This document shows, one piece after another, positions 1-64,000 of a stretch of DNA of 64,000 bases (positions are counted from its first letter, which is position 1; each line of letters opens with the position of its first letter). The notes under the pieces were generated by a model. The model did no database searches. It was not told where the DNA came from and saw only the letters and a list, made by a program, of their open reading frames with translations. The stretch lies in contig NZ_ABIZ01000001.1 of NCBI RefSeq assembly GCF_000172155.1, positions 7,721,105 to 7,785,104 of the forward strand, in the 5' to 3' direction. The position numbers and the translations under genes are program-made. Origin of the DNA: Verrucomicrobium spinosum DSM 4136 = JCM 18804. GTDB lineage: Bacteria; Verrucomicrobiota; Verrucomicrobiia; Verrucomicrobiales; Verrucomicrobiaceae.

Positions 1-545
1 TCTTCCTGGGCCTGGGGCTGATAGCCGTTCAGGAAAACCTGCCTGAGGAGGCACTGAAGGCTTTTGCACGGTTCGAGAGGGAAACCGCTGGCTCACCGCT
101 TCTGGCGCAACTGGCCTTCACTAAAGGAGGGCTCTACACCGGGCTGCGGCGTTACCCCGAAGCCCAGGGGGAGTTCGAAAGGCTCCTCCAGATGCCCACC
201 GCGCCACGGAAGTTGAAGGCGGAGGCCATTCTCCAGCTGGGTGACCTCCAGGTTTCCCAGAAGCAGGATCTCAAGGCCACCGCCTACTATGAGCGCGTCT
301 ATGTGTCATACGGAAAGTACGTGCCCGTCGTCGCCTCAGCCTACCTCAAGCGGGCGGAGGCACTGGAACGGCTTTCAGAGCCGGCCAAGGCCCTGGAAGT
401 GTATCGGGAGCTCGCCCTGCGGGAGGATCTGAAGGGAACGCCCGAGCAGAGCACAGCCATGAAGCGCCTGGACGCGGGTCACCCCGGATGGCGGAACCCG
501 CCTTCTGAGGCAGCCCCACCCCCCACCACTGCTGCAAGCCCATGA
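1..545 (+). CDS. TPR-repeat protein, 5' end outside window
   Basis: An open frame runs from the first bases of the window to the TGA at 543-545, so the start lies upstream. About 181 residues are visible. They are alpha-helical with the A/L/Y/G spacing of tetratricopeptide repeats, for example LYTGLRRYPEAQGEFERLL and AYLKRAEALERLSEPAKALE. The tail is Pro/Ala/Thr-rich. Its stop overlaps the start of the next gene in an ATGA at 542-545, so the two are translationally coupled. It sits at the head of the visible part of an ExbB/ExbD operon. A periplasmic scaffold role for the energised complex is inferred from context; the exact family is not recognised. Confidence 0.85.
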   Translation, partial: FLGLGLIAVQENLPEEALKAFARFERETAGSPLLAQLAFTKGGLYTGLRRYPEAQGEFERLLQMPTAPRKLKAEAILQLGDLQVSQKQDLKATAYYERVYVSYGKYVPVVASAYLKRAEALERLSEPAKALEVYRELALREDLKGTPEQSTAMKRLDAGHPGWRNPPSEAAPPPTTAASP

Positions 546-1624
546 TCCGCCCTCTTTCCCTCCTTGCGGCCGCCTTCGCGGTATTGACGCCGGTCCTCTA
601 TGCACAACCCGCTGCCGGACCGGAGCGGGCAGATGTGATCACGCTCTTCACAGGTGCCAGCGTCCCCTGCCGCATCCTGGAAACAACACCCACCCGGCTC
701 CGCATCGAGTACGCCCCCCCGGGCGGAGTGGGGGTGATGGTGCGGGAGGTGCCCTGGGCGGATGTGAGGTCGGTTGACTTCGCCATGGATGAGGAATTCC
801 GCAATCTGGTTGAAGGAAAGAACCCTGCCCCCCAGATGACCAGGCTGCAGGCCCGGTGGGTGGAGGTGCAGCCGCTCCTGGATCGTCCCAACCATCCCGC
901 CGGGGCGCTGGGGCTGTCCTTTGCCAGAGCGTGTCTGGCCGGCGGACAGCCGCCGCAGTTGAGCCGGGCTCTGGAAGTCTGCGACGCGGTGGCGACCACT
1001 GACTGGAACGCGGGGCGCCGGGCCTGGGCGCTGGTGGTAAAGGCAGAGGTGCTCCTTGCCCGCAAGGAACCCGCCCAGGCAGTGAATGACCTGGACCGGC
1101 TTCTGAAGGAGAAGAACCTGGAGCCGGCCGTCGCGACGCATGCCTGGCTCTTGCTGGGCCAGACGCATTTCGCGTCTCTCAAAGCCCTCGAGGAGGAGCA
1201 TCCCCGGTGGCAGGATGACGATGCGGTGCTGCCGGATCGCCAGCGGTTGTTTCATGAAGCAGTGGAGAACTTCCTCAGACCCTCTCTTTTTGCGGGCAGT
1301 TTAGAGGGGCCTGCCGCCTCCGGCATCTGGCAGGCCGTCGCCGTTCTGGCCCATGACCGCGATATTCCGGCGGCAGCAGATGCCGTCCGGGACTTGATCC
1401 AGCTCTATCCCACCTCTCCCCAGGCCGCGGAAGGCCAGGCGTGGCTCACGCAGCAAAAGCTGCCACTCAGACCCGCAACAGAGACCGTTGCCCCCGCACC
1501 AGGTCCAGTTCCAGACAAGAAAGCGGCACCCGCTGAGAAAGCCGCTCCGGAGCCGGAGGCCAGCCGGAGAAAGCGCTATGTCAAACCGGGCGGGGACACT
1601 GTGAACCCGCCATCCATCCCCTGA
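542..1624 (+). CDS. Exported TPR-like protein of the ExbB/ExbD operon
   Basis: 360 residues. The N-terminus is a signal peptide (hydrophobic LLAAAFAVLTPVLYA, cleavage likely after YAQ). A small N-terminal beta-rich domain (about residues 30-85, with VITLFTGASVPCRIL) is followed by helical TPR-like repeats to about residue 310. A low-complexity Pro/Ala/Lys/Glu tail ends in basic SRRKRYVKPGG. It starts inside the ATGA overlap with the upstream TPR gene and is followed 28 bp later by exbB. It is probably a periplasmic accessory subunit of the proton-driven machine encoded downstream. No enzyme motif was seen. Confidence 0.85.
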   Translation: MIRPLSLLAAAFAVLTPVLYAQPAAGPERADVITLFTGASVPCRILETTPTRLRIEYAPPGGVGVMVREVPWADVRSVDFAMDEEFRNLVEGKNPAPQMTRLQARWVEVQPLLDRPNHPAGALGLSFARACLAGGQPPQLSRALEVCDAVATTDWNAGRRAWALVVKAEVLLARKEPAQAVNDLDRLLKEKNLEPAVATHAWLLLGQTHFASLKALEEEHPRWQDDDAVLPDRQRLFHEAVENFLRPSLFAGSLEGPAASGIWQAVAVLAHDRDIPAAADAVRDLIQLYPTSPQAAEGQAWLTQQKLPLRPATETVAPAPGPVPDKKAAPAEKAAPEPEASRRKRYVKPGGDTVNPPSIP

Positions 1625-1652
1625 TCGACGACTCACGATTTCAAGCACCACC

Positions 1653-2456
1653 ATGATCCACCTGTTCATCTCCGCCCTTCGCCGCTTCTCTGCACTGGCC
1701 GCCATTGCAGGCACGCTTGCCCTGGCTCAGACGACCTCGGCGCAGACTGCCCCGGGGGTCTCACCTTCGCCGCCCCCCGCCGCCGCCGTTCAGACGGGTC
1801 AGAAAAGCCTCATGGACGTGTACAAGTCTGGCGGGCCCCTTATGCACTTCATCCTGCTCTGTTCCGTCGGCACCATTGCCGCCGTGGTCTATTGCTTCGT
1901 GGCGGTGAATCCAGGCCGCATGATGCCAAAAACCTCCCACCATAGCATGGTGCAATTTGCCCGGCATCGGGATGTGAACGCCGCCTATCAGCTCTCAGAA
2001 CAGAACCCCTCTGCCTACGCCAAGGTGGTGGGGCCTGCACTCCTCAAAGTGAATTTTGAACGCGATCACGCGAACAAGGGCAGCATGGAGCAGGCAGCCG
2101 GTGACGCTCTGGACCGGGAGGAGACCCGCCAGATGGCCTGGGTAAACTACCTGAACGTGTTCGCCACCCTGGCTCCCATGCTTGGCCTTCTCGGCACGGT
2201 CACTGGCATGATCGCCTCCTTCGACCAGCTCGCCGCCGGCCGCAGCGAGCCCGCAGACCTCGCCGGGGGCATCGGTGAGGCCATGATCACCACCGCTGGC
2301 GGGCTCTTCGTAGGCATTCCGGCCATGTTCTTCTACTTCTTCTTCAAGAACCGCCTCACCTCCATCATGTCAGAAGTGCAGAAGAACGCGGCGTTCGTCA
2401 TCGACATTCTCTCCGGCGAGGTCGCCCTTGCCGAGGACGACGCCCGCTCCGTCTGA
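1653..2456 (+). CDS. exbB: MotA/TolQ/ExbB proton channel family protein
   Basis: 267 residues. It has an N-terminal signal-like hydrophobic stretch (residues about 8-28), a Pro-rich linker, a first membrane helix (about 62-85, HFILLCSVGTIAAVVYCFV) and a cytoplasmic loop. Two C-terminal helices carry the family signature: LAPMLGLLGTVTGMIASF and GIGEAMITTAGGLFVGIPA. ExbB-type proteins form the pentameric stator that, with ExbD, turns proton flow into mechanical work on a partner (TonB or related). The extra signal-peptide-like N-terminus is longer than in classical ExbB. It lies in one operon with two exbD genes 38 and 3 bp apart, consistent with a complete stator. Confidence 0.95.
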   Translation: MIHLFISALRRFSALAAIAGTLALAQTTSAQTAPGVSPSPPPAAAVQTGQKSLMDVYKSGGPLMHFILLCSVGTIAAVVYCFVAVNPGRMMPKTSHHSMVQFARHRDVNAAYQLSEQNPSAYAKVVGPALLKVNFERDHANKGSMEQAAGDALDREETRQMAWVNYLNVFATLAPMLGLLGTVTGMIASFDQLAAGRSEPADLAGGIGEAMITTAGGLFVGIPAMFFYFFFKNRLTSIMSEVQKNAAFVIDILSGEVALAEDDARSV

Positions 2457-2494
2457 GCCCCGGTTGTTACCAGGAACCACCAGCCGCCCCTACC

Positions 2495-2908
2495 ATGGCC
2501 ATCCCCAGACGTCGCCGGCATCCGGACGAGCCCAGCTTTCAGATGACGCCGATGATCGACATGACCTTTCTCCTGCTCATCTTCTTCATGGTCACTACGA
2601 AGATGAGCAAGGAGCAGGTCAAACTGGAGGTGGCACTGCCCACCGCATCCGCTGCCATCCAGCCCGAGGACCTGTCCAACCGGGACATCGTCAACATAGA
2701 CCACCAGGGCACCTTCTACGTGGCCAACAACCCGGTATCGTCCGGGGAGCTCAAGGCCCACCTGAAAGAACGGTTCAAGAACGCCCCTCCGTTGAAAATC
2801 TACCTGCGGGCCGACAAAGACACCCCCACACGAAAGATCCGTGAGGTGATGAAGATGGCCACAGAGGCCGGGGCCGCCGACGTCATATTTGGAAGCTACA
2901 CCCGCTGA
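2495..2908 (+). CDS. exbD: ExbD/TolR biopolymer transport protein (first copy)
   Basis: 137 residues. It has a basic cytoplasmic N-terminus (MAIPRRRRHPDE) and one membrane helix carrying the conserved proton-carrying aspartate (Asp22 in PMIDMTFLLLIFFMV). A periplasmic domain follows, with the usual alternation of strand and helix ending in ADVIFGSYTR. Length is typical for ExbD. It is encoded between exbB and a second exbD gene and probably forms a mixed dimer with it inside the ExbB ring. Confidence 0.95.
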   Translation: MAIPRRRRHPDEPSFQMTPMIDMTFLLLIFFMVTTKMSKEQVKLEVALPTASAAIQPEDLSNRDIVNIDHQGTFYVANNPVSSGELKAHLKERFKNAPPLKIYLRADKDTPTRKIREVMKMATEAGAADVIFGSYTR

Positions 2909-2911
2909 ACC

Positions 2912-3373
2912 ATGGCCATCCGTCGTCGCAAACGTCATGATCCGCCGGTTGAGGTGCCCATGGGCCCCATGATCGACATGGTCTTCCTCCTCCTGGTGTT
3001 CTTCATGGTCACCTCCAAGCCCATCAAGCAGGAGTCAGACATCAGCCTTGCCCTGCCTGGAACGGTGGCTCAGGACGAGTCCGTCGAAATTCCGGATGAA
3101 CAGCGCATTCAAATCAACCAGACCGGCTCCGTGGTGCTGAATGAACTTGAGATGGGGGATCCTGGAGATACGACGCTGACGCGGCTTTCCGCAAGTTTGA
3201 AACGGTTCAAGGAGTCAGCGGATGCCGCGCGCACCAAGGCCATGGTCACCCTCGATCCACACGACCTGGTGCCGCACCAGCGGGTCGTGGATGTACTCAA
3301 CGCCTGCGCTCAGGCTGGCATTCGCGGGGTCACTTTTGCCGACAGCACCATGGATGGACAAGGGGCACAGTGA
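2912..3373 (+). CDS. exbD: ExbD/TolR biopolymer transport protein (second copy)
   Basis: 153 residues. It has the same plan as the preceding gene: basic start (MAIRRRKRHD), Asp22 in the membrane helix (GPMIDMVFLLLVFFMV), and a periplasmic domain ending RGVTFADSTMDGQGAQ. It starts 3 bp after the stop of the first exbD, so co-translation is likely. The periplasmic parts of the two copies are only weakly similar, so this is an old pair with probable separate partners, not a recent duplication. Tandem exbD genes are common in Verrucomicrobiota and Planctomycetota. Confidence 0.95.
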   Translation: MAIRRRKRHDPPVEVPMGPMIDMVFLLLVFFMVTSKPIKQESDISLALPGTVAQDESVEIPDEQRIQINQTGSVVLNELEMGDPGDTTLTRLSASLKRFKESADAARTKAMVTLDPHDLVPHQRVVDVLNACAQAGIRGVTFADSTMDGQGAQ

Positions 3374-3410
3374 TCCCTCATTCCGAGCATTCCCCTTACT
3401 ACCGCCTGCC

Positions 3411-4472
3411 ATGTCACGCCCTCTTTTTGTCAGTCAGCCGTTGGATGAATCCGTGCGCGACAGGAGGCGGCGGCGGGGTCTCATTTCTGCGGTCATCACC
3501 GGCGCGGTGCTCGTGCATCTGGCTGGCCTGGTGGTGGCCACTGCCGTGGTCGTGGCCCGGTTCTATTCACAACCCAAGGCCACATTCGAGATCCCGCGGG
3601 AGATCCGCATCCCCGTGCTGGATCGGGAGCACAAGATGACCCTGGCCCGTCATGAGGCAGTCGCTCCCAAGCCCACGTTCAACGACCGGCTCGTAAGCAC
3701 GCGTCCCACCGCATTCTCCCTGCCGGAGATGCCCAAGCTGGATATGGATCAACTGCTGCCCCTGGACCCGAGCCAGATCATCTCCGACCAGGTCTCCAGC
3801 CTGGTGGGCAGCAGCGGTCTTGGCTCCGGCATGGGAAATGGAGGCGCTGGCAGTGGTGGCATGGGGGGTGCCTCACTCAGCTTCTTCGGCATCAAGACAG
3901 AGGCCCGGCGCATTCTCCTGTTGTTTGACGTCTCCGGCTCCGTCGTGAACAAGGCCAAGGCCTCCGGCGTACCGCTCTCGCGGATCAAGGAGGAAACGTC
4001 TGAACTCATCAGCAAGCTTCCCATTAACTGCCGCTATTCGATCATCCAGTTCGTGCGCAACTTCAAGCCGTTCAGCGAGGAGCTGGTGGCTGCCAGCCCC
4101 ACCAACAAGGATCTGGCACACCAGTGGATCGAAACCCAGTGGGACGAGAGCGGGATGATGCCCGCCGGCGGCCAGGGGGTGAAGTCCACCATCCCCAACG
4201 GGCTTCCCTTTGTGCTGGACTACGCCTTCAGCCTGAAGCCCGACACCATCTTCTTGATCTCCGACGGGAGCTTTGAGCAGACGACCCCCACCGATGGCAA
4301 CCGCAAGGTGCCGGGCGATGAGTTCGAGGCACAACTTAAGCGTCTCCAGTCCGCCGCCGGCAAGGAGGTGCCCATCCACTTCATCGGCTTCCAGATGCGG
4401 CCGGAAGACAACACCACCTGGCGCCGCCTCGCCCAGCGCAGCGGGGGCAAGTTCCGGGAAATGGGGCGGTGA
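3411..4472 (+). CDS. Membrane-anchored VWA-domain protein of the ExbB/ExbD operon
   Basis: 353 residues from the ATG at 3411. The frame is open further upstream to 3222, but that part lies inside exbD, so 3411 is preferred. A basic N-terminus (RDRRRRRG) precedes one membrane helix (about 24-50), as in TonB-like proteins. A linker with a Gly-rich stretch (about 132-153) follows, then a von Willebrand factor A domain. The MIDAS motif is D173-V-S175-G-S177, and the second acidic loop is TIFLISDGSF. It is the last gene of the operon, 37 bp after exbD. The topology fits a TonB-like transducer whose C-terminal TonB domain is replaced by a metal-binding VWA adhesion module. The ligand is unknown. 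Confidence 0.88.
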   Translation: MSRPLFVSQPLDESVRDRRRRRGLISAVITGAVLVHLAGLVVATAVVVARFYSQPKATFEIPREIRIPVLDREHKMTLARHEAVAPKPTFNDRLVSTRPTAFSLPEMPKLDMDQLLPLDPSQIISDQVSSLVGSSGLGSGMGNGGAGSGGMGGASLSFFGIKTEARRILLLFDVSGSVVNKAKASGVPLSRIKEETSELISKLPINCRYSIIQFVRNFKPFSEELVAASPTNKDLAHQWIETQWDESGMMPAGGQGVKSTIPNGLPFVLDYAFSLKPDTIFLISDGSFEQTTPTDGNRKVPGDEFEAQLKRLQSAAGKEVPIHFIGFQMRPEDNTTWRRLAQRSGGKFREMGR

Positions 4473-4637
4473 AGTGACGGTCTCAGCCTGTTCCGCAGGC
4501 CAGGATTGCCCGCGGGCGGGCAGAGCACTGACCAGCTTCACTCTTACAGCCACGTCTGACACGGCGGTTGAACGCTTTTGAGCCTTTCAGGCGTCTTGCA
4601 GGGAGCACGAAGAGACAGGCCATATCATGCGACAACC

Positions 4638-5762
4638 TCAGATCACACCGACCCTCGGCGCTCGAAAGGCAAACATTCCGGCAAAACTCCCGCCCTTCAT
4701 GGGGCGGGAACCTCGTTGGCGGCGGACATCAAATTGTTCCCGTCGCGCCTCGAAGAACTCATCCACAAACCCCCGGCTTCCCAAGGCCACACCTAGCGTG
4801 AAGTACGTCACCCGGTGACGCAGCGTCTCCGCGAGCGTCATCTTGCCGTCTTCCGTGCGTACCTGCTCCACCACCTCGCGCTTGATCCCCTTGCGCAGCA
4901 CCTGGCTGTCCGAACCGTGACCGTCTCGAACCTCCTCCCCCTGGCCAAAGAGCCACACCCGGTAGCCGGAAAGGACCTTGCCCGCACCGGGAATCCGATG
5001 CGAGCCCCCTGGCTGGTTCCGCTCGTGCAGACGATGCTCGTTTGTGATCGTGTGCAATGCTGACAACGCCTTGCGGCCACCCGCTACCGCCTCCGCATAG
5101 CTGCACCACCGGTAGTCCTTGGGATCCTCCACCAGTCCCGCCCGCACCGGATTGAGATCAATGTAGGCACTCATCACCGAGAGCGTAGCGAGCTCACCTT
5201 CCAGCAGCACACTGGTGAAGCGCTCCTCCCAGAGTGTGCCCTTGCGATTCTCCCTCTTGTTGAACCACAGGCACTGCCATGCCGCGAAGCGGCAACATTA
5301 GAGCGGAGTCAAATTGCAGGTCGCGAGCGAACGCGAGAGACAAAAGCGCTGTTTGAGCTCCTTCATGAACTGGCTCACATCCCACATCCGGCCCAGGTAT
5401 CTCTCCTTGAGTTCCTCGGCCGCCGCGTCATGCCCCTGGCTGCGAAAGGTTTCCAGAGTCTCCTTGAGCATCCGCACCGCCGGTTGGGAATAGATCAACG
5501 CCGCCTGCTTCAGCAGCCAAACATCCGAATACACCTCCCCTTCAGGCCGCTTCCTGACTTCAACCATGATGTGGAAGTGGTTGGACATCACACAATAAGA
5601 CAACACCCGCACCTGGCAGAACCCCTCATAGGCCCGCATCAAGCGCACAAACTGCTCCTTCTCCTGCGGCCCAAACGCCAACCGCCTCTCGACCACCCGA
5701 GAAATGCAGTGGTAGTACGCAACCGGAACCAGCGGATCGGCAAAGAAGCGGGGAGACGCCAT
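4638..5762 (-). pseudogene. RAYT / TnpA-REP Y1 transposase, broken by a small insertion
   Basis: The N-terminal part (start at 5762, MASPRFFADPL) carries the HUH metal-binding motif of Y1 transposases (SNHFHIMVEVR). The C-terminal part resumes at about 5270 with LLEGELATLSVMSAYIDLNPVRAG, the signature of REP-associated transposases. Between them, at 5271-5345, 75 bp replace the 6 bp found in the copy at 31.9 kb. The net gain of 69 bp keeps the frame but brings an in-frame stop (after RFCLSRSLATCNLTPL). Where many Y1 family members have a tyrosine before the FN motif, this copy reads KQRFC, with Phe. The gene is not expected to make an active enzyme. Confidence 0.85.
5271..5345. repeat. Small hairpin-containing insertion in RAYT copy 1
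   Basis: Absent from the second RAYT copy, which has only GCTGAA here. It contains a perfect 6-bp stem with a GAA triloop (TGCCGCGAAGCGGCA, 5280-5294) and a second imperfect stem around TCGCGAGCGAACGCGA. It has the look of a REP-like palindromic unit inserted into the transposase gene. Confidence 0.5.
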
Positions 5763-5882
5763 GCCACGATGTCGCCCACTCGTGAAAATTGTCAATTTCT
5801 TCTTTCACAAATAGCCTGTCTATTTGTGTCCTCCTTCGCCCAAGAAGCGGCCGAAGCAGCCGCCGACTCCTGACCAACCACC

Positions 5883-5904
5883 GGTTGCTTCCTCAGAAGC
5901 AACC
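5883..5904. terminator. Hairpin in the spacer downstream of the RHS immunity gene
   Basis: Perfect 9-bp stem GGTTGCTTC / GAAGCAACC with loop CTCA. It lies in the 213-bp gene-free spacer 5822-6034, downstream of the minus-strand immunity gene. No T-run follows on either strand, so it may be a non-canonical terminator or another palindromic repeat. Confidence 0.35.
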
Positions 5905-6000
5905 CTGGCTCCCCGCAGGGGGGAGGGCTTGAAAGACCCACTATCCCCAGATCCCCTCGATGTTGTTTGCTCACCTGCTGCCTCGTAGTCTTCCTTCTCA

Positions 6001-6020
6001 ATAGCCTGTCTTCTCGCACT
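6001..6020 (+). repeat. Solitary copy of the 20-bp RAYT-end motif
   Basis: ATAGCCTGTCTTCTCGCACT. It matches the right-end motif of the two RAYT elements and the solitary copies at 16331 and 16920. It lies 15 bp past the immunity gene stop (6035). Confidence 0.6.
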
Positions 6021-6034
6021 TCTGCTATGGGTTG

Positions 6035-6508
6035 TCACGTTTTCTCAGGCCACTCCAGTGGTTTCCCTTCCGCGATGAATTGTTCAATGTCTTGGGCCAG
6101 CCACAACACTTTATGAACAAATCCTTTTGCCAACATTTCATTTCGATCAACAGGCTGCCCCGAAGAAAATTTAGTCTTGCCATCAGGGTACTGCACCGTC
6201 CAACCGCTCATTTGCGTACCATAAAAAAAAATCGGTATCTTCAATACGTCTGGCCGAAGCGGAAGTGCCCCACTATGATGCCAGCGCTTTCGGGCAGATG
6301 CAGTATTTACAAATGCCTTGGCCAATATTTTTGGCGCTCGCATAGCCAAAACATCAGTTGAAATTTGTTGTGTGGCGATTAGATCAAAGACAGCAACCAA
6401 TGCCCCAAACTCCTCACGATGGATGACCTGGGCGCAACCGAAGCCTGCCGTACCCAAAGGTATATTTAGCAATTCCCCTGTAGTTAGTTTTGGTCTTTGA
6501 TGGTTCAT
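6035..6508 (-). CDS. Candidate immunity protein for the RCC1-RHS toxin
   Basis: 157 residues from the ATG at 6508. This overlaps the toxin stop codon as TGATG, a typical coupled stop-start. A GTG two codons earlier (6514) is also possible. No signal peptide or membrane helix is visible, so the product should be cytoplasmic, which fits a nuclease tip acting on nucleic acid. Visible features are a moderately hydrophobic core (EFGALVAVFDLIATQQIS), an aromatic middle (LKIPIFFYGTQMSGWTVQY) and an acidic C-terminus. I do not recognise a named immunity family. The assignment rests on position directly after a polymorphic toxin tip and on size. Confidence 0.7.
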   Translation of the reverse strand: MNHQRPKLTTGELLNIPLGTAGFGCAQVIHREEFGALVAVFDLIATQQISTDVLAMRAPKILAKAFVNTASARKRWHHSGALPLRPDVLKIPIFFYGTQMSGWTVQYPDGKTKFSSGQPVDRNEMLAKGFVHKVLWLAQDIEQFIAEGKPLEWPEKT

Positions 6509-9500
6509 CAACACGATTTCTCTCTAAGGTATTCTGCCCCCTTCTCTCGCATTCGCACAGCCTTCGCGTCCGTTCTCTTTTGATCAATTGAATTGTTTTG
6601 ACGAGGCCCAATACCACCTTTTCGATTATTTTCAATCTCCACTTGCTCAACTCCACGAGCTGTTTCGTTGTCTTTGATGCCCTCATGCATCGGCTGGATT
6701 TTAAATCCATCACGAGCCCATTCTGCTTGCCTCCTGCTGAAGTCGTTGGTCTTACCTACATAACCATCGTTACGCCGGTACACTTTGAAGTCACCTACTG
6801 GTTCGCCATTGTGAACCAGAAATCCTTGAGCCCCCACGAAGTAGTTATGGAGGTCTGCAACTTCAAAATTGTGCGTCGCCTCAGGCTCATCTAGTTTTCT
6901 TAGTTTTGCGAGGGTGACAACCGTCAATGCACCGCTCTCAAGACGAAGCACCATTCCAGGTTGTAAATCGACTGCAGGAACCCATGCCCCAAGGTTTTCG
7001 ACCCAAAACAGATGAAATCGAGTGGCGGAAATCTTTGAATCACCTGCAACGATGTCGATCCAGAAGTAGGTAAAATGCTGGTGCGTCTTGAGGACCGGTT
7101 TCTCTACGATACATTCACTTAAGAAATCATAGGCCAGCACAACGTCACCCTCCTTGAGTGTTTCAATTGCAACCTTGCCTCGAGCCGTTTGAACCATTGT
7201 GCCGGAAGGAAAACAGTTTTTGCCACTAGGCAGTTCAACGACTTGCATCGCAGATGCTCCCAGCGTAAACCCAATCAACGCCCCCTCTTCCATTACGTCC
7301 TTTGCGTCAGACCACTTCTCTGGAATCGTGCGTGAAGCATGCTGAATGAACACTGAGAATCCATTCGTGTTGGCGACAAACTTGCCATCTTTGTTCTTCA
7401 GAAAGAAGTCGTGAGTCTCCGTTTCCGTTGCATCACGCCATTCGGTACGAACAAATTTGGGCTCCCCAGCCAGCGGAAAATACCATGGAGCTTCAAATAC
7501 GTTTTCCCGCATCTGCGGCACTCCGCTTGGGCTGACACGGGTGTAGTCGATACTACGTTTGTCCCTCCCATCGTACTCCCTATGTTCCCACAACCCCTCT
7601 GGATCAAAGCTCGTCCACGGATTCTGCCGCACATACGCATACAAGTTGGGGCCATCCACGAACCCCGCCGGGTCGCGGCTCAGCCAGACACCGGTCTCGA
7701 TGTCACGGTAGCGAAACCCTTCGTTGAGCAGCCCGGTCGGATCTTCCTCTTTGGTGTTGGCCCGCTGACGGTCCAGGTTGGTCCCGGTTTCCACTGGACG
7801 TTTGCCGTAGGCTTCGTAGCTGGCTGTCCAGGTCAGGGCTCCGGCATCGTTGCTCTGGGCCACGACGTCTCCTCGGCCGTTGCTCATCGCATACTTCGCC
7901 TCGGTCCCGCCGTTGCGCAGGCTGTACATCATCCCACCCACGCCTCCACCCATGTCCGGGCCACGCAGGTATTCCACCGTGGGCGTGATGCCCTGGGACT
8001 CGTACTCGGCCACGCTCAGGCCGCCGCTGAACACGATGGCCGTACCGATGCCGTTTTCCACCCGGCTGATGCGCCGGGTCCGGTAGTCATAGCCATACTC
8101 GTGCTCCTCAGCATTCGGCAGGGTCACGCCTTCCAGCCGGTTCTCTGCATCCCAGTGGTAGGTGGTGGTCTGCACGGACTGCTCGGCGGTGGTGAGCGTC
8201 TGGGTGGCCCGGTTGCCGGCCAGGTCATAGGTCAAGGCGGCGGTGCGTGTCACCGCCCCCAGCCCATCCTCCTCCGACCAGTCCGTGAGCTGGTTGAAGT
8301 GGTTGTAGGTGTAGAGTGTCTGGGTGGTGAGGCTGCCGTCCGTGCTCACCAGCTTGACGCTGCGGTTGCTGCTGGTGTCATAGGCATAACCGGTGGTGAT
8401 CACCGGGGAGCCGGGCTGGGCCATGGCCTCACCCGTGAGCCGGTTGGTGGCGTCATACACCATGACCGTGCTGCGCCAGCCTGCCCCACGTGCGCCTTCT
8501 CCGGGCCAGCGCTCGGACTGCACCGTGACATTGCCCACCGCATCATAGGTCCACAGGAACTGGGCCTGCAGGGCATCGGCGCTGGTGTAAGTCTGGCGCG
8601 ATTCCAGACGGCCCAGGTCGTCATAGGCGTTGTACTGCCACAACCCGTTGGGCTGGGTCTGGGCCACCGCCCGGCTGGCCAGGTCATAATGATAGACCGT
8701 GGTACGCCCGCCCTCGGTCACCGTGAGCGGTTTGCCCTGGCTGTCGTAGGTGGTGGCAATGGTCTTGCCCGTGCCCAATGCACTCCCGGTCCGGCGGCCG
8801 CCCAGGTCATAGGTGTAGGTGTGCGTGAGGCCCTGAGAGGTTTCCGTGGCCACCCGGTCAAGAGCGTCATAGGTGTAACCCACCGTGGCCTCGGGACGCC
8901 CCGTCTCGGTCACATCGGTGAGACGGCCCGCAGTATCATAGACCCGGGTGCGCACCACCGGGCTGCCGCCCACCGTCCAGGTCGTGGTGGTGAGACGGTC
9001 GCGCAGGTCATACCCAAAGGTGAACTCACGGCCCGCGCTGTCCTCCCGGGAGGTTTCACGAAGGGCATCGTAATGACGCTCGGTCCACACGCCCTCCTGG
9101 AACGTTTCTTTGAGGAGCCGGTTGAGGTCGTCATAGGTGAACGTGGTCACCTTGCCCCGCGGATCGGTCACCGAGGTCCGGTTGCCGTTCTTGTCATAAC
9201 CAAAGGTGGTGATCTGCTCCTCCGCATCTTCCGTCTCGATGAGACGGTTGTGGATGTCATAGGTGTTGGTCACCACCCGGTTGAGCGCATCGGTCACCGT
9301 CTTGACGTTGCCGTTGCGGTCATAGGTGGAACTGGTCACCTGCCCCAGGGCATTGGTCACAGTGAGCCCCCAGCCGGCGTTGTTATAAGTCTTGGTGGTG
9401 ACCTTGCCCAGAGGGTCGGTGACCGTGAGCACATTGCCCCCGGCGTCATAGGTGGTGTTCACCTCCGGCCGGGACCACTGGCCCTCCAGGGCATCCCAGA

Positions 9501-12500
9501 TATACGGGGAGGTCACCTTGGTGGGGCGGTTGCGGTTGTCATAGACCGTGGTGGTGATGTTCCCCAGAGGATCCTGCACGGCAATGACATTGCCATTGGC
9601 GTCATAGGCGGTCTTGGTCACCGGGCTGACTCCGTTGACCTCAGGCAGCGTCACCTCCACAGCGCGACCCGCCCGGTCGTACTGGGTGAGGGTTTCACGT
9701 CCCAGCTCGTCCACGACCTTCCAGACCAGGCCGGAGGGGGTGTAATAAGAGTGCTGGGTGGTGGCATCGGGATACTCCACCTGGGTGGGACGGTTCAGGC
9801 CGTCAAAGGTGGTCTTGGTGATGCGATTGAGCGCGTCCTTGACCTCCTCGGGGTTGCCCGCGTCGTCATAGGTGGTGGTGACGGTGTTGCCCTCCGGCAG
9901 CTGCTTGACCGTGGGCCGGTAGAGGCCGTCATAGGTGATGGTGGTCACCTTGCCGCGGGGGTCGGTGATCGTGGTGGGCTTGAACCCGCTCACATCAAAG
10001 ACGCTGCCCCCGCTGTTGGCCCCGTAGGTGCAGGTCGTGGTCTGGGCGTCCCCGCCGCTGCCCACCGTGGTGGTAAGACGTCGGCCGATGCCGTCATAGG
10101 TGTGGGTGGTGACCGTGCCGCGTGGGTCGGTTTCCGTGTGCGGCAGGTTCAGCGCCGTGTAGGTAGTTTCGCTCGCCAGGTCGGCCCCGTCATCCATGTC
10201 CACGGTGGACTTCTTGCGCCGGTTCAAGGCGTCATACTCGTGCGTGGTCGTGACCCCGCGTTCATTGACCTCACTGGTGAGGTTGCCATGGGCGTCATAA
10301 CCCAGGGTTCGCGTGGTGCTGTCGGGGTTCTCCACGCCCGTGAGCCGCAGGCTCTGGGCGTCGTAGGTGAAGGTGGTGGTGTGCCCGCGCGGATTGGTGA
10401 CGGTCTTCTTGCTGCCGTTGCCCGTGTAGGTGTAGCTGGTGACCAGCTCGATGCCGCCTCCGGCCGTGACCGCTTCCTTCTGGACCCGGCCATTGGCATC
10501 CGGGGTGTACTCCGTGACCAGATCGCCCCCGGTGGCCGTGGTGCTCTGTACGGTGGTCCTGGCCAGGAACCCGGCAAAGCCGCCGGCACCATAGTCAAAG
10601 TCGGTGACCCGCAAGGTGCTGCCGCCCTTGCTGATGGTTTCCTTGGTCCGCAGCCCGGTGCCAGCTTGAATCGTGTAGCTGGTCAGCGTCCCCCGCTCAT
10701 CGGTCATGGACTTCATGACGCGGGTGTCATCGTCGTAGGTGAAGTAGCGGCTCTTGCCCAGGGCATTGACCTGCTGGATGGGATCATCCCACCCGAGGCC
10801 GTTGGAGCCCACGGTGCCATAGTGGAAGGTAGTGGTGTTCCCGCTTATATCCGTGGCCGAGCTGAGCGCCATGCCGTGATCAAAGTCGAAGTTGTAGACC
10901 TCGCTCCCGGCCGGGGTGTCGATCTCCATGCGGCTGAAGAAGACGGTCAGCTGCTTGCTAAAGGGATCATCTTCTTTACCGGGATCGTTGCGGAGAGGCA
11001 CAAAGACGTCCGGCTGGGAGAACGTGTAGGTATAGGTTCCACAGGGCCCACTCACCACTGTTTGCACGCTGCCCGAACTGATCGTGGCGTCTGCTTGAGT
11101 CTGAATCGAGCGATTGCCACCAAAGTTCACGACAGATGCGTCGGGCAGAGTGACTTTTTTCACCAACCGCGGCAGGCCCAACTGACTGCGGAGACGGAAC
11201 GCAGCACCGGAGACCTCCAGGTACTTGTTGCCGTGGTTGAACTCGTAGGTGAAGTCATAGTCCGCCCCTCGCTCATCTTCGATTCGGGTGAGATTGAAAT
11301 GTCGATGGTCAGGTTCCAGAGGGCCATTGGGATCAAGATCCGCAGAGGGAGCCGCCTCCGTGACTGTTTCGTACTGATAATTCACCTGACTCCCTCCTCG
11401 CTGCACCGTCGTCAAGCTTCTTACCTCATCGTCCCCGGTCCCTTGAAGGGAGTATGAGTACGACACCGTCTCCCCGGAGGGCCCCCGAACGGCAGTTACA
11501 ACCCCATCAGCTTGTGTGATGGTAACGAGCTGATTCGGTCTGGCAGGGTCGTGGATTTTGTTGGGAATGAGCGTGGTGTCCGAAGGGTAGGTATAGACCA
11601 GTTGATTGCTCCACCGATCATCCACGTGAGTGAGCCGGGCATATCGAAGCTCGACATACTTGAAACTGCCATCCACGCGATCACTGGTGTGCAACTGATA
11701 GATGGGTGTGATTTGATAGGTGCATACTGCCCCGTATTTCTTCTTGTACTTGAATCCAACCACTGCATTGCTTGCATCCCGAATAGTTTCTAGGGAGTCG
11801 AAAGCGGTCTTTGCATTTTGCTTCTCTTCGCGGGAGTGAACCCACACATGCGGTTGATTGGGATCTGCAGGCAGGGTAGGAATTGATCGATAGAAGATGG
11901 CACAAGACCCCTGCTCGTCTGTGACAATCGCCTTGCGGAAATTGTCTTCAAATCGGATGTTCGCACAGAGATTGGAGGACCATCCTGGGCCAAACGGGGC
12001 ATCCGGAAACTCCATTGGCCGGAGTCCATGCCTCAGACTCCAGCCGTGTTCCCTGGCGCTGCGCCTCACCACAATCGGAAGCAAACTGCTGTCCACCGAA
12101 GAATAGACGTCACTGACGACATGGTTGATTTGGCGCGTGAACGAATCCACGAATGTCTCTTCGGGCAATTCTCCGCTCTCGTCCTTGCTCTGTGGCTTGC
12201 GATCTGACAACGGGATTCCGTGCAAAGCGATCTTCCGATGAGATGGACCTGCGGCATCTGACGCGGAAATTCGGTGCCCCGGCATGGGGTCGCCACTCAG
12301 ATCCACATACTCCAGGCTGATTTCTTCACTTTCCCCTCGGTCCAGGAGATTGGGAGCAATGGGATACATTTCCACCTCTTCGTTGCTGTACCGCTCACCC
12401 TGAGGCACAATGAAACAAATCTTCTCCAGCAGTTCTCGCGACTGCACCAGTCCATCCAGCTTGATTGTTTTGTATTTGTTGTAGTAGTAGCGCCACCAAC

Positions 12501-15500
12501 GGGTGGCGGGGTCCGCCAACGCAACTCCTACCACCATGCCGTCATGACGTGTGTCTTCGTAGGTTATCTTCTCGCCAATTTTGACTGGAGGCGAACTAGC
12601 GTCCTCCATGACATTCACCGTTTCGACGTGAGCTCGAGAAGATATTGCCACCGGCTCCCAATCAAAAAGGGTAGTGGGCACTCCGAAGCTGAGCGACAAG
12701 GGTTCCCAAGAATTCCAGACAGGCAAGGCACCAGACCTGAACAAGTCCCAATCCTCGTAGATCTCCGGGGCCCTTTCAGAGTCCACGAAATCATACCGTC
12801 TAAAGTTGTACCTCAATGATCCTGATGATGCCTCGAGATTGATCATCTCCCCCGAATAGTCACCACCTGGATAGACTTCGTCAAAGAATGACTCGTCCAC
12901 CGGAGTGCCCACATTCAATGCCGAGGGAGTGGCAGGAGGCACACCTGTACCCCCCGCATTGGATCCCATTGAATTTCCAATCCAAGGAACCGCCGGGGGA
13001 ACTCCAGCAATGTCCGCGACGGTCAACTTTTCCAGAGGATTCGTCTTGTCGGCGTACTCTTGGCCATTGACGACCCCATCCTTGTCCGGGTCCCCTTGAA
13101 AACCATGGCTAAGCGACCCAAAGTATTTTAGTTCCCACCAGTCTGGTAAAAAATCTGAATCGCTGTCGTACGGGACATCCACTATGATGGGAGCAGTTTT
13201 CGCCGAGATGGCCCCTTGGCTGTTCCGAATCACTCCACTGATACTGAATCTTCCCCAAGTCGGCGGAGTGAATCCAACAGCAACTGTCGGCTGCGCGACC
13301 TGCTTCAATAGGGTCCCGTAGTGATAGACCTCGCACGAATACAAATCCTGCCCAGGAGCCAGATTTTGCACAGGAATGTTCAAGCTTTGCCCCAGGGGGA
13401 CGACAAAAGAAGCGCTTCCTCCACCCAGATCTGCGAGTGGCCAATCACTAAGGGCGTTGAATCCCAACACCCTGGTCGGAGCGGTTCTCAACCTCCCATT
13501 GTGCACCCCTAATCCAAGCTGCGTCGATGTGAATTCCGGATCACCCGGATTTGCACCCCATGATACGAGACTTCCATCTTCTCTGATCGCCAAGCTATGG
13601 TCTGCGCCACCTACGACGGATGTCGCGCCCACCAACTGCTCAACCAAGCCAGGCACACCTGGATCTACAGTCGCTCGCCCTAGTTGGGCTGCATGATTGC
13701 GCCCCCAACTCCACACCCTTTTCTGCTGATCAATGGCGAACGAATGATGGTCCCCTGTACCAATGGCAACAATGGCCGGCAAGCCTTCAACTTTGACGGG
13801 CGTCGCAACGCTGATTGCCACGCTGCCGCCAGCTTGCTGATAGTTGCTCCCTCCCCAAGCCCAAACGGTGCCATCATTCCTCAGAGCAAGGACATGGAGC
13901 TTGCCTGCCGCGATTCCGACGACATCATGGATTTCCGTAGGATCAACCTGAAGAGGACTGGCCGCGTTTGTATAGGTTCCGTTTCCCAGTTGTCCCAGAC
14001 TATTGTCTCCCCACATCCACACGGAACCATCGGCCTTCAGCGCCGCGGAAGAATTGGCGGTGGCCGCAATCTTTGCGACACCAGCCAAACCAGGTATTGT
14101 CGCTGGTCTAGTTGCGGATGTTGGCGTCGAAATCGCCCGTCCCAACTGCCCTTCCGAACTCTTGCCCCATGTCCAAACTGCACCCGCAGAGGTGAGGACA
14201 AGTGAGTGATTGTCTCCGAGCTTCAGATCAATGGCACCTACGAGAGGTGTGGGGAGCGGCGCAGCATAACCCACCGACACTGGATTGAGCGCTCGATTGG
14301 CGGCAAGTCCACTGAGTCCAGAAGGGTTATCACCCCAGGCCCATACTCTCGAATTTGCCCCTACAAATGCCAGGGAATAGGTGGTTGTTGTCGCAACACC
14401 TTTGGCACCCAAACTGCCATTCAGAACCGTTGGTGCAGCCACAGCATATTTTTCACCAAGGTTAAACTGAGCATCCCGATTCTCCCCCCACGCTAGCAAC
14501 TTGCCGTCTGGCTGCACTGCAAATGAATGTCGCCCGCCCGCTGCCACCTGCGCCACAGGAGATGCGTTTGACACCGGCTTCGCGCCAGGTTGAGATAGAT
14601 CAATGTCAGTTAATCCAAGGCGATTTTCAGCATTGCTCCCCCAAGCCCAAACCGTGCCACTTGAGTCTAATGCAGCTGAGCTCTGATATTCTCCAGAAAC
14701 CTCGTGCGCAAAAAAAGAGCCGGCAATCATGGTCGGCGTGTCACGCCTGCCGTCTCCCAACTGACCGGGAGTTCCCGTGCCCCAACTGTACAGCTTGCCA
14801 TCCTCAGTCGCGGCAAGTGAATGATAGATACTGGCAAAGATGTCTACAACTGGCCCAGCACCAATGGAGAGAGCGACTGGATCGCTGGAAAGGGTCGCAG
14901 CCCCCAGTCCCAGTTGGTTTTGAAAACCACTCCCCCACACATAGACTTGCCCAGTTTCGTCCAACGCCATGGAATGAACCCATCCCACCGAGATTTTTAC
15001 AATGCCACTTAGCCCGCCAATTTGGGTGGCACTAAGGTTTATGTTCGTGCCAGCATGTATGCAGTGTCCCCATTCCCAAACAGTCCCATCTTCCTTGATC
15101 GCGGCGGCACTGCTATGTCCCGCCTCAACAGCGACCATATCCGAAGCACCCGACACTTGCACAGGAGGAAACACCTTACCGGAAGTTGGGCTCCCATTCC
15201 CCAGTTGCCGATAGCCGTTGGTTCCCCATCCCCATACTGTTCCATCTGATTTGAGGACAATCGCGAAGAAATAGTCTCCACTGGCTCCCGTTGAAGTTCC
15301 CGCCGTCACCCTGGTAACTCCAGCAATGCTGGAAACCTGAACCGGAACAAGATTGTCATCAGTGGTGCCAGCGCCTGTGAAAAAAGCCTGTCCAGCCCCC
15401 CACGCCCAAACCGTCCCATCAGACTTGACGGCCAGTGTGCTGGCGGATCCTGCCGCCACGGAGACCACATCAGTCAACCCAGGCACCTTTACAGGCACAG

Positions 15501-15717
15501 TGCTGTCTGTCCGACTATTGATGCCCAACTGACCCCGGTCATTTTTTCCCCACGTCCACACGGTTCCGTCCGCTCGCATGACCACTGTATGGCCATATCC
15601 CGACACCACTCGTTTTGCTGGCAGCGGCGGAGCACTAGCGTGAGCAACGCTCAGCGCTGCGAAGAACATCAAAATAAAGAATGAGAGTCGAGACGCAAAA
15701 ATGAATAACATGGCCAT
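6508..15717 (-). CDS. Giant polymorphic toxin: RCC1 propellers - TSP3-like - RHS - Hint - GIY-YIG/URI-like nuclease
   Basis: 3069 residues from the ATG at 15717, chosen because GGAAGAG lies at ribosome-binding distance; an ATG at 15759 has no such site. A signal peptide (LSFFILMFFAALSVAHA) is followed by 14 RCC1 repeats (xVWxWGxN...GQLG, about residues 40-750), enough for two seven-bladed propellers. A cadherin-like stretch follows, then one TSP3-like calcium module (DSDSDFLPDWWELKYFG), then a long RHS/YD-repeat shell with the core end RYRDIETGVWLSRDPAGF and cleavage motif DPEGL. A Hint domain (starts CFPSGTMVQT, about nt 7215; ends FLVHN) precedes a 99-residue tip (6511-6807). The tip carries GIY-YIG-like residues: YVGKTNDFSRRQAEW, then ARGVEQVEIEN and NNSI. 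Family knowledge: RHS shells encapsulate toxins, and Hint or DPxGL processing frees the tip. The tip and the 5' regions have lower GC than the RHS core. Confidence 0.9.
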   Translation of the reverse strand: MAMLFIFASRLSFFILMFFAALSVAHASAPPLPAKRVVSGYGHTVVMRADGTVWTWGKNDRGQLGINSRTDSTVPVKVPGLTDVVSVAAGSASTLAVKSDGTVWAWGAGQAFFTGAGTTDDNLVPVQVSSIAGVTRVTAGTSTGASGDYFFAIVLKSDGTVWGWGTNGYRQLGNGSPTSGKVFPPVQVSGASDMVAVEAGHSSAAAIKEDGTVWEWGHCIHAGTNINLSATQIGGLSGIVKISVGWVHSMALDETGQVYVWGSGFQNQLGLGAATLSSDPVALSIGAGPVVDIFASIYHSLAATEDGKLYSWGTGTPGQLGDGRRDTPTMIAGSFFAHEVSGEYQSSAALDSSGTVWAWGSNAENRLGLTDIDLSQPGAKPVSNASPVAQVAAGGRHSFAVQPDGKLLAWGENRDAQFNLGEKYAVAAPTVLNGSLGAKGVATTTTYSLAFVGANSRVWAWGDNPSGLSGLAANRALNPVSVGYAAPLPTPLVGAIDLKLGDNHSLVLTSAGAVWTWGKSSEGQLGRAISTPTSATRPATIPGLAGVAKIAATANSSAALKADGSVWMWGDNSLGQLGNGTYTNAASPLQVDPTEIHDVVGIAAGKLHVLALRNDGTVWAWGGSNYQQAGGSVAISVATPVKVEGLPAIVAIGTGDHHSFAIDQQKRVWSWGRNHAAQLGRATVDPGVPGLVEQLVGATSVVGGADHSLAIREDGSLVSWGANPGDPEFTSTQLGLGVHNGRLRTAPTRVLGFNALSDWPLADLGGGSASFVVPLGQSLNIPVQNLAPGQDLYSCEVYHYGTLLKQVAQPTVAVGFTPPTWGRFSISGVIRNSQGAISAKTAPIIVDVPYDSDSDFLPDWWELKYFGSLSHGFQGDPDKDGVVNGQEYADKTNPLEKLTVADIAGVPPAVPWIGNSMGSNAGGTGVPPATPSALNVGTPVDESFFDEVYPGGDYSGEMINLEASSGSLRYNFRRYDFVDSERAPEIYEDWDLFRSGALPVWNSWEPLSLSFGVPTTLFDWEPVAISSRAHVETVNVMEDASSPPVKIGEKITYEDTRHDGMVVGVALADPATRWWRYYYNKYKTIKLDGLVQSRELLEKICFIVPQGERYSNEEVEMYPIAPNLLDRGESEEISLEYVDLSGDPMPGHRISASDAAGPSHRKIALHGIPLSDRKPQSKDESGELPEETFVDSFTRQINHVVSDVYSSVDSSLLPIVVRRSAREHGWSLRHGLRPMEFPDAPFGPGWSSNLCANIRFEDNFRKAIVTDEQGSCAIFYRSIPTLPADPNQPHVWVHSREEKQNAKTAFDSLETIRDASNAVVGFKYKKKYGAVCTYQITPIYQLHTSDRVDGSFKYVELRYARLTHVDDRWSNQLVYTYPSDTTLIPNKIHDPARPNQLVTITQADGVVTAVRGPSGETVSYSYSLQGTGDDEVRSLTTVQRGGSQVNYQYETVTEAAPSADLDPNGPLEPDHRHFNLTRIEDERGADYDFTYEFNHGNKYLEVSGAAFRLRSQLGLPRLVKKVTLPDASVVNFGGNRSIQTQADATISSGSVQTVVSGPCGTYTYTFSQPDVFVPLRNDPGKEDDPFSKQLTVFFSRMEIDTPAGSEVYNFDFDHGMALSSATDISGNTTTFHYGTVGSNGLGWDDPIQQVNALGKSRYFTYDDDTRVMKSMTDERGTLTSYTIQAGTGLRTKETISKGGSTLRVTDFDYGAGGFAGFLARTTVQSTTATGGDLVTEYTPDANGRVQKEAVTAGGGIELVTSYTYTGNGSKKTVTNPRGHTTTFTYDAQSLRLTGVENPDSTTRTLGYDAHGNLTSEVNERGVTTTHEYDALNRRKKSTVDMDDGADLASETTYTALNLPHTETDPRGTVTTHTYDGIGRRLTTTVGSGGDAQTTTCTYGANSGGSVFDVSGFKPTTITDPRGKVTTITYDGLYRPTVKQLPEGNTVTTTYDDAGNPEEVKDALNRITKTTFDGLNRPTQVEYPDATTQHSYYTPSGLVWKVVDELGRETLTQYDRAGRAVEVTLPEVNGVSPVTKTAYDANGNVIAVQDPLGNITTTVYDNRNRPTKVTSPYIWDALEGQWSRPEVNTTYDAGGNVLTVTDPLGKVTTKTYNNAGWGLTVTNALGQVTSSTYDRNGNVKTVTDALNRVVTNTYDIHNRLIETEDAEEQITTFGYDKNGNRTSVTDPRGKVTTFTYDDLNRLLKETFQEGVWTERHYDALRETSREDSAGREFTFGYDLRDRLTTTTWTVGGSPVVRTRVYDTAGRLTDVTETGRPEATVGYTYDALDRVATETSQGLTHTYTYDLGGRRTGSALGTGKTIATTYDSQGKPLTVTEGGRTTVYHYDLASRAVAQTQPNGLWQYNAYDDLGRLESRQTYTSADALQAQFLWTYDAVGNVTVQSERWPGEGARGAGWRSTVMVYDATNRLTGEAMAQPGSPVITTGYAYDTSSNRSVKLVSTDGSLTTQTLYTYNHFNQLTDWSEEDGLGAVTRTAALTYDLAGNRATQTLTTAEQSVQTTTYHWDAENRLEGVTLPNAEEHEYGYDYRTRRISRVENGIGTAIVFSGGLSVAEYESQGITPTVEYLRGPDMGGGVGGMMYSLRNGGTEAKYAMSNGRGDVVAQSNDAGALTWTASYEAYGKRPVETGTNLDRQRANTKEEDPTGLLNEGFRYRDIETGVWLSRDPAGFVDGPNLYAYVRQNPWTSFDPEGLWEHREYDGRDKRSIDYTRVSPSGVPQMRENVFEAPWYFPLAGEPKFVRTEWRDATETETHDFFLKNKDGKFVANTNGFSVFIQHASRTIPEKWSDAKDVMEEGALIGFTLGASAMQVVELPSGKNCFPSGTMVQTARGKVAIETLKEGDVVLAYDFLSECIVEKPVLKTHQHFTYFWIDIVAGDSKISATRFHLFWVENLGAWVPAVDLQPGMVLRLESGALTVVTLAKLRKLDEPEATHNFEVADLHNYFVGAQGFLVHNGEPVGDFKVYRRNDGYVGKTNDFSRRQAEWARDGFKIQPMHEGIKDNETARGVEQVEIENNRKGGIGPRQNNSIDQKRTDAKAVRMREKGAEYLREKSC
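12926..13011. repeat. Pair of REP-like palindromic units in frame inside the RHS gene
   Basis: Two related short units (about 12926-12950 and 12985-13011) contain GGCAGGAGGCACACCTGT and CGCCGGGGGAACTCCAGC. In the toxin frame they read as AGVPPAVP and GTGVPPATP, and on the other strand as AGGTPVPP and AGGTPA. Short in-frame repeats of this type occur in Verrucomicrobiota. They lie in the linker between the TSP3 module and the RHS shell, where an insertion is tolerated. Confidence 0.45.
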
Positions 15718-15870
15718 CGAATAACTTTCTCTTCCAGCTGGCGCATTGTAACTTCTCATGTGGCGAGTGGGGGGGGCTTGTTCGCGTCAGCAGTTGTTCA
15801 CTGCCGATGCCACACAACTAACGTTAACATAGCCAAAACGTCAACTTACATTTTGAACACCTTTCCCCCT

Positions 15871-16335
15871 TCACCTCACCCCTTCCAGCGCCGCGTGCAC
15901 TTTCTCGGTATCCGTGTTCAACACATCATTGTGCCGCGCCCCTTTAATATCCTCATACTTTACAATATCAGGAAATAACTCACCCAGCTTCCGGCCCATG
16001 GCCACGGGGATCACCTCATCTTCGGTGCCGTGTCTCGCCACCACTTGGTAGCCGCCTTCTTTCTGCAGGCGCCTCAGCGCGACCGCATTGTCGAAGCGAT
16101 TGCAGGATCTCGCACAAGGGCCAGCCGAGGGGGTGACCAGAGTCGCGCAGACGGAGATGCAGTTCGGCTTCGGTGGTCATGAGCTCCGCAGCAAGGGTGG
16201 GCACGGGCTTCGGCACCGACTCCTTGATCCGACGAGGGGTAGGGTTGCCTTTGCTGCATCCATAGCCGGGGTCGTCCACCAGCACCGGTGTGCCTTGTTT
16301 CAGCGTCGGGAAGTCAAAAAAGGTACGGAAATATC
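15871..16335 (-). pseudogene. Decayed alpha/beta hydrolase
   Basis: Two frames together spell a Bem46/FrsA-like hydrolase. The 5' part (about 16335-16100) reads FRTFFDFPTLKQGTPVLVDD, then PGYG, and reaches the nucleophile elbow. There it has GHPLG where the family has GHSLG, so the catalytic serine is lost. After a deletion and frame change, the 3' part reads ALRRLQKEGGYQVVARHGTE and then DEVIP (catalytic Asp). It ends with ARHNDVL (catalytic His) and a stop at 15871. The 5' end is missing and stops at a copy of the 20-bp RAYT-end motif (16331-16350), as at the truncated tannase. The gene is dead by frameshift, deletion and active-site loss. Confidence 0.75.
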
Positions 16336-16350
16336 CTGTCTTCTGGCACT
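16331..16350 (+). repeat. 20-bp RAYT-end motif at a gene truncation point
   Basis: ATATCCTGTCTTCTGGCACT, one mismatch in the first ten bases against the RAYT ends. It forms the exact junction between the truncated hydrolase and the unrelated lipoprotein gene that ends at 16349. Confidence 0.6.
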
Positions 16351-16765
16351 ACCGAATCTTGGAAGCTATGTACTCTTCATTTAGTCCGAAGTTGAGCCCC
16401 AATGGATGTCCGCTGGCGGAATCGAAGGTAGCATCCATGCTTGTAACTTCTAACGGCTCATCATACTTTTGCATTGTACCTGGTTCGAAGTAGGCTGCGG
16501 CTTTTAAGAACCTGACTAGCGGTCTTGTTTGTAGCGTCCCCCTTTGAAGCTCCCATGTGCCAGTTTCTGAATGAAGCAGCACCTTGCTTCCGCCATCTCG
16601 CAGCAATCGATGTTCATACTTCATATTCTCACCGAGAATCCATGTCTCCTCCCAACCACCATCGTGCTTGATAACATATTCTCCCGCAACAGAAGTAAGC
16701 TCAGGCACTCTCTCGCAACACGCCAAGAGCAACAGAGCAACAAAAGCACCCATTGGTTTTCCCAT
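16349..16765 (-). CDS. Small lipoprotein of unknown function
   Basis: 138 residues. The N-terminus is a lipoprotein signal (MGKPMGAFVALLLLACCE) with lipobox LLAC, so the mature protein starts at a lipidated Cys. A second ATG four codons in (16753) is possible and has GGGA just upstream. The mature part is beta-rich (AGEYVIKHDGGWEETWILGE, then a GTWELQRGTL strand pair) and resembles a small lipocalin-like barrel; that is an impression, not a family match. The stop overlaps a 20-bp RAYT-end motif. The gene is isolated, with a decayed hydrolase on one side and a glycosyltransferase on the other. It could be an orphan immunity-type lipoprotein, but no toxin is adjacent. Confidence 0.6.
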   Translation of the reverse strand: MGKPMGAFVALLLLACCERVPELTSVAGEYVIKHDGGWEETWILGENMKYEHRLLRDGGSKVLLHSETGTWELQRGTLQTRPLVRFLKAAAYFEPGTMQKYDEPLEVTSMDATFDSASGHPLGLNFGLNEEYIASKIR

Positions 16766-16919
16766 GCCGAATTTACGTTAAAAGTCAGAAGAGTCATTCC
16801 TCGTCTTCGTTCAAGCCCCATTGATTTTCGCCAAGATTAGACCGCGCAACTCAATCGCCCAATCGGTGGTTCCAAAGAGACGAATGTACCACGGTCTTCG
16901 CACTTCTGAAGCCATCGTA

Positions 16920-16939
16920 ATAGCCTGTCCTCTGGCATT
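16920..16939 (+). repeat. Solitary copy of the 20-bp RAYT-end motif
   Basis: ATAGCCTGTCCTCTGGCATT, two changes from the consensus. It lies in the 205-bp gap between the lipoprotein and the glycosyltransferase gene, 33 bp past the stop of the latter. Confidence 0.55.
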
Positions 16940-16971
16940 CCGAGAGATGGGTCGCCAACCTCTACACCTGC

Positions 16972-18048
16972 TCATGCAACATTGTTCCCAGCTGCCTCCC
17001 CCGCCCGGAGAGCCGCCGGGACGCCCAGGGAGAAGAAGTAGTTCTTCGTGGAGGCCATGAAGTGAAACATCTTCGTGTCAGGATGAGCTCCACGAAGTTT
17101 CATCGCACCCCGACCAACCCGGTAATCTTCCGGGAGCGGTCGCGCCCGGCCGGAGCGGTGCGCCAGCATGCCAAAGAGCGTCTGCTCACTCAGGATCGGG
17201 ATGGTCACGCCCTGCTCTTTCATCCGGCCCAGCCAGCGCTCTATCACCGCATAGTCCAGGATCTCGTCCTTGTTAAAGGACATCACCCCGGAGTTGAACA
17301 ACGGCTGGACACGCGTCTCACAGGCGTGCTCCACGCGGGCCTGCAGATCCGGAAGACGAAACTCCGAGGCGATGGTCTCCAGCGGTTCACGGAAATGCTC
17401 ATTGTACAGGAGTCCCGTCTCCGGCTGCTCCAGGGCCTGCAGCAGTTCGACCGGACGCGCCACGGTGATGACATCACTGTCGAGGATGAGGATGGATCGC
17501 GTGCCTGCGGTGCAGCCCAGGTTGAAGAGCTTCAGGGAGAAGTCGAACCGGGTGCGGGCCTCCCGACAGAGCGGCAGACGGTCAAAGTACTGCTGGGCGC
17601 GGGCATCCGTCTCCTCCCGTGACAGGACCGTGAGGCAGGGGAACAGCGCCTTCAGCCTTGAGGCGCTTGCAAAAGTGAGGGACCCGTCATCGTGGACGAT
17701 GATCTTGTAGGGCACCTCGATGTATCTTACGAAAGACCAGATGGCCCACTCTGCCATGACCACGTGCCCTTCACAGAGCATCATGTGAATCTCGAACCGG
17801 GGCTCACCTTCCTTTACGGGCAGACAGGCCAGCTCTTTGCTCAGGCAAAACTCCTGCTGGCACATGTACTGATACAGCGCCCCATACGGGACCCGGGGCC
17901 AGCCTGTGTACAGCAGCGCCCCATGAAAGAGCCTTCTGCCGAGCACATAGCCCCACTTGGGGGCCAGCGCTGCCAGGCCCTGCTTAAATCGGGACCAGAG
18001 GCGCTTGGCAGAGCGGACGGAGAGCGGGCTGACACTTGCTACATTCAC
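16972..18048 (-). CDS. Glycosyltransferase, GT8-like (GT-A fold)
   Basis: 358 residues, soluble apart from a basic amphipathic N-terminus (SAKRLWSRFKQGL). The catalytic core resembles retaining GT-A enzymes. It has an N-terminal nucleotide-sugar region (YKIIVHDDGSLT), the metal-binding DxD motif in SILILDSDVITVARP, an acceptor-site segment FNSGVMSFNKDEI, and a C-terminal HFMAS histidine. Length is typical for GT8-type enzymes. The gene stands alone; donor and acceptor cannot be read from context. Cell-envelope polysaccharide or glycoprotein decoration is likely. Confidence 0.75.
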   Translation of the reverse strand: MNVASVSPLSVRSAKRLWSRFKQGLAALAPKWGYVLGRRLFHGALLYTGWPRVPYGALYQYMCQQEFCLSKELACLPVKEGEPRFEIHMMLCEGHVVMAEWAIWSFVRYIEVPYKIIVHDDGSLTFASASRLKALFPCLTVLSREETDARAQQYFDRLPLCREARTRFDFSLKLFNLGCTAGTRSILILDSDVITVARPVELLQALEQPETGLLYNEHFREPLETIASEFRLPDLQARVEHACETRVQPLFNSGVMSFNKDEILDYAVIERWLGRMKEQGVTIPILSEQTLFGMLAHRSGRARPLPEDYRVGRGAMKLRGAHPDTKMFHFMASTKNYFFSLGVPAALRAGEAAGNNVA

Positions 18049-18243
18049 AGTTCAGAGGCGGATCCTTCATGCCATACCAGGGGTGACAGACAGCGGAGGC
18101 CTGCCTTCCGGCTTTGGGCGGAGAGGCCGAACCGTAGCAAAGGCACGGCCATCCTTCACGCACGTTTTTTTGGAGCGTGCACTTTCCGGATGGATTTTCA
18201 CACCATGTGGAAAAACAAGAATTATCCGCAAGCAAGGCCACCA

Positions 18244-18281
18244 AAGGAAAAGGCCGCCTGGTCTCCCAGACGGCCTTCCTT
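18244..18281 (-). terminator. Rho-independent-type terminator of dxs
   Basis: Stem AAGGCCGCCTGG / CCAGACGGCCTT with one mismatch and loop TCTC, flanked by extra AAGG/CCTT pairs. It starts 9 bp past the dxs stop. On the minus strand the stem is followed by TTTCCTTT, a weak U-tract. Confidence 0.65.
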
Positions 18282-18290
18282 GGAAAAAGG

Positions 18291-20177
18291 CTACTGCAGC
18301 AAGGCGAGAATCTTCTCCACCGCAGCTTCAGCCGTCATACCATGCTTCTTGCGAAGGATGGCAGGAGTGCCGTGCTCGATGAACTCATCCGGCCAGCCCA
18401 CGCGGGCCACGGGCGTCTTGATCCCGGCATCGTTGAGGTGCTCGATGACCGCACAGCCAAAGCCGTTGTGCAATACATGATCTTCAAAGGTGCAGACCAC
18501 CTTGCACTGCCTGGCGAACTGCTCAATGACCGCCGTGTCCATGGGCTTGATCCAGCGGGGGTTGATCAGGGCGGCATCAATGCCACGGGCTGCCAGCAAC
18601 TGCCGGGTCTGCTCTGCCACCTCGAACATGGAGCCCAGACCAATCAGAGCCACCTGCCCCTGCGACTCCACCACCTCGGCCTTGCCGATCTCCAGCAGAA
18701 CAGGCTTGTCCTTGGGCGTGGCTCCGGTGCCGCTGCCACGAGGATAGCGGATGGCGATGGGACCGCCTTCGTAGTGGGCCATGGTCCAGAGCATGTCCAC
18801 GAACTCATCCTCATCCTTGGCCTGCATGTGCACGAGATTCGGCACCAGACGCAGGTAACCAATGTCAAAGAGACCGTGGTGGGTGGGGCCGTCATCGCCG
18901 CTCAGGCCGCCGCGGTCCATGCACAGGCGCACGGGCAGCTTCTGGATGGCCATGTCATGAATAATCATGTCATAGGCCCGCTGCATGAAGGTGGAGTAGA
19001 TCGTGAGGAACGGCTTCAGCCCTTGCGTGGCCAGGCCACAGGCAAACAGGGCGGCATGCTCCTCTGCGATGCCCACGTCATAGTAGCGCTCGGGGATCTC
19101 CTTTTTGAAAACGCTCAGCCCGGTGCCTCCCGGCATGGCAGCCGTGATGGCCACGATCTTCTCATCCGCCTTGGCGAAGTCCGTCACACTGCGCGCATAG
19201 ATCTGCGAGAAGGTGGGGGTGCCGCCGGCGATGGCTTCGCCCGTCTCGATCTTGTACTTGCCCAGCCCGTGGAACTTGCCCGGATCTTCCAGCGCCGGCT
19301 TGTAGCCACGCCCTTTCTCCGTGATGATGTGCAGCAGAACTGGCTCGTTTTGCGTCTTGAGAAACTCAAAGGTCTTGATCAAGAGCGGCAGGTCGTGCCC
19401 GTCGATGGGACCGTAGTAGCGGAAGCCAAACTCCTCAAAGATCACGGAGGTGGAGGCGCTGGGCTGGGAGTTGGTCGCCAGGAGGAAGCCCTTGGCGCTC
19501 TCTTCCACCTTGCCTGCCAGTCGGCGGATCACCTTGCCGCCAATCATCTCCAGCAGGCCAGCGGCCGTCTGGTGCAGATGGGCATACGTGGGATGGGTGG
19601 CGATGTGATTGAAGTACTTGGCAAGGGCACCGACGTTGCGGTCGATGCTCCACTCATTGTCATTGAGCACCACGATCAGTCGCTTGGTCTGCGCAGCGGC
19701 GTTGTTCAGCGCTTCAAACGTGGGGCCGCAGGTGAAGGCGGCGTCGCCCGCCACACACACCACATGCTCGTCAGAGCCGCGGAGGTCCCGGCCGACGGCC
19801 ATGCCCAGAGCGGCGGAGAGGGCGGTGCCAGCGTGGCCTGCACCATAGGAGTCATGCTCGCTCTCAGTGCGGAGCAGGAAGCCATTGAGCCCCTCGTACT
19901 GGCGGATGGTGTGAATGCGATCCCAGCGGTGGGTGAGCATCTTGTGCACATAGCCCTGGTGGGCCACATCAAAGACGAACTTGTCCTTCGGCGTGTCAAA
20001 GACGCGATGCAGGGCCAGAGTCAGCTCCACGACGCCCAGATTGGGCCCCAGGTGCCCGCCGGTTTCCGCCAGGGTGGTGATCAGGGTCTGGCGGATCCGT
20101 TCTGCCAGCTCGGGCAGTTGCTCCTGTGGCAGTGCTTTGAGGTCGGCAGGCGAGTGAATGTCGGGCAGTTCCGGCAT
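18291..20177 (-). CDS. dxs: 1-deoxy-D-xylulose-5-phosphate synthase
   Basis: 628 residues, normal length. It condenses pyruvate and glyceraldehyde 3-phosphate with thiamine diphosphate, the first step of the MEP isoprenoid pathway. Visible signatures are GGHLGPNLGVVELTLALH, the AGHAGTALSAALGMA segment, VLNDNEWSIDRNVGAL, GIAEEHAALFACGLA and DRGGLSGDDGPTHHG. The thiamine-diphosphate motif, usually GDG, reads GDAAFTCG here, and the usual NEMSI reads NEWSI. It lies 32 bp downstream of xseB on the same strand, the usual xseB-dxs linkage, with a terminator directly after it. Confidence 0.95.
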   Translation of the reverse strand: MPELPDIHSPADLKALPQEQLPELAERIRQTLITTLAETGGHLGPNLGVVELTLALHRVFDTPKDKFVFDVAHQGYVHKMLTHRWDRIHTIRQYEGLNGFLLRTESEHDSYGAGHAGTALSAALGMAVGRDLRGSDEHVVCVAGDAAFTCGPTFEALNNAAAQTKRLIVVLNDNEWSIDRNVGALAKYFNHIATHPTYAHLHQTAAGLLEMIGGKVIRRLAGKVEESAKGFLLATNSQPSASTSVIFEEFGFRYYGPIDGHDLPLLIKTFEFLKTQNEPVLLHIITEKGRGYKPALEDPGKFHGLGKYKIETGEAIAGGTPTFSQIYARSVTDFAKADEKIVAITAAMPGGTGLSVFKKEIPERYYDVGIAEEHAALFACGLATQGLKPFLTIYSTFMQRAYDMIIHDMAIQKLPVRLCMDRGGLSGDDGPTHHGLFDIGYLRLVPNLVHMQAKDEDEFVDMLWTMAHYEGGPIAIRYPRGSGTGATPKDKPVLLEIGKAEVVESQGQVALIGLGSMFEVAEQTRQLLAARGIDAALINPRWIKPMDTAVIEQFARQCKVVCTFEDHVLHNGFGCAVIEHLNDAGIKTPVARVGWPDEFIEHGTPAILRKKHGMTAEAAVEKILALLQ

Positions 20178-20209
20178 GGCAGTATGATCAAATAAGCTGG
20201 GCGGGCGGT

Positions 20210-20581
20210 CTAAAACAATCGGATCTCACCTTCGTTCGACTCTTCTGGGGCCGGTTTTTTTCGTGGGACACGGGGCTTGGGGCTCTCTTCTGAGGCTGGG
20301 TTGCCAGCAGCTGTGGGTGTTGCAGTCTCCTCCATGGCGGCGAAGTCACTGAGGGAGACCCGGCCTCGGCCATCCAGATCGGCCGTGATCATCTCCACCC
20401 GCTGGCGGGCACTTTCGATTCGGGAACGGCACTGGCTCAGCAGACGGGCCCCACGCTCATAGCTCTGCACCATCTCCTCCAGGGGCATGCGCTCGCTCTC
20501 CAGCGAGGACACAATCGCCTCCAGCGACTCCATCGCTTCTTCAAAGCTAAGGTCTTCAGGGAGGCGTTCTTCTTCGGTCAT
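20210..20581 (-). CDS. xseB: Exodeoxyribonuclease VII small subunit
   Basis: 123 residues. The N-terminal half is the XseB domain (LSFEEAMESLEAIVSSLE, then a GARLLSQCRSRIESARQRVE coiled coil). Several such subunits bind XseA to form a single-strand DNA exonuclease. The C-terminal half is an extension rich in Pro, Glu and Lys, longer than in most XseB proteins (about 80 residues). It is directly upstream of dxs, a frequent arrangement. xseA is not in the window. Confidence 0.93.
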   Translation of the reverse strand: MTEEERLPEDLSFEEAMESLEAIVSSLESERMPLEEMVQSYERGARLLSQCRSRIESARQRVEMITADLDGRGRVSLSDFAAMEETATPTAAGNPASEESPKPRVPRKKPAPEESNEGEIRLF

Positions 20582-20691
20582 GGTGCAGCGAGTCGGTTAC
20601 TTTGCCGCTTCGCGCCATCCTCGCAAGCGGAATGCGCTGTCACCTGAGGCCTCCCTGCCCCAAAGGGGGAAGGGGTGGGACGTGCCCCTGC

Positions 20692-22491
20692 CTACTTGGC
20701 GGCCTCCGCCTCCCAGCGACGGCGGTCTGACATGAAGGCCATCTGAACGAGGAATCGGGTGCCCACTGGCTGCCCAGCCAGGGGGAAGATTTCCTTGAAG
20801 GGAAAGGTTCCCGTGCTCAGCGTGTCCAGCCCCAGGCCGATGCCTGACCCACGGTACACCTCTGGAGCCCAGGCTCGATACTCGCCGGAAAAGACGTCGG
20901 TCACGTTCGACACCTTGGAGGACAAGGGGGTAAAAAGCATGCCAGCCACTTCTTCACCGTGCGCCCTGGAGCGGTCCCTCATCTCGTTGAACTGGGCCAC
21001 CTCCATGGGAAGCCACACTGCCTTGCAGTCCGCGTACCACGCGACGGCCCAGGGCATGTCCGTGTACACCAGTTCCTTCTCATCGACATAGTCCTTCACC
21101 TTGGCAATCCGATCCGGGAGATAAGGCGGCCAGTGAGCGAACTGCCCTTTATTATAGAGTCCCGCCAGCACCTCCAGAGGCAACGCCCGGACCATGGGCA
21201 GGATGCTGATGAGCACCACCGTCACCACCAGCGCATTCTTCCCCCACCACCCAGCATGGGTGAAGCCCAGCCTGGCCCATAAGACGGTGAGAAACGCCAG
21301 ACCATAGGCCGCAAAGAGCGGGATGAAGATCTGATGCATCTGGTTTTCATCGAACTCCTTGCCCGGCAGCCCCACGAAGCTCATGCCCACCAGTGCCATG
21401 CCCCACACAATGGCCAGCGCCCAGCGCAGGTTCCTTGTCTCCCCCTTTTTGAACGGGTGGAGCAACGCCAGAAAAAACATCCCTGCGGGCAGGACGGCAC
21501 CGAGGTGGAGGTACAGGGTCCCGAACTGGTCGATGAGATTGCTCAGTGTCTTCCGGAGCAGGAAGCCCACATCCACCGGCGGACTGGTACCAGAGAAGTC
21601 CCGTAGTAGCCAGGTGTCCCCCGGCAACATCAGCGCCGCCTGCAGCATCGCCTTGCTGGAGCCGAGGGCATCTCCACCCACCATCTGATTGCGCCAGCCC
21701 CACGCCGCCAGCGCCAGGACGGATGGCAGCAGCACGGCCAGCGCCAGCGCCCGAGGCCGCAGCCAAATGGCCGCAGCCACCGTCAGTCCGAGCATCAACC
21801 AAAGCGCCATCCAGTGAGTCATCACCATGCATGCCGTCACCAGGCCCAGCCCCACGGCGTAGCGGGCCACGCCAGGGCGCCCCTCCTCCACCGCCTCCAA
21901 AGCACCCACCAGCCAATAGAGCGCCAGATTGAAAAAGAAGAGCAGCATCATGGGGGTGAGCCCGCTGCGCCCCACCTCCCAAAAATACTGGCACAACACC
22001 ATCAAGATCACCGTCCAGCCTGCGATCCAGGCGTCAAAAACCCGCTGCACCGTCAGATAAGCGAGGCCGATGGAGGCGACAAAGAGAAGCAGCGACGCCC
22101 CTACGATGACCCGGTCCAGAGGGTAGATCCGTGAGCTTTCTGGAAACTTCCAGTGCCCTTTGAAAGCCTGCATCATTGGCACCATGAGCAGCGTGGGCAG
22201 AGGCGGCTGGTGCGTGTCCACCATCTGCTCCAGCGGAGCGTCCTTTCCCGCCTTCAACTGCTGCTGCCACGCGTAAGGCCGGATCAGCTTGGTGTGGAAG
22301 CCGTTCCCTCGTGCGATCTCCCGCGCCACCTGCGCAGCATCCATGGTCGCAGGGGACGAAATCCCCCGGAAGGTGGCAAAAAGCTGCACAAAGAACAGCG
22401 CCACGAGCACGGCAAAAAAGACCAACACCACTCCCCACGAAGGTCCGCTAACCCCTCCTCTGCGGCTGGTTTGATCTTGGGAGTCCATCAT
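20692..22491 (-). CDS. GT-C membrane glycosyltransferase (ArnT/PMT-like)
   Basis: 599 residues with about ten membrane helices. It starts with a short polar N-terminus, TM1 (VVLVFFAVLVALFFVQLFA) and a periplasmic loop with an aspartate early after TM1 (SPATMDAAQVAREIA), the position of the catalytic acidic residue in GT-C enzymes. The loop continues with DTHQPPLPTLL, resembling the conserved HPPL-type motif. Further helices and a C-terminal periplasmic domain follow. Such enzymes transfer sugars from lipid-linked donors to lipids or proteins on the outer face of the membrane. It stands between xseB (110 bp) and an NtrC-type regulator. The substrate is unknown. Confidence 0.7.
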   Translation of the reverse strand: MMDSQDQTSRRGGVSGPSWGVVLVFFAVLVALFFVQLFATFRGISSPATMDAAQVAREIARGNGFHTKLIRPYAWQQQLKAGKDAPLEQMVDTHQPPLPTLLMVPMMQAFKGHWKFPESSRIYPLDRVIVGASLLLFVASIGLAYLTVQRVFDAWIAGWTVILMVLCQYFWEVGRSGLTPMMLLFFFNLALYWLVGALEAVEEGRPGVARYAVGLGLVTACMVMTHWMALWLMLGLTVAAAIWLRPRALALAVLLPSVLALAAWGWRNQMVGGDALGSSKAMLQAALMLPGDTWLLRDFSGTSPPVDVGFLLRKTLSNLIDQFGTLYLHLGAVLPAGMFFLALLHPFKKGETRNLRWALAIVWGMALVGMSFVGLPGKEFDENQMHQIFIPLFAAYGLAFLTVLWARLGFTHAGWWGKNALVVTVVLISILPMVRALPLEVLAGLYNKGQFAHWPPYLPDRIAKVKDYVDEKELVYTDMPWAVAWYADCKAVWLPMEVAQFNEMRDRSRAHGEEVAGMLFTPLSSKVSNVTDVFSGEYRAWAPEVYRGSGIGLGLDTLSTGTFPFKEIFPLAGQPVGTRFLVQMAFMSDRRRWEAEAAK

Positions 22492-22582
22492 CCTGTTTAC
22501 GGAGCGGCTGGTTTTAGGGCCTGACCTGCGGCAAGCATGAACTTGATCCCGCGAAATCCAAGAAAATTTGGCGGAAACAATT

Positions 22583-24016
22583 TCAATCGCTGTGCCGGCG
22601 GATCTTCTTCACGCGGTTCATTTCCTTGAGCTTGCGCTGGAGGGTGCGTCGGCTGAGGCCCAAAACCTCCGCCGCTTCGGTCCGGTTGTCACCAGTCCGT
22701 CGCAGCGCCTCCTCGATGATAGCCCGCTCCATTTTTTCCAGATTCAGATCATCACCCAGAGCGGCACTGCCATGGGCGCCCCCCTCTCCCGCAGGGCTGG
22801 AGCCCGCCGCAGCGGAGGAGCCAGGGGCCGGCGCAGGCCGGGATTGGAGGAGATAGCCGGGCAGGTGCTTCAGCCCCACCCGCGGGGAATTGCACATCAC
22901 GATGCCGTGTTCCAGAGCCGTGCGCAGTTCGCGCACATTGCCCGGCCAGGAATAGGCCAGCAGCGCCTGTAGCGCCTCGTCAGACAGCGGCTTGAACGGC
23001 TTGCCATTGGCCTTGGCCAGCTCATGCAAAAACGCATCCGCCAGGATGGGAATGTCGCTTTTGCGCTCGCGCAGAGGCGGCAGCTTCACCTGCACCACTC
23101 GCAGCCGGTAGTAGAGGTCTTCCCGGAACTTGCTCTCTTGCACGAGTTTCCAGAGATCCTTGTTCGTGGCGGCCACCAGACGCACCTCCACCTTGATGGG
23201 CTTGTTGCCCCCCACCCGCTCGATGGTGTGCTCCCCCAGAGCCCGCAGGAGCTTGATCTGGATGTTGGCATCAATCTCCCCGATCTCATCCAGGAAAAGC
23301 GTGCCTCCGTCCGCCAGCTCGAAACGACCAATCCGGCGCTCCGTGGCCCCGGTGAAGGACCCTTTCTCGTGACCGAAGAGTTCGCTCTCCAGCACGTTCG
23401 CCGCCAGCGCTGCGCAGTGCACGGTCACCAGTTTGGCTGCCGGGCGACCGCTCAGGTGGTGGATGGCCTTGGCCACCAGTTCCTTCCCCGTGCCGCTCTC
23501 GCCCTCGATCAAGACGGTCGCTTTAGTGGGTGCCACCTGCTCGATGACCTCGAACACCGGCTTCATGACCTCACTCTGGCCCAGAATGCCCTCTATGGAG
23601 AATTTCTTCTCCACCTGCCGCTTCAGCTCGGAGTTCTCCTTCTCCAGCGTCCGGCTGCGGAGGGCCCGTTTGATGAGGATATCCACCTCATCCAGGTTCA
23701 GCGGCTTCGTGACAAAGTCGTACGCCCCACGCTTCATCGCCTCCACGGCCGTATCCACGGAGCCGTAGGCGGTCATCATGATGCAGATGGGCGGGTGCGA
23801 CAGCTTCAATGCCTGCCCGATGAGATCCATCCCGCTCTCCCCGCCCAGGCGGAGGTCCGTGAGCATCACATCCACCGGATCCCCTTTGAGGATCTCCATC
23901 GCCTCAGCCGAATTGCCCGCCACATAGACGTCGAAATCATCCTCCAGCGACAGCCGCAACCCCTCCCGGGTGTGCTTCTCGTCATCGACAATAAGGATGG
24001 TGGCAGGCGTGGTCAT
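22583..24016 (-). CDS. Sigma-54-dependent response regulator, NtrC family
   Basis: 477 residues with three domains. The receiver (1-120) has acidic DDEK and phosphoacceptor Asp in DVMLTDLRL. The AAA+ domain (about 145-385) has Walker A GESGTGKELVAKA, Walker B GGTLFLDEIGEI and the sigma-54 loop GSFTGA (Ser instead of the usual Ala). A linker rich in Ala/Pro/Gly leads to a Fis-type helix-turn-helix (NRTEAAEVLGLSRRTLQRKL). It activates RNA polymerase-sigma54 promoters after phosphorylation. No histidine kinase is adjacent within the window, so its partner is encoded elsewhere. Confidence 0.93.
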   Translation of the reverse strand: MTTPATILIVDDEKHTREGLRLSLEDDFDVYVAGNSAEAMEILKGDPVDVMLTDLRLGGESGMDLIGQALKLSHPPICIMMTAYGSVDTAVEAMKRGAYDFVTKPLNLDEVDILIKRALRSRTLEKENSELKRQVEKKFSIEGILGQSEVMKPVFEVIEQVAPTKATVLIEGESGTGKELVAKAIHHLSGRPAAKLVTVHCAALAANVLESELFGHEKGSFTGATERRIGRFELADGGTLFLDEIGEIDANIQIKLLRALGEHTIERVGGNKPIKVEVRLVAATNKDLWKLVQESKFREDLYYRLRVVQVKLPPLRERKSDIPILADAFLHELAKANGKPFKPLSDEALQALLAYSWPGNVRELRTALEHGIVMCNSPRVGLKHLPGYLLQSRPAPAPGSSAAAGSSPAGEGGAHGSAALGDDLNLEKMERAIIEEALRRTGDNRTEAAEVLGLSRRTLQRKLKEMNRVKKIRRHSD

Positions 24017-24257
24017 GGGTGCGTGAACGCGAGCGCGTCAGAATGGCACAAAGCCCGAGAATAGGATAGGCGTCAAGGCAGGAGATGGCTGCGAAGCGAG
24101 GACGCGAGGAGAACGGATCGGACTACTCCTGCTGCGTCGCCCCGGGTGTAGTCTGGATGTGCCATCCGGCTCAGTTGCCTCGGGGTTTCAGGAACGAGCC
24201 GCGAGATCGAGTTAACGCCGCCGATAGGTTGCTTTTGGAAGGCGATCAACGGTTCTC

Positions 24258-24352
24258 TATGACACCATAGACACTCTTTTTGGTAGTTCACCGAGAAAGA
24301 GGAGGGGGGTCTTTTTGGCGTAACTTGGAAAAAGGGTGTCTATGGTGTCATA
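24258..24352. repeat. 95-bp element with 24-bp inverted repeats
   Basis: Left arm 24258-24281 (TATGACACCATAGACACTCT, then TTTT) and right arm 24329-24352 are reverse complements with one mismatch, separated by 47 bp. It could be a miniature inverted-repeat element or a large hairpin. It lies in a 768-bp stretch without a convincing gene between the NtrC-type regulator and the M56 gene. Confidence 0.7.
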
Positions 24353-24784
24353 CGCGCGGTGGGAAGTGCGGCATGTGGATCGCTGAGGCAGGGAGATTGC
24401 TCGTCCAGATGCCAGAGCACCCCTTGGGTCCTTGGTGGGCACTAGCTGAAGCGTCTGCAGCCCTCGCATTCCCGTCGATGTCACCACGTTTCGACGGGCT
24501 CGGCCCCTGCCACGCGCAGGACGCCGGCGCATGCCACTTCCCAGGCACCATGCTCCAATGTTAATCGGCTATCAACGCTGCAAGGGGCAGGTTCAAGGTG
24601 CACCCACTACCTCGCCCCCCCTGGTGGCGACCTCCTGAACGTTCCAGCGATTTTGCACCCGGTAGCGGGCGGGTACCAGATCCCATCCGGACTCTCCAAG
24701 GGCTCCACGAGTTCCCACAATAAGTTAGGCTCTTCGATGCGGCGATCGCCCTCCACGATTCGCACTTCTCTGAGCAGTCCACGG
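24353..24784. other. Gene-free stretch with possible coding debris
   Basis: No convincing gene. On the minus strand at about 24610-24790 one frame reads FDRGLLREVRIVEGDRRIEE followed by NLLWELVEPLESPDGIWYPP. This looks like the C-terminal debris of an unidentified protein directly abutting the truncated M56 gene. The rest shows nothing recognisable. Confidence 0.4.
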
Positions 24785-25501
24785 TCAAAACGACAACGGC
24801 AGCCAGATGGTCGCGCCCGTCGCACCGGTCAGCAATGGCGTGGCCAGCCCCGGCACCACCCGGCAGGACGGCACCTGCGCCATCTGTAAATTCCTCGACT
24901 CTCTAACCACCAGATCCACAAGCAGCACCTCTGCGGCCTGACCATGCCGGTGAAGCCACCCCAACCCACACGCCGCTCTGGCGAACCGCCAGCCTGCAAC
25001 CAGGACCGCCCCACCAATCCAGATGGGAATCAACCAGCGCTCCGGCACTCTCAGCAACGGCTTCTGCAGATGAAACCTCGTGACTTCATGATCCGCAGGA
25101 TGAACCCACGGTGGAAGTTCCGCCTTGGAAGGCGCAGCGAGAAACACCTGCCTGGAACCTTGCGGGGCAAGCTTCCAAGCCCGCGATCCTGTCTTTGGTG
25201 AATGCTCCAGATAGGTCCGCACATCCTCCGGCAATTCGTTTTCCTGCCCCATCAGAGTCGTGAGCCCTCCCAGTCTCCCCAAGTAACTTGGAGCCACCAC
25301 CCAAACCAGCGTGACCAGCCAGCCGCAAAACGTTGCCCGCCACAACCAGGAGCGGAAAAGCGCGGACCGTCCCCTGCCCCACCAACTAAAGATGGACGCC
25401 AGTAGGTAGATCGCTGCCACCTTCAAGGCCGCCAGAAGCGCCACCGCCAAGGCAGGGTATAGCTCCTGAATCAGCACCCAATAGGAAAGCAGGAGGCTCA
25501 T
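24785..25501 (-). CDS. BlaR1/MecR1-like M56 membrane protein, truncated before the zinc site
   Basis: 238 residues. N-terminal membrane helices (ALAVALLAALKVAAIYLLAS; SWLWRATFCGWLVTLVWVV) and a further helix (LIPIWIGGAVLVAGW) lead to a cytoplasmic part. That part contains the M56 signature region VPGLATPLLTGATGATIWLP, where BlaR1-like proteins continue to the zinc motif HExxH. Here the frame ends three residues later (LSF, stop). The peptidase active site and any sensor domain are therefore missing. It overlaps the BlaI gene by ATGA (25498-25501), so the two are an operon. It is either decayed or a shortened signal protein; debris of another gene follows directly, which favours decay. Confidence 0.75.
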   Translation of the reverse strand: MSLLLSYWVLIQELYPALAVALLAALKVAAIYLLASIFSWWGRGRSALFRSWLWRATFCGWLVTLVWVVAPSYLGRLGGLTTLMGQENELPEDVRTYLEHSPKTGSRAWKLAPQGSRQVFLAAPSKAELPPWVHPADHEVTRFHLQKPLLRVPERWLIPIWIGGAVLVAGWRFARAACGLGWLHRHGQAAEVLLVDLVVRESRNLQMAQVPSCRVVPGLATPLLTGATGATIWLPLSF

Positions 25502-25884
25502 TTCTTCCGAGCCTCCTCGATCAAGCGGCTGAGTTGATCGGCTTCTTCGTCGGTCAGCTTCGTTTTCTGATGCCCCAGCAAGGCCAGCGCAGCATCCGCG
25601 ACGGAGTTGGCGAAGAAGTTCTTCACGAACTCATGCAGCGCCTTCGTCTTGGCCGCAGCCTGGGGCACCGGCAGCTTGAACTCGTCCCGGCCGTTGACCT
25701 TTTCTTTGACCAGCATCCCCTTCTCCACCAGCAGGCGGAGAATGGAGCGCACGGCGGAATAGGTCGGTGCCTCAGGAAGTTCCTCCTCGATCTCCCGCGC
25801 GGTGGACTTGCCCAGTCGCATGACAATCTCAATCACCTGCCGCTCTCTCCGGCTCAGGTCTCGGGCTTTTGATGATTCCCACAT
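25498..25884 (-). CDS. blaI: BlaI/MecI/CopY-family transcriptional repressor
   Basis: 128 residues from the ATG at 25884. The frame is open upstream to a TTG at 25920, but this TTG belongs to the predicted -35 box. The winged helix-turn-helix spans about residues 8-85 (LSRRERQVIEIVMRLGKSTA, then PTYSAVRSILRLLVEKGML), followed by a C-terminal dimerisation segment (FFANSVADAALALLGH). BlaI repressors bind TGTTGA-type palindromes and are inactivated by proteolysis triggered by the partner M56 sensor. The downstream partner here lacks its zinc site, so derepression may no longer work or may use another protease. Confidence 0.92.
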   Translation of the reverse strand: MWESSKARDLSRRERQVIEIVMRLGKSTAREIEEELPEAPTYSAVRSILRLLVEKGMLVKEKVNGRDEFKLPVPQAAAKTKALHEFVKNFFANSVADAALALLGHQKTKLTDEEADQLSRLIEEARKK

Positions 25885-25887
25885 GCC

Positions 25888-25942
25888 TGTTGAAATATCA
25901 ACATGGGGACGTGTTGTCAATCACCATGTTGATTTTTCAACA
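25888..25942 (-). promoter_or_regulatory. BlaI promoter with two palindromic operators
   Basis: Two 16-bp palindromes share the half-site TGTTGA: TGTTGAAATATCAACA (25888-25903) and TGTTGATTTTTCAACA (25927-25942). On the minus strand a -35 box TTGACA (25920-25915) and a -10-like TATTTC (25897-25892) are 17 bp apart. One operator covers the -10 and the other lies just upstream of the -35. The predicted transcript start is at or within a few bases of the ATG, so the mRNA may be leaderless. Autoregulation by the BlaI product is the natural reading. Confidence 0.8.
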
Positions 25943-26107
25943 GTCCCATGCTTATGGAGATGTGTTTGGCCGTGGAACTGTGGACTGATTTGTCCACTGA
26001 ATTCCTGCCGTCTCGGTGTGTTCCGTGCGCCAAGGAAGATGCAGGGTGAGTCCAAGGCGGTGACTCGGTAAAACGACGATTGTCGCCACTCTCCTCCGCT
26101 CGCAAAA

Positions 26108-26506
26108 CCGGTTGGGACAACCGGACTACGCCCGCAGCGGCAGCCGAAAGTAGAGCAGAGTGCCGCAATGGCGCATGCGTGTGCTCTGACGCCAAGGGCG
26201 TCAAACAAAGTAGCCCAGTCAGGCGAGGCACGAGCCGCCACCCTGGGTACATGAGCAGGGAAGGCGAATGCCGGAGGCATCCCAGCCATTAGACGCCGGG
26301 GGTTGAGCGTAGCGATAACCCCCGGAGAGCAAGCATCTGTTTCACCCCAGAGGGGTGACAGCAAGGTTCGCGTGCTGATGGAAGTCGCTGGCATCCGCTC
26401 CGGGATGCAATGCCCATTCTGATCACCCGGAGGTATCAGTCGCTACGCTCCTTCAACCATCCGGCTAATGGCTTCGATGCCTCTGGCATCGAGTAGCCCT
26501 TGGGCT
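26108..26506. repeat. Array of short triloop hairpins, possible structured RNA or mobile unit
   Basis: Within 400 bp at least seven short stems occur. CCGGTTG-GGA-CAACCGG (26108-26124), GACGCC-AAG-GGCGTC (26188-26202), ATGCC-GGA-GGCAT (26268-26280), TCACCCC-AGA-GGGGTGA (26342-26358) and CGATGCC-TCT-GGCATCG (26475-26491) are perfect with 3-base loops. CCGGGGGTT / AACCCCCGG (26296-26325) has a 12-base loop, AGCCC-TT-GGGCT (26495-26506) a 2-base loop, and GCATCC / GGATGC (26391-26408) is a further pair. The first three are spaced exactly 80 bp apart. The stretch 25943-26507 has no convincing gene; frames through it are by-products of the stems. Confidence 0.65.
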
Positions 26507-26508
26507 CT

Positions 26509-26691
26509 TCAAGCCTTGCCGGCAATGGCGTGCTTTTCACCAGCGACATTGATACTCGCAAAGCACGGGACTTCGTCTTCATCGACAACCCATCCAAACT
26601 CGCCATAGGTGAGTTGATTGCTCCACCGCTCCATCCGGCGTTGAACGACACTAAGGTGCGGCAGCGAATGCCTTAGTGCCGCGAGGTCCAT
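26509..26691 (-). CDS. Small hypothetical protein, possibly truncated
   Basis: 60 residues (MDLAALRHSLPHLSVVQRRM, then SNQLTYGEFGWVVDEDEVPC). It overlaps the end of the upstream gene by 19 bp, suggesting coupling. It stops two bases before the last hairpin of the adjacent array, so the array may have cut it. No family was recognised. Confidence 0.4.
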   Translation of the reverse strand: MDLAALRHSLPHLSVVQRRMERWSNQLTYGEFGWVVDEDEVPCFASINVAGEKHAIAGKA

Positions 26692-27002
26692 GGAATCAGT
26701 TCCAGCTCTTCTTTTCTCAAAACTCCCGGGAAAGGCGCAAACCCTTTGAGGAAGCGAGCTTCTTCGCTGTCGTCTCTGAGCAGATCACGCAACGCAGCCA
26801 TTCCATTATCTGACGTCTGGACTGCCACCAGCATTTCCCGCCACTGAAGCAGACGCTTCTTTGCGCCGTGACCCGCTGCGAGCCAGCGATCTACATTGGC
26901 GATGGCAACGCCGATCCGCTTGGGGTCCGAAGCGAACTTTTCCGCGATGAGACAGAACCGATCGTGGCTTCTGCTGTCACCGATGGAAGGATTGCGAATC
27001 AT
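26673..27002 (-). CDS. Hypothetical helical protein
   Basis: 109 residues, soluble and largely alpha-helical (FCLIAEKFASDPKRIGVAIA, VDRWLAAGHGAKKRLLQWRE), with a short C-terminus ending ELELIPWTSRH. Composition and spacing look like a real gene. It overlaps a second small gene downstream on the same strand. There is no membrane segment and no motif I recognise. The pair could be a small two-gene unit of toxin-antitoxin size, but nothing in the sequence shows that. Confidence 0.55.
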   Translation of the reverse strand: MIRNPSIGDSRSHDRFCLIAEKFASDPKRIGVAIANVDRWLAAGHGAKKRLLQWREMLVAVQTSDNGMAALRDLLRDDSEEARFLKGFAPFPGVLRKEELELIPWTSRH

Positions 27003-27376
27003 GGCGAGTGGCTAACGCGAATATAGTCTGCTTCTCCGCAAATGCGACAGTCTTGCCGTCTAATCTGAGAAGACGCTCCCCGTGTCAGTTTGTCGCAATA
27101 GGGGCAAAACTGGTGCCCTGATCTGCCCCTTCGGCCTCATCCCACGGATATCAGACGGTCGCTCCCTGGCCGCCTTTCACGCCGAAAAATCAGCGTAACT
27201 CCCTGATCATGAGCAGCCCGCCACCATCCCTCACCTTACCAAAGTAACGTCAGGGCCACGCTAGGAACGGAATCTGCACCTGAGGCAGATTCGCCGTCCG
27301 GCCCTGCTGCTCCGTGATCCTACCGCCCCTTGCCACCAGCCTCTCTTCAGTGCATAGTCCCAGCCCCCTTGATCGG
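27003..27376. other. Gene-free stretch upstream of grpE
   Basis: About 375 bp without a supported gene. No CIRCE element (TTAGCACTC/GAGTGCTAA) was seen. The only clear structure is the palindrome next to grpE. Confidence 0.5.
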
Positions 27377-27394
27377 GCGGCAAAATTTTGCCGC
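27377..27394. promoter_or_regulatory. Perfect 18-bp palindrome upstream of grpE
   Basis: GCGGCAAAATTTTGCCGC, a perfect inverted repeat with AT-rich centre, 33 bp before the grpE ATG. It is a candidate operator for the heat-shock operon; the regulator is unknown. Confidence 0.5.
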
Positions 27395-27427
27395 TGATTT
27401 GCACTGCTTCCCCTTTCCTTTCTGCTC

Positions 27428-28000
27428 ATGAACTCAACGACCGAAGAACCCATCGCAGCTCAGGAGTCTGCCGCTCCCGAGATCGAAACCCAGGCCGCTG
27501 AAGCCGCTTCCGAATCCCAAACCGCCCCGGCGGCCGCCGATCCCATCTCTGAACTTCAGGCAGAGGTGGCCAAGTGGAAGGACAGCGCCCTGCGCACCGC
27601 CGCTGAGCTGGACAACTACCGCAAGCGCGTGGCCCGCGAGACCCAGGAGAGCCGTGCGTATGCGAACGCGGACCTGCTGCGCGACCTGTTCCCCATCCTC
27701 GACAACTTCGAGATGGGTCTCGACGCCGCCAAGGCCGAGAGCGAGAAGAGCATGATTTACATCGGCCTTAGCATGGTGCGCCGCCAGTTGGCCGACTTCC
27801 TGCGCGACGCCGGGGTGGAAGAAGTGCCCGGCCAGGGTGCCAAGTTCGACCCGAATGTCCACGAAGCCGTGAGCCATGAAGCCAGCGCCGACCAGCCCGA
27901 AGGCACCATCCTGAAAGTGATGCGCCGCGGCTTCAAGCTCAAGGACCGCCTGCTGCGTGCGGCGACCGTTTCCGTGTCCAGCGGTCCTCCGGCGGCGTAA
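27428..28000 (+). CDS. grpE: Nucleotide exchange factor GrpE
   Basis: 190 residues. An acidic, Ala/Glu-rich disordered N-terminus (1-45) leads to the long coiled-coil dimerisation helix (AEVAKWKDSALRTAAELDNY, then RKRVARE). A four-helix region (LLRDLFPILDNFEMGL) and a C-terminal beta domain with the signature HEAVSHEASADQPEGTI follow. It releases ADP from DnaK. It is directly upstream of dnaJ (51 bp) in one operon; dnaK is not in the window. Confidence 0.96.
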   Translation: MNSTTEEPIAAQESAAPEIETQAAEAASESQTAPAAADPISELQAEVAKWKDSALRTAAELDNYRKRVARETQESRAYANADLLRDLFPILDNFEMGLDAAKAESEKSMIYIGLSMVRRQLADFLRDAGVEEVPGQGAKFDPNVHEAVSHEASADQPEGTILKVMRRGFKLKDRLLRAATVSVSSGPPAA

Positions 28001-28051
28001 ATCCCTGCACGGGCCCTCCTGCCTGCGCCCACCTGACCCTTTCCCTCCCAC

Positions 28052-29203
28052 ATGGCCTCCAAACGCGACTATTACGAAGTCCTCGGCGTCTCCAAGACTG
28101 CCACTCAGGACGAGCTCAAAAAAGCCTACCGCAAACTCGCGGTTCAATTCCACCCGGACAAGAACCCTGGCGACCATTCCGCAGAGGAAAAGTTCAAGGA
28201 ACTGGGCGAGGCCTACGATGTGCTTGGCGATGAGCAGAAGCGCGCTGCTTACGACCGCTACGGTCACGCGGCGTTCGCCGGCGGCATGCCTGCCGGTGGC
28301 GGTGGTGGTGGTTTCCACGATCCCTTCGACGTCTTCCGCGAAGTCTTCGGCGGCGGAGCCGGTGGCGACATCTTCGAGAGCTTCTTCGGCGGCAGCGGCC
28401 GCCGGGGTGGACGCGGCGGCAACGGCCCGCAGCGGGGCAGCGACCTGCGCTATGGCCTGGAGATCACCCTCGAAGAGGCGGCCAAAGGCGTGGAGAAGGA
28501 ACTCGAGTTCGAGCGCCTGGCCAACTGCAAGACCTGCAAAGGCTCCGGCTCCAAGAGCGGCGGTGGCACCAAACAATGCCGCACCTGCGGCGGCGTGGGC
28601 CAGGTCATCAGCGCCCGTGGCTTCTTCCAGATCCAACAGACCTGCCCGGACTGCATGGGCACCGGTCAGACCATCTCGGACCCCTGCGTCGACTGCCATG
28701 GCCAAGGCCGCGCGAAAGATCGCACCCGCATCCGCCTCAAGATCCCCGCAGGCATCGAGGAAGGCTCCCGCCTGCGCTCCAGCGGCAATGGCGATGCTGG
28801 CACCCGCGGTGGCCCCAGCGGCGACCTCTATGTGGTGATCAGCATCAAGTCTCACGACCTCTTCGAGCGTGAAGGCGCGGATCTCCATTGCGACGTTCCG
28901 GTGAGCTACCCCATCGCAGCCCTGGGCGGCGAACTGGCGGTGCCCACGCTGGATGGCAAAGCCAACGTTCGCGTCCCCGGTGGCACGCAGAACGGGGCCA
29001 CCTTCCGTCTCCGCGGTCAGGGGCTCAAGCATCTGGACAGTGAACGCAAGGGCGACCTCTACGTGCACGTCCAGATCGCGGTGCCCACGAAGCTCAATGC
29101 CGAGCAGAAGGAGAAGCTTCAAGACTTCGCCAAGGCTCTGGGAGAGCACAACTCACCGCTTCAGGAGGGCTTCTTTGAGCGCGCCAAACGCTTCTTCACC
29201 TGA
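28052..29203 (+). CDS. dnaJ: Chaperone DnaJ (type I Hsp40)
   Basis: 383 residues, complete. The J domain (1-70) has the HPD motif in [10 protein letters not shown] Gly/Phe-rich region follows (about 75-130). The zinc-finger domain has four CxxCxGxG repeats: [32 protein letters not shown]. The C-terminal substrate-binding domains end in a helical dimerisation tail. It stimulates DnaK ATPase and delivers unfolded proteins. It is co-transcribed with grpE and followed by a strong hairpin terminator. Confidence 0.97.
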
Positions 29204-29218
29204 TCGGCAACCTTTCGG

Positions 29219-29251
29219 AACCCGCCCGGCGCACTCTGCACCGGGCGGGTT
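29219..29251 (+). terminator. Terminator of the grpE-dnaJ operon
   Basis: Perfect 11-bp GC-rich stem AACCCGCCCGG / CCGGGCGGGTT with an 11-base loop, starting 15 bp past the dnaJ stop. CTCGCTTTC follows, so the T-run is weak but the stem is strong. Confidence 0.8.
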
Positions 29252-29372
29252 CTCGCTTTCAGGAGGTCCCTTCCAATTCTGAATATGACGATCTGGTTAC
29301 TTGCGGGGTCCTCCATCCTCCCGGAAGCCATACATTCCTCATTTCTAATTCCTAATTCCTAATTTTTAGAGC

Positions 29373-30116
29373 GTGTCCGACGGATTTCTTCAGCCCTACC
29401 TCGACTCCACCTTCGGCCACTGGCTCTACATTGACTCCGCGATGTGGACCGCGGTGGGCTTTCTGGGAGCTGCCATTTTCGGCAGCCGCTTCGTCCTCCA
29501 GTGGTTGCAGAGCGAGAAGGAGAAGAAACTCGTGGTGCCCTGGTACTTCTGGCACCTCAGCTTCTGGGGCAGCGTGCTGAACCTGCTCTACTTCCTGCAC
29601 ATCGACAAAGCCCCGCTCATCCTGGGCAACTGCTTCCTGCCCTTTCTGTACGGGAGAAACATCATCTTCCTCCGCCAGACCCAGGACCGCCGTCGTGGTG
29701 GCGGCCGCATGGTCATGGCAGGCGTGGTGGTGCTCATGCTCGCCACCTTTGGCTACACCGCCCTGACCAGCCCAGACGCGAAGCTCCGCCAGGATCTGCA
29801 AGCCCTCAAGGACATGGAGTCCATCGTCCAGGGGGTTAAAGGATACTACGCCGAGCACCACCAGCTTCCCAAGGGTGCCACCTCTGAAATGGTACGTGAA
29901 CTCATCAAGGACAATCCCCGGCACATCGCCTACATCAATGTACCCAAGGACCGCCTCGACAAGGAGGGGGCCTGGCTTGATCCTTGGGGGCAGCCCTACC
30001 GGATCTTTGTCTCAGGCAACCAGGTCATCATTCGCTCTGCCGGCAAGAATGGGCAGTTCGACGATGGTCTGGATGACAAACGGGATGACATCCTTGTGCA
30101 GGGTGCGGTGAACTGA
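29373..30116 (+). CDS. Lipid A biosynthesis N-terminal (LAB_N) domain protein with a pseudopilin-like C-terminal domain
   Basis: 247 residues from a GTG at 29373. The first 100 residues are a LAB_N domain with three membrane helices and the family motifs SRFVLQWLQSEKEKKLVVPW, FWHLSFWGSVLNLLYF and GRNIIFLRQ. LAB_N is usually found N-terminal to lipid A synthesis or sugar-transfer proteins. A fourth helix (RMVMAGVVVLMLATFGYTAL) leads to a periplasmic domain. That domain ends like type II secretion protein G (WLDPWGQPYRIF, AGKNGQFDDGLDDKRDDI), the calcium-binding end of GspG pseudopilins. The fusion is unusual. The gene stands alone after dnaJ. Confidence 0.8.
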   Translation: MSDGFLQPYLDSTFGHWLYIDSAMWTAVGFLGAAIFGSRFVLQWLQSEKEKKLVVPWYFWHLSFWGSVLNLLYFLHIDKAPLILGNCFLPFLYGRNIIFLRQTQDRRRGGGRMVMAGVVVLMLATFGYTALTSPDAKLRQDLQALKDMESIVQGVKGYYAEHHQLPKGATSEMVRELIKDNPRHIAYINVPKDRLDKEGAWLDPWGQPYRIFVSGNQVIIRSAGKNGQFDDGLDDKRDDILVQGAVN

Positions 30117-30149
30117 GACGCGACAGGAAGAGATCTCCCTGAAGGCAAG

Positions 30150-31004
30150 TCAGTCAGCCGCCGGGGGAATGAACCGCGCGGAGATTCGATCCACGCCCAA
30201 GCGCGGCCCATCGATCTTCTTGAACCCGCCAGCCTCATCCCAGCCCGTTTTGCCCGGATAGGGATAGACCGGGATGTCGATCTCGGTCTTGCCGTTCACG
30301 ATGCGCTGGCCCTGGATGACGTCCGGCACCACATTCTTCTCGCGCCAGTCCACCACCAGCTTCAGCATGTTGGGCAGCTTGTTGATGCCGGGCCCGGGCC
30401 CATGGCTCATGCCGGGGACCAGGTAGAGGCGCAAAAACGAGCGGACCTTGTCAAGCGACCCAAAGTGCTCGGCCGTGCGTTCGTAGTAGTCGATGGAGGC
30501 ATGAAAAGGCACCACCGAGTCGGCAGAGCCCGAGATCATGAGCAGCTTGCCGCCGCGCTTCTCGAAGGCACTGAGATCCGGGTTCTCGGCATTGAGGTAG
30601 GGTGCCAGCGCGGCAGCATAGGTGCCAATGTCAGCCCCGAAGTTGAGCTCCGCCAGATTCTTGTCCGGACCAAAGACCCAGCGGAAGAGGTACAGGTGGC
30701 CATGCGCCGCCTTGAAGGAGCTGCCAAAGGGGATGCCGCAGAAGATGCGCTCCCCGGTCACAGAGTGCTTCGGACCGTCGAAGAGCTTGCGCATGGCCTC
30801 GGCGTGCTGGTCCGTGAGCGTGGTGTCTTTTTTCCTGGCCAGGGCGATCACGGCCTCGATGTCCGCTTTGTTGCAACGCGGGTCTGACACCAGCTTCCCG
30901 GCGGTTTGAGGAATTTCCCGTGTGGCCATGTACTCATTCCCGGCGGCGATGATGTTCGCCTCCTGAGACTCTGTGAACGGACACTGGCGCGGAATCTCAC
31001 AAGA
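30150..31004 (-). pseudogene. Tannase/feruloyl esterase, 5' part missing
   Basis: About 285 residues of the C-terminal part of a tannase-family esterase. They include FCGIPFGSSFKAAHGHLYLF, the catalytic aspartate in MISGSADSVVPFHASIDYYE, the catalytic histidine in VPGMSHGPGPG, and the C-terminal VYPYPGKTGWDE. Family members are usually above 500 residues, with the nucleophile serine (CSxGG) in the N-terminal half, which is absent. Homology stops at the inverted RAYT-end motif (31002-31013), so insertion or deletion by the neighbouring element removed the 5' half and the promoter. The frame continues artificially to 31145. Confidence 0.85.
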
Positions 31005-32354
31005 CAGGCTATACACAGGAAAAGAATCGAAAATCGCAATTTTAACCTCATTCAGGGCATGCCTCCGATCTCTGCCATAGCCTGCTACCCATGGCGCACT
31101 TACGGAGTTGGTTTCGCGCCGTAAATCAACACCACCTCTGGGCACGGGTGTACAGACTCACCAGGGGATCGCTGGTCATCATTCCATTCCCTTCAATAAT
31201 GGCTCCCCTGCCTTGCGGCAGCCTGCTTCACTCTCATCACACCACACCGATTCTCGGTGCCCGAAAGGCAAACATCCCGGCGAAACTCCCGCCCCTCATG
31301 GCACGTGCTCCACGTTTGCGCCGGGCATCAAACTGGTCCCGCCGCACCTCAAAGAACTCATCTACAAAATCCCGGCTTCCCAAGGCCACACCCAGAGTGA
31401 AATACGTCACCCGGTGACGCAGCGTCTCCGCGAAGGTAAGACTACCGTCTTCGGTGCGCACCTGCTCCACCACCTGGCGCTTGATCCCTTTACGCAGGAC
31501 CCGGCTGTCGGAACCGTGACCATCTCGAACCTCCTCCCCCTGGCCAAAGAGCCATACCCGATAGCCGGAAAAGCACTTTAGCCGCACTGGGAAGCCGCTG
31601 CGAACCCCCTGGCTGGTTCCGCTCATGCGCCCGGTGCTCGCTCGTGATCGTGTAAAGGGCTGACAACGCCTTGCGCCCACCCGCCACCGCCTCCGCATAG
31701 CTGCACCAGCGGTAGTCCTTGGGATCCTCCACCAGTCCCGCCCGCACCGGGTTGAGATCAATGTACGCACTCATCACCGAGAGCGTGGCTAACTCACCTT
31801 CCAGCAACACACTGGTGAACCGCTCCTCCCAGAGCGTGCCCTTGCGATTCTCCCGCTTGTTGAACCACAGGCTGAAGCGCTGTTTGAGCTCCTTCATGAA
31901 CTGGCTCACATCCCACATCCGGCCCAGGTATCTTTCCTTGAGTTCTTCGGCCGCCGCGTCATGCCCCTGGCTGCGAAAGGTTTCCAGCGTATCCTTGAGC
32001 ATCCGCACCGCCGGCTTGGAATAGATCAACGCCGCCTGCTTGAGCAGCCAAGAATCCGAATACACCGCCCCTTCAGGCCGCTTCCTGACCTCCACCATGA
32101 TGTGGAAGTGGTTGGACATCACGCAATAGGACAACACCCGCACCTGGCAAAAGCCTTCATAGGCCCGCATCAAGCGCACAAACTGCTCCTTCTCCTCCGG
32201 CCCAAACGCCAGCCGCCTCTCGACCACCCGAGAAATGCAGTGGTAGTAGGCAACCGGGACTAGCGGATCGGCAAAGTATCGAGGCGAAGCCATGGCGGCC
32301 CCATCGCCCTAAAAGACTGCGCAGTCAATTTCCTTCTCTTGTAATAGCCTGTCT
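31002..32354 (-). mobile_element. RAYT element, copy 2, inactive
   Basis: 1353 bp between inverted copies of an 11-bp sequence, AGACAGGCTAT (31002-31012) and ATAGCCTGTCT (32344-32354). It holds one frameshifted transposase gene. The left end is the point where the tannase is truncated. The right end continues into the rest of the 20-bp motif (32344-32363) and lies 149 bp from the next immunity gene. About 220 bp between the left end and the gene stop have no counterpart in copy 1. No target duplication was seen. Confidence 0.7.
31237..32293 (-). pseudogene. RAYT / TnpA-REP Y1 transposase with a 1-bp frameshift
   Basis: The N-terminal 240 residues read normally from ATG 32293 (MASPRYFADPLVPVAYYHCI; HUH motif SNHFHIMVEVR; NKRENRKGTLWEERFTSVLL; YIDLNPVRAGLVEDPKDYRW). 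Near 31573 an extra base, judged by alignment to copy 1, shifts the frame. The C-terminal 100 residues (GYRVWLFGQGEEVRDGHGSD to FRAPRIGVV) continue in another frame. Both copies in the window are therefore dead, by different lesions. As in copy 1, Phe (KQRFS) stands where many Y1 relatives have Tyr. Confidence 0.85.
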
Positions 32355-32503
32355 CTTCGCACTACTTCAGAAGGGGATTGGTTTGACGCTTACTACGCGC
32401 CCACAAGACCGGTGGACGCTGACGCTACCCGACTTCCCCGCCCTCCGGTCGGCTCTTGAAGGCTTCGGGTTCGCAGTGTTATGAAACCTTGAGGTATACC
32501 CAC

Positions 32504-32995
32504 TCACCTCGTTAGGCGCTCTATGTCCAGTTGCTTCTCCTTCATTTGTTCTTCAAGTTGCAGCAATGTATCGGGCACGTTTGCCTTCATCAGGTCAATC
32601 ACTCTTCCGTTTAGCTTTGGAAGTCTCATTTTCACATACTTTGGATGAGACAAGATCAGATCACCGTCAGGCAGGTAAATCCAGCCTTCAGCTACTTTGC
32701 CTCCATCAAAATCCAAGAACTCAACGCGCGCAACGACACCAACTGATGGAATCTCTGGTGCTTCTTCAGATTCGGCCCGAAGAGCTCTTGACAGATCGCT
32801 TGCCCAACCGCTTGCATTGATGCTGCCAACCGGGACAGACACGAAAGCTTCGGCTCGGGTGAAAGGATCTCCGTTCAATTTCTCAACAAAGACATTGCAT
32901 TGAGAAATCTCAGATCGGCCGGCCACTCTCCACCACCAAAAGATGGCGAATGTAGCCACGAGCAGTAACAGGATAGCAATAGTTTTTGGTGTCAC
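32504..32995 (-). CDS. Candidate immunity protein, membrane-anchored
   Basis: 163 residues from a GTG at 32995 that overlaps the toxin stop as GTGA. A GTG three codons upstream (33004) is an alternative. One N-terminal membrane helix (KTIAILLLLVATFAIFWWW) places the rest in the periplasm. The soluble part has a beta-rich core (VEFLDFDGGKVAEGWIYLPD) and a helical C-terminus (LLQLEEQMKEKQLDIERLTR). No family was recognised. Position behind the variable tip of the RHS protein, coupled translation and size support an immunity role, with the toxin met outside the cytoplasm. Confidence 0.7.
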   Translation of the reverse strand: MTPKTIAILLLLVATFAIFWWWRVAGRSEISQCNVFVEKLNGDPFTRAEAFVSVPVGSINASGWASDLSRALRAESEEAPEIPSVGVVARVEFLDFDGGKVAEGWIYLPDGDLILSHPKYVKMRLPKLNGRVIDLMKANVPDTLLQLEEQMKEKQLDIERLTR

Positions 32996-35900
32996 TTTTT
33001 GCACGGGTGTGGGATATGTTTGCCGCAGAATGCGAGCGAATTATGCATATTAAATTTCTCGGCCCATTTAACATAATCTTTTTCGCACCAGATCTTGATC
33101 GTGACGGTCTTGCCTTGGCAACATTTTTCATTGCAAATTTTATCAGCCTTCTCATGGGCTTGCTTTAGCATTCCTGGCAGTTTTGCGTTCATTTTGTCGA
33201 AGAAGTCAATTTGATCCTGTTGCAACTCCGGATCTACCAAAACGTCATCCTCACCAATTCGGGACATAATATCCATTGATGTATCCAAAGACCAACAACT
33301 CAGCGTCCCGAACGCATATCCACAGGGCGCCTTCCAGTTCTCATTTTTCCTCTTCTTCCAAAGCGTATCGATCGTGCTCCAGTGACCAACGTGAAGTTCG
33401 ATTGAGCAATCGTCAGATAGACCCAGTTGATCAGCGCGATTCACTGGATCATTTCGAACCATGCCATACAAGTTAAGACCTCCTCTCTCCGCGATCGGGT
33501 CCCGTGAAAGCCACCGACCAAGTTCGGGATCATAGGGTCTATAGGTGGCCAAGGACAAGCCACTCTCATGCCACCAATGGCCAGTATATCCCCCTCCCCA
33601 CTCCTCCACACCGTCGACGCGTGTGCGTTTGCCCCAAGGCGAATAGCTGTATGATGCCGTCACAGCGCCGTTAGATCCAACGACGACCCTGACAGATCCC
33701 AGATGATCCTTCAGCAAGAAACGCTTTCCGGTCTGGTTCCCTTGCGGATCAAGGATCTCGACGCCACCGCTCCAAAAACGATGCTTGCCACCGCCCACCA
33801 GACGCTCCTCGAGCAGGTTGACATCTTCCCACACCCATTCACGAACCGGAACATCGTCCTTTCGTTCACCAATCCGCCTGTTGGCTCCATCGTAGTCGAA
33901 AGACCATGAACTATTTCCTGCCTCAAAACTGACCAGCCGGTTGCGTGCATCCCAACTGTAGGCACGCGTGCCGTCATTCTTGAGATTGCCATCATTGTCA
34001 TATGTCAGGATCTTATTCTCACCGCTGCCGTTGTCGACCCGCCACGTCTCGGTGACGACGTTTCCCCCTTTGTCGGTGGCCGCTATCGGAACATCATGGG
34101 TTCCGGCACCCAGGTTGGTGGTCAGTTCAAAAATGCCATTTGGGCGAACAAGTGCCGGCAGTCCGTTGACATTTACCTTTGAAGCCTCATTAACCTGGCC
34201 GCGAAACCATGTCATCCCGCCTGAAGCGAGCTCGGTCATCTGGTTGAGATTGTTAAAAGTGGCCGTTCTGGTACGATTGCCATCCTGGGTCAGGGTGCGG
34301 TTTCCGCTGGCGTCATATTGCTCTCGCCATACTTTTTGCATGCCCGGAGAAAGGGGCGCTCCAAGGGGAGTCTCGACCACGGCGGTCATTTGATTGGCAG
34401 CGTCGTAAGAGATCTCCAATCGCCTGCCAGTGCCTAGGCCGGGTTGTTCCTGGTCCCAGGTTGCAATTCCACCATCGGCATGATACGCATAGCTGTAACG
34501 AGCCAGCACCGAGCTTCCAGGACCTTCGTGGACGGTTTGCACCAGTCGGCGATCAGCGTTCACAGGCAGCCGGCTGTATGTGGTTACCAACCCTGTTACA
34601 GGATATTCAAACCTCGAAAGCACCCTGCTGTTACCAACATACGTTGGTGTAAATGTTCCAAGAGGATTGGTCATGACAGCCACACGTCCTAAACTGTCAA
34701 AGGTATAGCTTTCAGTTCCTCCTCCGTAACTCCAAGCACAGAGGCGCCCCCACTGATCGTAGGTATAGGCAACAGTATCATCAGCCAAAGGCCCATCTAT
34801 CTCACTGAGGCGCCCCAACACATCATAGGTGTAATCTGTCGTCTTCATGCCATCGATCCATGTAAGCTGGCGCCCCAGTTCATCGTAGGTGTAGCTTTGG
34901 CTAGGCAGGTCTGGATGGGTGACGCTTTGCAGTCGACCATGGCTGTCATAAGTGCATGTCGTCTGACGGTTTTGTGAATCCCTCCTCCATAACAATCGTC
35001 CCGAACTGGCTTCATATCCGTAGGTCAGTCGACTGTTATCAGGGTATATTTTTGCCGTCACACGGTTCCCACTATCATATTCCCAACGAATCCACTCACC
35101 TCGACCGAAACGCACCTCCTTCACATTACCAACTTTGTCATAGTTGTAAGTTGTCGTCTGTCGGCCAGGGCTCACGGCAGTAGACAACCTCTTCAAGGCA
35201 TCATACCCGAAGCGTGTCACGCCCCCATCCCGAGCCGTGACACTGTTCAAGTTGCAGCAGCTGTAGGCATTGACCAGGGTGGTTGCATCCGGATAGATCG
35301 TCTGCAGCCTCCGATTCAGGTCATCATAGGTGTGCAGCAGCGTGTAGCCGCTGCTGTCGGTTTCCGAGACCGCCCGTCCCGCATCATCATACACATAGGC
35401 GGCCTGTACGATTTCGGTGGGATGCCCATTGGCCTGGAGCTTCACCGTTTCCAAGTACCCTTGGGCGTCATACTCATAGGTGGTCACATCCCCCTTGGGA
35501 TTCGTCGTGGTCACTAATTGTCCCCGGACATTACGCGTGTACTCCGTGCGCAGGCTCGCCTGATCCTCCTCCGCCGTGACATCTCCAGTCACCGGGTCAT
35601 ACTCGGTTTCTGAGAGCACAGTCTCCACACCGTCCACTGTACGCTTGGTGCGCACCTCGTCCACATCATTGGCGGCGTATTCGTAGGTAAATAGGATTCC
35701 GTGACCGTCGTCATGGGTCAGCACCTTACCTTTGCTGTTGTATGTGTAGGTGTCCGCACCCATGGGACTGGTGGTTTGCCCAGGCTGCCCCCCATCGCTG
35801 TAACCCTCGTAGTAGCTTGTGCCACCTCCCTGGTGGTCCGTTGAACTAATCTCCCCTCGTCCATTCACCATAGTGAAGTGATGCACCGTCTTGACGGTTC

Positions 35901-38241
35901 CCTGCTCGCCTTCTTTGTAGTGGTTCTTGTCCCGGTGCCAGTAGACACGGCTGTACCCGTCAAAGTGGTGCTCTTCTTTCGCCCCCATGGCGTCCGTCAC
36001 TGTGATGCGGTAGTTCTCCCACATCACCCCACCCGGTGGCGGGTAACGATCCATACTATTGTTGATGCCATCCGCTGGCTCCGTGTAAAACTGCGTGACG
36101 CCGCTCGGTGTGGTGATGGCACTAAGGAACAACTCGTTGGTGCGGGTCACAAACTGCTCTGGGTCGTTGAGATCCCGCTCCCTTACTTGCGCCGCGGTGG
36201 TGTAGGAGTAGCCATAGGCAACTCCACCCATGTCCGTCTGACCGGTCAATCGACCATTGCCATCGTAGCTGAAGGTGACCTGCCGACCGAACGGATCGTC
36301 GATATGGGAGACTTTCCCGTTGCCGCCATAAACAAAGGTCCAGGTCCCCGTTGGGCTCAGTGTTGTGACCGCCGCCGGATGACTCACGGCCGTGATGGCC
36401 CCCTGGGCATTGTGGGTGATGGTAACCGCCGTTCCATACTTGTCCGTCATGGAGAGCAGCAGGCTGGACGCGCTGCTCCCGCCCATGGCTGGCGGCACAT
36501 CATAGAGAAACTTGGTGCCTGCCGCGTCAGTCAGTTCGAAGCGGTAGCTGTGCCCCGTCACCTTGGTCAGCGTCTTGGTGGCGTTGCGCGCATCTGAATT
36601 GTAGCCCCCGCTGCCGTCAGGGGTGAAGTTCTCGCCCTTTCCTGAACCCGTAATGACTTTCACACTCCCACTGGGATCCACCACCAGATACGAGGCATAA
36701 TTGAGCATCCACTTGTCTCCAAATGGACGGATGGCAATGAGCGAGTCCAGGCTGTTGTAGGTCAGCCCGATCCTCACACTCTTGCCATAGGGGGCATCCC
36801 ACCACATGGGAATGTCCTTGACCACAAGATTCATGTTCATCTCGTTGATCGACCATTCCGGCATGCCGTAGCAGGAGCTGCAGCCGCCGCCCTCGTCATC
36901 GCAACACTCCTCGCAAAGATCGTCTGGATTACGAGGCAGGCCGCAGCATCCACCCATGGCTTCCACCGTCTCCTGAACCGATGCCAGACGCACCCCAGGG
37001 GCGCTCACCTCAGAGAACACCGTGGCCAATCCCGACCACTGGGCGACAAAACCCTTGTGGTCCATCGCCACCGTATGGCCCACACGCGTGTCATACACCT
37101 TCAACTTGCCGTCCTGCTCCCGTCCAACAACTGCCACGAAGTGCCGGTCACGGTAGTGGGCCACTAGCGGCAGCGGCAGCTCTTTGAGCGTGGCCCCGCT
37201 GGCTCGCACTGTGCGGGCCGCCATGCCATACCGACGGGCTGTCTGCTCCAGCTCCTGGATGGTGAATCCATGCGGGCCGGCCGCATCCAGTGCGCGCAGT
37301 TCCCGCGCGTTCGTTTCGTTCCCCATCACTTTGCAGATTTCACCAAGGGACTTTTGCCCACAGTCCCTCAGCGCCGTCTCCTTGGCCTTCATCAAACTCA
37401 AGGCCCGGATCCAATAGGACGCATAAGTCATACGCGCGGGATCCCCGTCATTGGCCCTTAGCTGGGCAAAGAGCTCCGACGCCTTGCTGAGTTCACCACG
37501 GTCCATGGCCACCACGCCAAGACGCAGCAAGGCCTTCTGATGCATAGGTTGCCCCAGGTCCGCCCTGGTCTGGGAGGCCTCAAACCACTTTTGAGCTTCG
37601 TCATATCTGCCAAGGTACTGGCTGGCACAGCCAAGGTGCAGCTCAGACTCCGCTGCCCACGGACTATCGGGATACTTGGTCAGGTGATCGAGAAACAGCA
37701 ACTGTGCCTCGTCATAGTCATGGAGGTTCCACTTCTGAATGGCTTTGCCGAACTCCAGATTGTCCTCTTCTTGCTTCTTGCGGGCGGAGGGATCAGCGAT
37801 GGAGGCAGGGTCAGCCGACCTGGTCGGTTGCAGTTCCTCGCCCAACTGTCCTGCCATGCGCAGATCCTTCTCCGTGGGCACCTTCGTCAGATCGAGCAAC
37901 CGCAGCGTGGTTTTTTCGGTGGGGCGGGCCTCCGAAGTCCAACGTTTCTGATCTTCGGACATCTGTCCCCAAGCCCGCCGCGGTGTTGAGGGAACTTTCG
38001 TCGTGGTAACCAGGGTTGTGCCTGCATTTGGCGATGACTCAGGAGTTGCGATCGGGGAAATGCCAGAAGACGACGCAGTCGGTTTTGGTGGCCCTTGCTC
38101 CGTCACTTGCTTCGTCGGCTGCTCAGCAATTCGAGAGTTCCCTTCACCCACGAAATTCCATGCTGCCATACCAATTGCCGTCAGGGCAGCCCCTGCGAGA
38201 AGCATGGTCCATTTCCGGTTTATTTTCCGTACCTGTGTCAT
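32992..38241 (-). CDS. C39-peptidase RHS polymorphic toxin (system A)
   Basis: 1749 residues. N-terminal membrane helix or uncleaved signal (about 12-32), Pro/Ser/Thr linker, then a conserved stretch from TTLVTTTKVPSTPRRAWGQ. TPR repeats span about 160-285 (YDEAQLLFLDHLTKYPDSPW). A C39-like papain-fold domain (about 290-410) has Cys294 in LRDCGQKSLGEIC, His367 in RDRHFVAVVG and Asp384 in KVYDTRVGH. A Cys-rich knot (about 431-458, CCG...CEECC...CSSCYGMPEW) leads into the RHS/YD-repeat shell, ending RYDPELGRWLSRDPIAERGG and cleavage-like DQLGL. The 141-residue tip (32995-33417) holds nine cysteines and matches no family I know. The ribosome-binding site GAGGA lies before the ATG. The 61 bp upstream separate it from the giant beta-helix gene; the immunity gene overlaps its end. 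Confidence 0.88.
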   Translation of the reverse strand: MTQVRKINRKWTMLLAGAALTAIGMAAWNFVGEGNSRIAEQPTKQVTEQGPPKPTASSSGISPIATPESSPNAGTTLVTTTKVPSTPRRAWGQMSEDQKRWTSEARPTEKTTLRLLDLTKVPTEKDLRMAGQLGEELQPTRSADPASIADPSARKKQEEDNLEFGKAIQKWNLHDYDEAQLLFLDHLTKYPDSPWAAESELHLGCASQYLGRYDEAQKWFEASQTRADLGQPMHQKALLRLGVVAMDRGELSKASELFAQLRANDGDPARMTYASYWIRALSLMKAKETALRDCGQKSLGEICKVMGNETNARELRALDAAGPHGFTIQELEQTARRYGMAARTVRASGATLKELPLPLVAHYRDRHFVAVVGREQDGKLKVYDTRVGHTVAMDHKGFVAQWSGLATVFSEVSAPGVRLASVQETVEAMGGCCGLPRNPDDLCEECCDDEGGGCSSCYGMPEWSINEMNMNLVVKDIPMWWDAPYGKSVRIGLTYNSLDSLIAIRPFGDKWMLNYASYLVVDPSGSVKVITGSGKGENFTPDGSGGYNSDARNATKTLTKVTGHSYRFELTDAAGTKFLYDVPPAMGGSSASSLLLSMTDKYGTAVTITHNAQGAITAVSHPAAVTTLSPTGTWTFVYGGNGKVSHIDDPFGRQVTFSYDGNGRLTGQTDMGGVAYGYSYTTAAQVRERDLNDPEQFVTRTNELFLSAITTPSGVTQFYTEPADGINNSMDRYPPPGGVMWENYRITVTDAMGAKEEHHFDGYSRVYWHRDKNHYKEGEQGTVKTVHHFTMVNGRGEISSTDHQGGGTSYYEGYSDGGQPGQTTSPMGADTYTYNSKGKVLTHDDGHGILFTYEYAANDVDEVRTKRTVDGVETVLSETEYDPVTGDVTAEEDQASLRTEYTRNVRGQLVTTTNPKGDVTTYEYDAQGYLETVKLQANGHPTEIVQAAYVYDDAGRAVSETDSSGYTLLHTYDDLNRRLQTIYPDATTLVNAYSCCNLNSVTARDGGVTRFGYDALKRLSTAVSPGRQTTTYNYDKVGNVKEVRFGRGEWIRWEYDSGNRVTAKIYPDNSRLTYGYEASSGRLLWRRDSQNRQTTCTYDSHGRLQSVTHPDLPSQSYTYDELGRQLTWIDGMKTTDYTYDVLGRLSEIDGPLADDTVAYTYDQWGRLCAWSYGGGTESYTFDSLGRVAVMTNPLGTFTPTYVGNSRVLSRFEYPVTGLVTTYSRLPVNADRRLVQTVHEGPGSSVLARYSYAYHADGGIATWDQEQPGLGTGRRLEISYDAANQMTAVVETPLGAPLSPGMQKVWREQYDASGNRTLTQDGNRTRTATFNNLNQMTELASGGMTWFRGQVNEASKVNVNGLPALVRPNGIFELTTNLGAGTHDVPIAATDKGGNVVTETWRVDNGSGENKILTYDNDGNLKNDGTRAYSWDARNRLVSFEAGNSSWSFDYDGANRRIGERKDDVPVREWVWEDVNLLEERLVGGGKHRFWSGGVEILDPQGNQTGKRFLLKDHLGSVRVVVGSNGAVTASYSYSPWGKRTRVDGVEEWGGGYTGHWWHESGLSLATYRPYDPELGRWLSRDPIAERGGLNLYGMVRNDPVNRADQLGLSDDCSIELHVGHWSTIDTLWKKRKNENWKAPCGYAFGTLSCWSLDTSMDIMSRIGEDDVLVDPELQQDQIDFFDKMNAKLPGMLKQAHEKADKICNEKCCQGKTVTIKIWCEKDYVKWAEKFNMHNSLAFCGKHIPHPCKK

Positions 38242-38847
38242 ACACTGTCCTCGTTCTGAACTGGTTGATCTTTGTCGATTTCTTAGTTTATTCCGTCTGC
38301 TCTCACGGAAGCTTCACCGCATCGCCCGGCTCCCACAGGATGATGGTGGGTGCGGTGGTGTCTCCTGGATCAGGGGCAATCGGGGCATGGAGACTTCCAT
38401 TAAGCGGGTAGGCATCGACGTTGTCGTTGTAGCCATCCCCGTCGGTGTCAGCTTTGAAGGGATCGGTGCCCGCCACGAGTTCGCTGGCGTTGGTGATGCC
38501 ATCACCATCATGATCCAGGTTGACCGAACTGATCACCGGCGCCCCAAACCCGTCCTGATAACCATCACCGTTGGAGTCAGCGAGGTCGGGATTCGTACCC
38601 GCCAGGAGTTCTTGGTAAAGCGTCAGCCCATCGCCATCCTGGTCGCCGAGCCACGCGACAGGCTCAGAGATATTGGCACCTGCGAGAGCAATCGCCTCGT
38701 CCAGATCATCGATACCGTCGTTGTCAGTGTCCGGGTCGGTGGGATCCAGGCCGAAGAACAATTCCAGCAGATTCTCCAGGCCATCGCCCGCAGGAGTGTC
38801 ATCATCGCCATCGGCCGTCTTGGTCAAATTGCCAAAGTATCGCTGCT

Positions 38848-41800
38848 CCCATGCATCAGGCAGGTCGTCGTTGTCGGTATCAACAAACTCATCTGCACCG
38901 AGATCCGACGGCGAAGTGCGCGTCTCGCCATGAATGTCTTTGCCAAGACCAACCAGCGTCACGCCACCTGCAGGATTAATTGCAGGACTGCCGGGCAACA
39001 GCAAACCTTCGGGACTCAGATCAGGATCGACATTCTGACCTCCGAACTCACCACCGCGAATGATGGAATTGCTCACGGTCACCGTGGCTGAAGCAGCTTT
39101 GTGGATCTGTGCCACACCGGCACCCAATCCCGTGTTCCATACGATCGAGTTTTCCACAGACAAGGTGTTGTCCGCATCGATATTGAAAACACCAGAGCTG
39201 GTCGCCTTGTTCTGGCTCACTGTGACGTGAGCAAGACTCAGATCTCCGCGATAGACATGGGCTGCAGCACCTCCTGCAGTCTTGGTGTTGCCGATCAAAA
39301 GACAATTGGTCACCCGGGCCAGCTCATTGGGCTGTGCCAGGGAAACATACAACGCTGAGCCCTGGAGTCCTGTCGCATGCCTGATCACGAAGCCATCCAC
39401 GGCAGAATCCTTCTTCTGAAGGCTGATGCTCGACTGGGCAGAGGTGCCACTGAGCACAGGTGGCACAAGACCACGCTGGCCAAGGATGAGAACCGATTTG
39501 GAGCTGACAGTCAGGGCCTCGGTGTAGGTACCGGGCAATACGAGAATGATCCGGTAGCTGCCAGTTTGAGCGTTGGCCGCAGTCACTGCTGCTGCAATCG
39601 TCTTTTTGACCGTGGCGGTCTCGGGATTCACCGCAGGATTCACCGTGACATCAGGAACCAACGATGCGGGGCTGGAGGTGCTGTTTGCATCCCACGAGCG
39701 GTTGTACTCATAGACGTTTGGGATCCGGTCACCGTCCTTGTCTTCCAATGCGTCCCTGGGATCCAGGGGATCCAGTCCTTTGGCGATCTCATAGTTGTCA
39801 GGAATGCTGTCATCATCCGTGTCCGAATCCCATGGATCTGACCCCGCGGCCAGCTCGGCAGCATCGCCAGTGCCATCCCCGTCTGTGTCTGCTGCGCCAG
39901 GATTGCTTCCGTAGGCATATTCCTGGGCATTGGTCAGACCGTCACCATCGGAGTCCGCGCCGCCATTGGCGGCGAGGTTGCCGATGAAACGCAGCTCCCA
40001 GGAGTCTGGAAGAGCATCACCGTCGCTGTCGCCGTATTCATCCGCTCCGAGATCTGCCGGGCTGGTGCGGGTGTCACCCTGGATATCCTTGGTGACGGAG
40101 GCCAGGTTGACGCCGCCTGAAGGATTGATGGCAGGGCTGCCTGATCGGAGATAGCCATAGACGTCGAGCAAAGGATCGAGATTAATTCCACCATGCTCCC
40201 CACCCAGAATCAGGTTGTTGTCAGCTTCCACCACAGCGTTGCTGCCACCGCTTATTTGCTGCACCCCCACCGTGGTCGTGGGATTCCAGAGGATCGAGTT
40301 ACGGACGCGCACCTTGGTGCCGTAGGACAGGTATATTCCCCGGCCCTGCCCTCCCTCCCCATTCCACTGCCCGCCTTTGTTGTTGAACAGGGTGCAGTGG
40401 TCTACAATGGCTTCCCCTTGTGAAAGGTAAATGCCGGCCCCACTGGAGGCGGCGTTCCCGGTGATCACGCTGTTCACAATCCTCACTTGGGCCAGGTACC
40501 CACTCACGGAAACGTACGCGCCATAGTCACTGAGGTGGAATGGAGAGGTGTGCTTGAGAACCATCCCGTCAAGAACCGACCCGCTTAAGGTAAGATTCAC
40601 GCAAGCAGTGGTAGTGGACGATGCGATCACCGCAGGAGCAGCCACCCGTTCGCTCATCAAGAGAATCCTTTTGGTGCTGAGGTTCAGCCCTGACTCCGGA
40701 TACATCCCTTTTTTCACCATCACGATCTTCCAATCACCGGCTGCAGACTTGGCCGTACTCAGGGCTGTTGTGATCGTCCTCTTCACGGTGGCGGTCTCGG
40801 TCACCACTGCAGGATCCACCGTCACGTCAGGTGTCAGAGTCGCGGGGCTGCTGGCACTGTTCGCGTCCCAAGAGCGATTGTATTCATAGATGTTGGGGAT
40901 GCGGTCCGCGTCTTTGTCTTCCAATGCGTCACGATAGTCCAAGGGGGCCAGAGACTTGCTGATTTCATATCCGTCGGGGATGCCATCATCATCCGTGTCC
41001 GCGTCCCATGGGTTGGTTCCGGCAGTCTGCTCGGCTGCATCATTGGCCCCATCCGCGTCAGCATCCGCAACTGTGGGATTGCTGCTGAAGAGGTATTCTT
41101 GCAGATGAGTCAGACCATCCGCATCTGGATTAGCGGAACCGTTCGAGGAAAGACTGCCGACGAACCTGGTCTCCCACCAGTCAGCCAGACCATCACTGTC
41201 ACTATCGGCATACTCGTCAGCTCCCAAATCGGCTGGGCTGGTTCGGGCTTCCCCATGAATGTCGGTGTTTGCCAGAGAGAAGCCACCTGAGCCCGACGCA
41301 TTGATGGCTGGGCTGCCAGGCAGCAAACATGCGTAACGATCAAGCAATGGATCTGCACCAGAAGCCCCATGTTCAGCCCCGAGGATGATGCTGCTCAAGA
41401 CCTGCACCGTTGCGTATGAATTGACCCAGATCTGAGAGCTTCCTGCAGGGGCTCCGATGTTCCAGACGATGGAATTGCGCATCCGGAGTTTGGCTGAGTT
41501 TTGGACCGCTACCGCCAGACCATTCACGGGGGCAAACTGGTAGACCCCGGCACCAGTGGGCACATTGTTTCTCGTGAATGTGCACTGATCCACAAGACAT
41601 TCACCACCTGCTACCACCATTCCGGCACCGTAGTCGTCGTGATTCTCCTGGATAAAGCAGTTGGAGATGCGCGCCCGAGCCAGTTGCGACAGGGAGAAGT
41701 AAATCCCGTTGGAACTTTGCTGGGGGTTCTGATGCTTGATGACAAACCCATCGACAACTGTATCGGCATAATAAATAGAGAGCGCTACGCTGGCAGTGGT

Positions 41801-43510
41801 CGGAGCGATCTCGGGTGGCGTGGGCGACTTCTCACCAAGCAAGGCGATGCGCTTGCTGCTGAGTGACAGTGCCGCCGTGTATGTACCCTTCTTGACAAAG
41901 ATGAGCTTCCAGTCCCCCGCCTGGGAATTGGCTGCCGAAACGGCAGCCGAGATGGTCTTCTTCACGGTCGCTGTCTCGGGGTTGACCGCAGGGTCAACCG
42001 TCACATCGGGCACGAGAGCCGCAGCCACAGCCGCGTCCGTACCACGGTTGTATTCATAAATATTAGGCACCCGGTCTCCATCCTTGTCTTCTAGGGTATC
42101 TCTGGGATCGACTGGGTTCAACCCCTTGGCAATTTCATAGCCATCGGGAATGGTGTCGTCGTCGGTGTCAGTATCACGTGGGTTGGAGCCAGCAGCCTGT
42201 TCAGCCCCATCATTGGCTCCGTCACCGTCTTCGTCTGCCACAGCTGGATTGGTTCCAAACAGAAATTCCCCAAGATCATTCAAACCATCACTGTCGCCAT
42301 CTGCCATGCCATCATGGCTGAGATTGCCGAAATGGAGCATCTCCCACCATTCCGGAAGACCATCAGCATCTGAATCCACATACTCATCTGCTCCAATGTC
42401 GGGAGGAGAGGTTCTAGACTCACCATGAACATCCTGCGACGGAATGGAAAAGAGCAAACCACCAGCGGGGTTGATTGCTGGACTGGTCGAGAGCAGGTGC
42501 CCTGAACTCGTGAGCAGCGGATCGCTCCCTGAGGCACCCTGCTCGGCGCCTAGCACAACAGAGTTCAGCACTTCCATTTGAGTACCAGGATCACCGTGTA
42601 TTTGTGTGCTACCGCCGGGCAACCCTGGGTTCCAAACGATGGTGTTGCGCAAACGCAACGCCCCATCATCCACATAGATGGCAAGTCCTTCAACCGGTTG
42701 AGAGACAGAATGCCCCGTGGGAACACTGTTGCCAAAGAGGGTGCAATGATCCAGGTGACAATCGCCCCCAGCGAGATAGAGGCCGGCACCTCCATACGAC
42801 TGGAAGTTGGAAGTGATGAACGTGTTCACCATCCGGACCGACATTCCATCATAGAGACTCACGTGGACCCCCCGGGCACTGCTGGAGGCACTCTGATGCC
42901 GGATGACAAAGCCATCCAAGACCACATCCCCGGCGGTAAGGCTGACCGCAGAGTAGTAAGGCTGCCCCACAATCTGCGGCAGATCACTGCCCAACTCCCC
43001 CAACAGCAAGATGCGCTTGTCACCCAAGGATACCGATTCCGTGTAGGTGCCTTTTTTGACCAGGATCACCTGCCAGTCGCCGACGTTGTTGGCATCAGTC
43101 ACGGCGTCGCCGATGGACAAATGGGTGCCCGTTCCATTTACGTCGACGGTGAAGTCCGGCACAAGAGTATCGGGAGTGCCTGCACTGGTGCTGCGGTGAT
43201 ATTCATACAAGTTGGGCACACGATCGCCGTCCTTGTCATCCAGGGCATCCTTTGCGTGTCCCGGGTTCAAGCCCTCGGCTATTTCATAGCCATCTGGAAT
43301 GGTGTCCCCGTCGGAATCGCTTGAGAATGGATTGCTTCCCGCAGCAAACTCGGCCCCATCGTTGGCACCGTCAACGTCTGCATCTGCCACCGCGGGATCC
43401 GAGCCAAATCCGTACTCACCCAGATCATTCAAGCCGTCTGAGTCACCATCAGCTGTACCATCATGCGACAGCCCGCCAAACCTCTGCTGCTCCCACACAT
43501 CAGGCAGGTG
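38848..43510 (-). repeat. Tandem protein modules of about 1.16 kb
   Basis: The TSP3 marker (D.D.D.LP..WE...FGNL) recurs at about 43.50, 42.34, 41.18, 40.00 and 38.85 kb, with intervals of 1149-1178 bp. Each module is one TSP3 segment plus one beta-helix segment of the split giant protein. Confidence 0.75.
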
Positions 43511-44545
43511 GTCCGCATCGGAATCCAGCCATTCATCAGCCCCGATGTCAGGTGCTGTGGCAGTGGGGCGGGGTTCGCCATGGGCATCCTTGCCAGATGT
43601 GTAGAGTACAGCCGCTGCGTTGATGGCGGGTGAATTGGCTTTGAGCGTGCCGTTTCGCGTCACCTGGGGATCCGACGACAGGTTGCCAGTTCCGGCATAG
43701 CCTCCTCTGAAAATCGAGTTGGAGACTTCCAGAGTAGCGCCATTCTCCAAAAGTGTCTCGAAACCCGGGCGATTCCAAAAAATAGAATTGTGAACCGTAA
43801 CTGCGCTGTTGTCCGCATGGATGCCATTGGGTGCATTCCCGATTGCCGTGCAATGAACCACCATTAGATCCGCCCCGTAGACGTAGATTGCGCCGCCCGT
43901 ATCTCCGCCGAAACTATTGTTCAGCAGAATACAGTTGATAAGTGACGGCCGTCCGCCGGAGGCATAGATCGATCCTCCGTAGTAATTGGCGGTGTTCTTA
44001 ATGGTCAGCCCCTCCACCACCACGTTTCCGGAGAGGGAAATCCCGGCATTTGTCCCCTCACCATCAATGATCGTGCTTGCGGCCCCGCCCGCAGAAATCA
44101 ACAAGACATCACCGTAGAAAGAGAGGCTGGTGTTTTCCCATCCTGTGTAGATGCCCGGCTGCACCAAAATGATCTCGTAGTTGTAGGCCGAGTAGCTCGG
44201 TTCATAGAGGCTGGTGTGGGTTCCACCGCCATTGGGATCCACCACGTAGTGAGGTGTGGGAATAGATCCTACCGCAAATGGATCAGAAGAATTTTTGACC
44301 TCGAAGATGTTGGGATAACGATCTCCGTCATAGTCGGCGTGAGCATCGTCCACCAGCGGATTGCATCCGGCAACGATCTCCTCACTGTCCGTCATGCCAT
44401 CGAGGTCCGTGTCGATCGAGTAAGGATTGGTTTCCTCGGTAGCCTCGTCAGCATTGCTGATACCGTCCGAGTCCAGATCCAACCCCTGCATGTTCATGTC
44501 GGCCAGGGTGGTGGCAACCTGCGTCCCCGGATCTGTCCAGGTATC

Positions 44546-45786
44546 CAGGGCTTACGCATCTAGTTTTTACAAAGCACGTGGAAATTAGTTAAGATGTGTG
44601 AATGAAGTGGGGCATGTCTTCCGCCTCTGCATCTCCTGACAGCAATCTTCGTGAAGTTTTTCAGAGCATTGATGACTGGAGGGTGCAGCGTACCCAGCGA
44701 CATGATCTGGCCGACATCCTGGTGATTGCCACCTGCGCCATGCTGTGCGGTCAGGGGCATTACACCCATATGGAAGCCTTCGGCAATCTGAAGCGCACTT
44801 GGTTGGAGAGCTTTCTTGCCCTGCCCAACGGCATTCCCAGTCACGACACGTTCCGTAAAGTCTTCAGCCTGCTTGATCCCAAGCGCTTCATGGAAGCCTT
44901 CAGTCTCTGGACCCAAGGTGTATTGCGCCAACTCTCCAGCGAGGGGCTTGAGAGCGGTCTCAAAGGGGTGATCGCCATTGATGGAAAGGCACTGCGCGGG
45001 GCCGTCGACAAAGGGCAGGCACCTGCGGTCATCGTGGGGGCTTGGGCCAGTGAATTGAGCCTGTGCCTTGGACAGGTCAAGGTTGCTGACAAGAGCAATG
45101 AGATTGGCGCGATGCCGGAGTTGTTGGAAATGCTGGCGTTGAAAGGCTGCATCGTGACCATCGACGCCATGGGCTGCCAGAGGGAGGTGGCCAGGAAAAT
45201 CATCCAGCAAAAGGGGGACTACATCCTGGCCCTCAAAAGCAACCAGGAAAGCCTCCATCAACAGGTCAGCCACTATTTGGACACGGGGGAGGACCTGGCC
45301 AGGGCAGAAGGCAACTTTCATCAAGAGGAAAGCGATGGGCACGGCCGGCATGAAGTGCGTCGCTGTTGGGTGAGTGAGGAAGTGGAATGCTGGCTGCAGG
45401 GGGCAGAAAAGTGGGCGGGACTGCGCAGCGTGGCTGCGGTGGAATGCGAGCGCACCGTGGCGGGTCAGACCACGGTGCAAAGGCGTTACTTCATCAGCAG
45501 TTTGAAAGCCGATGCCGCGCTCATTGCAGCCTCAGTACGCGCTCACTGGGGGATTGAAAACTCGCTGCACTGGGTTCTAGATGTGACCTTTGGCGAAGAT
45601 GAGAGCCGGTCTAGAAGCGGTTACAGCGCGGAGAATCTGGCCACCCTTCGACGCCTGACTCATGCAATGATCAAGCGAGAGAACCCAAACTCCAAAAAAT
45701 CGGTCAACCAACGCAGATTCGAAGCCGGACTCAGTACAGACTATCTCCAAACCTTGCTTGGAGTAAATTTAGATGCGTAAGCCCTG
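44546..45786 (+). mobile_element. ISAs1-family insertion sequence, complete
   Basis: 1241 bp with terminal inverted repeats: CAGGGCTTACGCATCTA at the left end and its exact complement at the right, with weaker matching further in. It is flanked by a perfect 10-bp target duplication TCCAGGTATC (44536-44545 and 45787-45796). It carries one transposase gene on the plus strand. It is inserted into the giant beta-helix gene; perfect ends, perfect duplication and exact restorability of the target frame show a recent event. Confidence 0.95.
44602..45780 (+). CDS. ISAs1-family transposase
   Basis: 392 residues, normal for the family. The N-terminal domain has the typical DWRVQRTQRHDLADILVIAT segment. 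The DDE catalytic core shows Asp in GVIAIDGKALRGA, Asp in GCIVTIDAMGCQ and Glu in HWGIENSLHWVLDVTFGEDE. The C-terminus (LRRLTHAMIKRENPNSKKSV) reaches the right inverted repeat, which overlaps the stop codon. All key residues are present, so the enzyme is probably active. Confidence 0.95.
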   Translation: MKWGMSSASASPDSNLREVFQSIDDWRVQRTQRHDLADILVIATCAMLCGQGHYTHMEAFGNLKRTWLESFLALPNGIPSHDTFRKVFSLLDPKRFMEAFSLWTQGVLRQLSSEGLESGLKGVIAIDGKALRGAVDKGQAPAVIVGAWASELSLCLGQVKVADKSNEIGAMPELLEMLALKGCIVTIDAMGCQREVARKIIQQKGDYILALKSNQESLHQQVSHYLDTGEDLARAEGNFHQEESDGHGRHEVRRCWVSEEVECWLQGAEKWAGLRSVAAVECERTVAGQTTVQRRYFISSLKADAALIAASVRAHWGIENSLHWVLDVTFGEDESRSRSGYSAENLATLRRLTHAMIKRENPNSKKSVNQRRFEAGLSTDYLQTLLGVNLDA

Positions 45787-45928
45787 TCCAGGTATCGTTG
45801 TCACCATCCATGTCTGCGTCAGACCAACTCGCCGGAACAAGCCCCGCGGTGACGAGCAGCAAACCTGCACCGAAAAGACACGACCAAGTTTTTTTGCCAT
45901 GCCGACACCTGAGGAATGAGGCGTTCAT

Positions 45929-46636
45929 AGAATGCGGGTTCCAAGTGACACGCCTGCCTCAGACAGGATCGCGGCAAAACGCGACCCAGCCGTCGACGGC
46001 GTGAATGCTGTTTGTTGAGAATTGGGGGTTCTTTCCCTGTGAGAATTCAAACACTCTTCGTCACTAGGAATTCGCCCGATCCCTGGCTAGCAACCATCCG
46101 GACCCGCGATACCGCCGATACTTCATTATAAGTTCGCGTTTGGCAATCCTATAATGTTAAAAATTTTGTCGTATATTGGTAGTATTCGAAAAGAATAATT
46201 TCATCCACCTCATCCATTCGTCACATCTTTGACATCTATCTCACAAGTGAAACAACTATCCTTGAGGATAGTATTGCCAGCAACATGGCCACTCGCACCG
46301 GTTTACGAGTGGATCTGGCACCAAAACGCGTAGTTCATTCTGCGCGAACTCACCAGATCTGGTAGCGATATACACCTTGGACAAGTGGGTGATGACCCGC
46401 AAGACATGCAGGTCGTCTCTATGCCTTGTGCTCCCGGATCGCAGTGGGTAAACAATCCCTGCTCGACGGTGAGCTGCTGATCTTCGCGCCAAATCAAACC
46501 GCTGCAAAGCGACTTGGTGAGAATGGGCTGCATCTCTATCGGTTCCGATCGATAACTATCTGGCATTCGACGACGGTTTGCTGGACATGACCCGCTCCCG
46601 CAAGGCACCATCAACGGTTCAAATCTCCCGTTCTGT
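45929..46636. other. Gene-free upstream region of the beta-helix gene with possible coding debris
   Basis: The part 46100-46250 is AT-rich and contains TATAAT (minus strand, 46130-46125), suitable as a promoter for the minus-strand beta-helix gene; no good -35 was found. In 46256-46510 the minus strand reads DDLHVLRVITHLSKVYIATR and then ELRVLVPDPLVNRC in one frame. This looks like the remnant of a small gene, possibly an old immunity gene. The evidence is weak. Confidence 0.4.
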
Positions 46637-47206
46637 CTACTTCCGCTTGCTCCCAGCCTCCACAGGTGGTTCACCGCCGCTTTCGAACAGGGCATCGCTG
46701 GCTTCCGTCACGGTCTGACCAGGCTTGGTGAAGGGGCTGGCTGAATACCCTCCCCCTCTGACCGAAATCAGCCAGTCAAGTATCGCGAGCTGGCCTGAAC
46801 TGCCTGTCGCTTCGAAGATCTCCTTGTAGTGAGCTTCCGCTTTGGCAGGGGCAGCCAGGTGGACAACGCGCACCCAGGCAAGTCCATCTGACTTAAGAGC
46901 CGGCGATGTGAGCGCCATGGTGGCGACTTTGAGCAGCGGCGTTGGATCCTCAAGAGGAGATGTCGATTCCAGATAGAAACAAAGGGCGTTCGCCCCATAA
47001 AAGCGGTCTCTCTCGTTTTTCCCCTCAGCAATCGGCTTGATGGCATCGGCAATTCTTTGAGCCGTTGCGACATCCGATTTTCCCCGTGCCAGTCCAAGCT
47101 CCTTGAGAAAGGTCGAATAGACTGGGTCCTCCAGAACTTTCGGCTCCTGCCCCAGGCAGAAAGCGCCAATTCCAAAAACGACGAGAGTCAAAATCTTCGT
47201 TTTCAT
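46637..47206 (-). CDS. Candidate immunity protein, exported (system B)
   Basis: 189 residues from the ATG at 47206, two bases after the toxin stop. An in-frame start at 47242 inside the toxin gene is less likely because it would bury the signal peptide. Signal peptide MKTKILTLVVFGIGAFCLGQ; the mature protein is helical and repeat-like (TAQRIADAIKPIAEGKNERD, AHYKEIFEATGSSGQLAILD), similar to a short HEAT/TPR solenoid. It lacks a lipobox and is predicted to be periplasmic. No family was recognised. The immunity role is inferred from its position directly behind the variable tip. Confidence 0.7.
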   Translation of the reverse strand: MKTKILTLVVFGIGAFCLGQEPKVLEDPVYSTFLKELGLARGKSDVATAQRIADAIKPIAEGKNERDRFYGANALCFYLESTSPLEDPTPLLKVATMALTSPALKSDGLAWVRVVHLAAPAKAEAHYKEIFEATGSSGQLAILDWLISVRGGGYSASPFTKPGQTVTEASDALFESGGEPPVEAGSKRK

Positions 47207-47208
47207 GA

Positions 47209-50200
47209 TTAAGGTCTTACCACTGTTCTCACGAGGCGGCATTTTTCCTTCAGCATGTTTCGCAGGATGTCTGGGGTGTCATCCTGTACTTTGGGATCGA
47301 GTTTGCCACCTCCTGGAGCCTCTAGGTATTTGGGATCAACCGGCTGGCCAGAGGAGGGGTCCAGCACCCCGGCGACACCACCATTCCTCCATGCCGAAAA
47401 GGTACCGCAACCTTCTTTTGTACAAGAAAAACTATCGTCTGGCATCTTTGTGTCTTGCGAGGGAATTGCTTGACGTTTCTTGGCTTTCTCAAAACCCTGT
47501 TCATCTTGAGGTGTTAGACAGCAGCAAAGATAGATCTCTGTCGAACCATTCATGACTCCCTTCGCCGGAAACAACGTATTTTGCAATTCTCCGTTTGGCC
47601 TCAGCCCGGAATGCGAAAGACCGACTACTGGTCCGCCAGCAGGCTTATGGCTGGGAGGCATTGCATGTGTTGCATTATCGCCAATCATCGTGATGAAGTG
47701 GACAATACAGTTCTTGTCTTTCAGATCATCTGGAATCGGAATTGAACGATCGACATCCAGTCCCAAGGCATCAAGATTATTTACGGGATCATTCCCAGCC
47801 ATGCCATAGAGATTGAGTCCCCCGTGCTCCCCTATTGGATCTCTTGATATCCACGAACCACGCTCGGTATCGTAAGCACGGTAGGTTGCGAGGCACAATC
47901 CAGACTCGTGCACATGATAGCCAGCAAATCCCAACCGGGTCAGATCGGCTCCTGCTATGAGTGTGCGCTGCCCCCAAGGACTGTACGAATAACTGGATAC
48001 GACCGCACCCGTTTCGTTCAAAACGACTCGAGTTGAACCCAGAAGATCAGTGAGGTGAAATTGTTTCGCAGTTTGCATGCCGCTCGCATTAAGCACCTCA
48101 ACTCCGCCAGTCCAACATCGCATCTTCCCCCCGCCGCCCAGACGTTCTTCAACGACGTTGGCTCCATGCCACACCGTTTCGCGCGTCTGAGTCGAGTTTT
48201 TTGACTCAACAATTCTTCTTCTCGCCCCATCATATTCCAAAGCCCAGTTGTCTGCGCCAGAATCAATGCTTGTCAGGCAATTGCGATCATTCCATCCGTA
48301 AGAACGGGCTCCATCAGAGAGCATGTTGCCTGCGACATCATAACTCAAGGTCCTGGATGAAGCGCCCCCATTGTCCACCCGCCACAGCTCTGAGGTGACA
48401 TTTCCAGCTTTGTCGGTAGCCACAACAGGAACGTCGTGTTGTCCGGATCCCAACTGCAGGATCGCCTCGAAGACGCCTTCGGGGGACGTTTTTGCAAGTT
48501 GACTATTCACCTCAACTTTTGAACTCTCGTCAACCTGGCCCCTGAACCACGTCATGCCTCCGGCCAACTGGCTGGTGTTTTGATTGAGATTGTTGAAGGC
48601 AAACTGACGTGTCCGATGACCTTCCTGAGCAAGCAAACGATTCCCGCTTGGGTCATACTGGTAGCGCCAGACTGCTTGCGGATTGGGCACCGGGCCTTGA
48701 GCGGGGCTTTCCATCACCGCGTCAAGTTGACCGGCCGAGTCATACTTCATCGTCCAAACTTTTCCTGAACTTATCCCGGGCTGATGCTGACTCCACGTTT
48801 CGATCTTTCCACCGGAGTCATAGGTGTAGTCAAATCGAGCAATTTCAACACTGCCTGAACCCTCATACCGAGTTTCGACTAACCGGCGCCCATGGATGTT
48901 TGTGTCCCTGGAATACGTTGCGGATACGCCTGGTATGGGATACTGGACGCTGGACACCAATCCTGTGTCACCAAGATAGCTAAACGAAAATGTTCCAAGA
49001 GGATTCTCAACATTAGCAATCCGGTCTAGAGAATCGAAAGTGTACGATTCAGCTGCTCCATCATACTCCCAACTGCTCATTCGACCCAAGGAATCGTAAG
49101 TGTATGTGATCGTGTCGTTGGCAAGCGGCCCGTCAATTGAAACAAGCCGGCCAATGGCATCATACTCATAAGAAGTAATGCGCGCACCATCCGTCCACGT
49201 CAGGCGTCTTCCGAGCTCATCATACGTGAAAGATTGCAAGGGCAACGAGTCATGCTGGATGCTCGTCACAAGGCCCAAGGTATTGTATGCGTAAGTTGAC
49301 GCGCGGTTCTCAGTGTCCTTTGTCCAATTCAACCGGCCCGTCAGAGGATCGTATTGCAGGCTGACCTGGGTTCCGTCCGGATTGGTTTTTGCGACAACCC
49401 TGTCAGCTGCATCGTATGCCCACTTCAGCTTTTCACCCCGTCCGAACTGGATTTCCGTCAGATTGCCAACCTTGTCATATGAATAGCTGGCGACCTGCCG
49501 TTGAGGTCCCACCACCGTACGCAGTCTTTTGAGTGCGTCATACCCGTATTGGGTAATGCTGTTATCGCGGCTCTTCACCGAAACCAGGTTGCAGCAACTG
49601 TAGGTGTTTACAGTGGTTTCACCGCCAGGATACGTAGTCTGGATGCGCCTGTTCAAGTCGTCGTAGGTGTACAAAAGCACATAGCCGTCAAAGTTGGACT
49701 GGCCCACCAGCCTTCCGACGTCGTCGTACTCAAATGTTTCGAGGGTGATTTCGTTTGGATGTCCGATCGCCTGCAATTTTACACTTTCAAGCCACCCCGC
49801 CGAATTGTACTGATAGACTGCGACGTCCCCAGAGGCACGAGTCACCGACACCACCTGCCCCCGCGCATTGCGTTCGTATTCAGTACGCAGTCCGGCCTGA
49901 TCCACAGTGGCAGCAAGATCGCCCGTTGTACCATCATACTCGTACTCCGACAGAACGGTTTCCTCTCCATTGAGAAGGCGTTTTACACTGAGGACGTCGA
50001 TGCCGTTGGTGGCGTATTCGTATGAAACTTGCCCTCCATGGCTGGTTGCATGGCTCAGAACCATGCCTCTTGCATTGTAGACAAAAGAGTCAGAATGACC
50101 ATTGGTGCTACTCTTTCCCAGAGGCCGTCCGCCTTGATCATAACTTGAGAAGTAGGTCGTCGCCCCTCCCTGGTGCTTCACCTCTGAAAGCTCCCCCTTG

Positions 50201-52590
50201 CCGTTCACTAATGTATAGTAGTACCTCGTGTGAGGGTCGGCGAGTGCCGCGCTTGCGCCCCCGTATGCAGGAACTCCAGATTTGTAGTGGTTCTTGTCCC
50301 TATGCCAGCCGGTGTAAAGAGCTGCATAGAAGTATTCCTCCTGAGCTCCCAACGGATCGGTGATAGTTATTCGATAACTGGACCACATGGGGCCTCCAGG
50401 AGGCGCATAGGTGTCTGAACCGATCTGGACACCATCCGAGGGCTCCGTCAAGAACTGCGTTGTGCCGCTCGGGGTGGTGATTGCATTCAAAAACAGCTCA
50501 TTTGTCCGGGTGATCGTCTGGGACGGATTGGCTGGATCGGGTTCTGTCACAAGGGAAGCCGTAGTGTAGCCGTAGCCATAGGCGACAGCCCCCATGTCCG
50601 TCTGCCCTGTGAGCCGGTTGTTGACATCATAGGTAAAAGTCGCCTGACGACCAAATGGATCGTCAATGTGCGACACCTTGCCGTTTGCGCCATACACGAA
50701 GCTCCAGGTCCCTGTAGGACTCAGGGTGGTCACTGCCGCAGGATGACTGATAGCCGAAATCGCGCCCTGGACATTGTGAGTGATGTTCAAGGAAGTGCCG
50801 TACTTGTCGGTGATCGACAGCAAGAGGCTCGATGCGCTGCTGCCTCCCATTGCCGGAGGTACATCATACAAGTACTTGGTGCCTTCGCTGTCTTCCAACT
50901 CAAATCGGTAGTTGGAGCCCGCAAGTTTGCGCAAAACCTTCGAGGCCACCCGGGCATTTGCAACGAACCCCTCGTTTCCGTCTGGAGTGAATCGCTCAGC
51001 CCTGGCATCACCACGAATCACCAGCACTGCGCCACCAGGTTCCACCACGAGATAAGACGCGTAGGCGAAAGTCCACTTGGGACCGAACGGACGGACGTCA
51101 ATGAGCGAATCGAGACTGTTGTAGGTAAGGCGCATTTCGACACTGGGTCCATAGGGTGCATCCCACCACATCGGTGTATCTCGCACGATGAGGTTCATGT
51201 TGACGGGATTGACCACCCACTCAGGCATCCCCCGGCATGAAGAGCACTTGCCCCCTTCACAATCATCCCCCAAGTCATCGGGATACCTGGGCTCACCACA
51301 ACATCCGCCAATAGCCTCCTGCGTCTCCTGCACCGAGGCCAGCCGTATCCCCGGCTGCTCCGGCACCCCGGCAAACACCGTGGCCAGCCCAGACCACTGC
51401 GACACAAATCCTGCATGCGTCATCGAGATCACATGTCCCACACGCGTGTCATACACCTTCACCTTCCCATCTCCCTCACGCCCCAGCACCGCCACAAAAT
51501 GCTGATCCCGATAGTGCGCCACCAGCGGAAGCGGTAGATCCTTCAAGGTCGATCCACTGGCACGCACCGTGCGGGCCGCCATCCCATACCGCCGGGCCGT
51601 CTGCTCCAGCTCCTGAATGGTGAAGCCGTGCGTCCCAGCAGCCTCCATTCCCTTCAGTTCTCGCGCGTTCATCTCCAGTCCCAGCACACTGCAGATCTCG
51701 CCCAGGGACTTCTGGCCACAGTCACGCAGGGCGGTCTGCTTGGCCTTCATCAACCCCAAGGCACGAATCCAATAGGACGCATAGGTCATCCGTGAAGGGT
51801 CGCTGTCGTTCTGCCGGAGACGCGCAAACAGCTCGGTCGCCTTGTCCAGTTCCCCGCGATCCATGGCCACCACGCCCAGACGCAGAAGCGCCTTCTGGTG
51901 CATCGGGTGTCCCAGCGGAGCCCGGCTCTGTGACGCCTCGAACCACTTTTGAGCTTCGTCATATCTGCCAAGGTACTGGCTGGCACAGCCAAGGTGCAGC
52001 TCAGACTCCGCCGCCCAGGGACTTTCAGGAAACTTCGTGAGATGATCCACAAACAACAGCTGTGCCTCGTCATACTCATGGAGGTTCCACTTCTGAATGG
52101 CCTTTCCAAAGTCAAGGTTGTCCGCCTCCTGCTTCTTGCGGGCGGCGGCATCGGCAATACCTGCGGGATCGGCTGCTCGTGTCGGTTGAAGCTCGTCCCC
52201 CAGCTGTCCTGCCATGCGCAGATCCTTCTCCGTGGGCACCTTCGTCAGATCGAGCAACCGCAGCGTGGTTTTTTCAGTGGGACGCGCTTCCGCAGTCCAG
52301 CGCTTTTGTTCTTCAGACACCTGCCCCCAGGTCCGCCGCGGCGTGGAGGGAACTCTCGTCGTAGTAACCAAAGTCGTGCCTGGCACCTTTGCCGCTTCGC
52401 TCTCCTTTTCTCCAGCAGTGATGTTTGTCGTACCACGGGAAGAGTTCCCAACAAGCTGATCGCCACTTTGGCCTCCCGGATCCGGCACCCTGTCCTGTTG
52501 ATGATTCCACACCACGACTGCCAAAGCAGCAGCTACTCCTCCTATCCCGAGCGTAGTCAGGAGCTTCTTCATCTTGTGATAACGGATCAT
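47209..52590 (-). CDS. C39-peptidase RHS polymorphic toxin (system B)
   Basis: 1793 residues with the same plan as systems A and C. A membrane helix (LTTLGIGGVAAALAVVVW) and variable linker lead to the conserved TTLVTTTRVPSTPRRTWGQ block and TPRs. The C39-like domain has Cys in LRDCGQKSLGEIC, His in RDQHFVAVLG and Asp in KVYDTRVGH. The Cys knot (CCGEPRYPDDLGDDCEGGKC, then SSCRGMPEW) precedes the RHS shell, which ends SWISRDPIGEHGGLNLYGMA and DALGL. The tip of 182 residues (47212-47757) contains a CCC cluster (EIYLCCCLTP) and Gly/Pro-rich segments. I do not recognise it. Unlike A and C it has no beta-helix gene upstream; the immunity lipoprotein of system C lies there instead. ATG 52590 is used; an ATG six codons later is possible. 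Confidence 0.88.
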   Translation of the reverse strand: MIRYHKMKKLLTTLGIGGVAAALAVVVWNHQQDRVPDPGGQSGDQLVGNSSRGTTNITAGEKESEAAKVPGTTLVTTTRVPSTPRRTWGQVSEEQKRWTAEARPTEKTTLRLLDLTKVPTEKDLRMAGQLGDELQPTRAADPAGIADAAARKKQEADNLDFGKAIQKWNLHEYDEAQLLFVDHLTKFPESPWAAESELHLGCASQYLGRYDEAQKWFEASQSRAPLGHPMHQKALLRLGVVAMDRGELDKATELFARLRQNDSDPSRMTYASYWIRALGLMKAKQTALRDCGQKSLGEICSVLGLEMNARELKGMEAAGTHGFTIQELEQTARRYGMAARTVRASGSTLKDLPLPLVAHYRDQHFVAVLGREGDGKVKVYDTRVGHVISMTHAGFVSQWSGLATVFAGVPEQPGIRLASVQETQEAIGGCCGEPRYPDDLGDDCEGGKCSSCRGMPEWVVNPVNMNLIVRDTPMWWDAPYGPSVEMRLTYNSLDSLIDVRPFGPKWTFAYASYLVVEPGGAVLVIRGDARAERFTPDGNEGFVANARVASKVLRKLAGSNYRFELEDSEGTKYLYDVPPAMGGSSASSLLLSITDKYGTSLNITHNVQGAISAISHPAAVTTLSPTGTWSFVYGANGKVSHIDDPFGRQATFTYDVNNRLTGQTDMGAVAYGYGYTTASLVTEPDPANPSQTITRTNELFLNAITTPSGTTQFLTEPSDGVQIGSDTYAPPGGPMWSSYRITITDPLGAQEEYFYAALYTGWHRDKNHYKSGVPAYGGASAALADPHTRYYYTLVNGKGELSEVKHQGGATTYFSSYDQGGRPLGKSSTNGHSDSFVYNARGMVLSHATSHGGQVSYEYATNGIDVLSVKRLLNGEETVLSEYEYDGTTGDLAATVDQAGLRTEYERNARGQVVSVTRASGDVAVYQYNSAGWLESVKLQAIGHPNEITLETFEYDDVGRLVGQSNFDGYVLLYTYDDLNRRIQTTYPGGETTVNTYSCCNLVSVKSRDNSITQYGYDALKRLRTVVGPQRQVASYSYDKVGNLTEIQFGRGEKLKWAYDAADRVVAKTNPDGTQVSLQYDPLTGRLNWTKDTENRASTYAYNTLGLVTSIQHDSLPLQSFTYDELGRRLTWTDGARITSYEYDAIGRLVSIDGPLANDTITYTYDSLGRMSSWEYDGAAESYTFDSLDRIANVENPLGTFSFSYLGDTGLVSSVQYPIPGVSATYSRDTNIHGRRLVETRYEGSGSVEIARFDYTYDSGGKIETWSQHQPGISSGKVWTMKYDSAGQLDAVMESPAQGPVPNPQAVWRYQYDPSGNRLLAQEGHRTRQFAFNNLNQNTSQLAGGMTWFRGQVDESSKVEVNSQLAKTSPEGVFEAILQLGSGQHDVPVVATDKAGNVTSELWRVDNGGASSRTLSYDVAGNMLSDGARSYGWNDRNCLTSIDSGADNWALEYDGARRRIVESKNSTQTRETVWHGANVVEERLGGGGKMRCWTGGVEVLNASGMQTAKQFHLTDLLGSTRVVLNETGAVVSSYSYSPWGQRTLIAGADLTRLGFAGYHVHESGLCLATYRAYDTERGSWISRDPIGEHGGLNLYGMAGNDPVNNLDALGLDVDRSIPIPDDLKDKNCIVHFITMIGDNATHAMPPSHKPAGGPVVGLSHSGLRPNGELQNTLFPAKGVMNGSTEIYLCCCLTPQDEQGFEKAKKRQAIPSQDTKMPDDSFSCTKEGCGTFSAWRNGGVAGVLDPSSGQPVDPKYLEAPGGGKLDPKVQDDTPDILRNMLKEKCRLVRTVVRP

Positions 52591-52816
52591 ACGGAAGCTA
52601 ATTTTTCGGCATGTGGGCTGCTAAGGGTTACCTGCGGACCGGTGGGCACTCGACTCGTGCGTGCCAACCAAATGCACGGATGACGTAAATACTTGATTCG
52701 AATGGTCCGAATGGTTCGTGATTGGATTCAGGATCTCATGCTCCGTAGTTTGCTTGACAGCGTCAGCCACAAGGATCACCTCAGACGAGCACAAGTGATT
52801 CCTCAAGGCCCCCTAC

Positions 52817-53188
52817 CTAGGGATTGGCCAGCTTCAGCGGCCCTCGGATCGTCGTAACTGGGCCTTCATAAGTTCCCGTTCCCGCAGTCACCGAACCAAC
52901 AACGATGGAGCTTTTCACCAAGTCGGATTTCAGCCCATCAACCAAGTGACGTTCACAGGAGGCATCTGCGACAAGATCTACCTTCGAGATATTCGAGGCA
53001 TGCAATTCCGCGATCAATGATGCGGGGGATCCCACCCGCTTCAGAGGAGGTCCATCAACCCTGTAAAGCGGCCGATTGTTTTCCATACTAATGTAAACCA
53101 CCTTTCTCTGACCTGACGAGCAGCTGCACAACAGTGCCGTGCAGAATAGCCCAGCCAGTACGAGCAAGGTTAAGAATTGATTTTTCAT
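52817..53188 (-). CDS. Candidate immunity lipoprotein (system C)
   Basis: 123 residues, starting 18 bp after the stop of the system C toxin. It has a lipoprotein signal (LTLLVLAGLFCTALLCSCSS) with Cys after a small/hydrophobic stretch. The mature domain is alpha/beta (KVVYISMENNRPLYRVDGPP, LIAELHASNISKVDLVADAS) and resembles the periplasmic domain of ExbD/TolR proteins in order of strands. That resemblance is an impression from pattern, not a proven homology. Membrane attachment by lipid and position behind the toxin tip support an immunity role in the periplasm. Confidence 0.7.
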   Translation of the reverse strand: MKNQFLTLLVLAGLFCTALLCSCSSGQRKVVYISMENNRPLYRVDGPPLKRVGSPASLIAELHASNISKVDLVADASCERHLVDGLKSDLVKSSIVVGSVTAGTGTYEGPVTTIRGPLKLANP

Positions 53189-53206
53189 ACCGATATCAGG
53201 TCCTTT

Positions 53207-56200
53207 CTACTTGTCGTGACAGCAGCAGTATCTCAGCTTCGGAACGTTTCCGCCCCATCTCGAATCTGGATCGTTGTTGACACACGGATCGGGCTTTGTG
53301 CCGATTGGATGATTCCCTACAATTTCCGACCAGTTGCCATCGTTATTGGGATCCCCAGCGGCGTGGAAATCGTTTTTCTTGGGGTTGAAGATCCAGGGGT
53401 CGTTCCACGGATCTTTCATGTCATTCGGATCATACTTGTAGATATAGATCACCATGGCTCTGTCACACTTGTCTGGGCAAGTGCACTTCGCAGCTGTCGG
53501 ACCCGTACACTTGTATCCAAGCTGCCTCTCGATGAGATCCCTTAGAGACTGTTTACCCCTCTCAGGTTGAATTGTCTTTCCAAATCCGCTGGCATATCCC
53601 AGGCAGTTGATCACGGGATCGGTGGCAATTTCAGCGAAGCCAAGCACATCTTTTCGGTTCACCGGATTATTCCCCACCATCCCATAAAGATTGATGCCGC
53701 CTCGTTCTCCGATCGGGTCCCTGGACAACCAGCCTCCTGCTTCTGGATCGTAAACTCGATGCACAGCAAATGAGAGACCGCTCTCGTGCCAGCTATGGCC
53801 AGTATATCCATCAGGCACTTCTTCGGTTCCAGCAAGTCGAACGCGTTTCCCCCAGATTCCATAGTCATAGCTCGCCACAACAGAACCTGAAGCATCCAAT
53901 GCTACGCGGGCCGAACCAAGATGGTCTGTTAGCAGGAATCGCTTGCCGGTTTGCACGTTGGAAGCGTCCAGGAGTTCGATTCCCCCAGTCCAGAATCGGC
54001 GCTTGGACCCGTCAGCCAGTCGTTCTTCCCGAATTCCTGTGTCATTCCACACCCATTCCGTCTGGTTTATGCCATTTTTCTTTTCACCGATTCGACGATT
54101 GTTTCCATCGTAGGTGAACTCCCACGAATCTCCTCCCATTGTGATGCTCGTCATGCGGTTCATGGCATCCCATGTATGAGTTCGTGTTCCATTCGATAGC
54201 AGGTTGCCTTCGGCATCAAAAGTGCGTGCCTGAGGCGAGTTACTACCGTTATCCACTCTCCAAGTTTCATTGACAGAATTTCCTGCGTTGTCAGTAGCTT
54301 GCATGGCGACATCGTGAACCCCGGTTCCAAGTGACAGCACGGCCTCAAAGACACCGGCATTGGATACCTTTGCTGCCTGCCCGCCTACCGAAACATTGGC
54401 CGCTTCATTCACCTGCCCACGGAACCAGGTGCTGCCGCCTTGCTGTAGATTCGTCATCTGGTTGAGGTTGTTGAACACGGCTGCATTTGTTCGGTGATTT
54501 TCCTGCGACAGTTGTCGGTTGCCACTGTCGTCATATTGATAGCGCCATACCACTTGGGGATTGGGAGGGGAGCCCAGTAGTGGAGCCTCAACCACAGACG
54601 TCATTTGTTTGGCCGCGTCATACTGAAAACTTAACTGTCGCCCTGGACTCAGGCCGGGCTGAGTCTGATTCCAGGTCGCGATTTCCCCGCCAGCGTCATA
54701 AGTATAGCCAAAGCGGGCGATTTCAGCATTGCCCGGCCCCTCATAATAGATTTCGGTCAACTTAAACCCCGCGGCAACTGGGCCTCGGGCGTATTGGACA
54801 GACAGGCCTGCCATGGGGAAAGCAGTCTGCTCAAGGACGTTGGTATCACCATCATAGGCGTTCGTGAATACGCCAAGAGGATTAGTCACGGTCGCGACCC
54901 TTCCCAACGCATCAAAAGTGTAGCTTTCTGTACTTCCGGAATAGCTCCACTCACTCAGCCGCCCCCACTGGTCGTAGGTGTAGGTGATGGTATCGTCCTC
55001 AAGAGGACCGTCTATGGAGGCGAAGCGGCCTATGACATCATAAGTATAGGTGGTAATCCGATCTCCATCGGTCCAAGACTGAATAAGCCCCCGTTCATTG
55101 TAGGTATAGCTTTGTTCGGGGAGATCTGAATGCGTCACCTTCAGCAGTTGACCGTGCTCATCATGGTCAAAACTGAGTTGTCGATCTTGCGCATCCTTGG
55201 TCCAGAGATGTCTTCCTGTTTGTGCATCGTACCCAAAAGTCAGCCTCTTTCCGTCAGGGTAGGTCTTCGCTGTCTTGCGATTGGCCGCATCATATTCCCA
55301 GCGCACCCACTCTCCACGTCCAAAGCGGATTTCGGTGATGTTTCCGACCTTGTCGTGACCATAGTTCACCACTTGCCGTCCTGGGTTCACCTGGGAGACC
55401 AATCGCTTGAGGTTGTCGTATCCAAAACGCGTCACTGCTCCGTCTCGAGTTGTGACGCTTGTCAGGTTGCAGCAGTTGTAGTTTCTAAGCTCGACAGTGG
55501 TGTCGGGGTACGTGGTCTTGATCCGACGATTCAGATCGTCATATTCATAAAGCAACACATAGCCACGTTCATCCATTTCTGAAACCACGCGCCCCACATC
55601 ATCGCAGACAAACTCTGTCTTCACAATTTCAACAGGGTGGCCATTGGGTTGGAATTTTACCTTCTCCAGATAACCTTGAAGATTGTATGCATAAGTTGTC
55701 ACGTCACCATGGGGATTGGTCACTGTGACTGGCTGCCCTCGGACATTGCGGGTAAACTCGGTGCGCAATCCCAGTTCATCCACCTTGGCGGTGACATCTC
55801 CAGTCACAGGATCAAACTCTCTTTCCGCCACAATGACATCCACGCCATCCGCAGAATGCACCTCCTTGTTCATTTTCAGGCCGTCAGGTGTGTATTCGTA
55901 CGCAATCACCGTCCCGTGACCATCGTTTTGAGTCACGACCTTTCCCTTGCTGTTATAGGTACGAGCTATTGAGTGCCCGTCATTGCTGGTGGTATGTTCT
56001 GGTCGCCCACCGTCAGTATGACTTCCGTAGTAGCTGCTTCCCCCCGCCTGGTGGTTCGTTGAACTGATTTCGCCACGTCCGTTCACCATCGTGAAGTGAT
56101 GCACCGTCTTAACCGTCCCCTGCTCTCCTTCCCTGTAATGATTCTTGTCACGGTGCCAAAACACCCGGCTGTACCCGTCAAAATGGTACTCTTCCTTCGC

Positions 56201-58453
56201 CCCCATGGGGTCCGTCACCGTGATTCTGTAGTTCTCCCACATCACCGCACCCGGTGGTGGATATCGATCCATGCCATTGCCAATGCCATCCGCGGATTCA
56301 GTATAAAACTGCGTGACACCGCTCGGCGTGGTGATGGCACTAAGGAACAACTCATTGGTCCGGATCACAAACTGCTCGGGGTCGTTGAGATCGCGCTCGT
56401 TCACCTGCGCCGCCGTGGTGTAGGAGTACCCGTAGGCCACTCCGCCCATGTCCGTCTGACCGGTCAATCGGCCATAGCCGTCGTAGCTGAAGGTCACCTG
56501 ACGACCGAACGGATCGTCGATATGGGAGACTTTCCCATTGCCACCATAAACAAAGGCCCAGGTCCCCGTTGGGCTCAGCGTCGTGACCGCCGCCGGATGG
56601 CTCACGGCTGTGATGGCCCCCTGGGCATTGTGCGTGATGGTGACCGCCGTTCCATACTTGTCCGTCATGGAGAGCAGAAGGCTGGAGGCGCTGCTGCCCC
56701 CCATGGCTGGTGGCACATCATAGAGGAACTTCGTCCCGCTGCCGTCAACCAGCTCAAAGCGATAGCTGTGACCCGTCACCTTGGTCAACGTCTTGGTGGC
56801 GTTGCGCGCATTCGAATTGTAGCCGCCGCTGCCGTCGGGGCTGAAGTTCTCGCCCTTTCCTGATCCCGTGATGACTTTCACACTCCCGCTGGGGTCCACC
56901 ACCAGATACGAGGCATAGTTGAGCATCCACTTGTCACCAAATGGACGGATGGCAATGAGCGAGTCCAGGCTGTTGTAGGTCAGCCCGATCTTCACACTCT
57001 TGCCATAGGGGGCATCCCACCACAGGGGAATGTCCTTGACCACAAGATTCATGTTCATCTCGTTGATGGACCACTCCGGCATGCCGTAGCAAGAGCTGCA
57101 GCCGCCGCCCTCCTCGTCATCACAGCACTCCTCACACAGGTCATCCGGATTGCGCGGCAAGCCACAGCATCCGCCCATGGCCTCCACCGTCTCCTGGACT
57201 GATGCCAGACGCACCCCGGGCGAACTCACCTCGGAGAACACTGTAGCCAACCCTGACCACTGGGTGACAAAGCCCTTAGGGTCCATCGCCACTGTATGGC
57301 CCACACGCGTGTCATACACCTTCAACCTTCCATCCTGCTCCCGTCCGATAACGGCCACAAAGTGACGGTCACGGTAGTGAGCCACCAGCGGCAGGGGAAG
57401 ATCTTTTAGTGTGGCACCGCTGGCTCGCACCGTGCGGGCCGCCATGCCGTACCGCCGGGCTGTCTGCTCCAGCTCTTGAATGGTGAATCCATGCGGACCG
57501 GCCGCATCCAACCCACGCAGTTCCCGCGCATTCGTTTCGTTTCCCATCACCTTGCATATTTCCCCAAGGGACTTTTGTCCGCAGTCCCTCAGCGCCGTCT
57601 CCTGGGCCTTCATCAAGCTCAAGGCGCGGATCCAATAGGACGCATACGTCATGCGCGCGGGATCCCCGTCATTGGCCCGGAGCCGTGCAAAGAGCTCCGA
57701 CGCCTTGCTGAGTTCACCACGGTCCATCGCGACCACGCCTAGGCGCAGCAGTGCCTTCTGGTGCATCGGCTGCCCCAGATCCGACCTGGTCTGGGAGGCC
57801 TCAAACCATTTTTGAGCTTCATCGTACTTGCCAAGGTACTGGCTGGCACAGCCAAGGTGCAGTTCAGACTCCGCTGCCCAGGGACTATCGGGGTACTTGG
57901 TCAGGTGGTCCAGAAACAACAACTGCGCCTCATCATAGTCATGAAGGTTCCACTTCTGAATGGCTTTGCCGAACTCCAGATTGTCCTCTTCCTGCTTCTT
58001 GCGGGCGACAGGATCCGCAATGCCGGCAGCGTCAGCCGCCCTGGTCGGTTGCAGTTCCTCGCCGAGCTGTCCTGCCATGCGCAGATCCTTCTCCGTGGGC
58101 ACCTTCGTCAGATCGAGCAACCGCAGCGTGGTTTTTTCAGTGGGACGCGCCTCCGCAGTCCAGCGCTTTTGTTCTTCAGACACCTGCCCCCAGGTCCGGC
58201 TAGGTGATGATGGGGCCTTAACGGTCGTCACCAAAGTTGCACCACTATCCGGAGAAACCTTCTCATCAGCGTTGGGTGTTCCGGTTGAATCAGAACGCGT
58301 TGCTGTCGAATGAAGTTGCGACCCCTTTTGCTGTTGCGACGGCGAGTCGGTCTTCGGAGCTACGAGATTCCATGTCACCACGCCAAGCGCTGCGAAAGCT
58401 GCCGTCACGCCAAGCAGAGTTAGCACCCACTTCTTTTTCCGTGCCTGTGTCAT
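53207..58453 (-). CDS. C39-peptidase RHS polymorphic toxin (system C)
   Basis: 1748 residues, closest to system A along the TPR, C39 and N-terminal RHS parts. A membrane helix (VLTLLGVTAAFAALGVVTW) and variable linker lead to TPRs. The C39-like domain has Cys in LRDCGQKSLGEIC, His in RDRHFVAVIG and Asp in KVYDTRVGH. The Cys knot ends CSSCYGMPEW. The RHS shell ends GGWLSRDPIGERGGINLYGM, with DVLGF at the cleavage position. The 142-residue tip (53210-53635) has Cys in DPVINCLGYASGFGK, His in KKNDFHAAGDPNNDGNW and a terminal CCCHDK. A Cys-His arrangement with an N-terminal NC and a later DFH fits a papain/NlpC-like hydrolase; that is inference. The 61 bp upstream separate it from the partial beta-helix gene; a GAGGA ribosome-binding site precedes the ATG. 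Confidence 0.88.
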   Translation of the reverse strand: MTQARKKKWVLTLLGVTAAFAALGVVTWNLVAPKTDSPSQQQKGSQLHSTATRSDSTGTPNADEKVSPDSGATLVTTVKAPSSPSRTWGQVSEEQKRWTAEARPTEKTTLRLLDLTKVPTEKDLRMAGQLGEELQPTRAADAAGIADPVARKKQEEDNLEFGKAIQKWNLHDYDEAQLLFLDHLTKYPDSPWAAESELHLGCASQYLGKYDEAQKWFEASQTRSDLGQPMHQKALLRLGVVAMDRGELSKASELFARLRANDGDPARMTYASYWIRALSLMKAQETALRDCGQKSLGEICKVMGNETNARELRGLDAAGPHGFTIQELEQTARRYGMAARTVRASGATLKDLPLPLVAHYRDRHFVAVIGREQDGRLKVYDTRVGHTVAMDPKGFVTQWSGLATVFSEVSSPGVRLASVQETVEAMGGCCGLPRNPDDLCEECCDDEEGGGCSSCYGMPEWSINEMNMNLVVKDIPLWWDAPYGKSVKIGLTYNSLDSLIAIRPFGDKWMLNYASYLVVDPSGSVKVITGSGKGENFSPDGSGGYNSNARNATKTLTKVTGHSYRFELVDGSGTKFLYDVPPAMGGSSASSLLLSMTDKYGTAVTITHNAQGAITAVSHPAAVTTLSPTGTWAFVYGGNGKVSHIDDPFGRQVTFSYDGYGRLTGQTDMGGVAYGYSYTTAAQVNERDLNDPEQFVIRTNELFLSAITTPSGVTQFYTESADGIGNGMDRYPPPGAVMWENYRITVTDPMGAKEEYHFDGYSRVFWHRDKNHYREGEQGTVKTVHHFTMVNGRGEISSTNHQAGGSSYYGSHTDGGRPEHTTSNDGHSIARTYNSKGKVVTQNDGHGTVIAYEYTPDGLKMNKEVHSADGVDVIVAEREFDPVTGDVTAKVDELGLRTEFTRNVRGQPVTVTNPHGDVTTYAYNLQGYLEKVKFQPNGHPVEIVKTEFVCDDVGRVVSEMDERGYVLLYEYDDLNRRIKTTYPDTTVELRNYNCCNLTSVTTRDGAVTRFGYDNLKRLVSQVNPGRQVVNYGHDKVGNITEIRFGRGEWVRWEYDAANRKTAKTYPDGKRLTFGYDAQTGRHLWTKDAQDRQLSFDHDEHGQLLKVTHSDLPEQSYTYNERGLIQSWTDGDRITTYTYDVIGRFASIDGPLEDDTITYTYDQWGRLSEWSYSGSTESYTFDALGRVATVTNPLGVFTNAYDGDTNVLEQTAFPMAGLSVQYARGPVAAGFKLTEIYYEGPGNAEIARFGYTYDAGGEIATWNQTQPGLSPGRQLSFQYDAAKQMTSVVEAPLLGSPPNPQVVWRYQYDDSGNRQLSQENHRTNAAVFNNLNQMTNLQQGGSTWFRGQVNEAANVSVGGQAAKVSNAGVFEAVLSLGTGVHDVAMQATDNAGNSVNETWRVDNGSNSPQARTFDAEGNLLSNGTRTHTWDAMNRMTSITMGGDSWEFTYDGNNRRIGEKKNGINQTEWVWNDTGIREERLADGSKRRFWTGGIELLDASNVQTGKRFLLTDHLGSARVALDASGSVVASYDYGIWGKRVRLAGTEEVPDGYTGHSWHESGLSFAVHRVYDPEAGGWLSRDPIGERGGINLYGMVGNNPVNRKDVLGFAEIATDPVINCLGYASGFGKTIQPERGKQSLRDLIERQLGYKCTGPTAAKCTCPDKCDRAMVIYIYKYDPNDMKDPWNDPWIFNPKKNDFHAAGDPNNDGNWSEIVGNHPIGTKPDPCVNNDPDSRWGGNVPKLRYCCCHDK

Positions 58454-58514
58454 ACGTTGTCCTCAATCTGGCCTGGTTGATCTTTGTCGTTTTCTTAAAG
58501 TGTTCCGTCTGCTC

Positions 58515-61500
58515 TCACGGAAGCTTCACCGCATCCCCGGGCTCCCACAGAATGATGGTGGGTGCGATCGTGTCTCCTGGATCAGGAGCGATGGGGGCAT
58601 GCAGACTGCCATTGAGTGGGTAGGCATCGACGTTGTCGTTGTAGCCATCCCCATCCGTATCAGCTTTGAAGGGATCGGTACCTGCCACGATTTCGCTGGC
58701 GTTGCTGATGCCATCGCCATCATGGTCAAGATTGACAGAACTGATCACCGGTGCACCAAATCCGTCCTGATAACCATCGCCGTTGGTGTCAGCGAGGTTG
58801 GGGTCAGTTCCTGCCAGGAGTTCCTGGTAGAGGGTAAGTCCATCGCCGTCCTGATCGGCAAGCCACGATGCGGGATCGGACATGTTGGCGCCGGCGAGAG
58901 CAATGGCTTCATCAAGGTCATCAATGCCGTCGTTGTCAGTATCCGGATCTGTGGGATCCAGCCCGAAGAACAATTCCAGAAGGTTCTCCAGGCCATCACC
59001 AGCAGGAGTATCATCGTCGCCGTCGGCATTCTTGGTCAGGTTGCCGAAGAACCGCTGCTCCCAAGCGTCAGGCAGATCGTCGCTGTCAGTGTCCACAAAT
59101 TCGTCCGCTCCAAGGTCAGGTGGCGAGGTGCGCGTTTCCCCATGGATGTCTTTGTCCAGTCCCACCACCGCCATACCACCTGAGGGATTAATGGCCGCAC
59201 TGACTGGCAGCAGCAGCGATTCCGGGCTGAGATCGGGATCGACATTCTGCCCCCCAAATTCTCCTCCGCGAACGATGGAATTGCTCACCGTCACCGTGGC
59301 GGTGGAGGCCTTGTAGATCTGCGCCACTCCAGTGCTTAGCCCGGTGTTCCAGACAATGGAGTTTTCCAGACTCAACGTGTTGTCAGAGTCCACATTGAAC
59401 ACACCACCATAGGAGGCCTTGTTCTGGCTCGCCGTGATGTGCGCCAGGCTCAAGTCCCCACGATAAATGTGGGCGGCAGCTCCACCTGAGGACTTGGTGT
59501 TGCCAGTCAAGATGCAGTTGGTCACCCGGGCCAGTTCGTTGGGCTGTGCCAGGGAGACGTACACCGCTGAGCCCTGGAGCCCTGTCGCATGCCGGACCAC
59601 GATGCCATCCACAGCCGAGTCCTTCTTTTGCAGGCTGATGCTTGACTGGCCCGACGTTCCGTTAAGCACGGGTGGACTGTACCCACGCTGACCCAGGATA
59701 AGCGTCGGTTTGGAGCTCACCGTCACCGCCTCACTGTAGGCACCCGCCTGCACGAGGATGATCCTGTAGCTCCCGGACTGCGCGTTCGCCGCAGTCACGG
59801 CGGCCGTGATCGTCTTTTTAACGGTCGCGGTTTCAGGATTCACCGCAGGATTCACCGTGACATCGGGAACCAACGACGCGGGACTGGAGGCGCTGTTGGC
59901 ATCCCACGAGCGGTTGAATTCATAGACGTTGGGGATCCGGTCGCCGTCCTTGTCTTCCAGCGCGTCCCTCAGGTCCAGAGGATCGAGACCTTTGGCGATT
60001 TCATAGTTGTCGGGAATGCCGTCGTCATCCGTGTCGGAGTCCCACGGGTCTGTGCCCGCCCCATGCTCCGCAGAGTCATTGGTGCCGTCCCCGTCGGTGT
60101 CTACAGCCCCTGGGTTGCTTCCGTAGGTATATTCCTGGGCATTGGTCAGGCCATCACCATCAGAATCCGTGCTGCCATTGGCCGTGAGATTACCCAGGAA
60201 CCGGAGTTCCCACGAGTCAGGCAACGAGTCGCCATCGCTGTCCCCGTACTCGTCTGCCCCTAGATCTGCGGGATTGGTGCGCGTTTCACCCTGGATGTCC
60301 TTGGTGACGGAGGCCAGATTGACACCGCCTGAGGGATTGATAGCAGGGCTGCCCGCGCGCAGATAGCCATAGACATCGAGCAGAGGATCCAGATTGATAC
60401 CGCCATGTTCTCCGCCCAGAATCAGGTTGTTGTCAGCTTCCACCACAGTGTTGCTGCCGCCGTTAATTTGCTGCACCCCCACCGTGGTCGTGGGATTCCA
60501 GAGGATGGAGTTACGGACCCGCACCTTGGTGCCGTAGGAAAGGTATACTCCCGGGCCCTGCCCTCCTCCTCCATTCCACTGCCCGCCTTTGTTATTGAAC
60601 AATGTGCAATGGTCAACAATGGCTTCCCCTTGGGCAAGGTAGATGCCGGCACCACTGGAGGCGGCATTGTCGGTGATCACGCTATCAACAATCCGCACCT
60701 GGGCCAGATATCCACTGACAGAGATATACGCGCCATAATTGCTAAGGTGAGGTGGAGAGGTGTGTTTGAGAACGATTCCGTCAAGAACCGACCCGCTCAA
60801 AGTAAGATTCACGCAAGCAGTGGTAGTGGACGATGCGATTACCGCAGGTGCGGCCGCGCGCTCGCTCATCAAAAGAATCCTCTTGGTGCTGAGGTTCAGC
60901 CCTGACTCCGGATACACCCCTTTTTTCACAATCACGATCTTCCAATCACCAGCTGCAGACTTGGCCGTACTCAGAGCTGTTCCGATCGTCCTTTTCACCG
61001 TGGCAGTCTCGGTCACCACTGCGGGGTCCACCGTCACGTCTGGCGTCAGAGTCGCAGGGCTGCTGGCACTGTTCGCGTCCCAAGAGCGATTGTATTCATA
61101 GATGTTGGGAATGCGGTCCGCGTCTTTGTCTTCCAATGCGTCACGGTAGTCCAAGGGAGCCAGAGACTTGCTGATTTCATATCCGTCCGGGATGCCATCA
61201 CCATCCGTATCCGCGTCCCATGGGCTGGTTCCGGCAGTCTGCTCGGCCGCGTCATTGGCACCGTCGGCATCCGTGTCCGCCACCGTGGGATTGCTGCTGA
61301 AGAGGTATTCTTGCAGATGAGTCAGACCATCCGCATCTGGATTAGCGGAACCGTTCGAGGAAAGATTGCCGACGAACCTGGTCTCCCACCAGTCCGCCAG
61401 ACCATCACTGTCGCTATCGACATATTCGTCAGCGCCCAAATCGGCGGGGCTGGTTCGCGCTTCACCATGAATGTCGGTGTTCGCCAGAGAGAAGCCACCT

Positions 61501-64000
61501 GAGCCCGACGCATTGATGGCTGGGCTGCCCGGCAGCAAACACGCATAGCGGTCAAGCAGCGGATCTGCGCCAGAAGCTCCGTGTTCGGCCCCGAGGATGA
61601 TGCTGCTCGAAACCTGCACCGTTGCGTACGAATTGACCCAGATCTGAGTGCTCCCTGCAGGGGCCCCTGTGTTCCAGACGACGGAGTTGCGCATCCGGAG
61701 TTTGGCCGTGTTTTGCACGGCCACTGCAAGCCCATTTACCGGAGCCAACGTATAGATCCCAGCACCGGTCGGGACGTTGTTTCTGGCGAATGTGCAATGA
61801 TCCACAAGACATTCTCCGCCGATCACGTTGATTCCTGCTCCATAGTCATCGTGATTCTCTTGAATGAAACAGTTGGAGATGCGCGCCCGAGCCGGTTGCG
61901 ACAGGGAGAAGTATATCCCATTGGAACTTTGCTGGGGGTTCTGATGCTTGATGACAAACCCATCTACGACTGTATCGGCATAATAAATAGAAAGCGCTGT
62001 GCTGGCAGTGGTCGGAGCGATTTCCGGTGGCGTGGGCGACTTCTCACCAAGCAAGGCGATGCGCTTGCTGCTGAGTGACAGTGCCGCCGTGTATGTACCC
62101 TTCTTGACAAAGATGAGCTTCCAGTCCCCCGCCTGGGAATTGGCTGCCGAAACGGCCGCCGAGATGGTCTTCTTCACGGTCGCTGTCTCGGGATTGACCG
62201 CAGGGTCAACCGTCACATCGGGCACGAGAGCCACCGCCACAGCCGCGTCCGTACCACGGTTGTATTCATAAATATTAGGCACCCGGTCTCCATCCTTGTC
62301 TTCTAGGGTATCTCTGGGATCGATTGGGTTCAACCCCTTGGCAATCTCATAGCCATCGGGAATGGTGTCGTCGTCGGTGTCAGTATCACGTGGGTTGGAG
62401 CCAGCAGCCTGTTCAGCCCCATCATTGGCTCCGTCACCGTCTTCGTCTGCCACGGCTGGATTGGTTCCAAACAGAAATTCCCCGAGATCATTCAAACCAT
62501 CACTGTCGCCATCTGCCGTGCCATCATGGCTGAGATTGCCGAAATGGAGCATCTCCCACCATTCCGGAAGACCATCAGCATCTGAATCCACATACTCATC
62601 TGCCCCAATGTCGGGAGGAGAGGTTCTAGACTCACCATGAACATCCTGCGACGGAATGGAAAAGAGCAAACCACCAGCGGGGTTGATTGCCGGACTGGTC
62701 AAGAGCAGGTGCCCGGAAGCCGTCAGCAGCGGATCACTCCCAGAGGCTCCATGCTCCGCTCCCAGGATGATCGAATTCAGCGCTTCGAATTGTGACCCGG
62801 GATCCACCTGTACCTGAGTGCTGCCGACCGGGCCCCCCGGGTTCCACACAATCGTGTTTCGCAGGCGCAATGCACCATCGTCCACATAGATGGCAAGTCC
62901 TTCGACAGGTTGAGAAGAGGAATGTCCAGTGGGAACGCCATTGCCGAAGAGAGTGCAGTGATCCAGACGGCACTCCCCGCCAGCAAGGTAGAGTCCGGCG
63001 CCGCCATATGACTGGAAGTTGGATGTGATGAACGTATTCGCCAGACGAACGGCACTCCCTTCATACAGGCTCACGTAGATACCCCGGGCACTGCTGGAAG
63101 CATCTGGATGTTTGATCACAAATCCGTCCACCACCACATCCCCAGCAGTGATGCTGACGGCACTGTAGTACATGGGGCCAACGATCTGCGGAAGATCGCT
63201 GCCCAGCTCCCCAAGCAGCAGGATGCGCTTGTCATACAGGTCGACGGCTTCGGAATAAGTTCCCTTCTTCACCAAGATCACCTGCCAGTCGCCGACGTAG
63301 TTGGCATCGGTGACGGCGTCGCCAATGGTCAGATGGGTGCCGGATCCATTCGCATCGACAGTGAAGTCCGGCACAAGCGTATCCGGCGTGCCAGCACTGG
63401 TGCTGCGGTGAAACTCATACAAGTTGGGCACACGATCGCCGTCCTTGTCATCCAGAGCATCCTTTGCGTCTCCTGGATTCAGGCCCTCGGCTATTTCATA
63501 GCCATCGGGAAGGTTGTCCCCATCCGAGTCGCTGGAGAAGGGATTGCTTCCGGCCGCGAACTCAGCCCCATCGTTGGCCCCATCGCCATCAGCATCTGCC
63601 AGCGCGGGATCTGATCCAAATCCATATTCCCCCAAGTCATTCAAACCGTCTGAGTCTCCATCAGCCGTGCCGTCATGCGACAGCCCGCCAAACACCTGCT
63701 GCTCCCAGGCATCAGGAAGATTATCCGCATCGGAATCCAGCCATTCATCAGCCCCGATGTCAGGCACCGTGGCGGTGGGGCGGGGTTCACCATGGACATC
63801 CTTGCCCGAGGTGTAGAGCGCCGCCGCCGCGTTGATGGCGGGTGAGTTGTGTTTGAGCGTGCCCTGCGGCGTCACTTGGGGATCTGACGACAAGTTGCCG
63901 GTTCCGGCATAGCCACCTCTGAAGATGGAGTTGGAAACTTCCAGCGTTGCGCCGTTTTCCAAAAGTGTCTCAAGACCTTGGCGGTTCCAGAAAATGGAGT
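58515..64000 (-). CDS. Giant beta-helix/TSP3 repeat protein, 5' end outside window
   Basis: At least 1827 residues, open to the right edge (SIFWNRQGLETLLENGATLE is read from about 63998), so the signal peptide lies beyond the window. It is a close paralogue of the split protein at 38.3-45.9 kb, with the same five TSP3/beta-helix modules (markers at about 63.71, 62.55, 61.39, 60.21 and 59.06 kb) and the same end WEPGDAVKLP. Beta-helix parts have VDGFVIKH, LRMRNSxVWN and SPAINPxGG ladders; TSP3 parts are Asp-rich (DTDTDDDTIPDGYEIAKG). It is secreted, probably a rigid calcium-stabilised surface stalk or adhesin. It is uninterrupted in this copy and precedes the system C toxin by 61 bp. Confidence 0.88.
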   Translation of the reverse strand, partial: SIFWNRQGLETLLENGATLEVSNSIFRGGYAGTGNLSSDPQVTPQGTLKHNSPAINAAAALYTSGKDVHGEPRPTATVPDIGADEWLDSDADNLPDAWEQQVFGGLSHDGTADGDSDGLNDLGEYGFGSDPALADADGDGANDGAEFAAGSNPFSSDSDGDNLPDGYEIAEGLNPGDAKDALDDKDGDRVPNLYEFHRSTSAGTPDTLVPDFTVDANGSGTHLTIGDAVTDANYVGDWQVILVKKGTYSEAVDLYDKRILLLGELGSDLPQIVGPMYYSAVSITAGDVVVDGFVIKHPDASSSARGIYVSLYEGSAVRLANTFITSNFQSYGGAGLYLAGGECRLDHCTLFGNGVPTGHSSSQPVEGLAIYVDDGALRLRNTIVWNPGGPVGSTQVQVDPGSQFEALNSIILGAEHGASGSDPLLTASGHLLLTSPAINPAGGLLFSIPSQDVHGESRTSPPDIGADEYVDSDADGLPEWWEMLHFGNLSHDGTADGDSDGLNDLGEFLFGTNPAVADEDGDGANDGAEQAAGSNPRDTDTDDDTIPDGYEIAKGLNPIDPRDTLEDKDGDRVPNIYEYNRGTDAAVAVALVPDVTVDPAVNPETATVKKTISAAVSAANSQAGDWKLIFVKKGTYTAALSLSSKRIALLGEKSPTPPEIAPTTASTALSIYYADTVVDGFVIKHQNPQQSSNGIYFSLSQPARARISNCFIQENHDDYGAGINVIGGECLVDHCTFARNNVPTGAGIYTLAPVNGLAVAVQNTAKLRMRNSVVWNTGAPAGSTQIWVNSYATVQVSSSIILGAEHGASGADPLLDRYACLLPGSPAINASGSGGFSLANTDIHGEARTSPADLGADEYVDSDSDGLADWWETRFVGNLSSNGSANPDADGLTHLQEYLFSSNPTVADTDADGANDAAEQTAGTSPWDADTDGDGIPDGYEISKSLAPLDYRDALEDKDADRIPNIYEYNRSWDANSASSPATLTPDVTVDPAVVTETATVKRTIGTALSTAKSAAGDWKIVIVKKGVYPESGLNLSTKRILLMSERAAAPAVIASSTTTACVNLTLSGSVLDGIVLKHTSPPHLSNYGAYISVSGYLAQVRIVDSVITDNAASSGAGIYLAQGEAIVDHCTLFNNKGGQWNGGGGQGPGVYLSYGTKVRVRNSILWNPTTTVGVQQINGGSNTVVEADNNLILGGEHGGINLDPLLDVYGYLRAGSPAINPSGGVNLASVTKDIQGETRTNPADLGADEYGDSDGDSLPDSWELRFLGNLTANGSTDSDGDGLTNAQEYTYGSNPGAVDTDGDGTNDSAEHGAGTDPWDSDTDDDGIPDNYEIAKGLDPLDLRDALEDKDGDRIPNVYEFNRSWDANSASSPASLVPDVTVNPAVNPETATVKKTITAAVTAANAQSGSYRIILVQAGAYSEAVTVSSKPTLILGQRGYSPPVLNGTSGQSSISLQKKDSAVDGIVVRHATGLQGSAVYVSLAQPNELARVTNCILTGNTKSSGGAAAHIYRGDLSLAHITASQNKASYGGVFNVDSDNTLSLENSIVWNTGLSTGVAQIYKASTATVTVSNSIVRGGEFGGQNVDPDLSPESLLLPVSAAINPSGGMAVVGLDKDIHGETRTSPPDLGADEFVDTDSDDLPDAWEQRFFGNLTKNADGDDDTPAGDGLENLLELFFGLDPTDPDTDNDGIDDLDEAIALAGANMSDPASWLADQDGDGLTLYQELLAGTDPNLADTNGDGYQDGFGAPVISSVNLDHDGDGISNASEIVAGTDPFKADTDGDGYNDNVDAYPLNGSLHAPIAPDPGDTIAPTIILWEPGDAVKLP

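What the first reader, a model, noticed from the sequence alone, without database searches (positions are those of the whole stretch)
37000..37400. Intact C39-like cysteine peptidase triad inside RHS proteins
All three proteins keep DCGQKSL (Cys), HFVAV (His) and YDTRVG (Asp) in C39 order. C39 domains normally cut double-glycine leaders at ABC exporters. Here the domain sits between TPRs and the shell, so it may cleave the RHS protein itself, free the tip, or process the beta-helix partner. Conservation of all three residues in three divergent copies argues for activity.
Basis: partly seen in the sequence, partly recalled or inferred. Interest (0 to 1): 0.75.

Follow-up and report, generated by a model that had tools for sequence, protein, structure and literature searches.

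The report
Self-cutting protease inside RHS proteins
A bacterium of the Verrucomicrobia group carries large shell-forming, toxin-like proteins that contain a protease of the kind that trims small secreted peptides, with the kind of cutting site this protease recognises right behind it in the same chain, so the protein probably cuts itself at the edge of its own shell.

Summary
Window 37000-37400 (minus) encodes residues 281-414 of a 1749-aa TPR-C39-RHS protein. Pfam Peptidase_C39 matches all three copies (59-63 bits, cut-off 22); the predicted fold matches LahT, PCAT1 and ComA. The copies are 80-94% identical there, weak evidence alone, but 57 distinct members, window copies included, keep Cys 57/57, His 56/57, Asp 55/57. 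Its P2 Gly is invariant (57/57); in 49 representatives the register scores 173 against a shuffled maximum of 84; 0 of 17 C39-less RHS proteins have it. Two AlphaFold models give it a short helix and extended end, and confidence drops at P1'. Best reading: C39 cuts its own chain after G430-G431, parting the RHS shell from the TPR-C39 piece. Against: the oxyanion Gln is kept in 3/57, P1 is Lys/Arg in 33/57, and the window copies have Ala/Thr at P12, P7 and P4, where leaders are hydrophobic. Cleavage itself is not shown.

The parts
37006..37386 (-). C39 peptidase domain of RHS protein 1 (P0001 residues 286-412); Cys294 codon 37360-37362, His367 37141-37143, Asp384 37090-37092
   Evidence: Pfam PF03412 62.3 bits, cut-off 22; triad positions; predicted fold, Foldseek top hit 6mpz_D E 1.6e-6
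36949..36987 (-). leader-like double-glycine segment, residues 419-431 (LASVQETVEAMGG), predicted cut after Gly431
   Evidence: P2 Gly (residue 430) invariant in 57 of 57 members; register test over the family; AlphaFold confidence below 50 from residue 432 in both models
36868..36948 (-). Cys-rich linker CCGLPRNPDDLCEECC... between predicted cut and shell (residues 432-458)
   Evidence: sequence; pLDDT under 50
37417..37764 (-). TPR region (about residues 160-275)
   Evidence: several Pfam TPR models, all below their cut-offs in P0001; model matches TPR domains, e.g. 2xev_C Z 15.7
38137..38241 (-). N-terminal basic plus hydrophobic stretch (signal peptide or membrane anchor)
   Evidence: sequence; hydropathy peak only, no signal-peptide predictor run
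33418..36867 (-). RHS/YD-repeat shell with Rhs-associated core (residues 459-1608); core ends DPIAERGGLNLYGMVRNDPVNRADQLGL
   Evidence: PF05593 136.5 bits; TIGR03696 68.9 bits, cut-off 32.5; core motif
32995..33417 (-). variable C-terminal region (residues 1609-1749), toxin-like position
   Evidence: 23-31% identity between copies; no Pfam match listed there
51364..51744 (-). C39 domain of RHS protein 2 (P0002 residues 283-409)
   Evidence: PF03412 63.2 bits
51304..51342 (-). leader-like segment of P0002 (LASVQETQEAIGG, residues 417-429)
57227..57607 (-). C39 domain of RHS protein 3 (P0003 residues 283-409)
   Evidence: PF03412 59.3 bits
57170..57208 (-). leader-like segment of P0003 (LASVQETVEAMGG, residues 416-428)
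38303..44497 (-). upstream partner gene: beta-helix-like and TSP3 repeats
   Evidence: PF18884 53.4 bits, PF01095 47 bits; a gene with the same kind of tail upstream in 26 of 39 family rows examined (after inspection)
58515..63998 (-). second partner gene, runs off the window end
   Evidence: PF18884, PF01095, PF13229; 90% identical to the first partner
52817..53188 (-). 123-aa lipoprotein-like ORF between P0003 and P0002, candidate immunity gene
   Evidence: ORF list; function is inference

Best explanation
These are RHS proteins with an export-type N-terminus and a built-in N-terminal processing protease. The C39 domain works like the double-glycine leader peptidase of bacteriocin exporters, but its substrate is a leader-like segment of its own chain: in P0001 the GG lies 18-19 residues behind the end of the domain (residue 412 as drawn here), further in some relatives. 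The leader folds back as a short helix into its own C39 groove, Cys294 attacks after Gly430-Gly431, and the RHS shell with its C-terminal toxin-like part is parted from the TPR-C39 piece, which carries the anchor or signal. The Rhs core motif at the other end of the shell resembles the known aspartyl self-cleavage site, so both ends may be self-processed. Shown by computation: domain order, C39 fold, conserved triad, conserved leader-like site in the same chain, its absence from C39-less relatives. Inferred: catalysis, the exact bond, cis rather than trans action, location in the periplasm, release of the shell.
For: Pfam and NCBIfam matches. Foldseek with the C39 model: all 30 chains with E <= 0.001 are PCAT1, ComA, LahT, C39-like (HlyB type included) and papain-like toxin domains, best 6mpz; VIA Z 14.8, rmsd 2.8, 122 aligned to 6mpz_B, tied with 9l5u_B. 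Conservation in 57 distinct members, window copies included: Cys 57, His 56, Asp 55, P2 Gly 57; among 49 representatives under 70% identity, Cys and P2 Gly are two of five fully invariant columns out of 219, His and Asp are 98% and 96%. Leader register in the 49: P12 hydrophobic 39, P11 S/T 24, P8 E/D 42, P7 L/M/I/V/A 28, P4 hydrophobic 40, P2 G 49; the first five sum to 173 against shuffled mean 54.9 and maximum 84 of 5000, and 26-52 for register shifts of 1-3. Same motif in 0 of 17 C39-less RHS proteins and 39 of 49 members with C39. Models: helix at P10-P5, strand or bridge at P3 (first model P3-P2), pLDDT under 50 from P1' in both, like the bound leader of LahT, helical P4-P11 and extended P1-P3 (PMC6363468, section 9). 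No other PF03412 match in the genome at E <= 0.001. A C39 peptidase with a Sec signal and no exporter is known: FapD (PMC5557850, passages).
Against: The Gln six residues before Cys, a proposed oxyanion residue, is kept in 3 of 57 members but in 14 of 14 exporter-type C39 domains; of the window copies only P0002 has it. LahT softens this: there the Gln lies 4.3 A from the oxygen and His may do the job. P1 is Lys or Arg in 33 of 57, not GG, GA or GS (PMC10885120, passages). The window copies have Ala at P12 and P4 and Thr at P7, and L026-L028 have Glu, Glu, Gln at P4; LahT did not process acidic or basic P4 or P7 variants nor most P12 variants. One relative lost His, one has Glu for Asp, one has a gap there. 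The relatives were found with profiles that contain C39 and the site, which favours members that keep both. The 17 control proteins lack the whole N-terminal part. The confidence drop at P1' may only mark where a variable linker begins; each model rests on 7 sequences and its coordinates could not be read. The HlyB C39-like domain, which does not cut, also matches (3zua, E 2.2e-4).
Confidence: 0.67

Rival explanations
1. The C39 domain binds the leader-like segment as an intramolecular dock or plug without cutting it, like the non-catalytic C39-like domain of HlyB.
For: Gln absent in 54 of 57 and P1 Lys/Arg in 33 of 57; P12, P7 and P4 of the window copies not hydrophobic; HlyB domain among the structural matches; models place the segment with block means of 83 and 80 pLDDT.
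Against: Cys kept in 57 of 57, His 56, Asp 55, while, as recalled, the HlyB-type domain has lost its Cys; a pure dock would not need the nucleophile.
Confidence: 0.19
2. The C39 domain is active but acts in trans, on the beta-helix partner or on another exported protein.
For: A gene with a conserved tail lies upstream in 26 of 39 rows (after inspection); the partners contain 26 and 21 GG pairs and three or four loose sites.
Against: No strict leader-like site in either partner; the invariant site lies in the RHS protein itself; in 13 of 39 rows no such partner was seen within about 1.5 kb, yet C39 (L118 without its His) and the Gly remain. By the same strict pattern the window RHS proteins have no site either, so this test alone does not decide.
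Confidence: 0.08
3. The C39 domain is itself the toxic part, like the papain-like CdiA and Cpe1 toxins.
For: Structural similarity to 9l5u and 8ssm; Cpe1 cuts double-glycine sites in GyrB and ParE (PMC12136450, passages).
Against: It sits in the constant N-terminal half, while the variable part lies C-terminal behind the Rhs core, where such toxins sit; the paralogue L024 has Ntox33 at its C-terminus (39.2 bits, cut-off 28.4).
Confidence: 0.05

Closest known systems
PCAT/AMS exporter leader peptidases (LahT, PCAT1, ComA; Peptidase_C39 PF03412)
   Same: Fold, order Cys-His-Asp, leader register with Gly at P2, leader helix with extended end in the models
   Different: No ABC transporter; substrate in the same chain; Gln before Cys mostly absent; P1 Lys/Arg in 33 of 57; export-type N-terminus
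FapD, periplasmic C39 peptidase of the Fap amyloid system
   Same: C39 outside an exporter, Sec signal, active-site Cys needed for FapC secretion (PMC5557850, passages)
   Different: Separate protein acting on an unclear target; no RHS shell
T6SS Rhs effectors with N-terminal self-cleavage (TseI, RhsA)
   Same: RHS shell cut near its N-terminal edge and at the C-terminal core (PMC7170923, PMC8765631, passages)
   Different: There the N-terminal mechanism is unclear or unknown; here a C39 domain and a leader-like site. No PAAR match in the Pfam scan
Papain-like and Tox-PL-C39 toxins (Cpe1, CdiA-CT; PMC3482391, PMC12136450, passages)
   Same: C39-like fold in polymorphic toxin proteins; double-glycine specificity for Cpe1
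   Different: There the domain is the toxin; here it is N-terminal of the shell
[quoted passage not shown] PMC3482391, passages)
   Same: The idea of a processing peptidase inside a polymorphic toxin
   Different: In the passages seen, C39 is named as a toxin domain, not as an N-terminal processing domain

Membership tests
Peptidase_C39 (PF03412) | Sequence profile above curated cut-off | tested here: met
   62.3, 63.2, 59.3 bits against 22 for the three window copies; the paralogue L024 is not listed by this model
Peptidase_C39 (PF03412) | Papain-like C39 fold | tested here: met
   AlphaFold model of P0001 residues 272-487, Foldseek best 6mpz_D E 1.6e-6, prob 1.00; VIA Z 14.8, rmsd 2.8, 122 aligned
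Peptidase_C39 (PF03412) | Cys-His-Asp triad | tested here: met
   all three window copies; 57, 56 and 55 of 57 members
Peptidase_C39 (PF03412) | Gln six residues before the Cys (accessory residue, not required by the Pfam model) | tested here: not met
   E, Q, E in P0001, P0002, P0003; 3 of 57 members; 14 of 14 exporter-type domains have it
Peptidase_C39 (PF03412) | Cuts after a double-glycine leader | not testable with these tools
   leader-like site present in the same chain; cleavage needs an experiment
PCAT/AMS exporter | Fusion to an ABC transporter | tested here: not met
   the rest of the protein is TPR and RHS
HlyB-type non-catalytic C39-like domain | Loss of the catalytic Cys (recalled) | tested here: not met
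   Cys 57 of 57
RHS polymorphic toxin | YD repeats and Rhs-associated core | tested here: met
   PF05593 and TIGR03696
RHS polymorphic toxin | Constant body with variable C-terminus | tested here: met
   identity by region among the window copies
RHS polymorphic toxin | Downstream immunity gene | tested here: inconclusive
   small ORFs follow the genes; the two scanned (32504-33004, 46637-47242) have no Pfam match, the third (52817-53188) was not scanned
T6SS Rhs effector | PAAR or prePAAR N-terminus | tested here: not met
   no such Pfam match at E up to 1 in the three proteins; T6SS genes were not searched

The most novel reading that the evidence does not exclude
A bacteriocin-type leader peptidase together with its leader has been built into the N-terminal edge of an RHS shell, giving an intramolecular, exported self-cutter; many members have shifted P1 from Gly to Lys or Arg while keeping the leader register, that is, a C39 peptidase with a new specificity.
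Probability: 0.48. Interest if true: 0.8.

Novelty: new variant of a known kind. Interest (0 to 1): 0.65.

Why it matters
N-terminal cutting of Rhs proteins has been seen in T6SS effectors, but its mechanism is called unclear or unknown in the two papers consulted (PMC7170923, PMC8765631, passages). Here a recognisable protease and a recognisable site sit side by side at the same kind of place, so the step can be tested with one point change. It would also be a C39 peptidase used without an exporter and in cis, and a natural series of P1 residues (Gly 20, Lys 19, Arg 14, Ser 3, Gln 1 of 57) for study of its specificity.

Tried and rejected
Partner as substrate: scanned both partners and the window's open frames for strict leader-like sites; none in the partners, two unconvincing frames elsewhere. 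The same strict pattern also finds none in P0001-P0003, because their P12 and P4 are Ala; only the loose pattern finds their site, among others. C39 as helper of an exporter of the same kind: no other PF03412 match in this genome. Conservation in the three copies as proof of activity: too weak. My pattern for the Rhs core matched only 10 of 35 proteins because it was too strict; I use it for the window copies only. My pattern for the partner's tail gave 30 of 39 rows; by eye I removed four spurious frames (L108, L115, L121, L122), leaving 26, one of them a second row of L065. My pattern for the Ig-like domain matched 9 of the rows printed and missed P0002 and P0003, which Pfam does match. A pattern-based scan of 84,980 species genomes found 4 loci, all Verrucomicrobia; it is insensitive, so absence elsewhere is not shown. 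Plasmid search: 4 weak C39 matches, 0 covering 80%. A PDB search with the Ig-like stretch gave nothing below E 0.095. Fused beta-helix plus RHS frame (L145): looked at, nothing learned. The first VIA listing was mostly TPR matches, so the C39 part was folded alone. Rows left out of the 57: duplicates, one row cut off by a contig end (L070), exporter-type proteins (L044-L056, L058), RHS proteins without C39 (L077, L126-L141), weak matches (L057). The 58 rows count P0003 twice. Residue classes of the register test were fixed after the counts had been seen, and the leader formula was recalled then and seen in print later. Notes number the leader one residue too low; 430-431 is right. Groups of members are by eye; no tree was built.
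Full report
What was claimed and whether it is there. The interval 37000-37400 on the minus strand codes for residues 281-414 of a 1749-aa protein (P0001, 32992-38241). Two more proteins of the same build lie at 47209-52590 (P0002) and 53207-58453 (P0003). All three hold the Cys, His and Asp motifs in C39 order. Pfam Peptidase_C39 matches at 62.3, 63.2 and 59.3 bits against a cut-off of 22, and the three are the only PF03412 matches at E <= 0.001 in the 8.22-Mb genome. A fourth, distant paralogue at 6.99 Mb (L024) was found with P0001 as query.

How independent are the copies. The N-terminal half is the most constant part: TPR 88-95% and C39 80-94% identical between copies, later shell 53-62%, C-terminus 23-31%. 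Synonymous change is large (dS 0.54-1.23 in C39) and dN/dS low (0.046-0.114), but TPR is as constrained (0.067-0.086). Three copies therefore say little on catalysis, and relatives were brought in.

The family. A profile of 4 members found matches in 29 of 387 genomes of the phylum draw; a profile of 23 members in 75 of 384 of the class draw and 44 of 387 of the phylum draw. These counts include exporter-type proteins and RHS proteins without C39, and only the best 7 or 8 candidates of a genome were scored. By my reading of the match tables, 35 of 384 (36 with G525, a weak match that I kept in the alignment as L142) and 13 of 387 genomes hold the C39 plus RHS type, fragments included. The four loci with names are Verrucomicrobia. 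Other phyla were not searched with the profile.

Conservation. Fifty-eight rows were aligned, 57 distinct after removing a double of P0003; they include the three window copies and L024. Cys is kept in 57, His in 56 (L118 has Leu), Asp in 55 (one Glu, one gap). Among 49 representatives below 70% identity: Cys 49, His 48, Asp 47. The Gln six residues before Cys is kept in 3 of 57; the commonest residues there are Pro 30 and Ala 12. In 14 of 14 exporter-type C39 domains (called exporters from their sequence by eye) it is Gln. The members were found with profiles that contain the triad and the site, which favours members that keep them.

The missing substrate. Behind the C39 domain every aligned member carries a short segment with a Gly at the same place: GG-CCG in the window copies and part of the relatives, mostly G-[KRS]-G or a similar form in the others. 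Numbered as a double-glycine leader, P2 is Gly in 57 of 57, P1 Gly 20, Lys 19, Arg 14, Ser 3, Gln 1, P8 Glu 44 and Asp 6, P4 Val, Ile or Phe 44. A published search formula for such leaders is LSX2ELX2IXGG (PMC7494827, passages). In 49 representatives the matches at P12, P11, P8, P7 and P4 sum to 173; shuffling the residues of each segment gives mean 54.9 and maximum 84 in 5000 trials, and shifting the register by 1-3 residues gives 26-52. The shuffle ignores relatedness and the residue classes were set after the counts had been seen, so the number is not a probability. As a natural control, 17 RHS proteins with a similar shell start but no C39 have no such motif (0 of 17, against 39 of 49 with C39 by the same pattern). 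They lack the whole N-terminal part, so this shows that site and domain go together, not which needs which; some of them do have a Cys-rich linker. GGCCG is in 15 of the 49.

Structure. A model of residues 100-640 (mean pLDDT 65.3) and one of residues 272-487 (70.0; blocks 80-93 from model residue 21 to 160), each from 7 sequences, agree. Foldseek with the second ranks LahT with its bound leader (6mpz) first, E 1.6e-6, followed by PCAT1 and ComA; VIA gives Z 14.8, rmsd 2.8 over 122 residues, tied with the papain-like toxin 9l5u. The blocks that end at or beside the site have mean pLDDT 83 and 80, and from residue 432, which is P1', pLDDT is under 50 in both. In the LahT crystal structure P4-P11 of the leader are a two-turn helix and P1-P3 are extended (PMC6363468, section 9 read). 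I could not read coordinates, so docking into the active site is inferred; the drop at P1' may also only mark where the variable linker starts.

Results against. The Gln is mostly gone, though in LahT it is 4.3 A from the oxygen and His may take its part. P1 is Lys or Arg in 33 of 57, unlike GG, GA or GS (PMC10885120, passages). The window's own leader has Ala at P12 and P4 and Thr at P7, and L026-L028 have Glu, Glu and Gln at P4. LahT did not process acidic or basic P4 or P7 variants, nor most P12 variants. By a strict leader pattern the window proteins have no site at all, and the loose pattern finds two or three places in each; the case for their site rests on its alignment with the relatives. 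The fold also resembles the HlyB C39-like domain.

Mechanism. The best reading is cleavage in cis after Gly431, which parts an N-terminal TPR-C39 piece from the RHS shell. Exported location rests on hydrophobic N-terminal stretches in most members examined (hydropathy only; L029 and L115 lack their start or a clear peak) and on the precedent of FapD, a periplasmic C39 peptidase (PMC5557850, passages). Cis action rests on the nearness of the site and on the models; trans cutting between two copies is not excluded.

Comparison. In T6SS effectors TseI and RhsA the RHS part is cut at both ends; the N-terminal mechanism is called unclear (PMC7170923, passages) or as yet unknown (PMC8765631, passages). 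The survey of polymorphic toxins names several autoprocessing peptidases, papain-like ones included, but in the passages seen C39-like domains are toxin domains (PMC3482391, passages; part of its text is not held). Cpe1 cuts double-glycine sites in target proteins (PMC12136450, passages). The listings of searches in an open-licence library showed no paper on a C39 domain with its own site at the edge of an RHS shell; I did not read all papers listed, and most subscription papers and all preprints are outside that library.

Surroundings. A gene with a conserved C-terminal tail, in the window a beta-helix/TSP3 protein, lies upstream in 26 of 39 rows. The four C39-RHS proteins of this genome hold a Glucodextran_B-type domain that starts at profile position 18-22 of 83; L026 starts at 19 and L065 has no such match. 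Whether the tail fills a missing strand is an open idea.

Noticed in passing
38303-44497 and 58515-63998; 26 of 39 family rows in L024-L124: The upstream partner ends in a conserved tail (like TPPVITITEPxxGAxL) that resembles a first strand of an Ig-like domain (recalled), while the Glucodextran_B domain of the RHS proteins lacks its first 17-21 profile positions in all four copies of this genome. Donor-strand complementation between the two proteins is possible; L065 has the tail upstream but no such domain match.
   Followed up: partly
L118 (G408:C243): A divergent relative keeps Cys but has Leu at the His place and a very Gly-rich linker with a GGCCG further on: a possible dead copy.
   Followed up: no
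52817-53188: A 123-aa lipoprotein-like ORF between two RHS genes, possible immunity protein.
   Followed up: no
31490-32293: IS200-like transposase gene (PF01797, 49.4 bits) beside the first RHS gene.
   Followed up: no
6508-15759: A further RHS protein with repeats that look like RCC1 at the N-terminus and a stretch that looks like a Hint domain near its end (recalled motifs, no scan); no PF03412 match there.
   Followed up: no
L065 (G174:C43), L142 (G525:C13): Tandem, near-identical copies of such genes in other genomes.
   Followed up: no
38303-44497: The first partner's longest ORF starts without an evident signal peptide; its true start may lie elsewhere.
   Followed up: no
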